In this document: in pieces, positions 1 to 64,000 of the stretch
Layout of the letters: each line of letters starts with the position of its first letter
How positions within the stretch are numbered: position 1 is the stretch's first letter
Source of the DNA: Amyelois transitella
Taxonomy: Eukaryota; Arthropoda; Insecta; Lepidoptera; Pyralidae
NCBI RefSeq assembly: GCF_032362555.1
Contig: NC_083516.1
Span: 6,969,001 to 7,033,000 of the forward strand
Length of the DNA stretch: 64,000 bases
Reading direction: 5' to 3'
Position numbers and translations under genes: made by a program
Notes under the pieces: model-generated
The model's input: the letters and a program-made list of their open reading frames with translations, nothing else
Told to the model about the DNA's origin: nothing
The model's database searches: none

Positions 1-1855
1 GATTGAAGAATCACTAAAAATAAAAACATTTATTCTTTCAAAAATTTTTTGTTTCATAGTTAATAAAATATCTACAGTTTGAGAATGAGGGCAGTCGTTT
101 ACGACAATATATAGACAAAAGCGAGTATACTTTGTAAGATTATTAATTGTAGCACTAAAATATAAAAATGTTGTAAATATAGATATTTCTCGCAAAATAA
201 GCTTTAAAATAGAAACGATGTTTTGAAAGTAATGCAAGTTGTTAAGGTCAGTAGGATTGACTTTTATAGTAACGTAATGTTTAATAGCGATTTTACGAGT
301 TAATAAAATTCTAAATTTATAACAGACCAATTATTGACAGGATACAACCAAATTGTTTGTTTATGTCTCATCGCATGAGATCCGCAGCGTTCATATTACT
401 TACTTTGTTTTAATTAGCTGAAATTTATCTTATCCTTATCTTATAGGTACTTACAATTTGTAAGATAGTAATAAAGGAACACAAAATTCCTGGCAACTCG
501 AAACTCATGTAAAAGCTTACATAAATTATAACAAACATATGACTTTACATTTGTTATCCATATACAATATCAATATAAAAAGAAAACAAATAATATAAAA
601 TATAATGTTATGGGGAATAATTAAGTAACTATGGCTATTACTTTAAACGCTATTTTCCAATTAGCGGTCATGGTAAAAGTAGTACGTGTTAAATCTACTT
701 TTATCGCTTTTGGAAAGCTTTGTTTTTGGAAATAAGTTCTAAAGAGTAAATAACTTATTATGTGGTGAGCGGTAACTCTATGATTTCACAGTTTCATGCT
801 TGCACTTCTTAACTACACAAAGTAACTAATTGAATATTTATAAATACCTCTATATACAGCTCTTATATTCTTTACTTTATTGGCTGACAGTTGTCTTGGG
901 GATTTCAGTCCCTATTAAGTAATTTTGTCTTTTAGTCGCTAACGACTTGCGAAGGAAAAGACATATAGGTCGTGTTCTACTCTACTGAAAACCATATAGC
1001 TTTATACAGCTTGCAACAATATGTACGTCATGTAAAACATTCGTAAGTTACATTTTGACATGTAAATCGCTGCGATGGTTCATCAGTTTCTTTAAATTTT
1101 GAATAGTGGTTGTTCAAGTCCCATTTTCAAACGTAGCCTTTAAACTGATAATATTTTTAAGAAAAAAAAAAGCTGATAGCAACTTGCTATTAATTTATAG
1201 GTACGATCGCCTTAAACAAACTTGCATGTTACATTATCTCCCCAAAGATACGGTTTACGTGAGTGCCCTAAGCTATACCATACAATGTTACCAGCCGTCT
1301 GTTGGGACAGTTATTTTTAAATGTCTGGTTTTAATAACAGGGTATAAGACATGTTGACTTCCTCAATACTACCGTTCAGTATGACTCGAAGAAAAAATAG
1401 GTATACCATGGACATGTTTACCATTGATAGTTTGCGTTTTAGGTTTCAGTGCCTGAAAAGGAAACGGTCTATCCCACTAGTACCGTGGTGAGACGAGTGA
1501 GACAATATTGTCCCAGTCGTCCCATGGGACTGGTGACACTAACGAAACGTCTCAGTTCAGACCCTCAATTAGAGGGATACAAGGAATATTTTTTCTCCCA
1601 AAAGTTCCATTTTCACACGAACTTAATACCGTTGGTTGGTACTACTTATCAAGAAGAGGGAACAGAATAGAAATTAATGTAATACGTAGTAGTGCACTTT
1701 AATAAATAAAATTTTATATCCCAAGATGAGTCACGACGATACAAATCATTCTTCAATCATATAAAATGGCTGATCTGATCATTTATGACGATTCCTTTAG
1801 ATTGCTAAGAGATTACATGCACGAACCGTCTGTTTAAGCCATTTTGCGGTCTATT

Positions 1856-2098
1856 TCAGACCAGTAGGCTGTAAATAAGTAGAGGTCGAGGCGGCGTAGG
1901 TGCTATTTAGCCCTCAAGGTGGTACGGGCCACTTCGTGACTTACCGCCGCGTGCGCCCGAACAAAAAGAACAAGATGGCGCGCGGCCGCCTTAAAAATGG
2001 TAAAATAAATAAAATGCACGCGTCTCGGCTTATCTGGGAGAGCGGTGAGGACAGCGAAGGCTGCTTGCTCAGTGGAAATAGCGAGGAATTACGGTAAA
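1856..2098. promoter_or_regulatory. Candidate regulatory island with a YY1/Pho-type motif
   Basis: This block is clearly less AT-rich than its surroundings, with many CpG dinucleotides around 1945-1995. It contains CAAGATGGCG at 1971-1980, which fits the YY1/Pleiohomeotic core (AAGATGGC), followed by a NotI-like GCGGCCGC. The motif is seen; the role as enhancer, promoter or Polycomb response element is inference. No conserved exon is visible. Confidence 0.25.
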
Positions 2099-3029
2099 AA
2101 GTAAAGTCGAATTTCTTTAGCAACTCTTTAAAGTGCCCAATTATGATAGGAATTATAACATTTTTCCCAAAACGGGCGTACGGTAGACTAGACGAGGTAT
2201 AGCCAACACAGCCATGGACAATAAATAACAAGGCGAAATTGCAATCCTTTTAGTCAGACAATTAGAAAATAACCCATAAGCTCAATCATTCATCATCTAT
2301 TTAATAGGTATTATATATACAATCTATTACAAAATTTATAGTACAAGTAAATAAAAGTGTGAGTTTATCTAACGTGTGAAAATTTAGTAGGTACTTACTA
2401 TGACAAATATACCAAACGTACATATGATATACTTGAATAACTCAGAATCATCACGCAGTCGAAAATCACACACATCAATCACAAAATCGGTTAAGTTTAA
2501 TAATACTGATAAATTTAAAGTCAACCGGTGTAGTGCTCAGATTCAGATTCATTAGAAAGAACTCTTGAAAATTGCCTTCTATTTCTTCTGGCACGTACAA
2601 CTACAACTATTAAACACGACAATTTATTGGACAGTGCCTTATTCTAAAAATACATTTTCTTACAAAGTGTAGCATTTTTACATTCATTGCAATAAGAAGT
2701 GAATAATTTTATTACAAACAAAAATCCTCAACAAACAAAATAATAAACAGTTTTCTATAAAATAATAAATGCAAAAAAGCCTTCAGTGCGGAGCATTCGT
2801 GGCGTGTGCCCCAGGCAGGTGCTCGACCGGTCTAAGCTGACTAGGGCTGTCACAGAATAATAAGTTCATATTACTCATTGATATCTCATTTCAAGTTATT
2901 TTACTGGCTAAATTTAGAGATAGTGACAAATTGCTACCCACCGCCAAAACAAGGACTTCCAAGTTTTTGAGCCTTTCTATCGATTGGCCTTTACATTCTG
3001 CACAGAAAGGGAAGTAGTATCTTTTCTCG

Positions 3030-3175
3030 TCCTTCTTGCAATTTGGACCGACGGCCTGGTGACGTCTGCGGGGAAACGTTATATGCAGGTTGTTTCCAAT
3101 AGAGTGAGGTGGAACTCATTGCGGGAGGCCTACGTCCTACGGCTGATTTGATAATGATGACTATTTAGATACTTC
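3030..3175 (+). mobile_element. LINE fragment, C-terminal end of the ORF plus 3' tail
   Basis: Positions 3044-3151 read in one frame as WTDGLVTSAGKRYMQ followed by RWNSLREAYV and a stop. This is the typical C-terminus of a lepidopteran LINE with an RWTDD...AG.RW...W..L.EAYV pattern. A GAT-rich tail follows. The 5' part of the element is missing. The same ORF end occurs at 31968, so this is a second LINE family, distinct from the one at 45409. Confidence 0.6.
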
Positions 3176-4589
3176 AGATGACTCAGAGGTACCAACCCTA
3201 GTGTTCAGAATATTGCACACGGAGCAGTCTAGGAGTCCTGCGCAGCGCCGCCCTCGCCTGACAGTCGTAACCCGAAGCTCGCTTCAACTGAAATTATATG
3301 TCATAATTAAAATAATGGCTAGATAAAACCCATAACCCTGAGGTTACAGGAGGTCCTGTCATATTTACAGCAATTATTATTGATGTATGTAATAATTATA
3401 TGGTTTTAACGAAATGTGTTTAATTTTACAAATTGTATGTAAGTTAATGACATATTATATCCTACTCGTAGATGAAAAATGATTTTTTTTATTTTCTTCA
3501 GAAACAATTTTGGTGTATAAACTAGTTGACGGAGGCTCCTTTTAAGCAATTTAAATGCCTGTGCCTCCGACTCCGTTCTCCTTAGCTCTAACAAACATTA
3601 CATCGCGAAAATGCGACTTACAGTTAAATTTGATTTAAATAATTGTGTTATTCTTAAAAAAACTCACTCGCCGTTTGAATAGAAGTTCTATTTTATTACC
3701 GAAACGCATCTTTTTGTGTAGTACTCGTATAATTAAATTTTAAGATGACTAGAAAATGTCCAGTGGCAATCCTTTCACGTCCTTGTATTTTTGATATAAG
3801 CTGACTTGGAAACAGTGAAAAAAGTGTTGAATATACTTACTTGGGTCGACTATGCAATTGAGGACAAGATTTTCAAAAAAATCCTGTCTGATTTGACTCA
3901 CTTATCATTGTTTTTACCTACTGGATGGATTTCCTTGAACAATTTCTTATAAAATATAGGATAAAATTCATTTTGGTAACTAGAACAACTGATGCAGTTA
4001 TATAACATGATAGAATCTTTGCAAATTATCTGATAAATGAGTTAAGAGTTTAATTCGGATAAAAGACTTGAATCTAAACAATCCTTTCCTGACTTAATAT
4101 GTCTGAGATATATGAGCTCGCTGTTGCCCGCAAATTCGTACCCGTGAATTTTATGAAAGTGCCGAAATAGATCGATAACTTCCATTTTTATACGTCAACA
4201 TAGAAAATGCTTCTCACGCTAACTTTTGTTCCTTTAAGAAACATATTTCTGAGAGGAAACCTTAATACACCATTATTATACAGGACAAATACCTATCTAT
4301 TATTATCTTCGAGTGACAGGTTCGCGTTTTTTTTTATCATAAAGGAACATAAAGTAATGCATGTGTACAATATATATTATATAATACCGATTCTTTTTGA
4401 GGACTTATAGACCGAGCTAAAAGTCCTCGAAAAGACTCGTAGGCCAAATTCAGTATAGTGCCACTGCGGCTGGCTAGTAAGTGGTATTCACAAATAATCT
4501 TTTTGAGGAAATAATCACACAAATAATCTGGCAAAATGGTTACCATGATCCGATGTGATGAAGATTCCCTGGTTCATCAAAATCAGAGT

Positions 4590-4682
4590 TTCAGATTGTC
4601 GCATCATCCCTTACGGGGTAGGCAGGCAGTCTCAATAAGACTGAAAGGCCACTTTCAGCTATATGGCTTAATGATATAATAC
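4590..4682 (-). repeat. SINE family A, 3' fragment
   Basis: Read on the minus strand this matches the 3' third of family A: ATTAAGCCA, then AGCTGAA, GGCC, CAGTCTTATTGAGACTG, then TACCCCGTAAGGGAT. The head and the ATGT tail are lost. Confidence 0.7.
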
Positions 4683-5162
4683 TTTTTACGTTTCTGTATT
4701 GACTTTAATTCATCGTGTCAGCACAGGAATCCATTCGCGACTCATGACTGGCGTTTTGTGGTAATGCAGAAGGCAAATGCAGCGAATAAGAAGACAAGTA
4801 CTCAACCGAACACAGATTACGTTATTTTAATAAGTTGTCAAGTGATGAAGATCCAATCCTATTTTATTTGTGCACAAAAAGTATTTTATGTAGGCCTGCT
4901 CAGGGCTTTGAATGACTGTAATCTAATGTACTTTTAGTTATAAATGCGTATGTATAAAATGTTCTTTTTAAAACCTATTGTCATAAATGTTATGTTTAAG
5001 AATTTTACTTCAGAATAATCTCTGTGATAAAATTTCAAGCATTTCATATAATATCATTTTAAGTCCTTATCGAACAAGATTAACCTTTTACATAAGTAAT
5101 ATTTTATGTTCAAATTTATATGTACATCAAGGAAAAAATACAACTAAAATTTGTATTGTATT

Positions 5163-5415
5163 GGTGCCGTGTGTTTCCCGGCACCAATATAAAAAGAGTA
5201 GTACAATTTCATCACTCCCATGGATGTCGTAAAAGACGACTAAGGAATAGGTTTATTAACTTGGGATTCTTCATTTAGGCAATGGGCTAGCAACCTACCA
5301 CTATTTGAATCTCAATTCTACTATTTTATCAAACAGCTGAACGTGGCCTATTAGTATTTGCAAGACAGTTGGCTCTGACTACCCGCAAGGCATATAGACG
5401 TGATTATATGAATAC
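5163..5415 (+). repeat. SINE family A, near full length
   Basis: The copy runs from the head GTGCCGTGTGTTTCCCGGCA through CCCATGGATGTCGTAAAAG, GGGCTAGCAACC and CAGCTGAACGTGGCC to the tail GGCATATAGACGTGATTATA. It is one of the more complete copies. No target-site duplication is evident. Confidence 0.8.
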
Positions 5416-7619
5416 GACTAGAACTAGGACTCAGAAGAAACATAGTGCAAGGCCACTACTTATTTCTAAAGAAATTTCTTCCAGTAGGCACATGAAAGGT
5501 AAATGTAAAAAAGGCAGTATTCTTATTAATATTTTATTCACAATTAACAGTCATCGAGAAAATAATAAATGGTAATTAAATTACGATTATTAGTGTCACT
5601 CTGTACGGGCTAATTAAAAATAAAAAGTGGCGTAAGCTAAGACGCCAGCGGAGGACGCTCGCTTGACTCCATAAATCCGGTTTTGCGAAACGTCGACCTT
5701 TCTACCGCTCCCCGTTTGTTTTTTCCTTCTCAAAACTGTCTTATTTAAGTTAATTAAGTGAAGTATAAGTTCGTGACTAGCACTGTGGGAGAGTCTGGCT
5801 GAGATCGAGAAACGTGACGTGAACTTGGCGCCCGCTGCTCTTTATGTCACACTTGCCACGATTTTTATACGAACATGTATTTATGGTTTGTGTTAATTGC
5901 TCTAATATTACCAACCATTTAGCAGCTGACTATATTTGCTTCATTATATTGGGCGGATACGAGCACTAGGTAAGAAGAAAATAGAGAAAAGCAATATGCA
6001 TGCTTACTAAAGGGTTTTTTTTGCAACTTAAACAAGCACTTCTCCACTTTTTTAAACAAATGCGCCATTTATTCTTATTTCAAAATTTACAAAACTAAAA
6101 ATCCAACTCAGTGACATGCAAATATACATCAGTCAAAGGAGTTTTTCCCAGAAGGGTACTACGTGGGCAGCGGGCACACCATTTTAATCTCTGCTGTTAA
6201 TCCAGGGCCGTAATGAGGGCACAGTTTTACGGCGGGCCCAGTGACTTATGGCCATCGTAGTGTGTCTTATTACAGTTATTATCCGCCCGGGGCTTTTCGA
6301 ATTATAGAATAACAGGTCTGAGAAATGTTTTTTATCGGCGCTCCAGCCCAAGGGGAGGCGCAAACGTGTAATACTGTACACGTTCGACATACTTAAAAAA
6401 TTGTACAAAAGTGTACGATGCACATTGTCGATATCATTGTTATGACAAGCTGGCTGACCATTACGGGCCTGGCCTTTGTTGTATTCTTATAGGTACTATA
6501 ATGAATCTAAAAATATCACAATATAGTTCCAGTCCGCTCGGTTTGAGATTTTTTGCAAAAAGTTATGACATTTTTAAGATTGATATATTATTGTTACGTT
6601 GAGAAAAATAACATCTCAATTAGTTTATATTCCTCTACTGTAGTAAAACTAGTATTTTTGTTCAATCAAAGAAATCTCACCAAAGAGTTGGTGAGTAGCT
6701 TTCGAAACTGGCTTTTCTATCCTTCATACGTAAAACAGCTGAACTTTTACAAGAACACATTAACTATATTATCTTAAAAACTTCTACTACTAATATTATC
6801 AATGCGAAAGTTTACACTGTAATTTTTTTTATTACTACTACTACAACATATATATATAATATATTTTTTATACATCAATGGCGCTAAATGTGCACTGTCA
6901 TTGCAAATGGAACATTTTATTGCTACTATCAGCTTACTTGACATAAAGCCGCGTAGTTACCGCCTTGTCCTGATCCACTCACAATTTTTTTACGACAAAT
7001 AAAATTGCTAAGGCCGGATTTATGAGTACTTACATTATCATTCTGTCATCTACGTTATTGAATATATTAAGTATTGTTCTGAGAATATAGACAGATCTCA
7101 CTCTTCTCAAGATATATGTATACATATATAGTGTAGGTAGGATTTGAAACTGACCGTTATGCTTTTTAGTAAAACCTTTTTAGTTTTCACCACCGGCGCA
7201 CATTAAAAGCAAGCTATGGAAGCTTGTACCAGATCAATACACTATTACCTTAATTGTCTTTTACGATGTCTATAGGAAAGTAATGAAGTGACCCTATATT
7301 CTAAAGTACTTACTGGATAGGTAATGGCACGGTACGAAATATAATATTCATTCGATGTTATAATGATAACTCTATTATTTAAACACTGTTAATAGCTTAA
7401 ACCACGAATGAACCTTATACTCGTATGGCAGTCGTCGTCAGTCAGTCACGCTTCTCCGACCTTTCCTACCCTTTGGTCGCGCTCCCGAAACGAATCAATG
7501 TACGGGCATGATAGGCATAGGATTTTAATGAAATAAGGAAAGGTTTAATATTCAAAGAAATACGTCCATTTTGTGTGGAAGGATTTGCAATCGTAAAATG
7601 TCAGTCTTTGGAAAGACAG

Positions 7620-7652
7620 ACCAGACGCCTTAGTCGCCTTTTACGATATCAT
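7620..7652 (-). repeat. Short SINE family A remnant
   Basis: The minus strand reads GATATCGTAAAAGGCGACTA, matching the conserved GATGTCGTAAAAGGCGACTA segment of family A. The flanks have decayed beyond recognition. Confidence 0.4.
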
Positions 7653-8309
7653 AAAAAACAAATGTTATGTACAATATAGTATTTACAAACAAGAAAACAA
7701 ACATAAAAGGAAATTATTAACTTTAGTTTTTTCGAATCGCTCCCACATTTCTCATACAATGAGATTCAATACAACAGCGTCACGGAAAATAACAAGGACC
7801 ATGTCATTATATTGGATGAAGATAATTCTCATCTGGTCGCATGGCGCGCAATCAAACCGCTGCATAATCTGCGCATAATCAGCAGGTTCAGGCTTTGTTC
7901 CGATGTCCGTTGCATTTTCTGCATTTGCAACCGCAAACGCTACTGGAATTACCAGAGGATTTAATGGTAGAGTACCTCTTTGGAAATTGAACCTTTGTAA
8001 ATGGATTTGATATTCTTACTTACCTATTATCTTAAAGCTATCAGCCAATGGTTTGAGATTAGAAAAGTTGATGGAAAACGCTTTCGATTATAAGAAGGTA
8101 TTTATTAATTTTGGTTTCATGTTTCTGTGTGTGTATTTTTGTCTGTACCTAATTGAGAATTGAGAAGCTGTAGAAGCTTTCAATGAATGTCTGTAAGAGA
8201 TGTTGATAACGTGATTATTATAAGATGTATTCTTGTAATATAAGTATATTTATGTCATATCAACGGGAGAGAGTCATATTTATTAACTAACATGGCGATG
8301 AAACACACC

Positions 8310-8450
8310 TACATACATTTAAAGTTATATAAAATCACACCCCTTTGGCTTTGGTTTTGCAGGTAGGGACATCATTCCACATGCCGTAATCCCTGCGTAC
8401 TCCTACATTTCATCCAAATACATAATTCTTTTGATGAATCCTTGAACATA
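8310..8450 (-). mobile_element. 3' end of the LINE family seen at 45409
   Basis: On the minus strand this aligns with the last coding part of the LINE at 46130-46235. It shows an ATCAAAAGAATTATG stretch, then TGGATGAA, then GAGTACGCAGGGAT, and ends GGGGTGTGATTTTAT followed by a degenerate ATGT tail. Small indels break the frame. It is a 5'-truncated, decayed insertion. Confidence 0.6.
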
Positions 8451-9676
8451 AAATTGTTATCTCTTTCACGAATAGCTGAATAGAGACGACTGATGTACCG
8501 ACAAAAGCCAAGAAGCATACAAAAACAAATTTTAGTGAGCACAAACAAATCAATCAACGATGACGTACATGACTTAGACAATCTCCGTTTTATTTGCACT
8601 CCGTGACTGAAGACTCCTCACGCATCACACGTGTATTCAAAACGACCAGTTTATGTTAACCCATGACGCTGTAAGACTTGTCTCAAACCTCTGATTATGA
8701 GAAGGTCTATGCTGCGTGGTTGATCTTTGAATTGAGCCACGGTAAGATCTAATTCTCAGTTGGTTCAGTCTGTCACGACACGAAGCGGTCACAAATAGAA
8801 GGTATAGAGGTAAAACTTCACAATAGTAAGTATTGTATTGTTTTTCAGCTTCACCAAAATTTCAATTTTTTTTTAAATGCATACATAGCGAAAATAATCC
8901 TTTAACCTTAAGATGTATCTGTCTGTACCAAAACATAAGCTCTGCTGCAAAAGAGATGCCGATTGTTGATTTTTATTCTTATAATAATATTGTCGCGCCT
9001 GTATCTTCCGGTATTGTAGATAAGGAAAAGAAACTCAAAAATAAAATACAATAGCCGACTCATTCTAAAAAGCATGTTTTAAATATTTCTTTAAAATATA
9101 TGTTCTTTTTCTTGGAATTAATGATGATTATAATTTGAATCACAGACAAGGGATAAGACGCTTTCACAAAATTGAAAAGCTACTTATCTTGCTGTTTTTG
9201 TAGCAAAGTAAGTTGTTGTGCAGATTCATGCTTCGGAATTTTGCAGAAAATCTTTTACGGTCTAGGTATAACGTCTGTGGAATGATATACCGCTCTTTAT
9301 GCGCAAACCCTAAATAGCTTTACAAATCTTTACAAAACTTAATTTTCTTTCTTCATAACTTCTCGCTTATATCTCTCGGTCAGTGTACATCCTAGGTATT
9401 TTAATAGAATAGGCTATAAGTTATCTCAGCGCCACCTGCTAATCTTTTCTCTGGGTGAAGTTTTATACATCATTTAGGTTACCTGGAAGCGATCGCTTTT
9501 ATTGATAAGGTCGCTATGTTTTTAATACATGATTATGAATTGGCTGTAATTTGCGGTACTGCCTAAATCAATTATTTGTTGCTACAAGACGTACATAAGT
9601 ACAAACTTTATTACAACAATATAGACAAAAAAAATACGTATTAGGATTATTAGTTGCACGTCTGTTTACTGGTTCT

Positions 9677-9840
9677 TAGTGCTGTGTAGTTCCCGGCACT
9701 TTAGAAAAGGCCTCCTCTTTTTCTCATGGAGAGATAGGCTAATAAGCCAATTTATATAATACGTATAAAATTTCAATTCTTCTTTTAAACGATGGGTATT
9801 TGATTCTCAATTCTATCTATCCATCTGTGTCTGTGGTACG
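9677..9840 (+). repeat. SINE family A, diverged 5' part
   Basis: The head GTGCTGTGTAGTTCCCGGCAC, TCTCATGGA, GGCTAATAA and GATTCTCAATTCTAT correspond in order to the first two thirds of family A. The 3' tail is missing and internal indels are obvious. Confidence 0.55.
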
Positions 9841-10484
9841 TCTGTACTCACATTATTCTGTGAGACGACCTGCGCGGTCTAGCCAGGAGACGGCGGTAGG
9901 CGCGGTAAACACGAGCGAGCGTAAATTATAATGACGCCTGTCGCCGCTTCAGAAACAGAAAGCAAATGATGGAACTACTTGAACGATGTTACGTGAACGG
10001 CTGTAGATAGTGTAGAATTATCCACTTTATACGGAAATGCTGAATTAGAATTTCACGATAAACAAACGTTCGAGCGTTCCTATGAGAACCACAACAGTGA
10101 CGTAAATAGGTAGGTATATGGAGTAAAAGATCTCTCTCGTCTGAACATCTTGACACGTTGTAAAGGAACCTTACCAGTTTTTATTATGGTTAAAATTTCT
10201 GCGTCTGAATATGCATGCATGTTTTCTCTTATTCTTAGACCATCAATTATTGATAACTTAACGAAAGTTGTAATAGTAAGTTACATTAATGTGCTGTGTA
10301 AAAAAAAGGTTGACATTCCGTAACGAAAAGTAGTAAACTTTGTGTAAAGTGTGTTTAAATAAAACACAATACTTTGATAAAGTAAAACCAGGCCCAATAA
10401 TTTTCATCTATTGTCACATGTTACAAAAGATCAAACGGACAATCTTTATTCACCTACGATCGTAAACCACGATGCTCTAACATT

Positions 10485-10640
10485 GCGAGGTCAAGCCAGA
10501 AAGCCTTCCGCCAGGTTGCGTACGCGGCGCGGTCGCGCGTTGGGCGCGGGCGGCGCGTGCCTGGGAACCGGCGGCGCGCGCGCATTCTCACGGCCCCGCT
10601 GACCCGACGCCTCGCCCCCCGTTCTCGGGCCCCTGACACA
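10485..10640. promoter_or_regulatory. CpG-rich island
   Basis: This is the most GC-rich stretch of the desert, with dense CpG between about 10515 and 10620 (runs such as GGCGCGGTCGCGCG and GGCGGCGCGCGCGC). Both strands carry open frames of 63-90 codons, but they are Arg/Ala/Gly-rich and look like composition artefacts. It could be the promoter or 5' UTR exon of an unseen gene, or a regulatory element. No start codon or splice context supports a protein. Confidence 0.3.
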
Positions 10641-11284
10641 AAATAGCTAAATAACAAAGATAACTTCAAGAGATTCATGGTTGTGATATCCACTGCTTTA
10701 TAAAATAGTCCACTTTGAACTTTCATATTGCTAGAAATTAATCAACGTAGGCCATAAGAAAGTAAGGCAGGTGCGCGTTGTAACCTGGATTGTCTGAAGG
10801 GTCAACAGATTAATTAAATGGAATCTTCAGGGCCTTACTTTACCTGTTTACTTTAAAGCCAGGTGTATAATTTAGAATTGACATATACTGAGAAAATGAT
10901 TAGCGAATCTTCATCAAACCGTCTAAAATTTTTTAAAGAACTAGAATCGGCAGTATAAACCACATTACTGACGCTTCAAAAATAACACTAGAGGTAGAAA
11001 CCTACCAAAAGGCTCGTTATGTATTAAATATCATAGGAAATATCTGTTTCTATTTCATTTGTATCCGTGTGCCGCATCGAAACCTCGCCTCGCGCCTCTC
11101 ACGTCCGTATTGTTACACTCCTAATACTCCACCTCACAACAAGTAATTTAAAGAATAAAGTAATATTCTTTCTAATTGCCTAATGAATATAGTCATTAAT
11201 TGGATGCAGGTGCAGCGTAATGATGGTAGTACAATTTGTGCTAATAACGTTCTTAATATTGGTGTGAACATCATAATATTCGAA

Positions 11285-11385
11285 GGGGTTTTGCATAAAT
11301 ATGCAACATTTAAACAATGTATCCCGTCTCTTTGTTATGGCCGTCATTACGGCTTAATGAGCGCCGCAGTTAAACAGTGATGGAA
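11285..11385. promoter_or_regulatory. Candidate regulatory island with inverted POU half-sites
   Basis: TTGCATAAATATGCAA at 11291-11306 is an imperfect palindrome built of two facing ATGCAA octamer half-sites. About 25 bp further on comes a GCCGTCATTACGGC / TTAATGAGCGCCGC block containing homeodomain cores. The motifs are seen; the enhancer role is inferred. Confidence 0.25.
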
Positions 11386-12027
11386 CTTGAGAAATTCATA
11401 CGCACTTCAACAAAGATACTTTCACATAATCAACCGCTATCAAGCGTACATGGCTTGCCCGTGTTCCTTAGTAATAACTCAGACATTTCATATTTTTTAC
11501 ACTTAAACACTGCAAGGCATCCTCCGCGGTCCAAAAAGAATTTGTACGAAGTCCGACGGTTTCCCACGAAGTTGCTCTTATATTACTCAGTTAATAACTA
11601 CACGGCAATGCTGCTGATTTCAGCTTTTTGTAAGTCATTTCTATTGCAATTTTAAAGAAAAGGATCTCATGCTCATTAAATTTTAAATTGCTCAATAAGT
11701 GCAATAGTTTTAGCAGTAAACTAGTTTCTTTTTTTTAAAAGACTTATGGTGATTCTGTGAAGTATTTTTATTCTCTTTTTAGTGCAACATGAAAATAACA
11801 AAAACACAGCAAATTATTAATATGCTCTGAAATGATTTTTTCTAGGCAAATCTTAAATTTATTTGCCCAAAGTATATAATAATTGAGTAAATTTGTACTT
11901 TTTACGTGATGTAAAAATAAAAAGAAAACCCTTATCGTGCAGTTATTCGATGGAAAAGATAGGTTAGAAGAATAAAGCAAGCAAAGGAATATCTTCTATC
12001 TATTATAACTTCTATGCAATGCTCAGT

Positions 12028-12085
12028 AAACATACATACATACATAAAATCACGCCTCTTTTCCGGTAAAAGAGAAACAATGCCA
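12028..12085 (-). mobile_element. LINE 3' tail fragment
   Basis: The minus strand reads CCGGAAAAGAGGCGTGATTT followed by TATGTATGTATGTATG. This is the last codons, stop and ATGT-repeat tail of the LINE at 45409-46240. It is a heavily 5'-truncated copy and shows the tail better preserved than the large copy does. Confidence 0.6.
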
Positions 12086-14984
12086 TTCATTTTAATTAAT
12101 AAATAGTAGAACAGTACAAAACAATCGTATAGTGTGTTAGGTGATGTAAATAATTCTCCCTTGGCTTGCTAGAGTTGACCTCGGCTGCATCTTTATTTAA
12201 GTTGCATACACTTGCGCATGCGCACGTACCGCGGCCGCAAGACAAGATGCAATCTCTCTGCTTTATGCGCGAGCCGACGCAGTTTATTGCCAACCCTAAT
12301 AGAATTATAAATATAAAGCCTTATCTCTGGATTCTCTTTGTTGTATAATTAGCTTGCACTTCGAATATTAAATTGACCTGAAAATGAATATTTTTTATGC
12401 GACCATATTACTCTTTTATTTATCCAACAGAACTTTTTTTATATTACAACTATTAGAACTTATTTTTAATAATTACGCTACGTATAGCTCAACTTGAGTA
12501 ATAGTCCAATATTAAAGTTAAGCTCCCTTAAAAAAAGGGAAAGGAGGCTTTGATTTTTTTTAAATTGACATGGTCAGCAGACCATTAAATCCTAAAGAAT
12601 TTCCTACAAAATACAAAAGGAGGCCTGCTATAAAATACATATTCACACGAAATCGAAATTAGCTGTCTTCGCGAATGGACAATCCAAGTCTTCGAGCACA
12701 TTAAACGTTTCCATATTTGGCCCTGCCTTAACCATTACGGTTAAACGTCTGATCTTAAAAATGCTACATTAAGGACGATGCAGTCGACTGCATTTACATA
12801 AACAGCCGTCGTGACACCGCGAGACGTAGAAAACAATATCCAGACATCGAGGTCCTATTTACCATAGAGTGCACATTTGCCTTTAAGTCTTATAGCTAGA
12901 GGCGAGGTAAAGCTTTGGATTCGGTAAGTTTTGGAATGGATTGGATTAGTTACCTACTAATCCCAATAGCAGCAATAGGATCATGTTGGTAAGACGTAAA
13001 TCGATAAGTGACTGACTTTCCCACAATTATAATTGCCCTGTATATGTATATACAATATATATTTATTAAATCATTGGCATAGTGTCACGAAGCGCCAGGT
13101 GAATGAAAGAAGCGTCACTCCAATTGATCATTCCTGACTACTGTATTCCACTAGGAAATGCGCACTCGCACAAAGACGGACGACCTAGCTCTGTGCAACA
13201 CATACACTAGTGGCCAGTCGAGTCCGGGCACGTACCGAATCTCCATGTATATTGCACGGTACTGCATCTTGGTAAATTTAGCTGAACTGCGGTACCGCTG
13301 CACGAAAAAGTACACAAATACATAGATATTTATTTTTGATGGCAGACAATGTAAAGAAAAACATTAAAAAGAAAATTTATTAAAATTGCTTTATCTTACC
13401 GTATTTTATTTTATTTTTTTCTAAATTAGTTGACAATGGCTCTATTTGAGAATTTAGCACCGTTTTTTATTAAGCTCTAAATAAATAATACAGCATAACT
13501 TTTGTCAATGCACACGCATAGTTAGGAATTAGTTTAGTTAGCTTTTGCTTTGATAAATAACATAGAACACAGCTTTTAGTGCAGACTTAAAATATTCAAC
13601 ACACAAACAACGATAGTTATTTAAGACAAATGATAACAAATTATATTTATTAAAAAAAATAAACTTATGAGCTTTAAGCTGTACCACTACATTCTATCAA
13701 ACACTCTTCATATCTCGCTTCACCTCGTACAGCCGTACAAAAGATCTCAACGATACATAAACAGTAAACAGCTTGTTATAGCGACCTCACGCATCCTGTA
13801 GGCCCCAGAGTCACGCGTGTCAGACTCGTGCGAGGTCATAATAACTCAGAAAATAAACAAAATAAAGCCGACACAAAATTAAGTGAGCGCTGTGGGCAAA
13901 AACACGCTACCTGCGACTGCGCATCGCGTCATTTTGGGACTGCAGCGTCATTGATCTATATTATTATTTAAGCTGGATAAAATGTGCATCACCTAATGAA
14001 TATTGCTTTTGAATTACTAATTAGAATATTTATAACTGGTATTTTTTTTAAACATACATGTCCTTTAACGACTAACGAAAACATATCATAAGTATTTCTT
14101 ACTACTTTTTCAATGAAATAAGTAATTTGAAACTAGACTCCTATATTCTCAACTCAAACAATATTTGGGCGGGACTCGGGAGAGCTTTTATCTTCTAATG
14201 TTCTATTGAAATTTAGTTCTAATGACTACTTGAAATAAAAAATATGATTAAGGTAAATTTAATAGGAAAATGTTTCCTGTGCTCACTTACTCTTATATTT
14301 TCTGACATAAAACATATAGATAAACTCATATTGCACCAAAGGAAAAAGAAATAGAAAAAAACACAGGTTATTAGGTACCAAGGCAGACTTATCGCTCAAA
14401 CAATCTCTTCCCGTCCACCTTAGGGTTGGAGGAAACTACAAAATATAAAAGTGATTGGCATAAGTAAGCGAGTTGGGGTCTGCATAAGCGAAGAATAATC
14501 TTCAATGAATGCTCTAAAGTGATTTTAGTTTAACCACCTCATTATCTTTTCGAGTAAATTTTATTGTCTTGTCTATTTATAAATACTTGTCAGTAGCACA
14601 CAATGTTAAGCTTTGCCGCCTACTTCGTCTAACCAAGAGCCGCCAAAGCGTCAACACGCCATGACAGAGATAAATTATACAGGCCTTGTGAGGAGAACAG
14701 AAAGGAAAAATCCCTTCTAAGCTAAGGGTTATGTCAAAGGCGGCTGGTAGCCCAAACAAGTTATTTAAATTCGGTGGTCGGGATCCTACGCCTACGTGCC
14801 TCCGACGCAATCTTCGAGTCTCATTTGATTTTTTGACTGAAAATAAACGGGTATTAGGTTGCACCTAATCGTTATAACTCGTTGCAACCGTGGCACATAT
14901 TATATCAACTTAAAGTTCTTCCCATATGTTTAAACTGTTACTACAATATAGAATTTGAGCAAATGCAATTTTGAACGCATTGAT

Positions 14985-15180
14985 CCGCGGCCACGGCTCT
15001 AGTGATCAATAAAGTAATCATCGGCAAAGAGTGACCAATTACGCGAGTGTCGACTCATTCGTGCGATCGAAAATTAAAATTTAATTGATGGCGCGCCGCG
15101 ATCGTAACTCGCGGCCGGCGCGCGCCACCCGGTGGCATGCCATTTATGCAAAATAGATTGTAATTCAATTTGCGCCTTTG
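14985..15180. promoter_or_regulatory. Candidate conserved regulatory island, homeodomain/POU motifs
   Basis: GC-rich blocks (GGCGCGCCGCGATCG, CGCGGCCGGCGCGCG) alternate with TTAATTGATGG (from 15081), ATTTATGCAAA (15142-15152) and TAATTCAATT (15161-15170). Such clusters are typical of developmental enhancers. There is no open frame with protein-like content. Confidence 0.3.
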
Positions 15181-15594
15181 TAGTCCGTACTCGTATGAAC
15201 TGAGGCAAAAAGCAATTCAGTTTTAGAAGGTTTTATTTCAGTCTGATGGATTTACCGCTCGCTTCGTATATTTCTCTTTTTGTTAAATGTTTTCTACAAG
15301 AGTTTGATTATCTTTCCTAGAATATGTCACCTTCTTAAAGTAAGCAAGTAATAAGTACTTATTTAGTTAAGTAATAGCTTTTGCGCGAAATTTCCAAAAT
15401 AAAGTAGCCTTTGTTCATAAAATTTACCTGAATGTTTGGAGGAAGTATTCTAAATGTAAGTACAATGGAAGCAGTACCTTCAAAAGTACAGATCATAAAG
15501 ATCAAATTTCTACATGCATTATTGAACATATACCAACTTATTAAATCCAGTCCAGCATTAAGTACCTTTGCAGACAGTAAGAGGCTTATTGACA

Positions 15595-15735
15595 GAGGCT
15601 CACATTGTTTACGCAGTCACTCGTAGCGCTGTACGTCGTGGCGCGGCAAGGGCACCCGTCGCGTCGCGGTTGTTTGTGGAACGCATAAAAGGTCTCCCAT
15701 ATAACGACACGCTAAGTGGCGGGAAACGTGCATCT
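15595..15735. promoter_or_regulatory. Candidate regulatory island
   Basis: This CpG-containing block includes CGTCGTGGCGCGGC, CGTCGCGTCGCGGTTG and GAACGCATAAAAGGTC, the last carrying a caudal/Abd-B-like CATAAA core. The reading frame across it is low complexity. Function is inferred from composition and motifs alone. Confidence 0.2.
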
Positions 15736-17094
15736 CCTCTATATGGCTGCGTAAATGGATCTTTTCAAACGGACTGCTATACGACAATGATTGACTTTTA
15801 AATGGGCATAAACACCGGCAAATGGACGTTTACCTCGATGTTCTTTACCTTTGGCAGGCACGTACGCCTTTCCTCAATTAGTACTCATATGTCTTGAAAA
15901 CTGAGCAGCTTTTTTGTCGAAAAGCGGTGGTCGGGCATGGGTTTCATTTCCACAAAGGATAGCGGGGAGCCTGGCGAAGGTAATTTGTTCGGGATTGTTT
16001 GGCGGCTCGCGTGAATGAATGGTCCAGTGACGCATGCACTTGCACAGCCTCTCTTGCATACGGATGAGATGAATACCGATTGTCCTTTGGTGCTTCAGAT
16101 GTCTAAGCTGGGGATCCAATTATCTTATTCTTTTTGTTCAGGATTGAATTGACGTTTAATTCATTAATTGGCAATATTTCTGACATTTATGTAGACAACA
16201 TAATATTATTACAAAAATAACAGAGATAGAAAATGTCAGTCTATAATACATTTTCACATAGGTAGGTAACCCTTGGTTAATTGCCTGAAATTAATGTTAT
16301 TAAATAACAAATATCAATTTGTTCGTAGAATTATGTTCCATTTATCAATTTACCTTTAAAGGGGCAAACAATTATTCTCATTTTTACTGATTGCTATATT
16401 TAAAATTTTTAATCCATGTATGATCATATCATAAATTACATATTAAATCTTGAAAGTAATGATGTAAAAGTATGATTAAATTGTATGCAATTTACTCTCA
16501 TTGCACGTGGTTATAATTTAATACCTACGGGCTTCTTGAGGTGAAAAATAAGAAGTGAATGGGCTTTTTCAAAAATCGATTAAGAGAGACATGATTAAAG
16601 AGCAAGTTTTTGTTCTCGTTCAGTGCTCCTACCAAATGCAGAGGCGTCCTGTTGAATGTTTGCATACCCAGTGCGCCAATAAAGAAATCCAACTGTAAAT
16701 AATTATATTATGCAGTATCTTTTTGTGAACCGTGACGCTATAATCATTTCCATTCTGCTGTGTTGGCGAGTGGTGTGATACGACGAAATTTATCGATGCG
16801 ATGCGCGGCTGTAGCTCCGGCGACAACACGCGGTGATATTAATGTATCGAATAATTTAAGTGTTAGGTAGTATACCTGCCTTTTATTGCTGCAAAACTTG
16901 AACATGCCATTTTGTATAACCCATTATACTTTAATGTTTATTTATACGACGGCGTATCATATTTGCCTTGGGCAAAACAAATTATTAAACTCTTTTCACA
17001 ATTTTATTCGTTAAAATTGTTTAATAAAATACATTCTAGGCGTTTTAAAAATGTTGTCTTTCCAAGAATAAATGTGTTTGCACAAGTAGCATTG

Positions 17095-17340
17095 GAATGA
17101 ATTATTGGTTCGATTAGTTTTAAAGCGATCTTATCTCGATCAACCTTTTCTGATCGCACGTGAGACGTCTTAATTGAAAGAATCGGCGAAATATTGCAGG
17201 AAACCAGACACGGACATAACTCAGGCAGTCGGTTGCATGGGCGCGCCCACCGACGCGATTTAATTACAAAATCAATAATCGGATTGCGCATTCGAGTTAA
17301 TTGATTGTCTCTCGATACCACACCGTAATCGATGTGCGTG
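17095..17340. promoter_or_regulatory. Candidate enhancer-like island
   Basis: Dense motif content: a GATA site CTTATCT (17130-17136), CACGTGAGACGTC, TTTAATTACAAA near 17260, ATCAATAATC and GTTAATTGATTG (17296-17307), around a GGGCGCGCCC core. The minus frame here is open for 105 codons, but the translation has no recognisable domain and carries the AT-rich signature of the desert. I treat it as non-coding. Confidence 0.3.
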
Positions 17341-18254
17341 CATCTCTACCCTACCTTCGAATAAGCAGAGCAGAAACTTCAGACTTAAGAATAAACAGTT
17401 TATATCAAAGTTTACACAATAAATGAATGCAATGTTCGAATGTATAAATTTATAGGCATTAGCTATATATAATTATGGAAAATGTTGTAATCTCCTTTTG
17501 TGTTCTATAACGGGTGGATTGATTTATTTTTGATGCCTAAATAATTTCTTATAAGTAGAATCAATTTTACACAAAACACGAGCGTTGAATATCGCTTTAG
17601 CTATTAGCAATTTACATTTTTGTAATTTTTTACCCTACTTAGGTATATTCAGGTGATTTATTTCTTAAGAGTAGAGTACCATAGCAGCCTAAACTTGCTG
17701 CACGATATATAAACTCTGTATATGAAAAATTCATGTCCTAAAATTAAAATTTCTATTTGAGAGAAATTTGCTTATATATCAGGCTTTATTACAATTTATG
17801 TTTGAACGGATTCACGGCGCGATTACGAGCGCGTGCGCATCGTGCAATGTGTCCTGCGCTTTTTTGTTGTTATTTTTAAAGATGCGATGTGCGACGCCGA
17901 TAGCTTTGTGCCTAGTGAATAAAAAATAACTCGATTGAAAATACTCGTATAAATATATAGATATTTTTGGAAATGTATTAAGTAAGCCTAGAAATTTACC
18001 AATTTGACCTGTCTTGTTCCCAATGTTCTCCTGATATAGAAATTCGATAGATAGATTTATGAGTTTTTTTCTAGTATTGCAAGAAATATGTAGTTTTCAA
18101 TTGTCAAAATATGTTCCAAAATTATATTTTCTGTTATTTTTTAAAGTCTTTTCTCCTTAAACATACGTAATTAAGTTATGTAATAAAATACAACCTACCA
18201 AACAGAAACATTTTAAAAACAGTTTTTACTCTGTATAACTGTACAGGTTCTGGT

Positions 18255-18470
18255 AAGAAGTGGCCGTTGGAGCTCCGGGTCATTAAAATCACATCAACGG
18301 CAGATAAATTATTTTATTAAATGTCGATTCACACCTTTGGCCCTGGCCAGCGTGTCTAATCGTGGGCCTTGTATGCTTTATGACTTGGGCTATTTGGTTG
18401 CGGTAAAAAAAGATTAAGGTCCCGCAGACCAATACTGCCGCTTTGATATGGTGAGGATTAATTCGTAACC
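18255..18470. promoter_or_regulatory. Candidate regulatory island with T-box half-site
   Basis: A T-box half-site TCACACCT lies at 18329-18336, followed by GGCCCTGGCC and a TCF-like CTTTGATATG near 18441. The block is much less AT-rich than the 500 bp on either side. No coding signal. Confidence 0.3.
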
Positions 18471-18999
18471 GACCACATACACTCTTTGACTAGGGATTTT
18501 TGGTACTTTCACGCATAATCTTACAATTTGTTTATATACCTATTGCGTGCAAAACATAACATTTTCAGATCGAAGTGTACACGTCTCATTTGCAGTAACA
18601 ATTTTTTTGGATTTAAATACAGGCATATTACTTTGAGCTGCGACCTAGGTATACTCGTGTTTTACGACTGCTCAAAACTACGTAAGTACCTACTGGGTCT
18701 CTCTTTATTCAAACAAGTTCCTTAATTCGTGTTGTTTGGTTTCTTTATTGACTTACAAGCTTTTCAAGGACAAAATAAATTTATGTAACTCTTTAATTGA
18801 GAAAAATAGTACGATAAAGTTTAATTGACAACAGGATTTAGTAGACGTTTCATTTAAATTATACTAATTTGGCTGACGTACTTACTGTACTTAAGTTGGT
18901 AAATATCAAAGTCAAACTTTTATTTGCATCATCTGTAGGATGAGATTTGCTGTCTTATTCTATAACTTATTCTCCACTTTTCCAAGGTATTTAATTCAT

Positions 19000-19185
19000 T
19001 GGCGACTAAGACATAGGCTTATAAACTAGGGATGCCTCTTGTAGGCGATGGGGTAGAAACTTGACACTATTTGAATCTCAATTTCATCATAAAGCCATAC
19101 AGCTGAACCTGGCAGTTTTAATCTTTTCAAGACTGTTGGCTCTGTCTACCCCGCAAGGAATATAGACGTGACTATATGTATGTAT
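19000..19185 (+). repeat. SINE family A, 5'-truncated
   Basis: Begins within the GGCGACTAAG segment and continues through GGCGATGGGG, CACTATTTGAATCTCAATTT and TTTTCAAGACTGTTGGCTCT to the tail AATATAGACGTGACTATATG plus TATGTAT. The tail is well preserved. Confidence 0.8.
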
Positions 19186-19257
19186 TTTATTCAAAAAGGG
19201 AACCCGTTCTAAGTAATATAGGTAAGTTCTAATCCTGCTTCGGCCATGTAACGTTCG

Positions 19258-19484
19258 ACGGGTTCTGTGATGCAGCGGTAGTGCGCTTGTCTGTGACACT
19301 GGAGGTCCCGGTTTCGAATCACGGACAGTGCATGATGTGAAACGAACTTTCTCTGATTGTCCTGGGTCTTGGATGTTTATTTGTATAAGTATTCATCATG
19401 AAATATAGAATCGTTGTTACTAATGTCGTACCACAAGCTACGAACTTACTTAGAAGCTTACTCAATATGTCCTGTATATAAAAA
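19258..19484 (+). repeat. SINE family B (tRNA-headed)
   Basis: The tRNA-like head has an A-box-like TGATGCAGCGGTAGTG and a B-box-like GGTTTCGAATCACGG. A tRNA-unrelated body follows (AACTTTCTCTGATTGTCCTG, GGTCTTGGATGTTTAT). The body matches the copies at 35138 and 49244. It lies directly after a family A copy. Confidence 0.75.
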
Positions 19485-20984
19485 AGTACTAAAGTAGACG
19501 TAAATGGCAATAACGCCAGGAAAATAATAATGACTCAACAGTAAATGTCAATTTTCAAAATGTTTCCTATGTGTGCTTCGTCACGGACCTTATATTTAAG
19601 TTTATTTTTTGCAATCAAACCAATTGCATATTAAGACGGTGTAAACCTTATTATCGAATGCTGCATGATCGTATCGCCGTAACATGCACTCATTCTCGTA
19701 AATTTAGATTGCCTATCTTGTTAATTGAAAGCGTCATTCCATACGATAGGAATCTGGTATGAAGTCGATTTATTACTTTAATGATCCATAGATTTGCCTT
19801 GCCTCAGAAAAGTAGCAATTTTTTTGCAAGACAACACCTTCTTTTCTCTTCCTTCTTTGTTCTGCTCTAGCAGATATCTGGTGTTTATCCTTAAACTATT
19901 TTTTTAATTTTACAACAACATCTTTCTCAAGCTATTAGGGATGCACTCGAATGTATTAATCGGATAATTTTAGTCTAAGAGTCAAAAGGCATTTATTCAT
20001 TTCCCGTTTGAAAGTCCAAAAGATAACATTTCTGCTTGAATTGACTTTAAGTACCTTCTTATGGTGACCGCCCACCGTCGGGTCCATGTTCGCAAGCTGA
20101 TTACCGTTGTCTTGTTTTTTGTCCCTGCTGTTCACGGGAACGTAATTAGGTGCGAGGTGCCTGTCTTCCTGTAAATACATAATTATACTCAGCCATGACG
20201 AAATTTTAATGAGCGAAGACGTTTATTTCAAATTAATCTTGATCCATATCATATATATTGAATAGTGGCACATTCTGTGGCTTAAAAAATATTTTATAGT
20301 TACTAGTATTAGTTTTTATTCTAAGTTTGCCAATACATTAATAAAACAAGAACCATGTCTTACTTACATAACAATTTTTTCGTGAAAGCTAAGTGCTCAC
20401 CTAGACCACATAAGAAATCTACTTGCCTAATTACAAGTCAGTCAATCAGTCAGCCAATGTCATCTTGAATAGGCATATTTAGATGCTTAAAAACGTATAA
20501 GTTCTTACTCAGTGATTTCTCACTAAACATTAAAAGTTACCTCATCAATAAATCAGTCATTTATTTGAAAAAAAAATAACTGGGAACTCTATTATCCCCC
20601 GTCGTAATAATATACATAACGGTGACTGTGTGGCCATCGCTTCTTAGACAGGGAGGTAGTAATGCAGTTTGAGGACTAGTTGGAAGATAAGACGATATTT
20701 GACACATAAGCTGATTAATGCCAGGATATATATCCTTCTATGAAAAATAATAATGAATACCCTTTCTCTTACATGGTATTTTTATTTATAATAACATAGC
20801 CATAGATACACCGTAGAAGTACTATCTATAGAGTTATGATTATGACTCACACTCCCGCTCAAAATGCGTCCAAATTACATGAAAACTACTTGAAGCATTT
20901 TTCTTGTAAGTTGTTTTATTTTAAAGTTACATTTGCGCATATTACGGGTTCTCATTTTTGTGATTAAAGACAATATAAGACATT

Positions 20985-21260
20985 ATCGACCTTCTCGCTC
21001 GCCCCTTATTTGTCCTACGCAAGAAATTAATGGCGCCAAAGTGATTGAGTAACCAAAAGACTTTTGATCACATCAAGCTCTCAGACTAGCGAAATGAAAG
21101 TGCGAATGCGCTCGATACTTTATTACTCCATTTACGATGGGAGTAATTGCAAAGAGGAACCTACCTGTCTCATTTTGAAAGGCGAAGGCTTACGACACGT
21201 CTGATGACATGTTATTTTACACAAAATGCGCTTTGTACTCCGGTCCGCAATTTGCGTTAT
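20985..21260. promoter_or_regulatory. Candidate regulatory island with TCF-like motifs
   Basis: AAATTAATGGCGCCAAAG, CTTTTGATCACATCAAGC (from 21061) and GGGAGTAATTGCAAAG sit in a less AT-rich block. The facing TTTGATC/CATCAA pair resembles paired TCF/LEF sites. Inference from motifs only. Confidence 0.25.
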
Positions 21261-21297
21261 GACATTTTGTATTGAGTGGTGTTAGAACCTCGGTAAT

Positions 21298-21328
21298 AAT
21301 AACTAAATAACCCTATTATTTAGTTATT
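21298..21328. repeat. Perfect hairpin, 13-bp arms
   Basis: AATAACTAAATAA is followed by a 5-base loop and its exact reverse complement. No flanking element is recognised. Confidence 0.8.
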
Positions 21329-22017
21329 GAACTGTTTCTAAAAATAACTGTTTTGAAAATTTATCTTTTGAATAATAAGTGGGCTCGGATTTCAAGACGG
21401 TGTAATCCATCTACATATTGGCACTTGTGTGATTATCGCAACTTATTACTTACTTGGTAAAAAAAACTACTAAGGTAGTCAAGTTAGCTTGCACGTAACT
21501 CTATGGCGTTTGATAATAGAGGCTAGTTCACATTTATTTAAGGTAACTTGATATGCTATTGACTGTATAAAGAAAGAACTGTAACTAAAAAAGAATGAAA
21601 GACTAATGATATAATAAAATCAATGTTTTCTGTCTACTATTCATCATCAATTAAAAATGGATGTAATAATGTTCCTTTTTGTTAAATTGTTTTATAACAA
21701 ACAAATAATTACTTCACATTACATCACTGTACTACATACTAATAACATCTTCATCGCTTACTATAATGGTTATAATTATTATTCTTCTCCACCATTATAA
21801 TGGATGTATGAATAGTCTCAATAGTTAATTATGATGTTACCTTCGCGCAAATTAAGTTTTATCGTGAATGCAGTATAGGAACGGATAATTGTTGAAGTAA
21901 TTAGTTTTGAAAATAATGTTATTAAGCTTAATGAATCGCCTATAGACGGCGCTTGAACACAATAACTATCTTGTAGTTTCAATTCACTGTCGATGATTAC
22001 ATTCTTAAGAATCTAAC

Positions 22018-22085
22018 CTCTCTGGAGAGAACCCCGGGATGTGATAAGTTGGGTTTGAATACGAAGTGACTCCCGTTGGATCTTA
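22018..22085 (-). repeat. SINE family C fragment
   Basis: CTCTGGAGAG, CCGGG and GAAGTGACTCCCGTTGGA match in order the non-tRNA end of the element at 48968-49168. The tRNA-like head is absent. Confidence 0.4.
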
Positions 22086-22899
22086 ACTTAACGAAAGAAA
22101 CTTAATTGAAGAAAACTTATTGAATTATGGTTACACATTCAGCGTGCCTAAATGATTTTTCTCACGAAGTGTTATCCCTCGAGAATAAAACTTAACATAC
22201 AGTGTTTCTTAACAGATGAATAAGTTTTTAGTGCTAAATTTTTACCCTTTCACCTCCCACAATTCGGATATTGTACTTACTCTAACAAACCACATAAATA
22301 TACATCAAAATAGGCATCATCTTAACTTATATTTATAATTTACAACATAACTAAGTAATACAAATACTTAGTAAAAAGCGAACTAAAATTCTCAATTACA
22401 GAAGCGATGATCATATCAGCTCTCTTGGTAATAGTCCGTACTTGTTCTAAATTGATTTGATTGCTATCTCGAAATAGAAGCTGTTTGCATGAAATAGATA
22501 ATCTGCGATAAAAGTACCAGTTGTTTTTCTCGCACTGCTGATCAAAGAGAATAAAAAAGGCTATAGACACATGATAGGATCATAAATTAAAATCACCTAT
22601 TTGGTACATCTAGATATAACAGAAAGGGTTGATTTGTGTAGTTTTGTTTAGAGTACTTAGAACCATCCCAAATTTAACAAAATCATGGACATTTTATATC
22701 AAGTATAAGCTAAATTAGTAACAAATATTGTCGTATACACATACTTGCCTCATCCCGCAGTTTATATTAAGTATTATATAGTTTTATACTTACCTCGATC
22801 CTGCATTCTTTTTGTTAGCAAAATCGTCAATTGTTTTATGCAATTGGTTTATGGTTCGTTCGTCAACGTTTCAAACGTTAATTTTTTCAGTTGCTAATG

Positions 22900-23060
22900 A
22901 TAATAAATCCTAATTTCTATTATGCGCGTAACATTGTTGGAAGTCGGGCACCGAATCGCAGTGCAATCTATCAGTGGCATCGATTCAATTAGCAGCGGCC
23001 GAACAATGGCTAATACCGATGGCCAACGCTTCGCTGGAAAAAAGATAAGCGTACAGAAGT
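22900..23060. promoter_or_regulatory. Candidate regulatory island
   Basis: Contains AACATTGTTGG and CGAACAATGGC (Sox-like ACAATGG/ATTGTT cores), ATCGATTCAATTAGC and GATGGCC. Composition is balanced compared with the AT-rich flanks. The minus frame is open but has no domain I recognise. Confidence 0.22.
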
Positions 23061-23934
23061 AAGTACAATAAGGGGGCCATAGCAGAAATATAAACCTCTG
23101 TAGTTTGAGTAAGAGCCAGGGAGAGATGTTGTGAGTTCTTCTCACAATTTTCCCTGAATTGTTTGCCTAAAATCTGGGATGATATGGTATGATGGAATTC
23201 AAGTAACGTATGCTCGTAGGTATACTCTTCTTATCCGCAAGGGATTTGGTGATATGTTCTCCGTGGCACAACCTGAATTATTATTAAAATCTGTGATATT
23301 ATAATATGGTGCAATGGAAATGTTTTCCTTGTTCAACCTTAAATTTCTGTTCAACTGAGCTTATTTTGATGATGATCACAACGTAAACTTCAACACAAAG
23401 TAAATTGTGCTTTTTCTGTGTGATCATGCTGTAGCTCCGTCGCTCACCCGTGACTTTCGAACAATGAACAAATGTGATCCAAACAATTTAATGTAGAACA
23501 ATACACAAATTCAATAACGACCATGCCAATTACACCCTAACTGTAACCAGAAGCCACCTCAAACGAAACGGATTTTGTACGCGCATTGACCGCAGCATAA
23601 TGTTCATTTGATTTACAATTTTAAGAAGATGATGACTCCTCAGGTAATTTTAAATTATTTACGTATCATTACCGGAATGTAAGTAATTTGCGATTACTAG
23701 GCTGTGTCATCGTACATAATTGCAGATAGAGACTACGAATAGGTCTGCATAACGATTAACTACAATATGAAAGTCTCAATCCCATTGATTTCTGGAAATA
23801 GTGTCTTTATAGCGTTTAGTTTCTAAGGCATTGCTGGAGCACGCCTATACCGCTGGACAAGTATGTAGGTATATCAAAATCAGACATTATCGAGGTTTAA
23901 CTATCTTCAAAGCGGTCTTCTTTATACGTCGGGT

Positions 23935-24065
23935 ATACCAGCGGCGCGGCGCAAGGTAAACAGAGCAATCCATAAAGGCGCGTCTGAATTTATCTCCGCC
24001 TCGGCAACTCGACGATTTAATCCTTGGATGAGGCAGCTGCGTCGGCGCGTGGGCGAAACACATTG
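23935..24065. promoter_or_regulatory. Candidate regulatory island with forkhead and GATA motifs
   Basis: GTAAACA (23956-23962) is a forkhead core. AATCCATAAAGGCGC, TTTATCTCC and TTTAATCC follow within 100 bp, in a CpG-containing block. Function is inferred. Confidence 0.25.
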
Positions 24066-24762
24066 ACCTCTAATCTAAGTAGAGTACTAAACTTCATTTT
24101 CCTACATTAATGCCGTAGCTTTTCTTAGAATACTCGTATCCACCAGTATATATTTTTGTACCCTGAAGCAGTACTATGGCTAATGGGTTAGTGGCATCTT
24201 CAATTTCGGCTTCGGCCTAAATACATTTTATACAAGTAATTGCTGCGTTCCCTCTGACTAGAGAACTTGAGTCCAACAAAGCTTTATTTTTGCATAGACG
24301 TGTACAGTTTTTCTAGTTACATTATTTTAACTAATACATTTATCATCTACAAAATAACGTAGTCCGTGATCACCGCCTTTAAAGCGCGTATTAACTTATG
24401 TCAAGCACCGTCGCCTACATGCATCCATACTGATCGTTTTTCACAAAGATACAACCTTTTCACGGTTAACCAAGCCGGCGCAACTGAGTGGCTCTATATG
24501 ACTTTGTCAGAACTCTGGCTTTGACAAAGTAATATCGGTCAGATTGTGTGAGGATTGAGATATTGTACTGTACAGGGTGCTATGCTAAGAATCTCATTGT
24601 GAAGCGTTTTTTACTTGATGCAAGGAATTGACGATGTTTCAAACAAATTTTGATGAATAAAGTAATAATATATGTTATAAATCAACTTGTTGCTTGAAGG
24701 ATTTATATTTTAAATTAAATACAAGTTACTACCCAAGTAACAGTCCCTTCTAAGTTATGTAT

Positions 24763-25050
24763 GTGCCGTGTGGTTCCCGGCAGTGCCATGTGGTTCCCGG
24801 CACCAATACAAAAAAGAATAGGACCACTCATATCTTTCCCATGGATTTCGTAAAAGGCGACTAAGGGATAGGCTTACAAACTTGGGATTCTTATTTAGGT
24901 GATGGGTTAGCAACCTGTCACTATTTGAATCTCTATAGGTACTATCTTATTGTGATTGCCAAATAGCTGAACGTGGCCATTCAGTCATTTCAAGACTGTT
25001 GGCTCTGTCTACCCAACAAGGGCCATAGACGTGACCATATGTATGTATCT
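24763..25050 (+). repeat. SINE family A, full length with duplicated head
   Basis: The head is present twice in tandem (GTGCCGTGTGGTTCCCGGCA, then GTGCCATGTGGTTCCCGGCA). The normal body and the tail CATAGACGTGACCATATG plus TATGTAT follow. Because of the 22-bp duplication it is longer than other copies. Confidence 0.85.
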
Positions 25051-25247
25051 AACTTATGTACTCATATACTATCGACAACTACAGAGAGGGTCATTATTTT
25101 AAGGTACCTTTGTATGACATCTGCTTGCGTAAATTATGCATCTCGGATTTCGAATGTGCCTTTTTTGTTTACCCCACCTTTAAATATAATTTGATTGATG
25201 ATAAATGTTATTTTTTCCTCAATTATAAAATAATCAAGTTTTCTTTT

Positions 25248-25269
25248 GTTTGGCCTTATAAGGCCAAAC
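25248..25269. repeat. Perfect 22-bp palindrome
   Basis: GTTTGGCCTTA is followed without a loop by its exact reverse complement TAAGGCCAAAC. Nothing around it suggests a transposon. Confidence 0.85.
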
Positions 25270-26279
25270 GTTAAATAATGATTGCTTTATCGAAAGTCGG
25301 GTACATTTCAATTAAGTTAAGATTAAGAAATTAAGCGTAATGCGCCTGCAAACTGCATGCGTTGATTATGGTACGAATTGATTTATGATTCGAGGAGTGC
25401 AGTAATAGTGCATTTAGGCCAGGAACACACGTTGACTAGGCATAAGTCGTAAAACTTCCATTACGGGTCATTTGCATAGTAAACTTTATGTCTTGAATAC
25501 TGTATTACCAATCCATAGATTTCACAATTTTTCCCAATTTTTCAGGGCTTATAGACCCGGCTGAATGCAAATATAAGTGCAATTGTTGGTTTATATCGCT
25601 CGGAGTACCTACTGAATACAATTCCGATTGAAAACTTGTTTGGAATGAATAAATTTTATTCCATTGTATATTTTAATTAAAATTCTATGGAAGCAAAAAG
25701 AGTATCAACCGTAAAATTTATCATGTGTTCGAAACGGGCAGCGTTCGGATCTCATTACATTGACACAAAGACGTTTACGGCAGCCGACAGGACCGCCAGT
25801 CCGGCACACGATGCCGTAATTGGAGAACCATATACAATTGACATTCGAAATAAAATGGTTATACATGCATCTAAAAATAAGCTACCTTACTGTGTACCCT
25901 CTTCATATTAATAAGAATATATCTGTAATAATAGCATACTGCAATATTTAATTATCCGCACTCTTGTATGTTCTTGTACCAATGGACCTGATTCATTCAA
26001 TACAGGATCGTGCACAAAGGTGTACACCTCAGGAGCAGTAACTCAGAGCGGTGAGAGCGGAACCAAAATTGACGCCAGTAGAAAGATAACTTTTTATTCT
26101 TCTCTCATCAAATATATTATTGTGAAATGCTGACATGCCTTTAAAAAAACAATATTCATCATAATCTGACATTCAAATAACCATTCGACCGTTGGAGATT
26201 AAGAGAATGCTATTAATATCTCACTGTCTTAATAAGATGTGTATGTCTTCCAGTCAGGATAGCCCTGGCCTTACCATAT

Positions 26280-26470
26280 CTAGATGACAGCTCGCTCGCG
26301 TTTCGAACAAAGAATGATACAAGAAATAATTACGCCCATTCATCGAGGCTCATTAAAATGGACCAATCGCGTTGTCGGATGCCCACAAAAGGAGAACGGG
26401 TAGGGCAATTTGCCGCGGCGCCGATGTTTGCCCTTTCTTAGGGATAGTCTACATTGGCTACGGGTTCTAT
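26280..26470. promoter_or_regulatory. Candidate regulatory island
   Basis: GCTCGCTCGCGTTTCGAAC, AATAATTACGCCCATTCATC, GACCAATCGCGTTG and TTTGCCGCGGCGCCG occur in a block with more CpG than its flanks. No exon features. Confidence 0.22.
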
Positions 26471-26574
26471 GCGTTCTCTTGCTGTGTCATGTTCTAAATA
26501 ATAAGCAGTTTGTCTTATCAATTATAAAAAGTTTATTATTTTCTTGCTGCTAGTATCTGTAATGTTTGCCTGTT

Positions 26575-26615
26575 TAGCCAACTCTCATCCATTGCTGAAA
26601 GCAGGCCTCCAGCAA
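26575..26615 (-). mobile_element. LINE 3' tail scrap
   Basis: On the minus strand GGAGGCCTGCTTTCAGCAAT then GGATGAGAG resembles the GGAGGCCTA.GTC...CAGCA(G)TGG tail of the LINE family at 3030. Short and uncertain. Confidence 0.3.
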
Positions 26616-26937
26616 CGTATAGTTACTTATGTGTTATATACATAACATATATTATCACGTCTATATCTTTGGAGGGGAAGACATACTTATAAATGTAGAC
26701 TTCAGTTTTCTAGTAATACAAATTAATAGCCTTCTATCTTTTTTATGATTTGCAGCTTAAGATGTTTCAGAAAAGTATCACGAAAGCCGTGCCATGTAAA
26801 TTCACCCTATAAGAAATTGTTCAGGCAGCCGCTGAATTCAATTAGATGCAAGACCAAGTGATACCAATTATTTGCGATGGAACTATTGTAACAACATATT
26901 GCTTGTTAGTTGTTAGGCAGTGTAGTATTTATTTCAA

Positions 26938-27010
26938 ACTAGCTTTTTCCCGATGGCGATTTTATCGGTGTTTCGTTCTTGGGGTTCGAATTGCATACTA
27001 CCTTTCTGTC
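26938..27010 (-). mobile_element. Possible decayed Helitron-like end
   Basis: ACTAGCTTTTTCCCGATGGC on the plus strand would be the reversed GCTAGT terminus seen at 33154 and 38550. The rest is too diverged to confirm. Confidence 0.2.
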
Positions 27011-27109
27011 GTATTACCTTGATGCTGTCTTTTAAATCTTTCTTACTATATTCAAAGACAAAAAAAATATTTTTCAGTAGTAAAACTAAATGATTTTGGT
27101 AAGTGTTAT

Positions 27110-27250
27110 ACATACATACAAATAATCACGTCTATATCCCTTGCGTGGTAAACATAGCGAAACAGTCTCGAAGTCAGGCCATTTTCAGCTGTATGGCCAC
27201 ATATGGAATTGAGATTCAAATAGTGACAGGATGCTAGCCCGTCGCTTACA
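27110..27250 (-). repeat. SINE family A, 3' half
   Basis: On the plus strand the reversed tail CATACATACAAATAATCACG leads into TCTATATCCCTTGCG, CAGTCTCGAAG, CAGCTGTATGGC and GAGATTCAAATAGTGACAGG. It is truncated before the head. Confidence 0.8.
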
Positions 27251-28603
27251 AGAGAAAATTTTGGTAAGTATTTTTGTCTTAGGTATAATGTCAACGTATA
27301 CGAATATTGAAACAGGTGTGGATTATCAGCATCTAATAAATGAAATTGATGTGATTTTTACGAGTAATAAAATAACTTTGATCATCGTTAAAAGTTTTAT
27401 TCTCATTCTTGCTGAATGTTTCTGTGTCGACAGTGGAATGCCAATAATCATTTAACTAATTAGCAAGCCGTTTTATTTCGATATATCTTTGAAAGAAAAC
27501 GCATGTATATTTTATCCAAAAAGATTTAAGCATTCACCCAGAGGGATAGGTAGAGGCTTCATCTTTCTATAAGGCAAGCGCTCTGCACACTTATTTTGAT
27601 CCAAATTGACTGAAGTTGTAGGTTCAAAATAATAAAAAAGACATAAACTAATATTAAATTTGGGCTTATAAGAGCAAGTCATTTTATGCATTTTATTAAA
27701 ATTAGTTTAGTGGTTTGCCCATCATCGGTAAGATTGTCAGTTGTCAGTCCTAACCCCAATATCGCTTCGATCAATCAACTTTATGAGACTTGAAAACATT
27801 ATCAGATGTATAAATTAAATTCTTCAAAGATTACTACTACTCCTTTTTTTTCCAAAGTTTACATTGAATTTCGTTGATTTTTTTAAATATAGAGAGATCA
27901 CATACCTTACTTGGGTATATTGATTTATGTATTTAATTAATGAGTTACCACTTAGTTCAAACTTAGACTCGTTGATGTCTTTTCAAGGACATACATCACC
28001 CATTCGCTTTTTGTGCTTATTTTGTTGATTATTGTTGATAGAATAGTTTATTTCGAGTAAAGCAAAGGATTTATAAGTACAATTCAAACAGTTTGTGTTT
28101 GTTATAAACACAGTTTTGATTTTATCCTAACTTTGTGTTCCAATTAATTTTTTTTATTTATATCTATCACCATTTTTTCTTTTATCCAAACAAACAGTTC
28201 CTATTGAAGAGAGCAATTTCCAGTTCCTACCTTGAAGAGAGCAACCAACAGCAAGTACTTACATACCACGAAGTACTGCCGCAATATACCTACCATGGTT
28301 TAAATTAAGAACATTTTTGTTTTTCATGAGACAACAGGAACCGTCAAAGACAATGCCGGCGGCGGCTGTCACCCACTGAGAAAATTGACATTAACAACAG
28401 ATGCAGCGATGTGCAGAAAATAAATAACTTAAATAACGTAACGAGGCGTACACCACCCTTTTTAGACAAATTTTAATTATCTTTCGAAATCGGCAGGTTT
28501 GAAAAATATAAAACCTGCATGGTTTGATCATTCTCTTATTCATCATCGTCCTGGTTGCGGTTTTACTATTTTGGAGAGTATAACCATAATCTATCAGGTT
28601 TTT

Positions 28604-28690
28604 TAGACGTGGCCTTTTAGACTTTTCAAGACTATTGACTCTGATTACCTCGCAAGGGATATAGGCGTGACTGTATGTGGATGTTATTAA
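28604..28690 (+). repeat. SINE family A, 3' fragment
   Basis: GACGTGGCCTTTTAGAC, TTTTCAAGACTATTGACTCT and CGCAAGGGATATAGGCGTGA mark the 3' third. The GTATGTGG tail is short. Confidence 0.75.
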
Positions 28691-29739
28691 AAAGCTCGTT
28701 AAAACTAAGTAAACTGCCGCTTCCAAAGCGTCAGTGCAGAAAAAGCGGTAACAAACTGCACTGCAGCATTTTCTTCAACAACGTCACACAACTATCCAAA
28801 CTTAAAATAGAAATGTAGACGAGAGAAAACATTGTTCAAATTAATTGCCTTATATAAAGTTTAAATGCTTTAAAAAAAATTATGGATTGGCAATTTTAAA
28901 TAGATGTATGTACAGAATGTACCTACTGGAGTTTGATTTAGGTTCAAATCAAACAAAATTTTTTACGAGGTTCCTGTGCCAAGCTCAAGCTATGTTTTTA
29001 TCATTCAAGTAATTGTCAGTCCTATAATAAGCCTTCTCACAAAGTACATTCTCTACGTTTAAGTACCAAAAATGGAAAACAAGAAAAAATATGCATCAAA
29101 TAATCCTTAATCAATCTTAACGATTAGGTAAGTTTTGTTTACAAACAAACCTAAATTTTATATAGTTTTAATTTAACTAGTTGTGCGTGCCTTGCATAAG
29201 TAGTATATAATATCATATTGCCTATTTAAAATATATATGTAGCGTGTCTTCATTTATGTAACATAGCTTGACAGCAGACATTATTTATCGACAGCATCAT
29301 TTTAAGCGGCAGCCCCGTAATGGCCTCTTTCGTTATCCTTTTTATTACATATTTTGCCCATAATTTACCAACTGATCTGCGCTTAAACCGATAGCACGTT
29401 TTATACCTTACAACGTTTTCGGCTATAACACTAAACGATTTTTATAATGCACATACTCGTAAAGTACTAATTAGCAACATGCAGTAAATTACGCATTTAA
29501 AATGCCGTAATAGCTATAAATTTTGATAATATTTATAACGCTACTTAACGCATATAATATATTTTCTGTGCTTGTAATAATTCACGTCAAATAATTATGT
29601 AGTAAAGTGCAATCAACGAGTATCCTTGACTAAATGATCATAAAACTATCATTAGCTATATTACATACGTGAGTACACTATAATTATGATATCTTAAACA
29701 ACTGTTAAGATTTGAAAGGGAATTTCTACACTCTTTGGG

Positions 29740-30110
29740 AGATTTTAGCTTCAAATATACCAATCGAAGGAGCAATTAAAAAGCATCACTTCGCCAATAC
29801 AAAAACCGATCACGTCCTTGCAAAGAGCGAAGAAAAAGCGGCAATTTCGCTTGGTTGCACGTATAACATCGCCGACCAGTTTTTGTTTCCCGTATCAATG
29901 AAAAGCTGAATGACTGGGATCGGACAAAAAGCCGCCGCGTGTCGACATTAGTATGTGCGGTGGCGTTCGAATGTAAGCATTAATTTATTGATGATAACAT
30001 ATTGAATAATGCACGCTTTGGCATGCCGGCGTTTCGAGAGCACGCGCGCTCTTCCTGCGCGCACTCGCCGCTTGCGGTACACTGGAGGACATTGTAAATT
30101 AACGTGTTCA
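29740..30110. promoter_or_regulatory. Possible regulatory stretch
   Basis: A mixed-composition block with CpG-rich parts (GCCGCCGCGTGTCGAC, GAGCACGCGCGCTC, GCGCGCACTCGCCG) and ATTTATTGATGATAAC. The 65- and 70-codon frames here show no domain. Weak call. Confidence 0.18.
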
Positions 30111-30511
30111 GTAATTTGCTCATTTTGTATATGGTATGGCAAACAGTGATCAGCTCGCAACTTTATTGATTATTAGTGAGTACGAGTACTATTCTACATG
30201 TAGCATTGATGGACGAATCAAAAAGATGCCCGATTAAAAATTTACCTCGCATCATACCTCGGCCATATGCCAAAAAGTAATAATTACTTATAATAAAATT
30301 AATAATAAAAGGAAGAACTGATGTGTATTAGTTTGAAAAGTAACCGGTGCTCTTACGGTGAGCGGAAACGTTGTTAGGAAGCCTGTAATACATTGAGGCA
30401 ACTGGATGTGTCACAACGATTAGATTAGGCTCCCTTGCATAGGTTACAGGTTCAGATTTTACCTAACAAGCGTTTTATCTGTCATTCATGAAATTGAGAT
30501 TCAGGAGCACT

Positions 30512-30767
30512 GTGTGCCATGTGGCTCCCGGCACCAATACAAAAAAGACTCCATCTCTTTCCCATGGATGTCGTAAAAGGCGACTAAGGGATAGGCTTAC
30601 AAACTTGGGATTCTTTTTTAGGTGATAAGCTAGCAACCTGTCACTATTAGAATCTCAATTCTATCATTAAGCCAAAAAGGTAAACGTGGCCATTTAGTCT
30701 TTTCAAGACTGTTGACTCTGTCTACCCCGCAAGGGATATAGTCGTGATGATATGTATGTAAGTATGC
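30512..30767 (+). repeat. SINE family A, full length with target-site duplication
   Basis: Complete element from GTGCCATGTGGCTCCCGGCA to GGGATATAGTCGTGATGATA plus ATGTATGTAAGTATGC. An exact 14-bp duplication, GATTCAGGAGCACT, flanks it at 30498-30511 and 30768-30781. This fixes the element boundaries and indicates target-primed insertion. Confidence 0.92.
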
Positions 30768-31967
30768 GATTCAGGAGCACTAAAACAAATAGGTATATTT
30801 ATGTCCACAATCTGTTAAAAGAATTTATTTTCTCGTATGAACCATTTTTTGCAACCCATAGGACTAATTTAGTAGTAATATAAAACGATAATAATAAAAG
30901 CCTTGAAAATGTACCTAACAACATAGATCGTGTTCGTTTTTCGCAAAGCATTAATTATATAAACTTACAGTACCTAACTATCATCAAAATTATTTGGGTA
31001 ATGCATTCTCATACCGCAATCTATCCGGGGCACTTGTTAAAAGCAAGTAGCGATAATGTTTTCGATATTTATTTTTTTCCGAAATTAGTGTCCGTATCAG
31101 CATGTGTCTTCGCATACTGAGTGTACGCAATTTGGTGATGTGAATTAATTGCATTAAGGGTGTGTCACTTGTCAGTGTCCCGCAGTGTACTGATAAAGAA
31201 GCCTACATAATGTTATACGATTAATGAGAGTGAGGAGTATAAGTTTACTTTTACAGAAAAACCTGCACGGTAGGCATAGTAATTATATGTAGAGGTTCTT
31301 TTGAATATTTCGCTTTTGTTTGTTTATACTGATGATTATGAACTATTGATTAAGGACAAAGTATTTATTAAGCCTAGGCATATATTGCAGTTTAATAATA
31401 ATAGAGTGGTAAGTTTACTTTATTTTATTTTTACTTGCATCTTTTCATAGATAATACAATTACCAAGATAACTCTGATTATTCCGAACTCGTAGTCTTGA
31501 CTCGGCTGTTTAAACTAGTAACGACCAAAATATTCCAAACATTAACCTGTTAACAAATTACATATGTCAGATATCATTACAAAAAGAAATGGGATTCATA
31601 GGTACGAAGCTCAGAATACGAAAAGTCTATCAAAGAAACTAGTTAGCCAAGCCGTTTGCCTCCGCTGCTAGTATCGAATGTGATTCATCAAGTCTAACCA
31701 TCGCATTAACATTACGACCATTCACAGTGACCAAATGAGACTATTCGATGGTAACAAACGGCGATCATCCAGCGAAACGACAATGATTTATGTTTTCATT
31801 CTGTTTTGTTCTCGAGTCGGTACTTTACGCGGTATGTTCTATAGAGGCGTGTTTGCGAGTGAAAAAAGATAGGGCGTAATGCCTTGTAGTCCTATAATAA
31901 ACCGATTTCTTATTTTAAAAAAATAATCAAAACATCTGACTCAAAATATAGGTTAGTTGTTATGTAA

Positions 31968-32025
31968 AATACCAGGTACCGGAAAGCGCAATGTAGGACG
32001 GCCCTCCGCGAGATGGACCGATGAT
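31968..32025 (+). mobile_element. LINE ORF scrap
   Basis: Reads TGKRNVGRPSARWTDDE in one frame. The GRP..RWTDD signature is the conserved C-terminal region of the LINE family whose 3' end is at 3030. No other part remains. Confidence 0.5.
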
Positions 32026-33153
32026 GAAGTACTTATAATAAAACATACTTAGTAGATAGTAATGAAAAACTATTTTGACCACGAGGCAATAGCGAAACCA
32101 ACATGTAATTACCCATATAGGCGCTAGACCAAAAGGCGCACCCAGGGCTACAGAGTGAGGATATAATCGAAGTTAACGCAAGTAGAAAGAAAAAAGTAGT
32201 CAATAACGGTATCTTTTCGTAAATAAATGAATCAACTTTATTGCCAGTGATAAACGGACTATCGACATAGTTATCGATTATATAAGTATCGACTACGGCC
32301 GACTCGTATTCGTCCATCATTTGTATCTGTCTTAAACTTGTCTCCGTATATCGACTTTATCTGACCACTCATTATGAATGACTGTGCTGACTTTATAGAA
32401 TTTTATATTATATTTCTTTTACTTAAATAAAGGTTAATTAAATCTTAATACATTTTTTGGACAATACATTCATAATATATAATAAAGATTAATTTAAATA
32501 TAACAAAAGATTAATTTCTTAGAAGAAAAATCATATCAAAATAACAGATCAACTTATACTGATAACAAAATATATGAACTTACGTATGTAAATGTAAGTT
32601 TCAACAAAAGTATTATATTTTATTCAAGTAGTAGTACTTAAACAAATTTACCACATGTAGTTAACGGGTACCGTATCTACTCGAGATCCTAATAAAGACG
32701 TATACTATATACGGAAATCATTTATCACAGACAGCAGCTTGATAAATGATGATGTTTTGAAATTTTTGACTAACTCTTCACATTTTTATGTACTTACTTA
32801 AACATAAATCTAGTTTTTCCTATTAAGGGTGTTAGTCAAATTAATCGTTTATTATAATTCTCATATAAAAAAAAATATAATTGTTTTGGTTTAAGTACTT
32901 ATGAAAATTCACAACAAATCCATGAACGGTAACAAATACACATGAATTTTAATTACTTTACGGATAATTATAGTTAAAAATAAACATCTCTTACACTTTT
33001 TCTATCAGACAATTACACACTGAAATGCCGCTTGCCCATATTGTTAAGGACAAAGCTGGACTCTCCGGAATCCGAGGCAGGCCTTTGCTATAGGGATGTA
33101 AGTAGGTACTACTATCGATGGTATTGTTGTCGCTATATACGTCTTTATAGATA

Positions 33154-33362
33154 ACTAGCTTTTGCGCAGGGCTTCGCTTCAGTTGGAAATTCCAAAAAAA
33201 TAGCCCATGTTACTCCCGACGGTCATTCTAATTTTAGTCCAGTAATTATTGAGTTTTTCGTTATAAACATACAAAAATACAAATCTTTTCTTTTTATTTT
33301 TGTATGTATATATATTATTTTTCTTTCTATTTTCTTATTATTTTCTTTATTATTAGTGTAGA
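33154..33362 (-). mobile_element. Non-autonomous Helitron-like element
   Basis: On the minus strand it starts TCTACACTAATAATAAAG and ends GCGCAAAAGCTAGT, i.e. TC at the 5' end and CTAGT (CTRRT) at the 3' end. The plus strand shows TAGCCCATGTTACTCCCGAC in the middle. It has no coding capacity, terminal inverted repeat or target duplication. Class assignment rests on the termini. Confidence 0.5.
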
Positions 33363-33639
33363 TGTGCTTAAACACAGAATTATGGATGATTTTTTGAGAG
33401 CTTTACTTCTGTCCTATGGTTAGTATATTTTCTCTGCATTTGCGATACCATGTCCAAAATGGTTTACCCAGACATCTATGAGCATCCACTGATAGAGTGA
33501 GATCCACTGTATCTCCTTCTTCAATTAGTTTAGAAAAGCGTCTGAGGAACAAATAAGAAATGCAACGAAAATTCCCAAGGTAACATTGTTTATCAAACTT
33601 CAAAGCCCAAACGTATGCACGTATGTATGTGGTTGATAA

Positions 33640-33875
33640 TGCAACCGTCAATACGCTGTGACGAAGAGAGAAAGCATTCACAACATTGTTGTATCGATAA
33701 TGGTATATCGATTATAAGGCGCATCACTACTTCGCAAAAACCTGCCGGCCCACCGCAACTGGCCAGTTATTTGTCAAAAATAAAATTATGTTCTGATTAT
33801 TATTTCAAGGGGACGGCATCCGCCCGCCAGAGCGTTTTGAGATCGCTGATACAGGCGATAACGCGACAATAAAAT
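33640..33875. promoter_or_regulatory. Candidate regulatory island with a DRE-type TATCGATA
   Basis: TATCGATA at 33692-33699 is an exact DREF/BEAF-type motif, with a second TATATCGATTATA a few bases on and CAACATTGTTG just before. A GC-richer block (CTGCCGGCCCACCGCAACTG, GGCATCCGCCCGCCAGAGCG) follows. It could be an insulator or promoter. No exon is apparent. Confidence 0.3.
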
Positions 33876-34190
33876 ATATAAATAATTCATACTACTTGAA
33901 GTGAGTATCGATTCGCAAGAACGTGTTTCAAATGTTATATCGACAACTGTTTTAATAAACGGGGGCAGATGTGATAGCGTCGTTTTTGCAACATGATTGC
34001 TTCGTTGGCAGGTTCAATTAATAAAAATCAAAGATATTGAAGAGACATTCTTCGTAGGTATATTTTTTTGATTCGCGCAAGATTGGTTGTGCTTAACGTA
34101 CAGTTTACGAGTTTTGGCAAAACATTTAAATACTTTAATTTATTAACTTATTACCTTCATGCAAATAAATATGGTAACATAATGAACCAA

Positions 34191-34258
34191 AACATACATA
34201 CCTATTATCACGTCTATATCCCTTGCGGGGTAGACAGAACCAACAGTCTTGTATAATG
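34191..34258 (-). repeat. SINE family A, severely 5'-truncated with target-site duplication
   Basis: Only the last ~65 bases remain: tail, CACGTCTATATCCCTTGCGG, GGTAGACAGA and CAACAGTCTT on the plus strand. TAATGAACCAA flanks it at 34180-34190 and 34259-34269. The duplication shows it was inserted in this truncated form. Confidence 0.88.
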
Positions 34259-35137
34259 TAATGAACCAATATGGGTTGTTTGTTTGTCATATCTTTGAAT
34301 AGAATTTTTACATTCTATATTATTAGGGAAATAGCTATGTAGAGTGGTCAATAAAAGAACCTCATCAAAAAAATAATTTTATCATTTTTTTATTATATAA
34401 GGAATTACTTTGGTAGGATGGGGTCCACAATATCTAAACGAATAAAATGTTTTCCAAAGTTCCCTCATGAACAAAAAATAAACAAAGAAAAGATCGATAT
34501 ACCTAGGTACCTTTAATGAGAAGTATAATGTGATCTGTTCAGTAATTTATTTTCAGAAAAATTACAGAAGTTACATTGCCCATAAGTTAAAAACAATCGG
34601 GCATACTTTTAAACAATCAGCTTTTTGCTTATTACTATTCGCATCTCTATAAATCATTCAACCAGCACATGAAAAGTCGTTCATGATCAATAATAACTTA
34701 TTTTTCGTTCGTAAGAAACAGAAGTTCGTATCATTATTGATTCAGCATTGATCAAGTACCTACTACATACCACCAGATAACAATTACACCCACTTGGATG
34801 AAAAAATGTTGCGTTGTGTGTCTGTCAGCCAATGGAATGATGGAGACAAGGTCGGGATCGGAAGGCGGCGCTCGGTAGCTCAACTTGATCGTGTGGCGAA
34901 AAAAGTAGAAGTATCTATATTATTTATATTATTATTTTTCGAAGGCAATCTCCATCATTACAATCAATCAATTTCAAAAGAATTTTGGAGGCAATTGCAA
35001 CTTTTAATTTGTTAAAATAAATATATACCTAGATTTCTTTTTTTTTAAGATACTTATGATAAGGCAAGAATGGTCCACTGGTTACGAAAATTTTATTAGT
35101 TTGGATTAAAACTAAAAGAAATAATAAATATTCGGGA

Positions 35138-35325
35138 CAAATTATACAGATTGAGTTCGCCTTGAAGTAAGTTCGAAACTTGTGTTACGAGATACTAATT
35201 CAACAATACTTTATTTTATAACAAATTTTTATATAGATAAAAATACAAGACCCTGGACAATCAGAAAAAGTTCGTTTCTCATCATGCCAGGATTCGAACC
35301 CGACACTTACTGTGTCATAGACAAA
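35138..35325 (-). repeat. SINE family B, 5'-truncated
   Basis: On the minus strand the B-box GGGTTCGAATCCTGG, CATGATGAGAAACGAAC, a TTTTTCTGATTGTCCAGG stretch and the AATCTGTATAATTTGT end match the copies at 19258 and 49244. The A-box part is missing. Confidence 0.75.
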
Positions 35326-35589
35326 TGTTTTTATTTACACTGGAAGAATGACAAAGTTTGGGCATAAATAAATGTTGTGTGCACCAATTGATTAAAATAT
35401 TTAAGTACGTTTAATTTTCCATATGTAGGTTAACAAAATAAAAATTTAATTAAAACCGAGTAATTTGTTATTTTAATAAAAGTGAGAACATTATATTCTT
35501 TTTGCGCTGATAACCTTGCGAAGCGGGCCAAGAAAAAGTTGCGCAAACCATAAAATAGTAGTCCAATTATTTTATTTGCGGAGTGTATG

Positions 35590-35710
35590 AGGCGTATATC
35601 AAAAATAATGTAATTGACATCAAAGAGGCCGCGGAATGAAGATTTGCTCCACAAAATGTCAACAAGGACTGGGGCCGACAAAGGGCCCGCGGCCGCCACG
35701 CTTGTTTCAG
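35590..35710. promoter_or_regulatory. Candidate regulatory island
   Basis: AATAATGTAATTGACATCAA, AGAGGCCGCGGAATGAAG and GACAAAGGGCCCGCGGCCGC form a block far richer in GC than its flanks. No coding features. Confidence 0.22.
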
Positions 35711-38273
35711 AGTAATCGGTTAATTGTACACCCTTAACGAGTCAGCTCGCCACAAAACATCTATCATTGCATTACCTTATTATAAAGGACTGAATTCTTT
35801 AATTTTTAAATTTTCTTTTAGGCCTTTGTTAATTAATGTTGACCTGCATATCAAATAAATACACCAAGTTTAACAACAAAAAAAATGAAATCGCTTAAAT
35901 TAAAAACATGTTTTCATTGAACAAATTGAAACTTGATTGATTGGAAAAGTTAAAGACATCGTAAGACATCTCGTAACATCGTTTCGCATTCCAGTGATTC
36001 CCGATAACACAAACAGCCATCGGCTTTGAAACTTAAGGTTGTAAAAACAGTAGGAACACCAACAATGTAAATCATACTTTTCGCTATTATATTTCTCTCA
36101 TTTTTCAGTGTTCCCAGTTGCACTCTCCGTCACTATGCTTCGGAGCCTGTCTCTTTCCACTTTGCCCGGTCTTATTTTTCAGTATGACATCATCTGTAAA
36201 CAATTCTTAAAAATTATTTATTGTTTCTTACTTCGTTTAATTACTATATTTTATTACTGTTTTAATATTATTACTGTACCTAATTGTATATTTTCGAGGA
36301 CTCTACAAGAAGTAGGTTGCTATAGTATTCTTATTTCCGTATTTAATTCAACTCTTAATTTAGGTAGGTACCTACTTATAACTCTGAATTAAATAATAAA
36401 ATATAGTTAAGGTAGTTTCAAAAGATTTCGTTTTATTGGATTTGATCATAATTTACTTTAAAACTTTTCATCAAGACTTTTATAGAGTAAACACGGCATA
36501 TAGCTGAGAGTCATTATTCCATAGATCTAGATATCAAGATACTTATTTCTTAGAGTTTATATTCAGTCGCTAATACACTAATGCACGATGAAATGAACAT
36601 TCTGTATTTAGATATATTCTTATTACGTTATTAGTAACATTCTATAAAATCCAAACCACTCCTATGCAATGTAAAATTCAACTATAAATAAGGTAGCCTA
36701 CTTGTTAAAATATTCAATGTAGTAATGCGATTTTCTCATAAACGCATATCTTGTGCACTCCCTGTTGATAAATATTAAAATTTGTGCTGATTTCCGTCAG
36801 ACCACACACAGAGCGGCTTCTTATCTGCTTTAAGAGCGCTATATTTTAACAGCTTACTACACGAGCGACATGTGACGACGGCAGAATCCCCTTTATCTGT
36901 CCAACAAAGAATTCGATTAATTCCTGATTAAAATAATTAGCCATTCGCCACGGAGATCCGCAGAAACTACGGGTGGAGCTCACAGGGTGCGCATGCGCAC
37001 AAGTCGTTGAGTCTTCACGGATATCAACAATTTGTCTTAGCAGTTTTTAACATTATATTTTTACATAATATTTTAAAGCCATAACATCGATTAAAAATTA
37101 ATAAAAGTTTTGAGTAGGTAATACTTAGCAACAAATGTGTGATGAAATTATAAATTAAACAGACATTTGTATTCACCATTGCAAACTCTTAATGAAAATT
37201 ATTGATAGGTATCAGAGGTGGAACATTTGGATAAAATCGAAAATTAAATATATCATACTACTTACCTACTGTGCCTATGTTTCTTAGTGAATAATTTGGA
37301 CATTTCATTTCATTAAAACTTACTTTAAGTTTAAACGTTTCCCGCTTGCATACATAAATATTTAATGCTAATGCGACAATTAATTAATTATATTCGAAAT
37401 GCGATCGAACTATATATGTCTAACTAAGTATACCTACGCTCATCGACATTCAACTACAAAATTTTAAAATATCATGCTTAGCTATATGTATCGCGCAGAA
37501 AATAAAATGCATATTTCAGATTACAACGATTTGTACAAGCTGCCTACTTCGGAATACCATTGAATTAAATTTAACAGCAATTTAAGATGAGCTGATAAAG
37601 GTTAAACACCACTAAAATTACATTTAAATGCTTGCAGTTAAAAATAAAGCATCATCCAGGGTACACTTTGCGCAGCATGATCGAGCGAATGACCAATTAT
37701 TATTTTTTATTAGTATTTTTTTTTATATTTTGTAAATAAATACGCTTGACTCAGAATTACTACAATAACGGTTTTTAGTCGTATTGAATTTTATATTATC
37801 TTTGAAGAATTTTAAAATCTTGCCAGATAAGAGACCATAATGTAAAACACAAATAAACATCAACTATATTTACAAGTGCAGTAGTAAGAAGAGAAGCGAA
37901 TTCATGTTTATTGTTAATAATTTCCCAATGCGATTGAATTTGTCAGTGTAGGTATCTTCGTTTTGTTGGTTCTTTTTATCAAAAGCACCATTCCTGAAAT
38001 CTTCATAGTTACAAAACTAAATGGAAGAAAGTGGAAAAAATCTAATTGTGATTGTGACGGAAGGTTTGTAAGGTTACCTTTGACCACCAAAGCGGAGCAA
38101 ACGGAGTTTCAACTTCTATAGGTAACAATATAGGTTAAAGTAAAATTTAAAATCAAGGTTTTATGACGGTAGCGTCCCGCAATAAAAATTAAGGTTTAAA
38201 AATTCAAACTAGGTATTAGGGTTACCTACTTATATGAGTAGGTATATAGATTGTGCGTATATTTACGATATTA

Positions 38274-38550
38274 TCTACATATATTAATATTATAAAGCTG
38301 AAGAGTTTGTTTGTTTGTTTGAACGCGCTAATCTTAAGAACTACTGGTTCGAATTGAAAAAATATTTTTGCGTTGAATAGACTATTTATCGAGGAAGGCT
38401 TTAGGCTATATAACATCACCCTGCAACTATAAGAAGCAAAGAAATAATGAAATATATGAAAAAAAAACTGTGAATATTATTTATCCTTGAGGGCTTCAAT
38501 GATGCCCAAAATAACTATCCCACGCGGACGAACTCGCGGGCACAGCTAGT
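38274..38550 (+). mobile_element. Non-autonomous Helitron-like element
   Basis: Starts TCTACATATATTAATATTAT, preceded by A, and runs through AAGCTGAAGAG, GTTTGTTTGTTTG, CTACTGGTTCGAATTG and ATTTATCGAGGAAGGC. It ends in a short CGCG...CGCG stem and GGGCACAGCTAGT (CTRRT terminus). TC start, CTAGT end, a 3' stem and lack of a target duplication fit Helitrons. No ORF. The same end occurs at 45381. Confidence 0.65.
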
Positions 38551-39362
38551 GATAAAAAAAGTATATAAAAAATAAGAAACCGTTGTTTCCTCCCAGTCTG
38601 TTGAGGGAAGTCACATAGTCCAGAACTATAATATAGTTAGGTATATTGTATATTCAAAAGTAGGTAAATTCTTTTGTTTGGTATTCTCTAAAGTTTTTAC
38701 TTCAGATTCCGTGAGAAAGCATCTTTAAATTTTTTTTAAGGATATTCATATCAATTGTAAGAATGCGAATCCGCAGGTGTAGGTATCGCAGGTTCTATTG
38801 TCGAAGGCTCGGGCGTGGTAGATTCCGTGGGAGAAAAAAAATAACTCTTTGCCGTGGGAATATTTACAAATACCCAAAAGGAGCTATAGAACCTTCTGAA
38901 ACTATATATTTACACCATGACACTTTCTTTGAGGCTCTTCAGATTTATTCATTAAATTTTCAAATGATCCGCCCGGTTTTATTAATTTATTTAGGTAGAT
39001 AGTATGTACTTTACTTGTAAGTACTTTTGAAAGCATTTTACTTATTATATTGGATTGGTAAAGTTGGATCAGAATTAATAAAATAATTGAAGGTCAACAA
39101 GCAAGCATACGGCCCACTTGATGAAAAGCGATTACAAAAATTTATTAGGCGCCTACAATACAACATCAAGACGGCAGGCGCGCTTTGCCCGAATTTAAAG
39201 ATTCTATTCAAGCCATTTATAAGAATACTCGACTCGTGCCTCTTGATTAAACCATAATAACAGGATGATAATTCCATTGGGACAATTTTTTTTTTATACT
39301 TCAATCAGTACCCTCGAAGTAGCTATTGTATTGTGTCGTATTTTTTATAATCATAATCATTG

Positions 39363-39394
39363 TGCTCCTGCAATAACTTATTATTGCAGGAGCA
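39363..39394. repeat. Perfect hairpin, 14-bp arms
   Basis: TGCTCCTGCAATAA, a 4-base loop, then the exact reverse complement. It lies just after an ATAATCATAATCATT stretch that resembles the LINE tail repeat of 56201. Confidence 0.85.
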
Positions 39395-39797
39395 AGCTAC
39401 AAAAAGTCACTGGCATCATAGGTACCTAATTAATGGTAAACTCATGAATATGCAAAAAATATTAATACACGGGTGCCCTTCTTATTGTAGTTAACCCTTT
39501 CCTTTCTTGAATGAATTCTGAAATCGAGTTATTGTCTAATCCCCTATCGATAACTATTTCAACGGGTTATGAATATGCAAAAATAACAATTAGATAATCA
39601 ATATTGCCAATATGTGCTTTGATCTTGATTTTATGATGAGTCATCATTCGATCATTATACCCGTTTATGGGACACATTGAGGAATCATTTTTCTTCGAGC
39701 ACACCCTAGATATTCGAGGGTTAAAATAAATAGTATTGCACCTGGTAAGTAAACTGTTAATTTCGTCATGAGTTTGTTTGATCAATTTCAATGTATC

Positions 39798-39840
39798 CAT
39801 TTTTTAGTACAATAGATATATACTATTGTACTAAAAAATG
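39798..39840. repeat. Perfect hairpin, 18-bp arms
   Basis: CATTTTTTAGTACAATAG, loop ATATATA, then the exact reverse complement at 39823-39840. No target duplication or larger inverted element is seen around it. Confidence 0.88.
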
Positions 39841-40533
39841 CCTCCCGTCGGAATTTCTAGAAATAAGCAGCCATTTTTGACCTTTCGCATTCATGATTGC
39901 ACTTAAGTACTCAATCCAGTGTCCAGGATCATGGTCTAATCCAGGGTCACGGTCGAAAGGCGACTCCGATTTATTTCAAAAGAGGTTAGGAATCTTTAAA
40001 TCTCAAAACTAAACTTGCTACCAGAACATACTAAATCTTGGTATGACCGTTTCCAAGGCTTTTCCTGTCCTGGCAAAAGCCGGGGCGAGAGTTCTTAAGC
40101 GGCAAGTTGCATGAAGGCAGTGATAATTGTGGATACTGGAAAGATATGGTCTTTGACGATCCTTTCGAAAAAGAGGCTTGATTTTGTATAGGTAGGTATA
40201 GGTATACCTACATGCATGTTTTACTAGAAAATTTCTTTAATGAGGTTCTAAATATCCCGTCCCTACAGCATATTCGTGACAGTTTGCAACAGAGAAAATA
40301 TATTTTTTTAAATCCGTAATGAAATCAACGCATTTTCAATAAGCAACTATTTATTAATCAAAGATATTCTCCATACAATAATACTTTCATAGACAAACCA
40401 CATATCATGCTATCAACATTTTTCTTATTATTATTCTTCTTTCTTATCACAATCAAATGGAAAGTTTCTTAGAATTTTTTGCAGTAAAAACAATGAAAAT
40501 ATTTGATATCTGCACTTATAAAAACACACACAT

Positions 40534-40539
40534 TTTATT
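40534..40539 (-). terminator. Candidate poly(A) signal of SRPRB
   Basis: AATAAA on the minus strand about 175 bases past the SRPRB stop. A second minus-strand AATAAA lies at 40350-40355. Which is used cannot be told. Confidence 0.4.
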
Positions 40540-40713
40540 TTAAAATAAGAGTATTTCCGGAAGACCGGATTTAGAAATCGCTCTTTCAGTTTAAATTTTT
40601 AAATGAAACAACATCCAGAATGAAACGAAAATAGGGCAACACCATCTCGCCTGACTACAATCAAGAGCGTGAATATTGCACGGTTTATCCAAAATCCAGT
40701 CTTCATAAATGCA

Positions 40714-43700
40714 TTAAAGTCTTGAGATCCAATCCTGCACAGACTTGATATTGGCCGGGTCGTCGTCGTCGCCTGTGGTGGCTGAACTCTCTGCGATATC
40801 GACGCGACAACTAAGATGAGAAAACTCGAAGTCTTTGCCTAGTTTCCCGAGATATGTGGAGTTGTTCGACTGCGCGGGGTCCACGGATTGAAGCTGGCTG
40901 GATTTCGTCACGCGTACAAGGTTCCTGTAAAAAAACTTCATTTATGTAAAAAAAAGATGTTTGCAATGAGCACATTTGATTAATTAAGTATTAGAATTTT
41001 ATTTTACCCTACCAAGACTACTTTTATATCTAGAATTTCTAATTTAACGCGGGCGGTCATATTAATATTAATGTCACACTTACAGTTCTTTTTCAAGAAG
41101 GCTCTTTATAACTTGGCTGCCCTTAGCCAGCGGTTGATCTTGCTTATTACATAAGATCAGGACCGGAGGACAGTTACTCTGCACCACGGGGTCCACGAGA
41201 ATCGTGTACAAGTACCTGAAAACAAGTTAAAGTGAATAATTACTTTGACCATATCATCATTTATTTTCTTTCATAAACTTAGTATATATTGGCAAATTAA
41301 TGGGCCATTATATACTAACAACGCATTTATATGCCTCCTTAGATGCGTTTGTGATTAGAAGTGAAATATCTTAAATAAATGAAAGAGAAATAGGACATTC
41401 TCGTGAGCAAGGAATTCCCAGGCAGTTTGGTGGCAGCTGGAAAGAATAGTGAGTCCCAGCTACTCCTATTCCCATGCAGATTGTAAAAAGCAATCAAGGG
41501 AAAAACTTATAAAGTAAAGATTAATTTTTGACGATGCTGGAAGAAAATATTTAAAATAAAAGAATCCACCGACTTGAACCGCAGGTCCAGTTGATAGTGG
41601 TCCCAGATAAGGGATTATTTTTCAAGGCAAAGTGTCTGTCACTATTTTTAATATCAATTCTATCATTACGGCATCTAAGCTAAACATGGCCTATAAATCT
41701 CGTTAGTGTTGACTAGGGTAAGCCTATTAGGGAAAATATTTGTCATACTTACTCAGCAACATCTCGTATTTCCTTCTGAATGGTGACAGAGTCGATAACA
41801 TAAACTATAGCTTTGGCGCCGTTCTTGTACTGATCAAAGAATTTGTTACGCAGCCTCTCCTGTCCAGGCAGATCAACTAGTTTTAGAGAGCTCTGGAACA
41901 TTAAAATAAAAAATACCTTAGATTATACTCTTCTAGTGTTGTGTGGTTCCCAGCACTTTGGAATAGGACAACTCCATTTCTTTTCCATGGATGTGGTAAA
42001 ATTGTGATTCTTTTTGTAGGCAATGGACTAGCAACATGTTAATATTTGAATCTCAATTCCAACATTAAGCCATCCAGCTGAACTGGCCTTTAAGTCTTTT
42101 CTAGACTATTTGCACTGCCCACCCTGGTATATGGACGTGACTATATGTATGTATAAATCTTTGAATAATATGAAACTCATAAGGAACAGAAAAATTAAGA
42201 AAGATCTAGAGGAGCACTTTGTGTCAGAATGACATGCTGATGGAGACTAATGTGTTTTTATTATAATAGTTGCAAATGTGTATTTGTAAAGCACCAATAA
42301 AGGCTTCCGAAATTTTAAAATATGTATACTCTCTTTACTATATGTTAATAAATTATAGGTAAATGTTAATTGTGCAATACTAGGTTAAAACAATTCTAGA
42401 TAGATTTAAAATAATAATATATTACTAAGTAGGTACCTTTATGTATAAATTAGTATGTCTACTTATACATAATAAATGTTTGCAACATCCAAAAGGGTAA
42501 ATACGAAGATCTATACATATAAATTTAAGACGTTGTACTCATGTTATGCAAATAAAAATTAGAATTATCTATTTTTTACTTAAAGAAAATTATTAGTTAT
42601 CAAAAATGTAGTTCAGCAAAGTAGGTGTCCTAAGCCTGAAGAGTAAACAAACAAATAAACTTACTTTCACATTTATAATCTTAGTTGCAATTTCTTTTTC
42701 ATATTACTATTTCTTACACTTACATTGCTTGTGATGTACTCTTCCACATTCTCTTTCATTGAGGTAAAGGTCTGTCTGTATTGAGAATAAGCCAGTTGCA
42801 CAAACAGCAATGTCTTCCCGGAGTCCGACAGTCCGGTGAGCAACACTGATCGGCGGGCATGGCGCCGGCGGGTGAAGCACCACCAAAATACTGCAAATTC
42901 ATATAAGAGGACATTAACAATGTGACTATGAAATAAAATCTTGCAGTCAATACAATTGACGCAATTTTTAAATTATTTTATAAGTATTCATTCATACTCT
43001 TCGGTCACAGTAAATGAGCTGCTTCTACTAAAAAGTACCCATTTTTTTTTCTGAGAAAGTTATCACATTGTTTAACTTTTGTAGATTTTTATACACGTAT
43101 GAAGATTTAAAGAAATACTTTAAGGCACTCTTATTTATTCAAGGAGGTTATCATGAGGATGTAGCAAAAGGGATATGCAAGATTGTGGCAAATAAAAAGC
43201 TGTAGTCTCTTCATACCCCTCCACGAAAGAAGCGAGATTTTATGTATACATATGTAACTCCTAATGTTAGAACATATAGCACACAGGGCACAGCTAGTTC
43301 AATATAAGTAGGTTCACAGTATAACAGCTCTAATTCAAGCTTGTGTTGTGTAGGAATTTTCAAATTCTTCCAGTAAAATAAGAGACCGGATATTATGTAC
43401 CTATAAACAATTATTGAATTATCAGCCATGAAAATTAAGACAAATAAATCTGTTAATACTGCCCTTTATAAATTAGTACTTTACATGCAACATTGTTCAC
43501 TTTCTTTGAAACAAATACACTGGAATTGAATGATATTTAGAATATGGGACTGGGTTTTATAATAATTTATCCAGTTTTATTGCTGATTTCAGCACAAAAT
43601 CTTATAAATAAGATAATATGATTTTTTTTCTTATAGTGAAAACAAAACATAAAGTGTGTGTAAGCTGCTTCTCTTCCCATTCAGATTGTAAAGGTCATTC

Positions 43701-44582
43701 AGGGGAGGGGCTGATAATGTTGGGATTTTTCTGAATGTGACCTTTCAGTCTTTTGTACACTGTATCTACGACATGATCATATGTTAGGTACATATGATCA
43801 CATCCCTCCCTTACGAGGCAGAAAGAGCCAGCAGCATAGAAAAGACTGAATCTGTGTAAGTTATTATTATATTCCAAATATTTTTAATAAAAAAAATCAA
43901 CTAAAAGAAATTAGGTAAATAATAATACATTTTAATAAGAAATCTCTTTCCCACGGATGTCGTAAAAGGCGACTAAGGGATAGGCTGATAAACTTGGTAT
44001 TCTTTTTTAGGCGATGGGCTAGCAACCTGTCACTATTTGAATCTTAATTCTATCATTAAGCCAAATAGCAGAACGTGCCATTCAGTCTATTCGAGACTGT
44101 TGGCTCTGTCTACCCCGCAAGGGATATAGACGTGACCATATGTATGTATGTATGTATGTTTAATAAGGAAGAGAAAATTTTATATCATTGCATTACGTTA
44201 ACTCTTAAGAATATAGTAAAGGTTTGTTAATATTTTATAAAAAAGAGAAATTTTGATCGACATCCAATGTAGGTAGGAAATTTTATGATTTATGCATGAC
44301 AGCTAACTCGAATTATGTCGCTAAGAGAATGTAACCTTAAAAACTGGCAACCCGGAAGACCGAACTTGTACACTATCTACGACCCTAAGTGAATTAAAAC
44401 ATAACTTGAACTACCCATTGTTGGTTGTATAAAAGCGTCCAAAGTAGTATATGTTATTAGTAGATAAAACATTACCTACCTAAGGTAAATACTAGCACAA
44501 TAACACTTAGCAAGGTTATGTATCGAGGGTCGTTCAACATTGGTTCTGTTTGTATTTTTTCTTTAACTACTTCAGAATCCAT
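40714..44582 (-). CDS. SRPRB: Signal recognition particle receptor subunit beta
   Basis: SRP receptor beta is the membrane-anchored small GTPase that holds SR-alpha at the ER for cotranslational targeting. Five coding exons on the minus strand: 44480-44582, 42724-42890, 41753-41892, 41084-41215 and 40714-40924, all with GT-AG junctions and matching phases, give 250 residues. A short N-terminus is followed by a hydrophobic anchor at about residues 23-40 (YITLLSVIVLVFTLVFWW). The GTPase motifs are GLSDSGKT (P-loop), DLPGQE (G3) and NKQD (G4). The C-terminus FEFSHL...SVQDWISRL is the usual SR-beta end. Introns 2 and 4 hold SINE copies antisense to the gene. Start at 44582 is the first ATG before the anchor. 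Length is close to animal orthologues. Confidence 0.95.
41450..41725 (+). repeat. Diverged SINE family A-like copy in SRPRB intron
   Basis: CCTATTCCCATGCAGATTGT, then a run of non-matching sequence, then TCTGTCACTATTT, ATCAATTCTATCATTACGGC and CTAAACATGGCC follow family A order with large divergence. The CCCATGCAGAT start recurs at 43665 and 55398, so this may be a separate subfamily. Confidence 0.45.
41937..42154 (+). repeat. SINE family A in SRPRB intron
   Basis: GTGTTGTGTGGTTCCCAGCAC head, TTTTCCATGGATGTGG, GGACTAGCAAC, TTTGAATCTCAATTCCAACA, then GGACGTGACTATATGTATGT. It has internal deletions but is nearly complete, and lies antisense to the gene. Confidence 0.8.
43284..43298 (+). mobile_element. 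Possible Helitron-like 3' terminus
   Basis: GGGCACAGCTAGT matches the terminus of the element at 38274-38550. The upstream sequence is not recognisable, so this could be chance. Confidence 0.22.
43665..43850. repeat. Two facing SINE-like fragments
   Basis: A plus-strand fragment (TTCCCATTCAGATTGTAAAG to GTGACCTTTCAGTCTTTTG) meets a minus-strand one (CATCCCTCCCTTACGAGGCA, then CAGCAGCATAGAAAAGACTG). Between them lies GATCATATGT / ACATATGATC, a 10-bp inverted repeat with a 5-base loop. The pair forms a tail-to-tail inverted arrangement in the first SRPRB intron. Confidence 0.45.
43940..44159 (+). repeat. SINE family A, head-less with probable target-site duplication
   Basis: Very well preserved from CTCTTTCCCACGGATGTCGT to GATATAGACGTGACCATATG and a (TATG)n tail. 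The head before CTCTTTCCC is absent. TTTAATAAG occurs at 43931-43939 and again at 44160-44168, consistent with a 9-bp duplication. It lies in the first SRPRB intron. Confidence 0.85.
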
Positions 44583-45114
44583 AATTAATCAGACTTGGTT
44601 CGATTTATAATTTCTATAATATACAGTTTACAAATTAACCTCAAACTCAAACCAAATCAGGACCTAATAAACAAAATCAGGGCCGATGACGTACTGAACT
44701 GTGGTGACTGACGTGGTGGTTTTGACTTTGATTGACATTTACAGATATGTACACAAAATGCCGCATTGTATGTCAATGTCATTATCACGTTTTCTTTGGA
44801 GACTTGTTTGAGACAATGAAATAATATTCTATGGAGGTGCCCTAATTGTTCAACTTGACTCAGAAATAAAAACTGATATATCTGTCTCTTTCTCACAACA
44901 GTGGTTTAACGGGAGAAAAAACGTTTACACTCTTTTATCAGCACCCTCTTCATTGGCTTCGATGTGTTTGTGCTGGAGCACCGCCATCTTAAGTAGCCCG
45001 CTTAGCTTACTCGTGGAAGTTATCACCGTGAGGATTTTACGTTTTTCCGAGGAAATCCCGTGTTTTTCTACTGTTTACCAAGTTGTGCTTAGATTAATCG
45101 ATAATAAACAACAA
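44583..45114. promoter_or_regulatory. Divergent promoter region, SRPRB / THAP exon
   Basis: 532 bp between two start codons facing away from each other. CCGCCATCTT at 44981-44990 is a YY1/Pho-type site in the orientation often found near housekeeping starts. AATCGATAA occurs near 45096. No TATA box is evident. The region probably includes both 5' UTRs. Confidence 0.55.
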
Positions 45115-45182
45115 ATGAAGTGTTCAATAGCATATTGTGGCTTATGCCAAAGCAAAAATAGGCCGAATTTAACCTTTCACCG
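45115..45182 (+). CDS. First exon of a THAP-domain protein, or remnant of one
   Basis: THAP domains are DNA-binding C2CH zinc fingers at the very N-terminus of proteins. This exon reads MKCSIAYCGLCQSKNRPNL then TFHR, which fits the family's start (Cys, 4 residues, Cys, then the ...FHRF block). It ends CACCG with a strong donor GTAAGT at 45183. The frame is open upstream, but the ATG at 45115 is where THAP proteins begin. The expected next exon (FP..., tryptophan, CX2H) is not found before PNPO. A Helitron end (45381) and a decayed LINE (45409-46240) lie where it might have been. Either the rest is further away, spliced across PNPO, or it was lost. Confidence 0.5.
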
Positions 45183-45380
45183 GTAAGTGGTTAATATTTG
45201 GTTGAATTATGGTCTATCATACAGTGTATTTAATGAAATGTGTTTAAAAACCTTATTACTTTTAATCTTCTTTGTTGTGAGCTTTAAAAAATTGTAATAT
45301 TCTCAATATTTCATTCACATCGAAAACATAAACACGTGTGCTAGTGTTGAACATCATCGAACATAGAATCTTATCGATAA

Positions 45381-45408
45381 ACTAGCTGTGCCCGCGACTT
45401 CGTCCGCC
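45381..45408 (-). mobile_element. Helitron-like 3' terminus abutting a LINE
   Basis: On the minus strand it ends GTCGCGGGCACAGCTAGT, as the element at 38274-38550 does. Only ~28 bp remain before LINE sequence starts. The first residues of the open frame that begins at 45388 (MPATSSAN) come from this fragment, not from the LINE. Confidence 0.55.
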
Positions 45409-46240
45409 AACCTATTTATGGATAGTTTGACAGATTTGAAAGAGTCTGAAATTGGATTAAGGATGAATGAGTTACTCGTCAAATGTCTGCTCTATGCCGA
45501 CGATCAGGTTATATTGGCGTCATCAGCGGAAGAATTACAGGAGATGGTAAACTGTATGCGTGAAGCTTTAAAAGAGAAAGGAATGAAAGTGAACGTAAGT
45601 AAAACTAAAACACTGGTTTTTGAAATGGAGAAAGAAATGACAGCATGTAATATTTTGATTGGAGGAGAATGGAGCTTTGCATGCCTTTATGAGCAGTCAG
45701 AAACTATCCAAAAAGGCTCGACTGGCCACAGCCAGTATAGGGGCGTGTTGGTCCCAACATTAATGTATGGGAGTGAAAGTTGGGTATGGCAAAAGAAGCA
45801 CGAAAACAGAACAAATGCAGTGGAAAAGAGAGCGTTAAGGAGTATGATGGGTGTGAAATTGAGTGACCGGATAAGGAACATCGTGATAAGGAAATGTGAT
45901 GTGAAAGAAGATGTAGTTACAGGAATAGAAAAGGGTATGTTGAGATGGTTCGGTCATGTGGAGAGGATGAATGAAAGCGGGATGACTAAGCAGATATACA
46001 AGGAGAGTGTGGAGGGAAAGGTCGGAGTGGGAAGACCTAGACGAACGTATCTTGATCAAATTAAGGACGTCCTGGTAAAGGGTCAGGTCAAAAGTACCCG
46101 AAACCGCCGAACTTGCATGAAGAGAGTTATGAATGTGGATGAAGCGAAAGAAGTACGCAGAGATCGTGGCAAGTGGAAAGAGGTAGTCTCTGCCTACCCC
46201 TCCGGAAAAGAGGCGTGATTTTATTTATGTATGTAATTAT
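45409..46240 (+). mobile_element. Decayed RTE-type LINE, 3' half of the reverse transcriptase ORF
   Basis: The frame carries the reverse transcriptase motif LLYADDQVILASS, then MKVNVSKTKTLVF, then VLVPTLMYGSESWVW, MLRWFGHVERM, VGRPRRTYLDQI and the C-terminus VVSAYPSGKEA. A short 3' UTR and ATGT-type tail follow. The endonuclease and most of the RT are missing. Between about 45667 and 45745 the open frame is shifted: the proper residues (ALHAFMSSQKLSKKARLA) appear in the next frame, and a preceding block of roughly 35 codons seems deleted. The frame stays open by compensating indels. The lack of poly(A) and the repeat tail fit the RTE clade. It is dead but is the likely relative of the partner of SINE family A. 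Confidence 0.8.
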
Positions 46241-46964
46241 ATTTGATTTCCAAACACTTTATCAGAATGACAGGTAATAGATACAATATTGTTGGACCTT
46301 AGATTATAGCCAAGATAGTAAGGATTCCCGATGTAAATTTTTTTTTTCAATAAATTTAATTCGGAAATAAACATCTTAACTCACTCGTCCATCGATAAAA
46401 TATTATCGACTAAATGAACATCTCTAGTCCGCCATGTTTGTATCCGGGTTTGTTTATTTAGGTATGCAGGAAAAGTACATGCATAGGGCACTTCCATAGG
46501 ATTGTTCTTCTGAGGTTTGAGACGAACTAAACATGACATTTAGTTTGACAGTCTTCATCATTCATTGATTCGATTTGGATTTTGGATTGATTGTTGTTGT
46601 GTTGTGATTCGGCACAGTCGTGATATAATAGGTATCTCTATCTATTTAGTTTGTGGTCGTGATGATAGCGGTTATAAAAACTTGATCCTGCGATTGAGAT
46701 TTAATCTACAGCTTCATGATTGTGATTTGTGAGTATCTACCTATCAAGATTATTTTTGTAATTGTAAGTTCAGGATATAATTTTCACATATTATAAAAGA
46801 CGGTATTTTGATAAAACTTGCTGATAACATTTATTTACCATATTTTGTACTTTCAGTTTGAGCAGACAGTAGATCCACCACCACTACACTTCATGCTTCA
46901 CACGACCGACTGCACCTATATAAATTAGAACTCAGTGCTACGGCTAATCTTGTACTCCAGTTGC
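46241..46964. promoter_or_regulatory. Upstream region and 5' UTR of PNPO
   Basis: AATTTAATTCGG and ATCGATAAAATATTATCGAC (from 46391) lie upstream of GTCCGCCATGTTTGTATC, which holds a YY1-like GCCATGTT. A block of moderate composition precedes the PNPO start codon. No coding content is seen. A transcription start probably lies between 46430 and 46900; its position is not determined. Confidence 0.4.
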
Positions 46965-49885
46965 ATGGGATCTAAACTTCTTTTTCGTTCCACAATCTCT
47001 TCGGCAACTCTGAATTTATCGAACAAAATGAGCATAGACATTGGAGGTAACTTACAATCTCTATAAGAGTTAAACAATTTTTGTGTTTTACAATAAATGA
47101 TAAATCTTGTTTGTTTGTGTTTTACAATAAATGATAAATCTTGTTTGTGCTTTCAGGTATGAGAATAAAATACAAAGATAAAAAAGATACATTTTTAGAA
47201 AAACACTTGGTTTCTAAAGAGCCTTTTGGACAATTCAAAGCATGGTTTGATGAAGCTTGTTCTAGAAAAGAAATATTAGAACCAAATGCAATGTGTTTGG
47301 CGACAGTCTCAAAGTAAGATATCTATTAAGTACATTAAAAATAAGCTCAAGTAAATTATTTATAGGTAGGTACTAAGGTTGGCAAGTAAAAGAATTTAGT
47401 CTCTCTCTCCTCCAACCATTAAACCTATGTTTTCTCTGCATAACTTACACCATTTAAGGTTGGAGGTTTATTGTTGATCATGTTTGCCTACAACGACAAT
47501 TTTTATATCTGATCTTTAACCAATTTTACATTATATGTATTTGGAAACCTTCATAGGCCTAAAATAGTGAGATAAGATAGAAGATGTACTTTATATTTGT
47601 ATCATCATCAAATTTTTGTTTGTTTTGTGTTTTAATCTTATCTCAATAATTGTATATTTATTACAATGTTATATTTCATCATCATTTACTCTTCTTTATT
47701 TATTCTACTGTAGAAGCAACACTTGGCTTACACACTTTATATTAGCCTTGATTTGATAAAATGCATTTCTTTATTCATGTGCATATTCTGCTTAAATTAA
47801 GACTTATAGAATTTATTGAAGCTCAAGACAAGTAAAATAGCATAAAGCAACTTCTTAAATTATATTTCACAATTATTCTGAGCATTTAGAAAGTTCAAAT
47901 TCAGTTAAGTAGAATAAAACCTTTATTTCCTTAGGTGTATGTAATAAAGCTGGAAATATTAATTTTGACCTTTTTGTTCTACAGAGATGGTTATCCATCT
48001 GCCAGATTTGTTCTATTGAAAGGTTATGGAAAGGATGGATACAAGTTCTTCACCAACTATGGAAGTAGGAAAGCCAAGGAAATGGTTTGTGAAATGAATT
48101 TGATTTTTTTCATACTCTGACATTCTTATTTCTCTGATAGTAAAGAAGTAGACCTATAAGTGTAGAAAAAGGAGCAGATGCAACTTGCTCTCACAAGGAT
48201 TCTGAATTTATACCAACAATAAATACAAATAATTATCTGTCACTGAACAAGTAAAAAAATAAGAAGAGGTGGATGCCAACCCTTTAAGTATAGCATTTTT
48301 AAATAATTCATATCTGAGTTACAAATAATAAAAATAAACAAATAATTTTTAAAAATGCCAAAGACCATAAATATAGAAGTTATATCTGACCAATATGTTC
48401 ATTCCAGACTGAAAACCAAAATGTAGCTGCAACATTTTACTGGGAGGTATTAAATCGGTCTGTGAGAATTGAAGGGCATGTGGAAAAACTCTCCGAGCAG
48501 GAATCCACTACATATTTCCATTCTCGCCCTGTTCCAAGTCAGATAGCAGCCTGTGCTAGTTTCCAGAGCACACCAATCGAGTCCAGAGATATATTATGTG
48601 AGAGGGAAAAAGTACTGGAGGAAGATTATTTGATTCCTGGGAAAGAAGTTCCTAAACCAGATTACTGGTAAGTTGAGCACTACTACTAAATAAGAAAACA
48701 TCCTTATTTGTATGGTATGAAGTGCAAAATCACATTACAAAACACTCCTTTACTGTAGGATGTTTGAACTGACCCTTAGCTTCTGCAAAAATGATTTATG
48801 AAAGTTAATGGTATTTTCTTCACTCATTTGCACAACAAAATAAGCAATAAAAATTGTGATTTGTTTTTTACTGTTTTAAATGTAGCCTATTATATTGTAA
48901 GGAATGTAATGAGATTATGTGAAAATAACATTATTTTTTCTTATCTATTGATATTGACCACTTTTCTTCTTCACCACTCTGGAGAGGTGTCCGGGGTATG
49001 CCTTTGACCATGGATCCTGGATTAGGTGAGTCAGGTTTTTATATGAAGCAACTCCCGTCTGACCTTCGCAACCATTAGCACATGGCCAGGGTGGGATTCG
49101 AACCTGTGCCCTATTGCACCACGCGCATTTTAATCGGGCACCTTACCGATTCGACCACCGACGCTCTCTATACCTTTTTTAGTTTTAGTAAAAAAAAATT
49201 AAGCTATCCATTCAACTTCAACATTAAACAAACATAGCTTCTTGACGGCCTCTGTGGCGCAGCGGTAATACGCTTGTCTGTGACACCGGAGGTCCCGGGT
49301 GCGAATCCCGGCCAAGGCATGATGAGAAACTAACTTTCTCTGATTGGTCTGGGTCTTGGATGTTTATCAATCTAAGTATTTATTATAAAATATAGTATCG
49401 TTGAGTTAGTATCTCGTAACACAAGTTTCGAACTTACTTCAAGGCTAACTCAATCTGTGTAATTTTTTCCCGTTTATATTTATTTTTTTACCTACACTGA
49501 GTACAAAAGCAATAATTAAGAAATTTTGTCATTTAAAAAATGTGTATGATGGGAAGATACCCATTACACTGGCAGCATTCCCCTGCTGTATCGCAAGAGA
49601 GATGCCTTGCATCAGGTAGAATCAGCATGGTGAACAGCGCCGTTATTAATTAATTAAAAATAAATTTTAAACTAAAATTTATTGTGAAACTGCTTGCAAT
49701 AACATTTTCTATATGCCAGGGGTGGCTACATTATTCGTCCCACGGCTGTGGAGTTTTGGCAAGGACAGAGGGACAGATTACATGATAGAATAAAGTTCAG
49801 AAAGCCAAAGGAAGGTGAGGTTGCAGATGGTAAGCTTCTTCACCAGGGGGAGGACGGCTGGGTGTTTCAAAGACTTTCTCCATAA
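46965..49885 (+). CDS. PNPO: Pyridoxine/pyridoxamine 5'-phosphate oxidase
   Basis: FMN enzyme that oxidises pyridoxine/pyridoxamine 5'-phosphate to pyridoxal 5'-phosphate in vitamin B6 metabolism. Exons 46965-47046, 47157-47313, 47985-48084, 48408-48667 and 49720-49885, phases matching, encode 254 residues. Family landmarks in order: [92 protein letters not shown] and the C-terminal end WVFQRLSP. The donor after exon 3 (GTTTGT) is weak. The first 21 residues before an internal Met (47028) are basic, hydroxylated and lack acids until then. They could be a mitochondrial presequence, with the internal Met giving a cytosolic form. Convergent with METTL18. Confidence 0.95.
48968..49168 (-). repeat. 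SINE family C (tRNA-headed) in PNPO intron 4
   Basis: On the minus strand the head has an A-box-like GGTGGTCGAATCGGTAAGG and a B-box-like GGTTCGAATCCCACC. It then runs through GACGGGAGTTGCTTCATA, GTCAAAGGC and ATACCCCGGACACCTCTCC. Its tRNA-like head faces the head of the family B copy 75 bp away. Confidence 0.65.
49244..49470 (+). repeat. SINE family B (tRNA-headed) in PNPO intron 4
   Basis: A-box TGGCGCAGCGGTAATACG, B-box GGTGCGAATCCCGGC, then TTTCTCTGATTGGTCTGGGT and CTTGGATGTTTATCAATC, ending near CAATCTGTGTAATTTTTT. It is the best-preserved family B copy and matches 19258 and 35138. It is not a functional tRNA gene: the acceptor-stem 3' half is replaced by the body. Confidence 0.8.
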
Positions 49886-50010
49886 GCGAAAATGTGTTTT
49901 CATTTAATATTCTGTTTCATTTAAGTGTTAATTTTTTAAAGTTTTTATTTTATTGTTGCATTTTTACAATCTTATTTTTAAGTGTTTGAATTGTAATGAA
50001 TATGTCTTCC

Positions 50011-50054
50011 AATAAAATAATGAAATCACATAATTATGCAAATAAATGTTTATT
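50011..50054. terminator. Opposed poly(A) signals of PNPO and METTL18
   Basis: AATAAA on the plus strand at 50011-50016 (126 bases past the PNPO stop) faces AATAAA on the minus strand at 50049-50054, which starts one base past the METTL18 stop codon. Cleavage 10-30 bases downstream on each strand would make the two mRNAs overlap or abut. Confidence 0.6.
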
Positions 50055-50055
50055 G

Positions 50056-51776
50056 TTACAACCTGTGAGTTATTTTTAAGATCTCTCTTTGTATACCACC
50101 TGAACATGTCCAACAGATTTCACTTTGAAATGTCCCATTGTTCTTAAGTTTACTTTCAAATTGTCTCACTCCACCTCCCACTCCAAAGTAGCAAGTTTTT
50201 GCTGCCAAGTACACCGCCCCAGTTCTGCTTAGTCTTTTTATAAAAAGGTTAATAAGTTTGTCATAATTAGCAATATTGTAAATTGTCTCTGATGTAAGTA
50301 TGACGTCATAAGATTCAGTTTCATCTATCTTGTTAAAAGATTCCCAGTCTCCAGAGTAAAATTTACACTTTCTTATGTTTTCTGACACATTATCCTCTTC
50401 ATCAATATTCAGTAGAACATTGGGTATTGTAACATGTTCCAAAACTTCTTTATTCTAAAAAAACATTATTTGATTATAATATGGGATTAATTGTTAAGCA
50501 GGCACTAAATAAATTTAATGTTTAACCCTTTTAAAATGCCACAATTTAAAAGAATAAAGGACTACTTCATCCCTTTTCCATAGATGTCGTTAAAGGTGAC
50601 TATGGGATAGACTTATAAACTTGAGATTCTTCTTTTAGGCAATGGGCTAGCAATCTGTCGCTATTTTAATGTCAATTTTATCATTAAGCAGCGATGGGCT
50701 AGCAATGTGTGCAATAATATTTAAATCCCAATTCTATCACAAAGCCTAACAGCTGAATGTGGCCTAATAGTTTTTCAATACTGCTGGCTCTGGCTACCTT
50801 GCCTGCAAAGTATATAGACATGATAATATGAATGAATTGACAAAGTCATGAATTAGTCTATTATATTTAATGTCTATAATATACTACTTACATAGTCTTG
50901 AAAAGTAACATGTGCTCCATTTATGAATGCATAAATTCCTAGAATACCAGCTCCACAGCCTAAATCTAAAACTTTGGCTGATTCTAATTTGATTGTGTCA
51001 GAATTGTTTTTAAGATACTCAACTAAATCATATGTACACTCCCATATCTTCAAACCACCTAAAACCATATTACTTATTACATCATTCATATAAAATTACA
51101 AAATCCTGTGTAGTTTTGGTTAGAACAAAAAAAGGAGCCTTACAATATGTAGCTGTTGAAGGTGGCAAATATAAAGCATAAGTAAGTGACTTATGCATTA
51201 AAAATATCCAAAGTAGCTCAATGAGGCAAGCAACCATTTGATATTTTATTATATTTACCAGTGTCAGATGCCTTTATAGTGAGAACCCAAGTTCATCAAG
51301 CAGTAGGTATGAACTTGGATGTTACTATCTTTAGACTTGTAGCAAATAATGATGGATTTTTTTCAGAATTGGAATTACGTTACTGGCTTATAGTCAATGT
51401 AAAATACCTTCATATTTAGCTGTTACAAGATCACTGTGACTTTTTTCAGCACAACCAGTGGCATTATTCATATCTGTGTCACTAAGAATATTAGCAAGAG
51501 CTTCACTGGTAACCACGTGTCCTATTTCAACTTCTCCACATGTAAACATTTTAGCATGTTTAGCAATTTCATTTAAATCCTTCATTTGTGTTTTAGGTAC
51601 AACTTCTTCACTATCGAACCATTCGACGTGATCCCTTTTTGGTTCTAAAGCTAAAACATAAAAAGTCTTCCTAATCTAAAATTTTGTAGGACTTTCAAAA
51701 GCTATAGATATGGAATGAGCTTTTTACCTGGTTTATCGGCCTCTGATTCCCGAGAAAAATTGAACATAAACGACAT
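50056..51776 (-). CDS. METTL18: Histidine protein methyltransferase 1 homolog
   Basis: Seven-beta-strand methyltransferase of the METTL18/Hpm1 family, which methylates a histidine of ribosomal protein L3 (family knowledge). Minus-strand exons 51728-51776, 51408-51650, 50892-51058 and 50056-50454 join in phase to 285 residues. The start MSFMFNF is the family's typical N-terminus. SDLVTAKYEGGLKIWECTYD links exons 2 and 3. The SAM motif I is VLDLGCGAGILGIYA, followed by FQDYN and VTIPNVLLN. Later, YDVILTSETIYN and AAKTCYFGVGGGVRQF are the catalytic-domain signatures. Intron 3 (about 440 bp) contains a SINE. It is shorter than the human protein mainly at the N-terminal half. Divergent from PSME3, convergent with PNPO. 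Confidence 0.93.
50561..50836 (+). repeat. SINE family A with internal duplication, METTL18 intron 3
   Basis: TTTTCCATAGATGTCG, GATTCTTCTTTTAGGC, then the segment GCAATGGGCTAGCAAT...ATCATTAAGC is followed by a second version GCGATGGGCTAGCAATG...ATCACAAAGCC. The tail AGTATATAGACATGATAATA follows. The head is missing. The ~55-bp duplication is unique to this copy. Confidence 0.75.
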
Positions 51777-52104
51777 TTTTATTGCAGGTAAAATGTGTAA
51801 AATTCATGAAAGTTAAAATAAAATTAACAATAATCTATCCTCCCAGTCATGACACTAGTAAATTAAATTGAACTAGCTAATTACAGAGTTAGTAATGACT
51901 TGTTACGCTATATCAATAATATTTATCTGTGAATAGAAAACGTACATAAAACAAACCACAGATAATAACATAAAAGACCAAAGTAAATAGAGATAGGTAC
52001 GGAGGGGACATAAATTCACAAACTTAAAAGAGATAGGTACTAATTTTATCCTCTTCACAAAAGTCAAAGAATAGTTATAAACTTATAACTTTGCAAACTT
52101 AGTG

Positions 52105-52590
52105 TTGTCGCTCGATAGTCCACTGCCACTATCGATTGATTATCAATGTTATTGATACTATTTATAAAACTGAGCTATCGATACTATCGTATCGAGAGCC
52201 CTGTGGCGACATCTGCAAAACGCCACAAGCCAATCGCACAAGCAAAGATTTTATGGATTGTAGCATAAATACAACTTCCGACTCAACATTTCAACATCGT
52301 CATAGCCGTAGTTACCCAGGAATAACACCTGGTGGTGATCGAACCCGGATAGCTCCTGCCCGCTACGGGCTTATCTATATTAAAGATGACTAGTAAAACG
52401 AAGAATCCTGTTATCACCTATTATCGCGGGAATTTCGAAAATCGACTTCTCCTACTTACAATCTAAACGTTATTATTTCGTGATCAGTGAGTAAGTAATT
52501 TTCGCTTTTATGTCCCTTATAACTTTAACTCGATAATCGAGAAGGTGTCGTAAGATATATGGAAATTGTCGATACCTTGGCTCGATAGTA
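52105..52590. promoter_or_regulatory. Cluster of CGATA / TATCGATA motifs between METTL18 and PSME3
   Basis: CGATA at 52113-52117, ATCGAT at 52131-52136, an exact TATCGATA at 52176-52183, TATCGTATCGAG just after, CGATAATCGA at 52531-52540, CGATA at 52570-52574 and at 52583-52587. TATCGATA is the DREF motif and CGATA the BEAF-32 core in Drosophila. The cluster lies 330-810 bp upstream of the METTL18 start, on the side of the divergent PSME3 gene. Confidence 0.45.
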
Positions 52591-52774
52591 CATATTTACA
52601 TATTTATATATATTTACAAATTTGAAAATGATTTGACACAATTTTATTGAAAAATATTTTTTTTTTTTAGCAGAGAAGCTCAAGAAATAATAAGTTAGTT
52701 GTATTCACGAACGTTCACTAGCTGTACATGTGTTTGTAGCATGTATCTTCTTTTTTATCTCCTTAATTGAAAAT

Positions 52775-52835
52775 TTAGATCCAAAGTCTCCGCCTACCCC
52801 AATGGGAAACAGGTGTGACTGTGATCATGGTATGT
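52775..52835 (+). mobile_element. LINE or SINE 3' tail fragment
   Basis: GTCTCCGCCTACCCCAATGG, GAAACAGGTGTGACTGTGAT and GGTATGTATTC align with the shared tail of the LINE at 45409 and SINE family A. TCTCCGCCTACCCC is nearer the LINE version. Confidence 0.5.
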
Positions 52836-52861
52836 ATTCTTTTTTTTGGTTTAAAATTTAT

Positions 52862-53085
52862 GTAGCGAGCGCGTAGGTAGTTAGGAAGTAACAGCCGAGC
52901 GATACCTCGGCTCGCGCTCACGCGCGTCTCACAGAGTGCCTTAGCAGTTAGCACGACCTCCGCTGTTCACGCGCCGGCGGCGATCAGCCGAGATCGCGTT
53001 CGCTGCACGTATTTTTATGCATCCTATCATACGACCTTTGCACTTCTTAATAAAGAGAGAGTATGAATTTTTTATACGTACATGC
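52862..53085. other. GC-rich block, possibly a solo LTR
   Basis: A sharply bounded GC-rich stretch starting TGTAGCGAGCGCGTAGG, with GCCGAGCGATACCTCGGCTC and CGCGCCGGCGGCGATCAGCC, then AATAAAGAGAGAGTATG near its end. The TG start and AATAAA would fit a gypsy-type LTR. I find no matching target duplication or clear CA end, so it may equally be the CpG-rich promoter of PSME3. Confidence 0.22.
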
Positions 53086-53444
53086 ATAAAATAATAAATT
53101 CTTAGTATACACGGGAGGTATGTGGACTAAAGAAATTGTACTTACTGAGGTGTGGACAAACTTTACGAAAAATCATATTCACATAAATTGTTACCAAAAA
53201 ATAATCCCAGTCTTTATTTATAACCGTTATGTTTTGTTAATAAGAATACCGATCAATAGTTATTTGAAAATAATGGTGCCGATTGTACAACAATTTGCAT
53301 ATTATTATTGAATCAAATTTTTATTTTTTCTTCTGTACAATTATTATATACAAATAAAATAAACCCCAGAAAACTGGCAGCGTTGCCTCTCTGCACAGTG
53401 TTAGTCACGGAGACGCGTTAAAATTTCGGTCATTAAAGCTCTTT

Positions 53445-53565
53445 TAAAGTAAGATCGGCTGGAAGAGATCCCACTTAGGGATAAGCCCGCCGTTGTACTG
53501 TACTGTTTTATATTTGTAATGTACTCCTTTAGTGATCAATAAAGCATTTACTTACTTACTTTTAT
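53445..53565 (+). mobile_element. LINE 3' tail (third LINE family)
   Basis: GATCGGCTGGAAGAGATCCC, TTAGGGATAAGCCCGCCGTT, TGTACTG and CAATAAAGCATTTACTTACT form a typical 3' UTR end of a lepidopteran LINE with a polyadenylation-like AATAAAG and TTAC repeats. The same family occurs reversed at 55549. Confidence 0.55.
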
Positions 53566-53942
53566 TTATGGCCCCCATGGACCCATTGTTTCAACAGTGA
53601 ACGGCGCAAAAATATTGTCTTCTTTACAATAAGTTTTATGTTTTAAATAAATAATAGTAAAATAAAAAATCATTCGTGATTAAGTTATGGTTCATGAATC
53701 TTAACTTTAACATGCTCGCCGTCCTCATAAATATTATATTTTATATCGAGCTATTTTTTTTTACAGCTCTACCAACGTAACGAGGTCCCTGAACAAGGCT
53801 GATTTAAGCTTAAGATAAATTATAATGTAGGGTTGGTAAAGACAATAGTCCAGACAAAATTTCAAAAGTGTAAAAAATATCAATATTTGAATATTTCAAT
53901 GTCAAACTTTAGTTGTCCGAATTATTAGAAAATAATAAAATA

Positions 53943-56900
53943 ATGGATGTAACGAAAGTTGACGACGCGATGATGCTAAAGGCAAGTTTATTAAACGATA
54001 TACATAAATATATGATACATTGAAAATTATAATTCGTGTTTTAGTTTTATAATAATCGATGTAAAATGTTGTATTGTACTTAACATTTTGAAATTATTTT
54101 TGATTGAGGCTGTATGTAATGTATTCATTCGCTCGCCTACTTCAGTATTCGTCATTCAACAATTCAAACAGGGATTCGCACGCGAGTCGAGTACATAGAT
54201 ACTCATAATTTGTTAGTTAAATTTAACAATATTCCGAAAATAATTTGGGATTTTAATATAACTCAATCCCAATAAAATCATGACAGACGTTGCGAAAAAG
54301 GTAGTGTGTCATTATTTTGTTTGTACTTCAGTAAAGTTTGACATGACGACTGTATTGTGATTAGTGTGCGTGACCATAGTATAAAATTCGATATTACCTT
54401 ACGTTTACGGTTATAAAAAGTATTAACCGGGGGTTTTCTTTCTGCGAATATATTGTTTTCGTTGAACGGCGCGTTAGACTGCGATACCAAGGAAAAGTCA
54501 ACATAACCTCAACAAATTGTGCGGCCATGGAAGTATGGCATATTGCTATAACATGAAACGACGGAAATTTTTGTAGTATAGCACTAATCGTATGTTTATT
54601 CCTTTTGACAGGTTCAAGAGTACAAAGATTCTCTCAAGCAGAAGGCAGAACATTTAATTATAAAGGGATTTCCAGAAAAAATAGTAAAGTTGAATGAACT
54701 ATTAGAAACACCAAATTTCCAAAATCGAATTTTAACCGACGTCCACCAGGTAATGTACTGCAATTATTATTGTATTAAATGTGATCATTATCAGAAATTC
54801 AAGTGGTACATGACTGAGCAAAATTTCATCATAATAAGCACACCATATTACTTTGTGGTATTTGGGTACCTCTACAAAAAAGTCTAATTTGAATCTGAAT
54901 GAACTTGGATAAAAGTCAAAAGCTAATGTGTTAATGAATCACACAATAGCACAAATTCATTTAGGCAGTTTCATTAATTTCACTCTGAAGGAAAAGTTAA
55001 ATAACTTTTCCCCTCTTAACAAATTTATGTCTATTTTGAGTAATTTATTTCAAGCTTTAGTTTTAATAACTTTTTTGTTTTAAACTAATTTATTTCATTG
55101 CTTGTTTTAGGACTTAAACATTCCAGTGCCCCCTCCAGCAGTGGTTTCTAATGAGCCCAATGCAAAGCGGCCACGGCTTGACTCTTCAGATGTGTCAAGT
55201 AACTCCACTGTGGATGGCTCAAAAGTTTATGCTCTTCCTAATGGAACAGTACCATGCAACAAACCACTAAGTGACCTCATACACCTTGTCAAACCTCACA
55301 TTAGAGAGCTGGTAGAGGATTCTAATCTGGTAAGCTTGTGTTCTGAATGATTCACACAATATATATATATATGCATATAAAAAAACTAATATAAACAGTT
55401 GCTTCTTTTCCCATGCAGATCGTAAAAGTCAATTATAAACTTGAGACATCTATAAGATGACAGGCTTACAACCTGTCACTATATAAAACTTAATTACATC
55501 ATTGAGCCAGTGGATTGTGGCTATCTAGTCTTTTCCGAATTGTTTGTTTGTTTGTAATATCTTTATTGCATAGAAATTTACACAGTAACAAGAAAATAGT
55601 ACATAGTTACAAAAGAAACAAATCACTTGCAATGGCGGACTTACTGTTGTTTTTTGCCTACCTTCTATGTATGTATAAATGAAACTACACTTTGACAAGA
55701 CTGTATTACTTTTATTAAAACTATGTTAAGAATCTACTAATAAATATATAAAAATTGGAAATTCTTATCTTATATTACAAGGTCTGTTTTCAAACAGTTA
55801 AAGCAAGAATATTACTGGGAACATGCAAAGACAAAGGAAATAATGAAATTATTGGAATAGTCATTTTCTTGGGTTCATTCTGTTAAGGGTTTAATGACAC
55901 AAGTTTCCTGTATTCCTTTTTGTCAGTTTTATTTTTTTTAATTTCAGCTGAAAATGTGGATCTCATTTATGATTCCCAAAATTGAAGATGGTAATAATTT
56001 TGGTGTATCAATACAAGAGGACACCCTTGCAGAGATTCAATCAGTGGAGTCTGAAGCGGCCGCATTCTTTGACCAGATTTCACGGTACTTCATATCCAGA
56101 GCAAAAATTGTCTCAAAAGTTGCAAAATATCCACACATTGATGACTACAGGAGAGCTGTTAAAGTGAGTTTTCTTTCAGTCTTATTTTTTTGTTTATGGT
56201 AATCATAATCATAATCATTTATTCCTTGAATATGGTTACAATGTTGGTCTTAGTATTTAGGTACAGCTTCTGTGAACACATATTCTACCTCTTAAGGCGT
56301 CGTGCGTTATTATATACATATATTTTAAATTAGTAGCATATAACACCATAATCAAAATCATAATCATTTATTCCTTGAATATGTTTACAATGTTGGTCTT
56401 AGTATTTAGGTACCACCTTTGTGATATCATACTTTGAATATAATGCATATAATGAATTTATAGGCAGTTGTAAAATTATACAGCCAGTTTCCATGTTGGC
56501 CAGGTATCAGCTTCTTCTCTTTCCATAGACTCTTCTTCTCTACTTTTAGATTGGTCAAGTCAATCAAGGAAGGGGGCTATAATTTAGTAACTTGTTCTCA
56601 GATTAATGGGCCTTTTGTCTTTTCAAGATTGTTGGCTCTGTCTACCTCCTAATGGATATAGGCATCATTATATGTATGTCAAATTATTACAACTGAAATA
56701 TTTCACCTAGGCGAATAAGTAAAAATCCTTTCGAGTAGTGGAAAATCCTTATATTATTTTTCTGTATTAAGTGTTACAACAATATCAACATATGAAGGGG
56801 AACACCAACATAATCTTCAGAAAAGATTGACAAAGAAGAAAATCTAGAGTTAATAATATTTGTTGATAAGTGAGAAAACATGGTATATTGAAAATATTTT

Positions 56901-57052
56901 GTTTACAGGAATTGGACGAAAAAGAGTACCTTTCATTGTGGCTAGTGATGTGTGAGATCCGCAACCGCTACTGTTCCCTACACGACATTGTCATCAAAAA
57001 CCTGGAGAAGATCAAGAAGCCTCGCTCATCCAACGCCGAGTCTTTATACTAG
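53943..57052 (+). CDS. PSME3: Proteasome activator complex subunit 3 (PA28-gamma / REG-gamma)
   Basis: Nuclear heptameric cap of the 20S proteasome that promotes ubiquitin-independent degradation. Exons 53943-53981, 54612-54749, 55111-55329, 55948-56163 and 56909-57052 (all phase 0) encode 251 residues, near the 254 of human PSME3. The first exon, MDVTKVDDAMMLK, joins VQEYKDSLKQKAE; KVD....LKV agrees with vertebrate PA28-gamma. Its donor is AAG|GCAAGT, a GC-AG intron. NAKRPRLDSS is a probable nuclear signal in the variable insert. IPKIEDGNNFGVSIQE is the activation loop. ISRYFISRAK, KYPHIDDYRR and the C-terminus RSSNAESLY, which docks on the 20S ring, are conserved. An alternative first exon lies at 54280. 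Intron 3 and intron 4 contain repeats. Confidence 0.95.
54280..54300 (+). CDS. PSME3: Alternative first coding exon of PSME3
   Basis: ATG to the donor reads MTDVAKK, followed by GTAGTG. Joined to exon 2 at 54612 it gives MTDVAKKVQEYKDSLKQK in phase 0, as the exon at 53943 does. Drosophila REG, as I recall it, also has a short ...KKVQEY start, which makes this a plausible N-terminus. It needs its own promoter in the first intron, or a longer 5' UTR exon spliced here. Transcript data are required to decide. Confidence 0.5.
55398..55545 (+). repeat. SINE family A-like copy, CCCATGCAGAT subfamily, PSME3 intron 3
   Basis: TTGCTTCTTTTCCCATGCAG, ATCGTAAAAGTCAAT, ACAGGCTTACAACCTGTCAC, ATTACATCATTGAGCCAG and CTAGTCTTTTCC follow the family order. 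The 3' tail is absent. Confidence 0.55.
55549..55665 (-). mobile_element. LINE 3' tail (same family as 53445), PSME3 intron 3
   Basis: On the minus strand CAGTAAGTCCGCCATTGCA, a spacer, and GCAATAAAGATATTACAAAC match the GATAAGCCCGCCGTTGTAC...CAATAAAG tail at 53445. It is antisense to PSME3. Confidence 0.5.
56201..56412 (-). repeat. Direct repeat of LINE tails, PSME3 intron 4
   Basis: Two ~62-bp copies at 56201-56262 and 56348-56412 share TAATCATTTATTCCTTGAAT, ATG, TTACAATGTTGGTCTTAGTA and TTTAGGTAC. On the minus strand each ends in GGAATAAATGATTATGATT, a LINE-type tail with AATAAA and a GATTAT repeat. The first copy starts 38 bp inside the intron. Confidence 0.65.
56550..56685 (+). repeat. 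SINE family A, diverged, PSME3 intron 4
   Basis: GGGCCTTTTGTC, TTTTCAAGATTGTTGGCTCT, GTCTACCTCCTAATGGATAT and AGGCATCATTATATGTATGT mark the 3' part. Upstream CTCTTTCCATAGACTC may be its 5' part, separated by an indel-rich middle. Confidence 0.6.
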
Positions 57053-59182
57053 CTTATTTGTAATGGTCACATGAAATTGTAAATATAATTCATTGTGGCG
57101 AGCTCAATAGAGAATCTCATGTTTTATTCACTAGACCTGTGTATACTGCGACTTGACTGTGCCTGTCCTGTTTGCATTGCGACAATTCACCGCAGGATAA
57201 TTATTTTTCCGTCCCCAAGGTCCTTTGATAAATAGCACAAGATGAACAGGAAAAAATTATAGTAATATGTTTTTATTTTGCAACTTATATAATTTTAAAT
57301 ACCCGAGACACTTGGGGGGTACTAATGGGTCTCAAAAATCTGTAATGGTATATAGAATATTACTATTCTATTCTTTTTTTTCTGCATGAAGTTTGGTGCT
57401 TGGTTTTTACTTGTAATACAAAAAAAATAACATAAATATCCAGTGGACACTGCTGCCCAGTAGTTTATCAGCGCAACGCAGAAATAGTCTCTTTTCGTTT
57501 TAAGTAAACAGTAACACACGAAAAGGGACGATCGGAAAGACTCACAGTGTTCATTCAATAGACCACAAGAAAAGATTTCCTTCAATATGTTCCTATGAAA
57601 AGTGGTAGTGCATTATGTTCATAATTATCCTTTGTAGACTCCATCGCGTTAATGCGGATAAATATTTTCATTTTTCACAGTATTATATTTAACGTGATTA
57701 AGTTCTTTATCAAAATTTCCAATTTTACGTCATGGTATTTACTCCGTTCGTATTCTATTTACTTAGTTATTTTCACGTTCTTATTAAACTATTTCGTGTC
57801 ATATAGTTTTAACAATACACCTAAGCCTCAGAAGTTCTAGTGAATGAAATGTGGGAAACGTGTACCCACTGGTTTTTTTAACAAGCTGTGGTTTATTAAT
57901 TAAGCTATATTTGTTTCTATTGTGTGTTGTCGAATAACTTAATTTTCAATATACCTATTTTTTTAGTATGTTTTGATTTTAATATGAAAAAGACATTAAG
58001 TACCTATTATATAGACAACAGTTTTAATGAAAACCATGGTTTTTATTATGAGACCAACTTCGAAATATATTTCTTCACAATAGTATATTCACTTTTTGAT
58101 TAATTTCATATGAATTTGTTCGAAGTTAGCCTTGTATTAGAAGTTAGTATTAAAATGAATGGTTACTTCGTGGAATAATTCCTAATTTTGCATAAATATT
58201 ACTGTTAATCTTTGTAAGGCATAGTTTCAAACCACATTACTGTTAATAAAATCAGTGTGGAACAAAATAATCTCGATTGACATCAGTGGTTAAATAGACA
58301 TTAGATTGTACCTAATTTTAAGTGCGAAAACTTTATATTTACTGGTACAACATAATTCGTACTATTTAATACTTTACAGTTTTAAGTTGAAAGTAGTATT
58401 AATTTTACAGAAAAATTTGGTTACAAGTGCCTGTAAAGATTTTGAATGACGAATTACAAGAACCTTACTACACATAGTGATATGAATTGGCTGTTAGTCA
58501 ACATTTAATTTAATATGTACCCAATACCCATTTAATTGTCTATAAATACATTTCTATGAATGTGTATATTCAGTGTTCTTATTTCTTTCAGTCCCGTAAG
58601 AACTAATCTTAGTATTCAAATGACTTAATTGAGACAACTAGAGATCAACTGATTCATTTACATTTATCACGTCTTAATCCTATCCTATCCTATAATAAAA
58701 TTATGGGATAAACAGAGTCAACAGTATCGAATAGACTGAGGCCATGTTAAGTTGGATTGATCAATGATGGAACTTGAAATAGCGATTTATACCTGAAAAT
58801 GTTACATACCTACCTACTTTTGTCACTTCATCCGTAGGATTCATGCTAGCTCGTTATTTAGGAATTATGTACTATGTTGTCTTATATTTTCTATAGTTCT
58901 TTAACCTTTTTAAACCGGCAAATGCCTAAAGGCAAAACGATTTTGGTACCGGTTGGGCCGTACCTGCTGAAGGCTATGACCTATTTTTAAGTGTAGGTAC
59001 CTATTATAATACTGGCAAATGTTTTCTTGTGACGTTCACATTTCAAACTTATCGTTTTGACGTTACTTACATTGTGGTAAGATATTTTGGCAAACCTAAA
59101 GCTGATTTTTTATGTTTATTTAGCAATCATTGATTCAAGACATTTTATTTGTTTAGTTATGATTTATTTTTAAACCTGTATA
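57053..59182. other. Intergenic region, PSME3 3' side to CCDC34-like gene
   Basis: Starts with the PSME3 3' UTR; no clear AATAAA is seen close to the stop. The middle is AT-rich without recognisable genes; the 87-codon minus frame at 57322-57585 is Cys/Tyr-rich and featureless. A diverged SINE lies at 58664. The final few hundred bases probably hold the promoter and 5' UTR of the next gene. Confidence 0.6.
58664..58790 (-). repeat. SINE family A, diverged
   Basis: On the plus strand reversed segments TATCACGTCTTAATCC, GGGATAAACAGAGTCAACAG, AGACTGAGGCCATGTTAAG follow family A order. The TCCTATCC repeat near the start is a local expansion. Confidence 0.55.
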
Positions 59183-61069
59183 ATGGCGAGTGATTTTGAG
59201 AAGGGAAACTTTGGCGATAGTGTCCAAAATGATCACTTGATAGATTTGAATGCAAAGCAGTCAAATCACGTTTTTGATGGAGCTGGTGAGAATATACATT
59301 ACCACAGTGACTCCGATTCTCAGGGGTCGCGAAAGAGTAAGACTCGTTATATAAACCCTGCCATATATATAGAAACAGTAGAAGCGTCCCGCTCGGTGAC
59401 GTCACTACACACTGATGGATCGTGTATAGAAGTGACTCCTCACCCACATAGCACGTACCGCAGTAATTCTACCCCTTTTCTGAGCGGACGCAACTTGAGT
59501 TCGGAATCCTCTACTAGTATTCAGAGGAAGTCTTGCCGACTGCTTGAGAAAGATCACGGGTCTGGCGACGAAGAAGGCGAAGACACGCCACGTAATAATC
59601 GCACGTATCGTGAAGATGCACAAGACACCTTTAGATTGTCAGTTGCTTCGTTGTCTACTACAACCACAACTAAGGAAGAACGGGAACGCAACGAAAAGAG
59701 AAGACAGGAGGCGTTTAAGCAGTGGCTTGAACGGAAGGAACAAGAAGTATGTACTTTACCTTCGTACTTTAAAAGAAAATAATGACAATCCTCCTGACGT
59801 TTTCCATTAGTGCGTCCTCTATTTGGAAGAGCCCGATCTGTCAAATACACAATTTAGGCATATTTAAGTCCGGTGAATTATACGAAGCGTCTCTTGTCCA
59901 TCATGCCTACCAGTCGAACCTTCGACTGGTAGGCATATAGGTAGATGGGTAAGGTTACTCAACATTCATCATGGTTGGTGCAATAGGTGAAAGTGCATTT
60001 TACACGCATAGTCACGTTACTCCTTATGACAACTTTCCAGAATGAAATTGAGTGGTCCATTTCTAGAGTCGGGTAATTTTCTTTCTATTTAATATTATCA
60101 GAGACGCGAAAAGCTTCGCCTCGAAAAGCTGAAAAACCAGCCTGTGCCTACTACGAGTCCGGAACAACGCGAGGAGTCGTACCGCCGGTGGCTCGAGCGA
60201 AAGCGGACGCAGAATGAGCGCCGGCGAGCGGAAGACATCATGAGACGTTACAGAGAGAACGAGCGATTAGAGCGGGAGCGCATCAAGCGGGAGCAGGACC
60301 GCTGCGAGAAACTTAACGAGTGGTTCCGTAAGAAAGAGGAGGACATCAAAGGTTCTTGAGTTTCATTTTCTAAGTTTCTCTTTATGAGGAATTTGTTTGA
60401 CATCAGCATTGAGGCTTATAAGATCCTCGATTGCTAGCAGGTTCCAGCTTTAGGCAGATATCTGGTAAATATCTACTGTCTGACAACTCTCCCAGGAAAG
60501 AGACGTGATGTATTCTGTTTTACAGCAATGAAAACTCGCGAAGAGCGCAAGGCCGCTCGCGCTGCGCTGGAGGAAGAAAAACGGCGCGCCAATGGCGACC
60601 GCGCCTTCCGCGATTGGCTGCGCACGAGCAAGAACAAACCGCTGCCAGTCCCGCTCAACCAGGGAGAGCTCAGTAAGTGAATACTTTATAAAAAAAAAAT
60701 CGAACAGATTGAGATATCCCCAAAGTTAGTGGTACTTGTAAGTACTTACTGACTATATGCTTGAGTCTTTACCGAAATGTAAAATAATATTTACAGGTTA
60801 CTTTCCATGGTTTGAAGGTAATCATACCTTCAAATAATTTTCCAGCACGCAATTAGGTACTCTTAATAAAAATAACCTTAGTTATGTATTATATGCAAAT
60901 TTACTCTCGCTCGCTCTGAATAGACTATGGTCAATGGTCATATTTTTTCTGTTTATAAGATATCGCATTCCTATGAAGAGATATCCATTCTTATTTTGTC
61001 GTTACAGGCATGCGCGGCTCTGTATCCCAAATGTACATCAACCCGATCCCTTGGCAGTCTCCAACATGA
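59183..61069 (+). CDS. CCDC34: Coiled-coil domain-containing protein 34-like
   Basis: Exons 59183-59746, 60102-60351, 60526-60672 and 61008-61069 give 340 residues. The first ~160 residues are Ser/Thr/Asp-rich and disordered. From about residue 165 the protein is highly charged helix: ERERNEKRRQEAFKQWLERK, then YRRWLERKRTQNERRRAED, NEWFRKKEEDIK and FRDWLRTSKNK. This is a repeated W-L-x-R/K-K pattern as in the CCDC34 domain. The C-terminus is MYINPIPWQSPT. Human CCDC34 is linked to sperm flagella (literature knowledge). The donor at 60352 (GTTCTT) is weak; a stronger GTAAGA at 60328 is in the same phase and would remove eight residues from the coil. Ortholog name is less certain than the family type. 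Confidence 0.7.
59903..59936. repeat. Perfect hairpin, 16-bp arms, 2-base loop
   Basis: ATGCCTACCAGTCGAA, CC, then the exact reverse complement ending in GGCAT. It lies in intron 1 of the CCDC34-like gene, with no surrounding element visible. Confidence 0.88.
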
Positions 61070-61317
61070 CTGATGCTCAACTTGCCAAATACCTTCACTA
61101 AAGAACCTCGGCTAAATGTTTTAATCTTTAACTATTATGTAGTTTTGACGACATTTGTCATTAATGTGTACTATCAAAATCAAGAAGATTGTGTCTTATT
61201 AAAATTCTTTATGCTATTAATTAGTCGAATATATTTTAGAGTAAATTTTAATTTTTAGATTAACATTTTCACATGATTATTAATTCGTACCAGGCCGTTT
61301 CTCGTAAATGTACTTAT

Positions 61318-61340
61318 TTTTATTAGTTGGACGAAATAAA
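61318..61340. terminator. Opposed poly(A) signals of the CCDC34-like and ankyrin genes
   Basis: Plus-strand AATAAA at 61335-61340, 266 bases past the CCDC34-like stop. Minus-strand AATAAA at 61318-61323, about 365 bases past the ankyrin stop. The two are 11 bases apart. The ankyrin one is only a candidate. Confidence 0.45.
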
Positions 61341-61688
61341 AGAAGCTTGTACTTAAGTGTTTTTAATTTCTAATTAAAATCTCGAATAGGGTCCCATCAA
61401 ATACAAATAATATGTACCATAGAAAATGACAATTAGCGAGTGAGTATTCACTCAATTTTGTATTAATAATCTAACATTTATATTTTATAAACTATGTATA
61501 TTGCGATTACGAATAAGTGCGTTATAAGAAGCGTCTACGATATCAAATCCTATATCGAATCCAGACAGCCTGCTTACAAAAGATTAATGTAGGTACGAGC
61601 CACAGCCATTTTTAGACTAAATCTAAGTTTCTACAAAAAGTTCTACGTTTCCGTCTTGTTTTTAACCAAACTGAATGAAGTTTTTGCT

Positions 61689-64000
61689 TCAGTAGACTTC
61701 CTCTTCTTCTTTCAAACGCAATATGTCCGACTTGTTCATGAAGTAGTAGGAAGGCTGCCGGCCCTTTAGGTCTTTGAGGACTCGCTTGGCTCCGGCCCGG
61801 ATCAGCAATCTGCTCAGTGACTCTATTTTCTCTACTCCCATCGCGTAATGCAAAGGCATGCGTTCCAGCTGTCAACATTGAACATAGAATAATGCCCTTT
61901 TGAAGAGAAAAATATGGTTGTTGGGGCAAATCATCATAAGAAGGCACCCTTAAGGCCTTCTTATGATGATTTGATAAATAATAAAACCTATTTCACATTG
62001 ATGAACATAGCAGATTGCGGACGGTGGACTTCTATTACAGTACGGACACGAAGAATTGGCTCAAAATGGTTATCAGCTGTTCTAAACAAACTTTTTAAAT
62101 TATTACCTAGGTCCCCAATAAAAACAGTCTAATTTGATCTAGGGCAGCTGAGGAAGGCAAGTCAGATCCTACAAATAAGGTAAATTACCGTCTTTGTCGT
62201 GTGGTTTCCTGCACTTAAGAATAGAATAACTCCATATCTTTCCCATGGATGTCGTAAACGGCGACAAAGGAATAGGTTTATAATCTTGGGATTCCACTTG
62301 TAGGCTAGCAACCTTTCACTATTTGAATATCAATTCTATAATTAAACCAAACAGCTGAACGAGGCCTATCAGTCTTTTCAAGCTGTACTGACTGACTTTT
62401 TGTATTTATGTATGTATGAACCGTCATTTCTTGGAACAGTTAATGCCAATTTTCATTTGTTATTGGCCATTGTCATTTATTACTGTGATAATAGGAAAAG
62501 TACCGCGGATTTAGAATAATCTATATCTAAATTACTGAATTCAAACCATGCTGCTTGTAACTTTTGTTGTTATTCTAACTGTCGCTATCAGGAGTAAGAA
62601 TAGCTGATAGGGTCAACTGGAATAGCTGGCGCTAAAACAGTCTCATACATTATCTCCAATCCGTAACAGTTCAGGATAAGTTTGCGCCAAGTAGGCGACG
62701 ATCTCCTCGTTTTGGGCCAGAACAGAGATGTGCAGGGCGGTTCTTCCAAATGTGTTCTGACTGCGGGCGAGCGTACGTCCTCCTTCAGCCGACAGTATTT
62801 CCTGGACAGCCAACAGGTCACCACGTCTGACAGCGCCGTGAAGAGCTTCTCGCGACTCCTAGTGATAAAATAAATAAAAAGTAAACTATATACACGCATA
62901 CACATATCACGACCTTATCCTGACCTGACCTGACTGAGTAGTGAATGTTGAGTAAAATGAAAGGTTATTAAAGTAGTTTTGTTTGTATAAGCCACTCAAG
63001 TTTAATAATAATTAAGTAGTATTGGACAGGTAAATTAATATAAGTACGACTTTGGTATAATTAATAACGAGAATGTTTATTAATACCGCTTGTATGTTAC
63101 TAGGTATATATAATTTTCTTTGAAACAAAAAGTACGTGATTTTCTGTTATAAATGATCAGCAGTTTCAAAAGCTACGACCATGTCGGCCATTTCACTTCC
63201 GGCAGGTTTTTTCAATTATTCACCTTAATTTCAGTTGGTCATGAATAAATTATACATCAACCTACTGTAACAACACAAAAGAACATACGTTATATATGCA
63301 GAACAATAAGTTCATTGCCATGTAGAGTACGTCTAAACTTAATTTGTAAAGCTACGAGTAACATAACGACCTCCAAGATGTATTGTTTTGTGAGGCAAGT
63401 TTGTTACTCCAGAACTCAGGTTCGATTTTCAGGTTATATTGTGTACTCGCAAAGATTTCTGTCAGCAGTTTTGGTTGCTCTTTGTGTTTGTGTACAATCT
63501 TATGAAACTAGTTTAAGAATTAAATAATTTTTTCAACCAACACGATTTAACCCAGAATAATAAACATACGTTGAAACTCGCAGCACAAATACAAATCAAT
63601 GAGCGCAGCACATAAGAAAATTAGTTTAATTTTATCGTAAACGTTTTATTGACAATTAATATTGATGATATAGGTATTGATCAAAAGAAAAATAATTTTA
63701 GATATACAAGTAGTAGGTATAGTTAACATCTATAGCTTTTAGCTTAAAGCTATCCTTTATAACTAGGAATAGCCGTAGCATTTATAAATTTCAATACCAT
63801 TGGCTTTGTCGGGGAAGACATTCATTATTACGAGATGAAGCCGTGATGAATGAATCCTTTGTACCTCAAACGCTGGAATGGAAGCGAGAAGGTTCCCCAT
63901 TTCGCTGTCCCCTCGCTGGGTGATCACGTCGGTGATTGTCACGCCTTCTTCATCGACTACGTCTAGAATGTGATCGTAACCTTCTAGTAGTAACTCCATT
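61689..64000 (-). CDS. Ankyrin-repeat protein, 5' end outside the window
   Basis: Ankyrin repeats bind partner proteins; no specific function can be read here. Minus-strand exons 63865-64000 (continues upstream), 62649-62858 and 61689-61868 join in phase 0. They read MELLLEGYDHILDVVDEEGV..., then ESREALHGAVRRGDLLAVQE and FGRTALHISVLAQNEEIVAY, then a second boundary into LERMPLHYAMGVEKIESLSR. The last part reads LLIRAGAKRVLKDLKGRQPS and ends LRLKEEEEVY. TALH and MPLHYA are ankyrin TPLHxA motifs, and LLIRAGAK is the helix/turn of a repeat, so at least three repeats are visible. The Met at 63999 may be internal. Introns carry a perfect hairpin (61927) and a SINE (62196). It is convergent with the CCDC34-like gene. 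Confidence 0.75.
61927..61973. repeat. Perfect hairpin, 19-bp arms
   Basis: CAAATCATCATAAGAAGGC, a 9-base loop, then the exact reverse complement at 61955-61973. It lies in the last intron of the ankyrin gene, 59 bp upstream of the acceptor on the transcribed strand. Confidence 0.9.
62196..62428 (+). repeat. SINE family A in ankyrin-gene intron
   Basis: GTCGTGTGGTTTCCTGCAC head, CTTTCCCATGGATGTCGTAA, GGCTAGCAACCTTTCACTA, CCAAACAGCTGAACGAGGCC, TTTTCAAGCTGTACTGACTG, then TTTATGTATGTATG. It lacks the TACCCCGCAAGGGATATAG stretch, apparently by deletion. Antisense to the gene. Confidence 0.75.

Follow-up and report, generated by a model that had tools for sequence, protein, structure and literature searches.

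In the genome of Amyelois transitella, SINE family A and a full-length RTE-type LINE share both ends around an unrelated body, which makes the pairing tighter than one based on the tail alone. Family A is probably a non-autonomous retroposon that depends for its movement on the RTE-type LINEs resident in that genome. These elements were studied starting from a window of 64,000 nucleotides (contig NC_083516.1, positions 6,969,001 to 7,033,000), which belongs to a 327-Mb assembly of 33 contigs. An earlier note on the window had proposed that the SINE carries the 3' tail of an RTE-type LINE with ATGT repeats, and the consensus comparison described below bears this out; it had also taken the LINE lying in the window for the probable mobilisation partner, and this had to be abandoned, as that LINE is a dead fragment within a DNA transposon.

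The following copies of family A were located in the window, with identities given relative to the family consensus:

43940..44158, + strand: SINE family A, 5'-truncated (without about 48 nt of the head), with an (ATGT)n tail; 97.2% to consensus nt 49-265
43931-43939 and 44159-44167: direct repeat TTTAATAAG flanking the SINE at 43940..44158
44104..44151, + strand: SINE tail, located by exact string match
30514..30766, + strand: full-length SINE family A, 89.7%
24783..25051, + strand: full-length SINE family A, 88.9%
5164..5413, + strand: nearly full-length SINE family A, 83.9%
18972..19185, + strand: SINE family A copy, 82.4%
62195..62386, + strand: old SINE family A, head kept and tail end lost, 78.7% (consensus nt 2-208)
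41936..42154, + strand: old SINE family A with head and tail, 70.9%

As expected of a SINE, family A has a short consensus (265 nt), target-site duplications, and a high copy number. The consensus was built from 30 genome copies, the top hits of a search with one window copy, which is itself among them; these differ from the consensus by a mean of 1.3% over 200 nt, a low divergence that is biased to young copies because the loci were picked as best matches to the window copy. Among the window copies, identity falls as low as 71% along almost the whole element, and the two figures together speak for a long family history with recent activity. Genome-wide, the junction between SINE head and body was found 15,614 times at up to 3 mismatches (control, 0). 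Allowing a tolerant match, 25 of the 30 copies start at GTGCCGTGTGG, as do many LINE copies, and duplications of 7-13 bp flank 15 of the 26 copies examined, the other 11 having none of at least 7 bp. A further family A copy at 50548-50837 has a partly repeated body, seen as two adjoining matches. The window also holds a second SINE family with a tRNA head, at 19257-19416 (+), 49244-49489 (+), and 35115-35288 (-), in which Rfam reports a tRNA of 30.3 bits at 49248-49319, and, at 56200-56431, two 83-nt direct repeats that are 89% alike and start 149 nt apart.

The 3' ends of RTE-type LINEs recognised in the window are the following:

46188..46235, + strand: LINE 3' end common to the SINE (last codons, TGA stop, and ATGT repeat), located by exact string
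43147..43256, + strand: diverged RTE-type 3' end, 76.8%
8310..8435, - strand: diverged RTE-type 3' end, 67%
12030..12066, - strand: very short RTE-type 3' end, 94.6% over 37 nt
40126-40206 and 52785-52837: further LINE ends

The LINE end at 46188-46235 reads exactly as had been quoted, and the two other LINE ends that had been said to keep it were recovered, at 8310-8435 (67%) and at 12030-12066 (95% over 37 nt; quoted as 12028); the SINE end string is likewise present, but starts at 44104 and not at 44105. When the ATGT repeat is excluded, the consensus SINE tail and the extreme LINE 3' end, represented by one open-frame genome copy, are identical at 28 of 37 columns (76%), a score reached by 0 of 1000 shuffles. 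In this alignment, the final 45 non-repeat nucleotides of the SINE lie against LINE nt 3366-3401, and nt 3401 directly precedes the repeat. Agreement of the consensus tails outside the ATGT repeat, on which the proposed pairing had been made to depend, thus extends to most of these columns but not to the remaining 9 of 37. The match does span the last codons, the stop, and the repeat of the LINE, as proposed, but the SINE has one extra nucleotide in the shared tail and its reading frame differs. Single window copies, with the ATGT repeat kept, match better than all 300 dinucleotide shuffles; for the tails alone without the repeat, 1 of 300 shuffles was as good under strict scoring and 0 of 300 under lenient scoring. 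Under strict scoring, the match of the whole SINE to the whole LINE fragment in single copies without the repeat falls short of significance, being equalled by 55 of 300 shuffles; with lenient scoring the number is 7 of 300. The tail match is therefore real but short. For the SINE body (nt 117-205), 925 of 1000 shuffles score as well against the LINE; the body is thus unmatched there, and the tail similarity exceeds it. A blastn comparison of the SINE with the complete LINE leaves just two hits at E 0.01, the head and the tail. The suggestion that the tail should exceed the rest of the element accordingly holds for the body, while the head turned out to match the LINE too.

The LINE in the window and the element that carries it are arranged as follows:

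45408..46240, + strand: RTE-type LINE fragment, by blastn to a full-length copy (RVT_1, 39 bits)
44814..46514, no strand assigned: DNA transposon of 1701 bp enclosing the LINE fragment, with flanks common to 20 of 30 LINE loci
44806-44813 and 46515-46522: 8-bp duplication GTTTGAGA flanking the DNA transposon

The fragment consists of LINE nt 2483-2747 (window positions 45408-45669) joined to nt 2849-3423 (45664-46240); it is 5'-truncated, about 101 nt are absent internally, and its open frame crosses the garbled stretch by luck. The same flanking sequence is entered at 20 of the 30 fetched LINE loci (L031-L050, L031 being the window copy); since resemblance to the window copy governed the choice of loci, this ratio does not extend to the genome at large. 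Direct repeats measuring 8-9 bp lie just outside 12 of the 13 transposon copies (from these 20) in which both ends were found. From the common flanks and the direct repeats, we infer that the near-identical LINE pieces were multiplied by the DNA transposon, and the window LINE was rejected as an active partner. An 8-bp target duplication fits the P superfamily, to which the carrier may belong; a 77-aa frame in the carrier has no Pfam match and has, by eye only, a THAP-like peptide start. A nested transposon case is described in the text of PMC6522560.

Outside the window, the LINE family is young, and the intact copies that the earlier note had suggested looking for do exist in the genome as open-frame copies. 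The protein search gave 32,471 first-look candidates, 143 of which were scored; among those listed, at least 44 LINE loci have uninterrupted frames of at least 1018 aa, and in 37 of these 44 the frame is exactly 1059 or 1061 aa. The 1061-aa frame matches RVT_1 at 141 bits and Exo_endo_phos_2 at 27.4 bits, the latter at the cut-off, so that a single open reading frame holds both endonuclease and reverse transcriptase, as in the RTE clade; we provisionally assign the LINE to this clade because it resembles known RTE elements. Full-length copies measure about 3425 bp, and four copies of the family are 99.7-99.9% identical over 3.3 kb. In all 24 copies compared at their ends (the four near-identical ones plus 20 more on the plus strand, with frames of 1059-1095 aa), TGA is followed by a few bases, ATGT repeats, and then flank, with no poly(A). 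The loci L051-L060 are separate LINE insertions with different flanks and ATGT tails. Upstream of one long-frame copy (L064:1-510), an older RTE-type 3' end is directly followed by a reversed SINE-type tail.

The 5' ends, unexpectedly, match as well: LINE nt 1-104 and SINE nt 3-116 agree at 98 of 114 columns, or 94% with gaps excluded (blastn E 4e-29), a match that maps to LINE nt 1 and that 0 of 1000 shuffles equalled. The SINE head was found upstream of the common block in three of the four near-identical LINE copies, and among the 24 long-frame copies it is present from the first nucleotides in 17, the flanks of which differ; in 13 of these 17 its 107 nt are identical without exception. Seven copies start later, two of them within the head, which we read, for the group as a whole, as probable 5' truncation. 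The junction between head and LINE occurs 446 times genome-wide at up to 3 mismatches (reversed-pattern control, 0), and the 100 places listed are all exact matches. Target duplications of at least 7 bp (8-12 bp) bracket head and LINE together in 6 of the 17 copies examined, and no duplication of at least 7 bp was seen in the other 11, in a test limited by the many fetched LINE 5' flanks of only about 11 nt. The junction counts, the differing flanks, and the bracketing duplications indicate that the head is the native 5' end of the LINE and not a neighbouring SINE. With E values up to 10, Rfam reported no tRNA, 7SL, or 5S in one full-length SINE copy, and none in window positions 24700-31000 (which include two full SINE copies) or in the LINE head; the same library does detect the tRNA in another SINE of the window. 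At the sensitivity of Rfam, which a strongly diverged head could escape, the head is thus ruled out as a tRNA, 5S RNA, 7SL RNA, or library-known ribozyme. The earlier note was right that the SINE head is not obviously derived from any of the three small RNAs, but it did not see that the very LINE family it described starts with this head.

A LINE matching the SINE tail much better than this one had been named as evidence against the pairing, and it was sought among samples. The RTE motif was found spelt unlike that of the main family at 482 sites; from the 100 of these that were listed, 20 were fetched, picked for unlike spelling, and 13 of the 20 had a readable tail (score of at least 18 against the LINE tail), the other seven having none. 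All 13 readable variant tails score higher against the LINE tail than against the SINE tail. The core of the SINE tail occurs without SINE sequence directly before it at 12 loci, none of which shows LINE coding sequence within the preceding 150 nt; examined as 225-base pieces, these loci prove to be bare tails or parts of SINEs, with the tail as the sole LINE match. Viral contigs gave no match, save one pattern stretch without a confirmed relative, and bacterial genome contigs gave none. Since tail identity is 76% and the variant tails are nearer to the LINE, the SINE tail may stem from an unsampled LINE lineage, and a LINE outside the sampled variants is possible as a better partner.

The same two-step hairpin is predicted for the tails of the SINE, the young LINE, and one variant (L120). 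Its energy is not out of the ordinary: it was equalled by 19, 45, and 136 of 200 shuffles in the three tail types, and that of an older LINE tail by 54 of 200, or 113 of 200 when more flank was included. In the lower stem, a single pair has both of its bases changed, a result that 37 of 500 shuffles also reached, as counted over 8 of the 13 readable variant tails together with the SINE tail and two LINE tails; the variants L118, L122, L127, L129, and L133 were left out of the count, as was the upper stem, where the alignment shifts. A conserved 3' hairpin is hinted at by these predictions and no more.

If family A is moved by the RTE-type LINE, as we think probable, the LINE reverse transcriptase would recognise the common 3' end and copy the SINE RNA into nicked DNA, and the common 5' end would serve as a joint promoter or RNA start. 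The SINE would then resemble a short internally deleted element (SIDE) of an RTE in which a foreign body separates the two ends; as in a SIDE, it has both its 5' and its 3' end in common with a resident autonomous LINE. The window's own LINE fragment takes no active part, having been brought there by the DNA transposon. Target-site duplications of the SINE and the LINE are similar in length, and both families have young copies.

The head may have passed between the two families in either direction, and it is quite conceivable, if somewhat short of an even chance, that the LINE got its 5' end from a SINE, a promoter derived from a small RNA having been captured via template switching or insertion; the captured promoter would now drive the LINE, and the SINE would have borrowed the tail only. 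The ages of the copies compared are consistent with this, since divergence from the consensus amounts to 10-29% in four window SINEs that keep head, body, and tail and the compared LINEs are 99.7-99.9% identical, as are the description of the relatives PxSE1 and PxSE2 as tRNA-derived and the length of PxLINE1.1, only 3228 bp against about 3425 bp here (both in the text of PMC8010984). The heads themselves argue otherwise: at the 19 columns that separate SINE from LINE heads, each of the 25 young SINE heads agrees with the SINE at 16-18 positions and with the LINE at 0-1, and eight of nine old window copies lean to the SINE state, the ninth (41936) departing only through gaps. As young and old SINE heads both have the SINE state, the LINE head forms a separate lineage and does not come from a recent SINE subfamily. 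Nor did Rfam, at E up to 10, find in either head the tRNA that a captured promoter of that kind might have left. None of the 13 older RTE copies has the LINE 5' region beyond matches to a SINE-like head.

A separate doubt concerns the tail, which the SINE may have received from another RTE lineage, unsampled or extinct, with the present LINE acting on it via the ATGT repeat and the similar hairpin. We consider this rather unlikely: the 9 of 37 differing consensus columns and the nearness of all 13 readable variant tails to the LINE speak for it, but the 12 loci with a tail core and no SINE yielded no LINE coding sequence within 150 nt upstream, and a head common to the present LINE family would need a separate explanation. 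That nothing more than an ATGT microsatellite and a short GC-rich stretch arose twice, by chance or convergence, would agree with the strictly scored comparison of whole SINE and whole fragment, but the consensus tails, whose ends coincide exactly, and the heads both beat every one of 1000 shuffles, and such a coincidence is hardly credible. Our preference stays with family A as a probable passenger of the RTE-type LINE family.

Both ends are shared in trypanosomes as well, where RIME/ingi and the Pr77-bearing retroposons comprise a LINE and a short element with a common 5' signature and 3' end; they differ from our pair in clade and host, and their 5' end is described as activating transcription. 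Among moths, tails common to SINEs and RTE-type LINEs have been published for HaSE1/HaRTE1.1 (PMC3272025) and for SfSE1 and PxSE5/PxLINE1 (PMC8010984), so that tail sharing as such is not new. In Helicoverpa armigera, the 3'-terminal 43 bp of HaSE1 and HaSE3 are 82% identical to the 3' end of HaRTE1.1; these SINEs have TGA repeats, in contrast to the ATGT of family A, and tRNA- or 5S-derived heads, and the text of that paper reports no common 5' end (PMC3272025). SfSE1 of Spodoptera frugiperda has an (ATGT)n tail, a 298-bp consensus, and a 3' end like that of an ATGT-ending LINE (PMC8010984), and we infer that family A is SfSE1-like, a comparison made by tail type and length only. The 43-bp tail of PxSE5 is 84% identical to PxLINE1.1 and is shared by SfSE1, and near-identical copies of the LINE are described (PMC8010984). 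The text of the same source describes SfSE1, PxSE5, and PxLINE1 as strongly divergent in their 5' regions (PMC8010984), whereas here the LINE starts with the SINE head; given the 5' divergence of PxLINE1, the common 5' end may be confined to some lineages. That paper also cites the hypothesis that LINE ends are a source of SINE bodies (PMC8010984). In Heliconius, Metulj is an abundant SINE with a tail like that of an RTE LINE, which is suspected to be its partner; unlike in our pair, the tails are A/T-rich, and the text of the two reports describes no common 5' end (PMC6685494, PMC4016481). Within Lepidoptera, the both-ends arrangement is shown by Persaeus/Zenon, in which a short element with a high genome share has both ends of its LINE around an unrelated centre (PMC6740152). 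Persaeus and Zenon belong to the CR1 clade, going by the text of that report (PMC6740152), and family A and its LINE would be their RTE-type counterpart.

In the text of the open-licence papers covered, we found no RTE-type LINE with a lepidopteran SINE head as its 5' end. It is possible, though we put it forward with some doubt, that the PxSE1/SfSE1-like elements, a large group among moth SINEs to which a tRNA origin is ascribed, in fact carry as their head the 5' end of an RTE-type LINE; they would then be both-end parasites of one LINE, with a foreign insert. The opposite direction would be an RTE-type LINE running on a captured SINE promoter, likewise not found in that literature. As a rule, a SINE is matched to its LINE through the tail alone, and its head is ascribed to a small cellular RNA. 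Family A counts some 15,600 junction copies, and its head stands at the 5' end of a young open-frame LINE. This gives a testable route to the origin of the SINE head and of the "central domain," which the text of PMC8010984 leaves open, and it offers a case from nature where experiments can tell the sharing of a promoter apart from the sharing of a tail.
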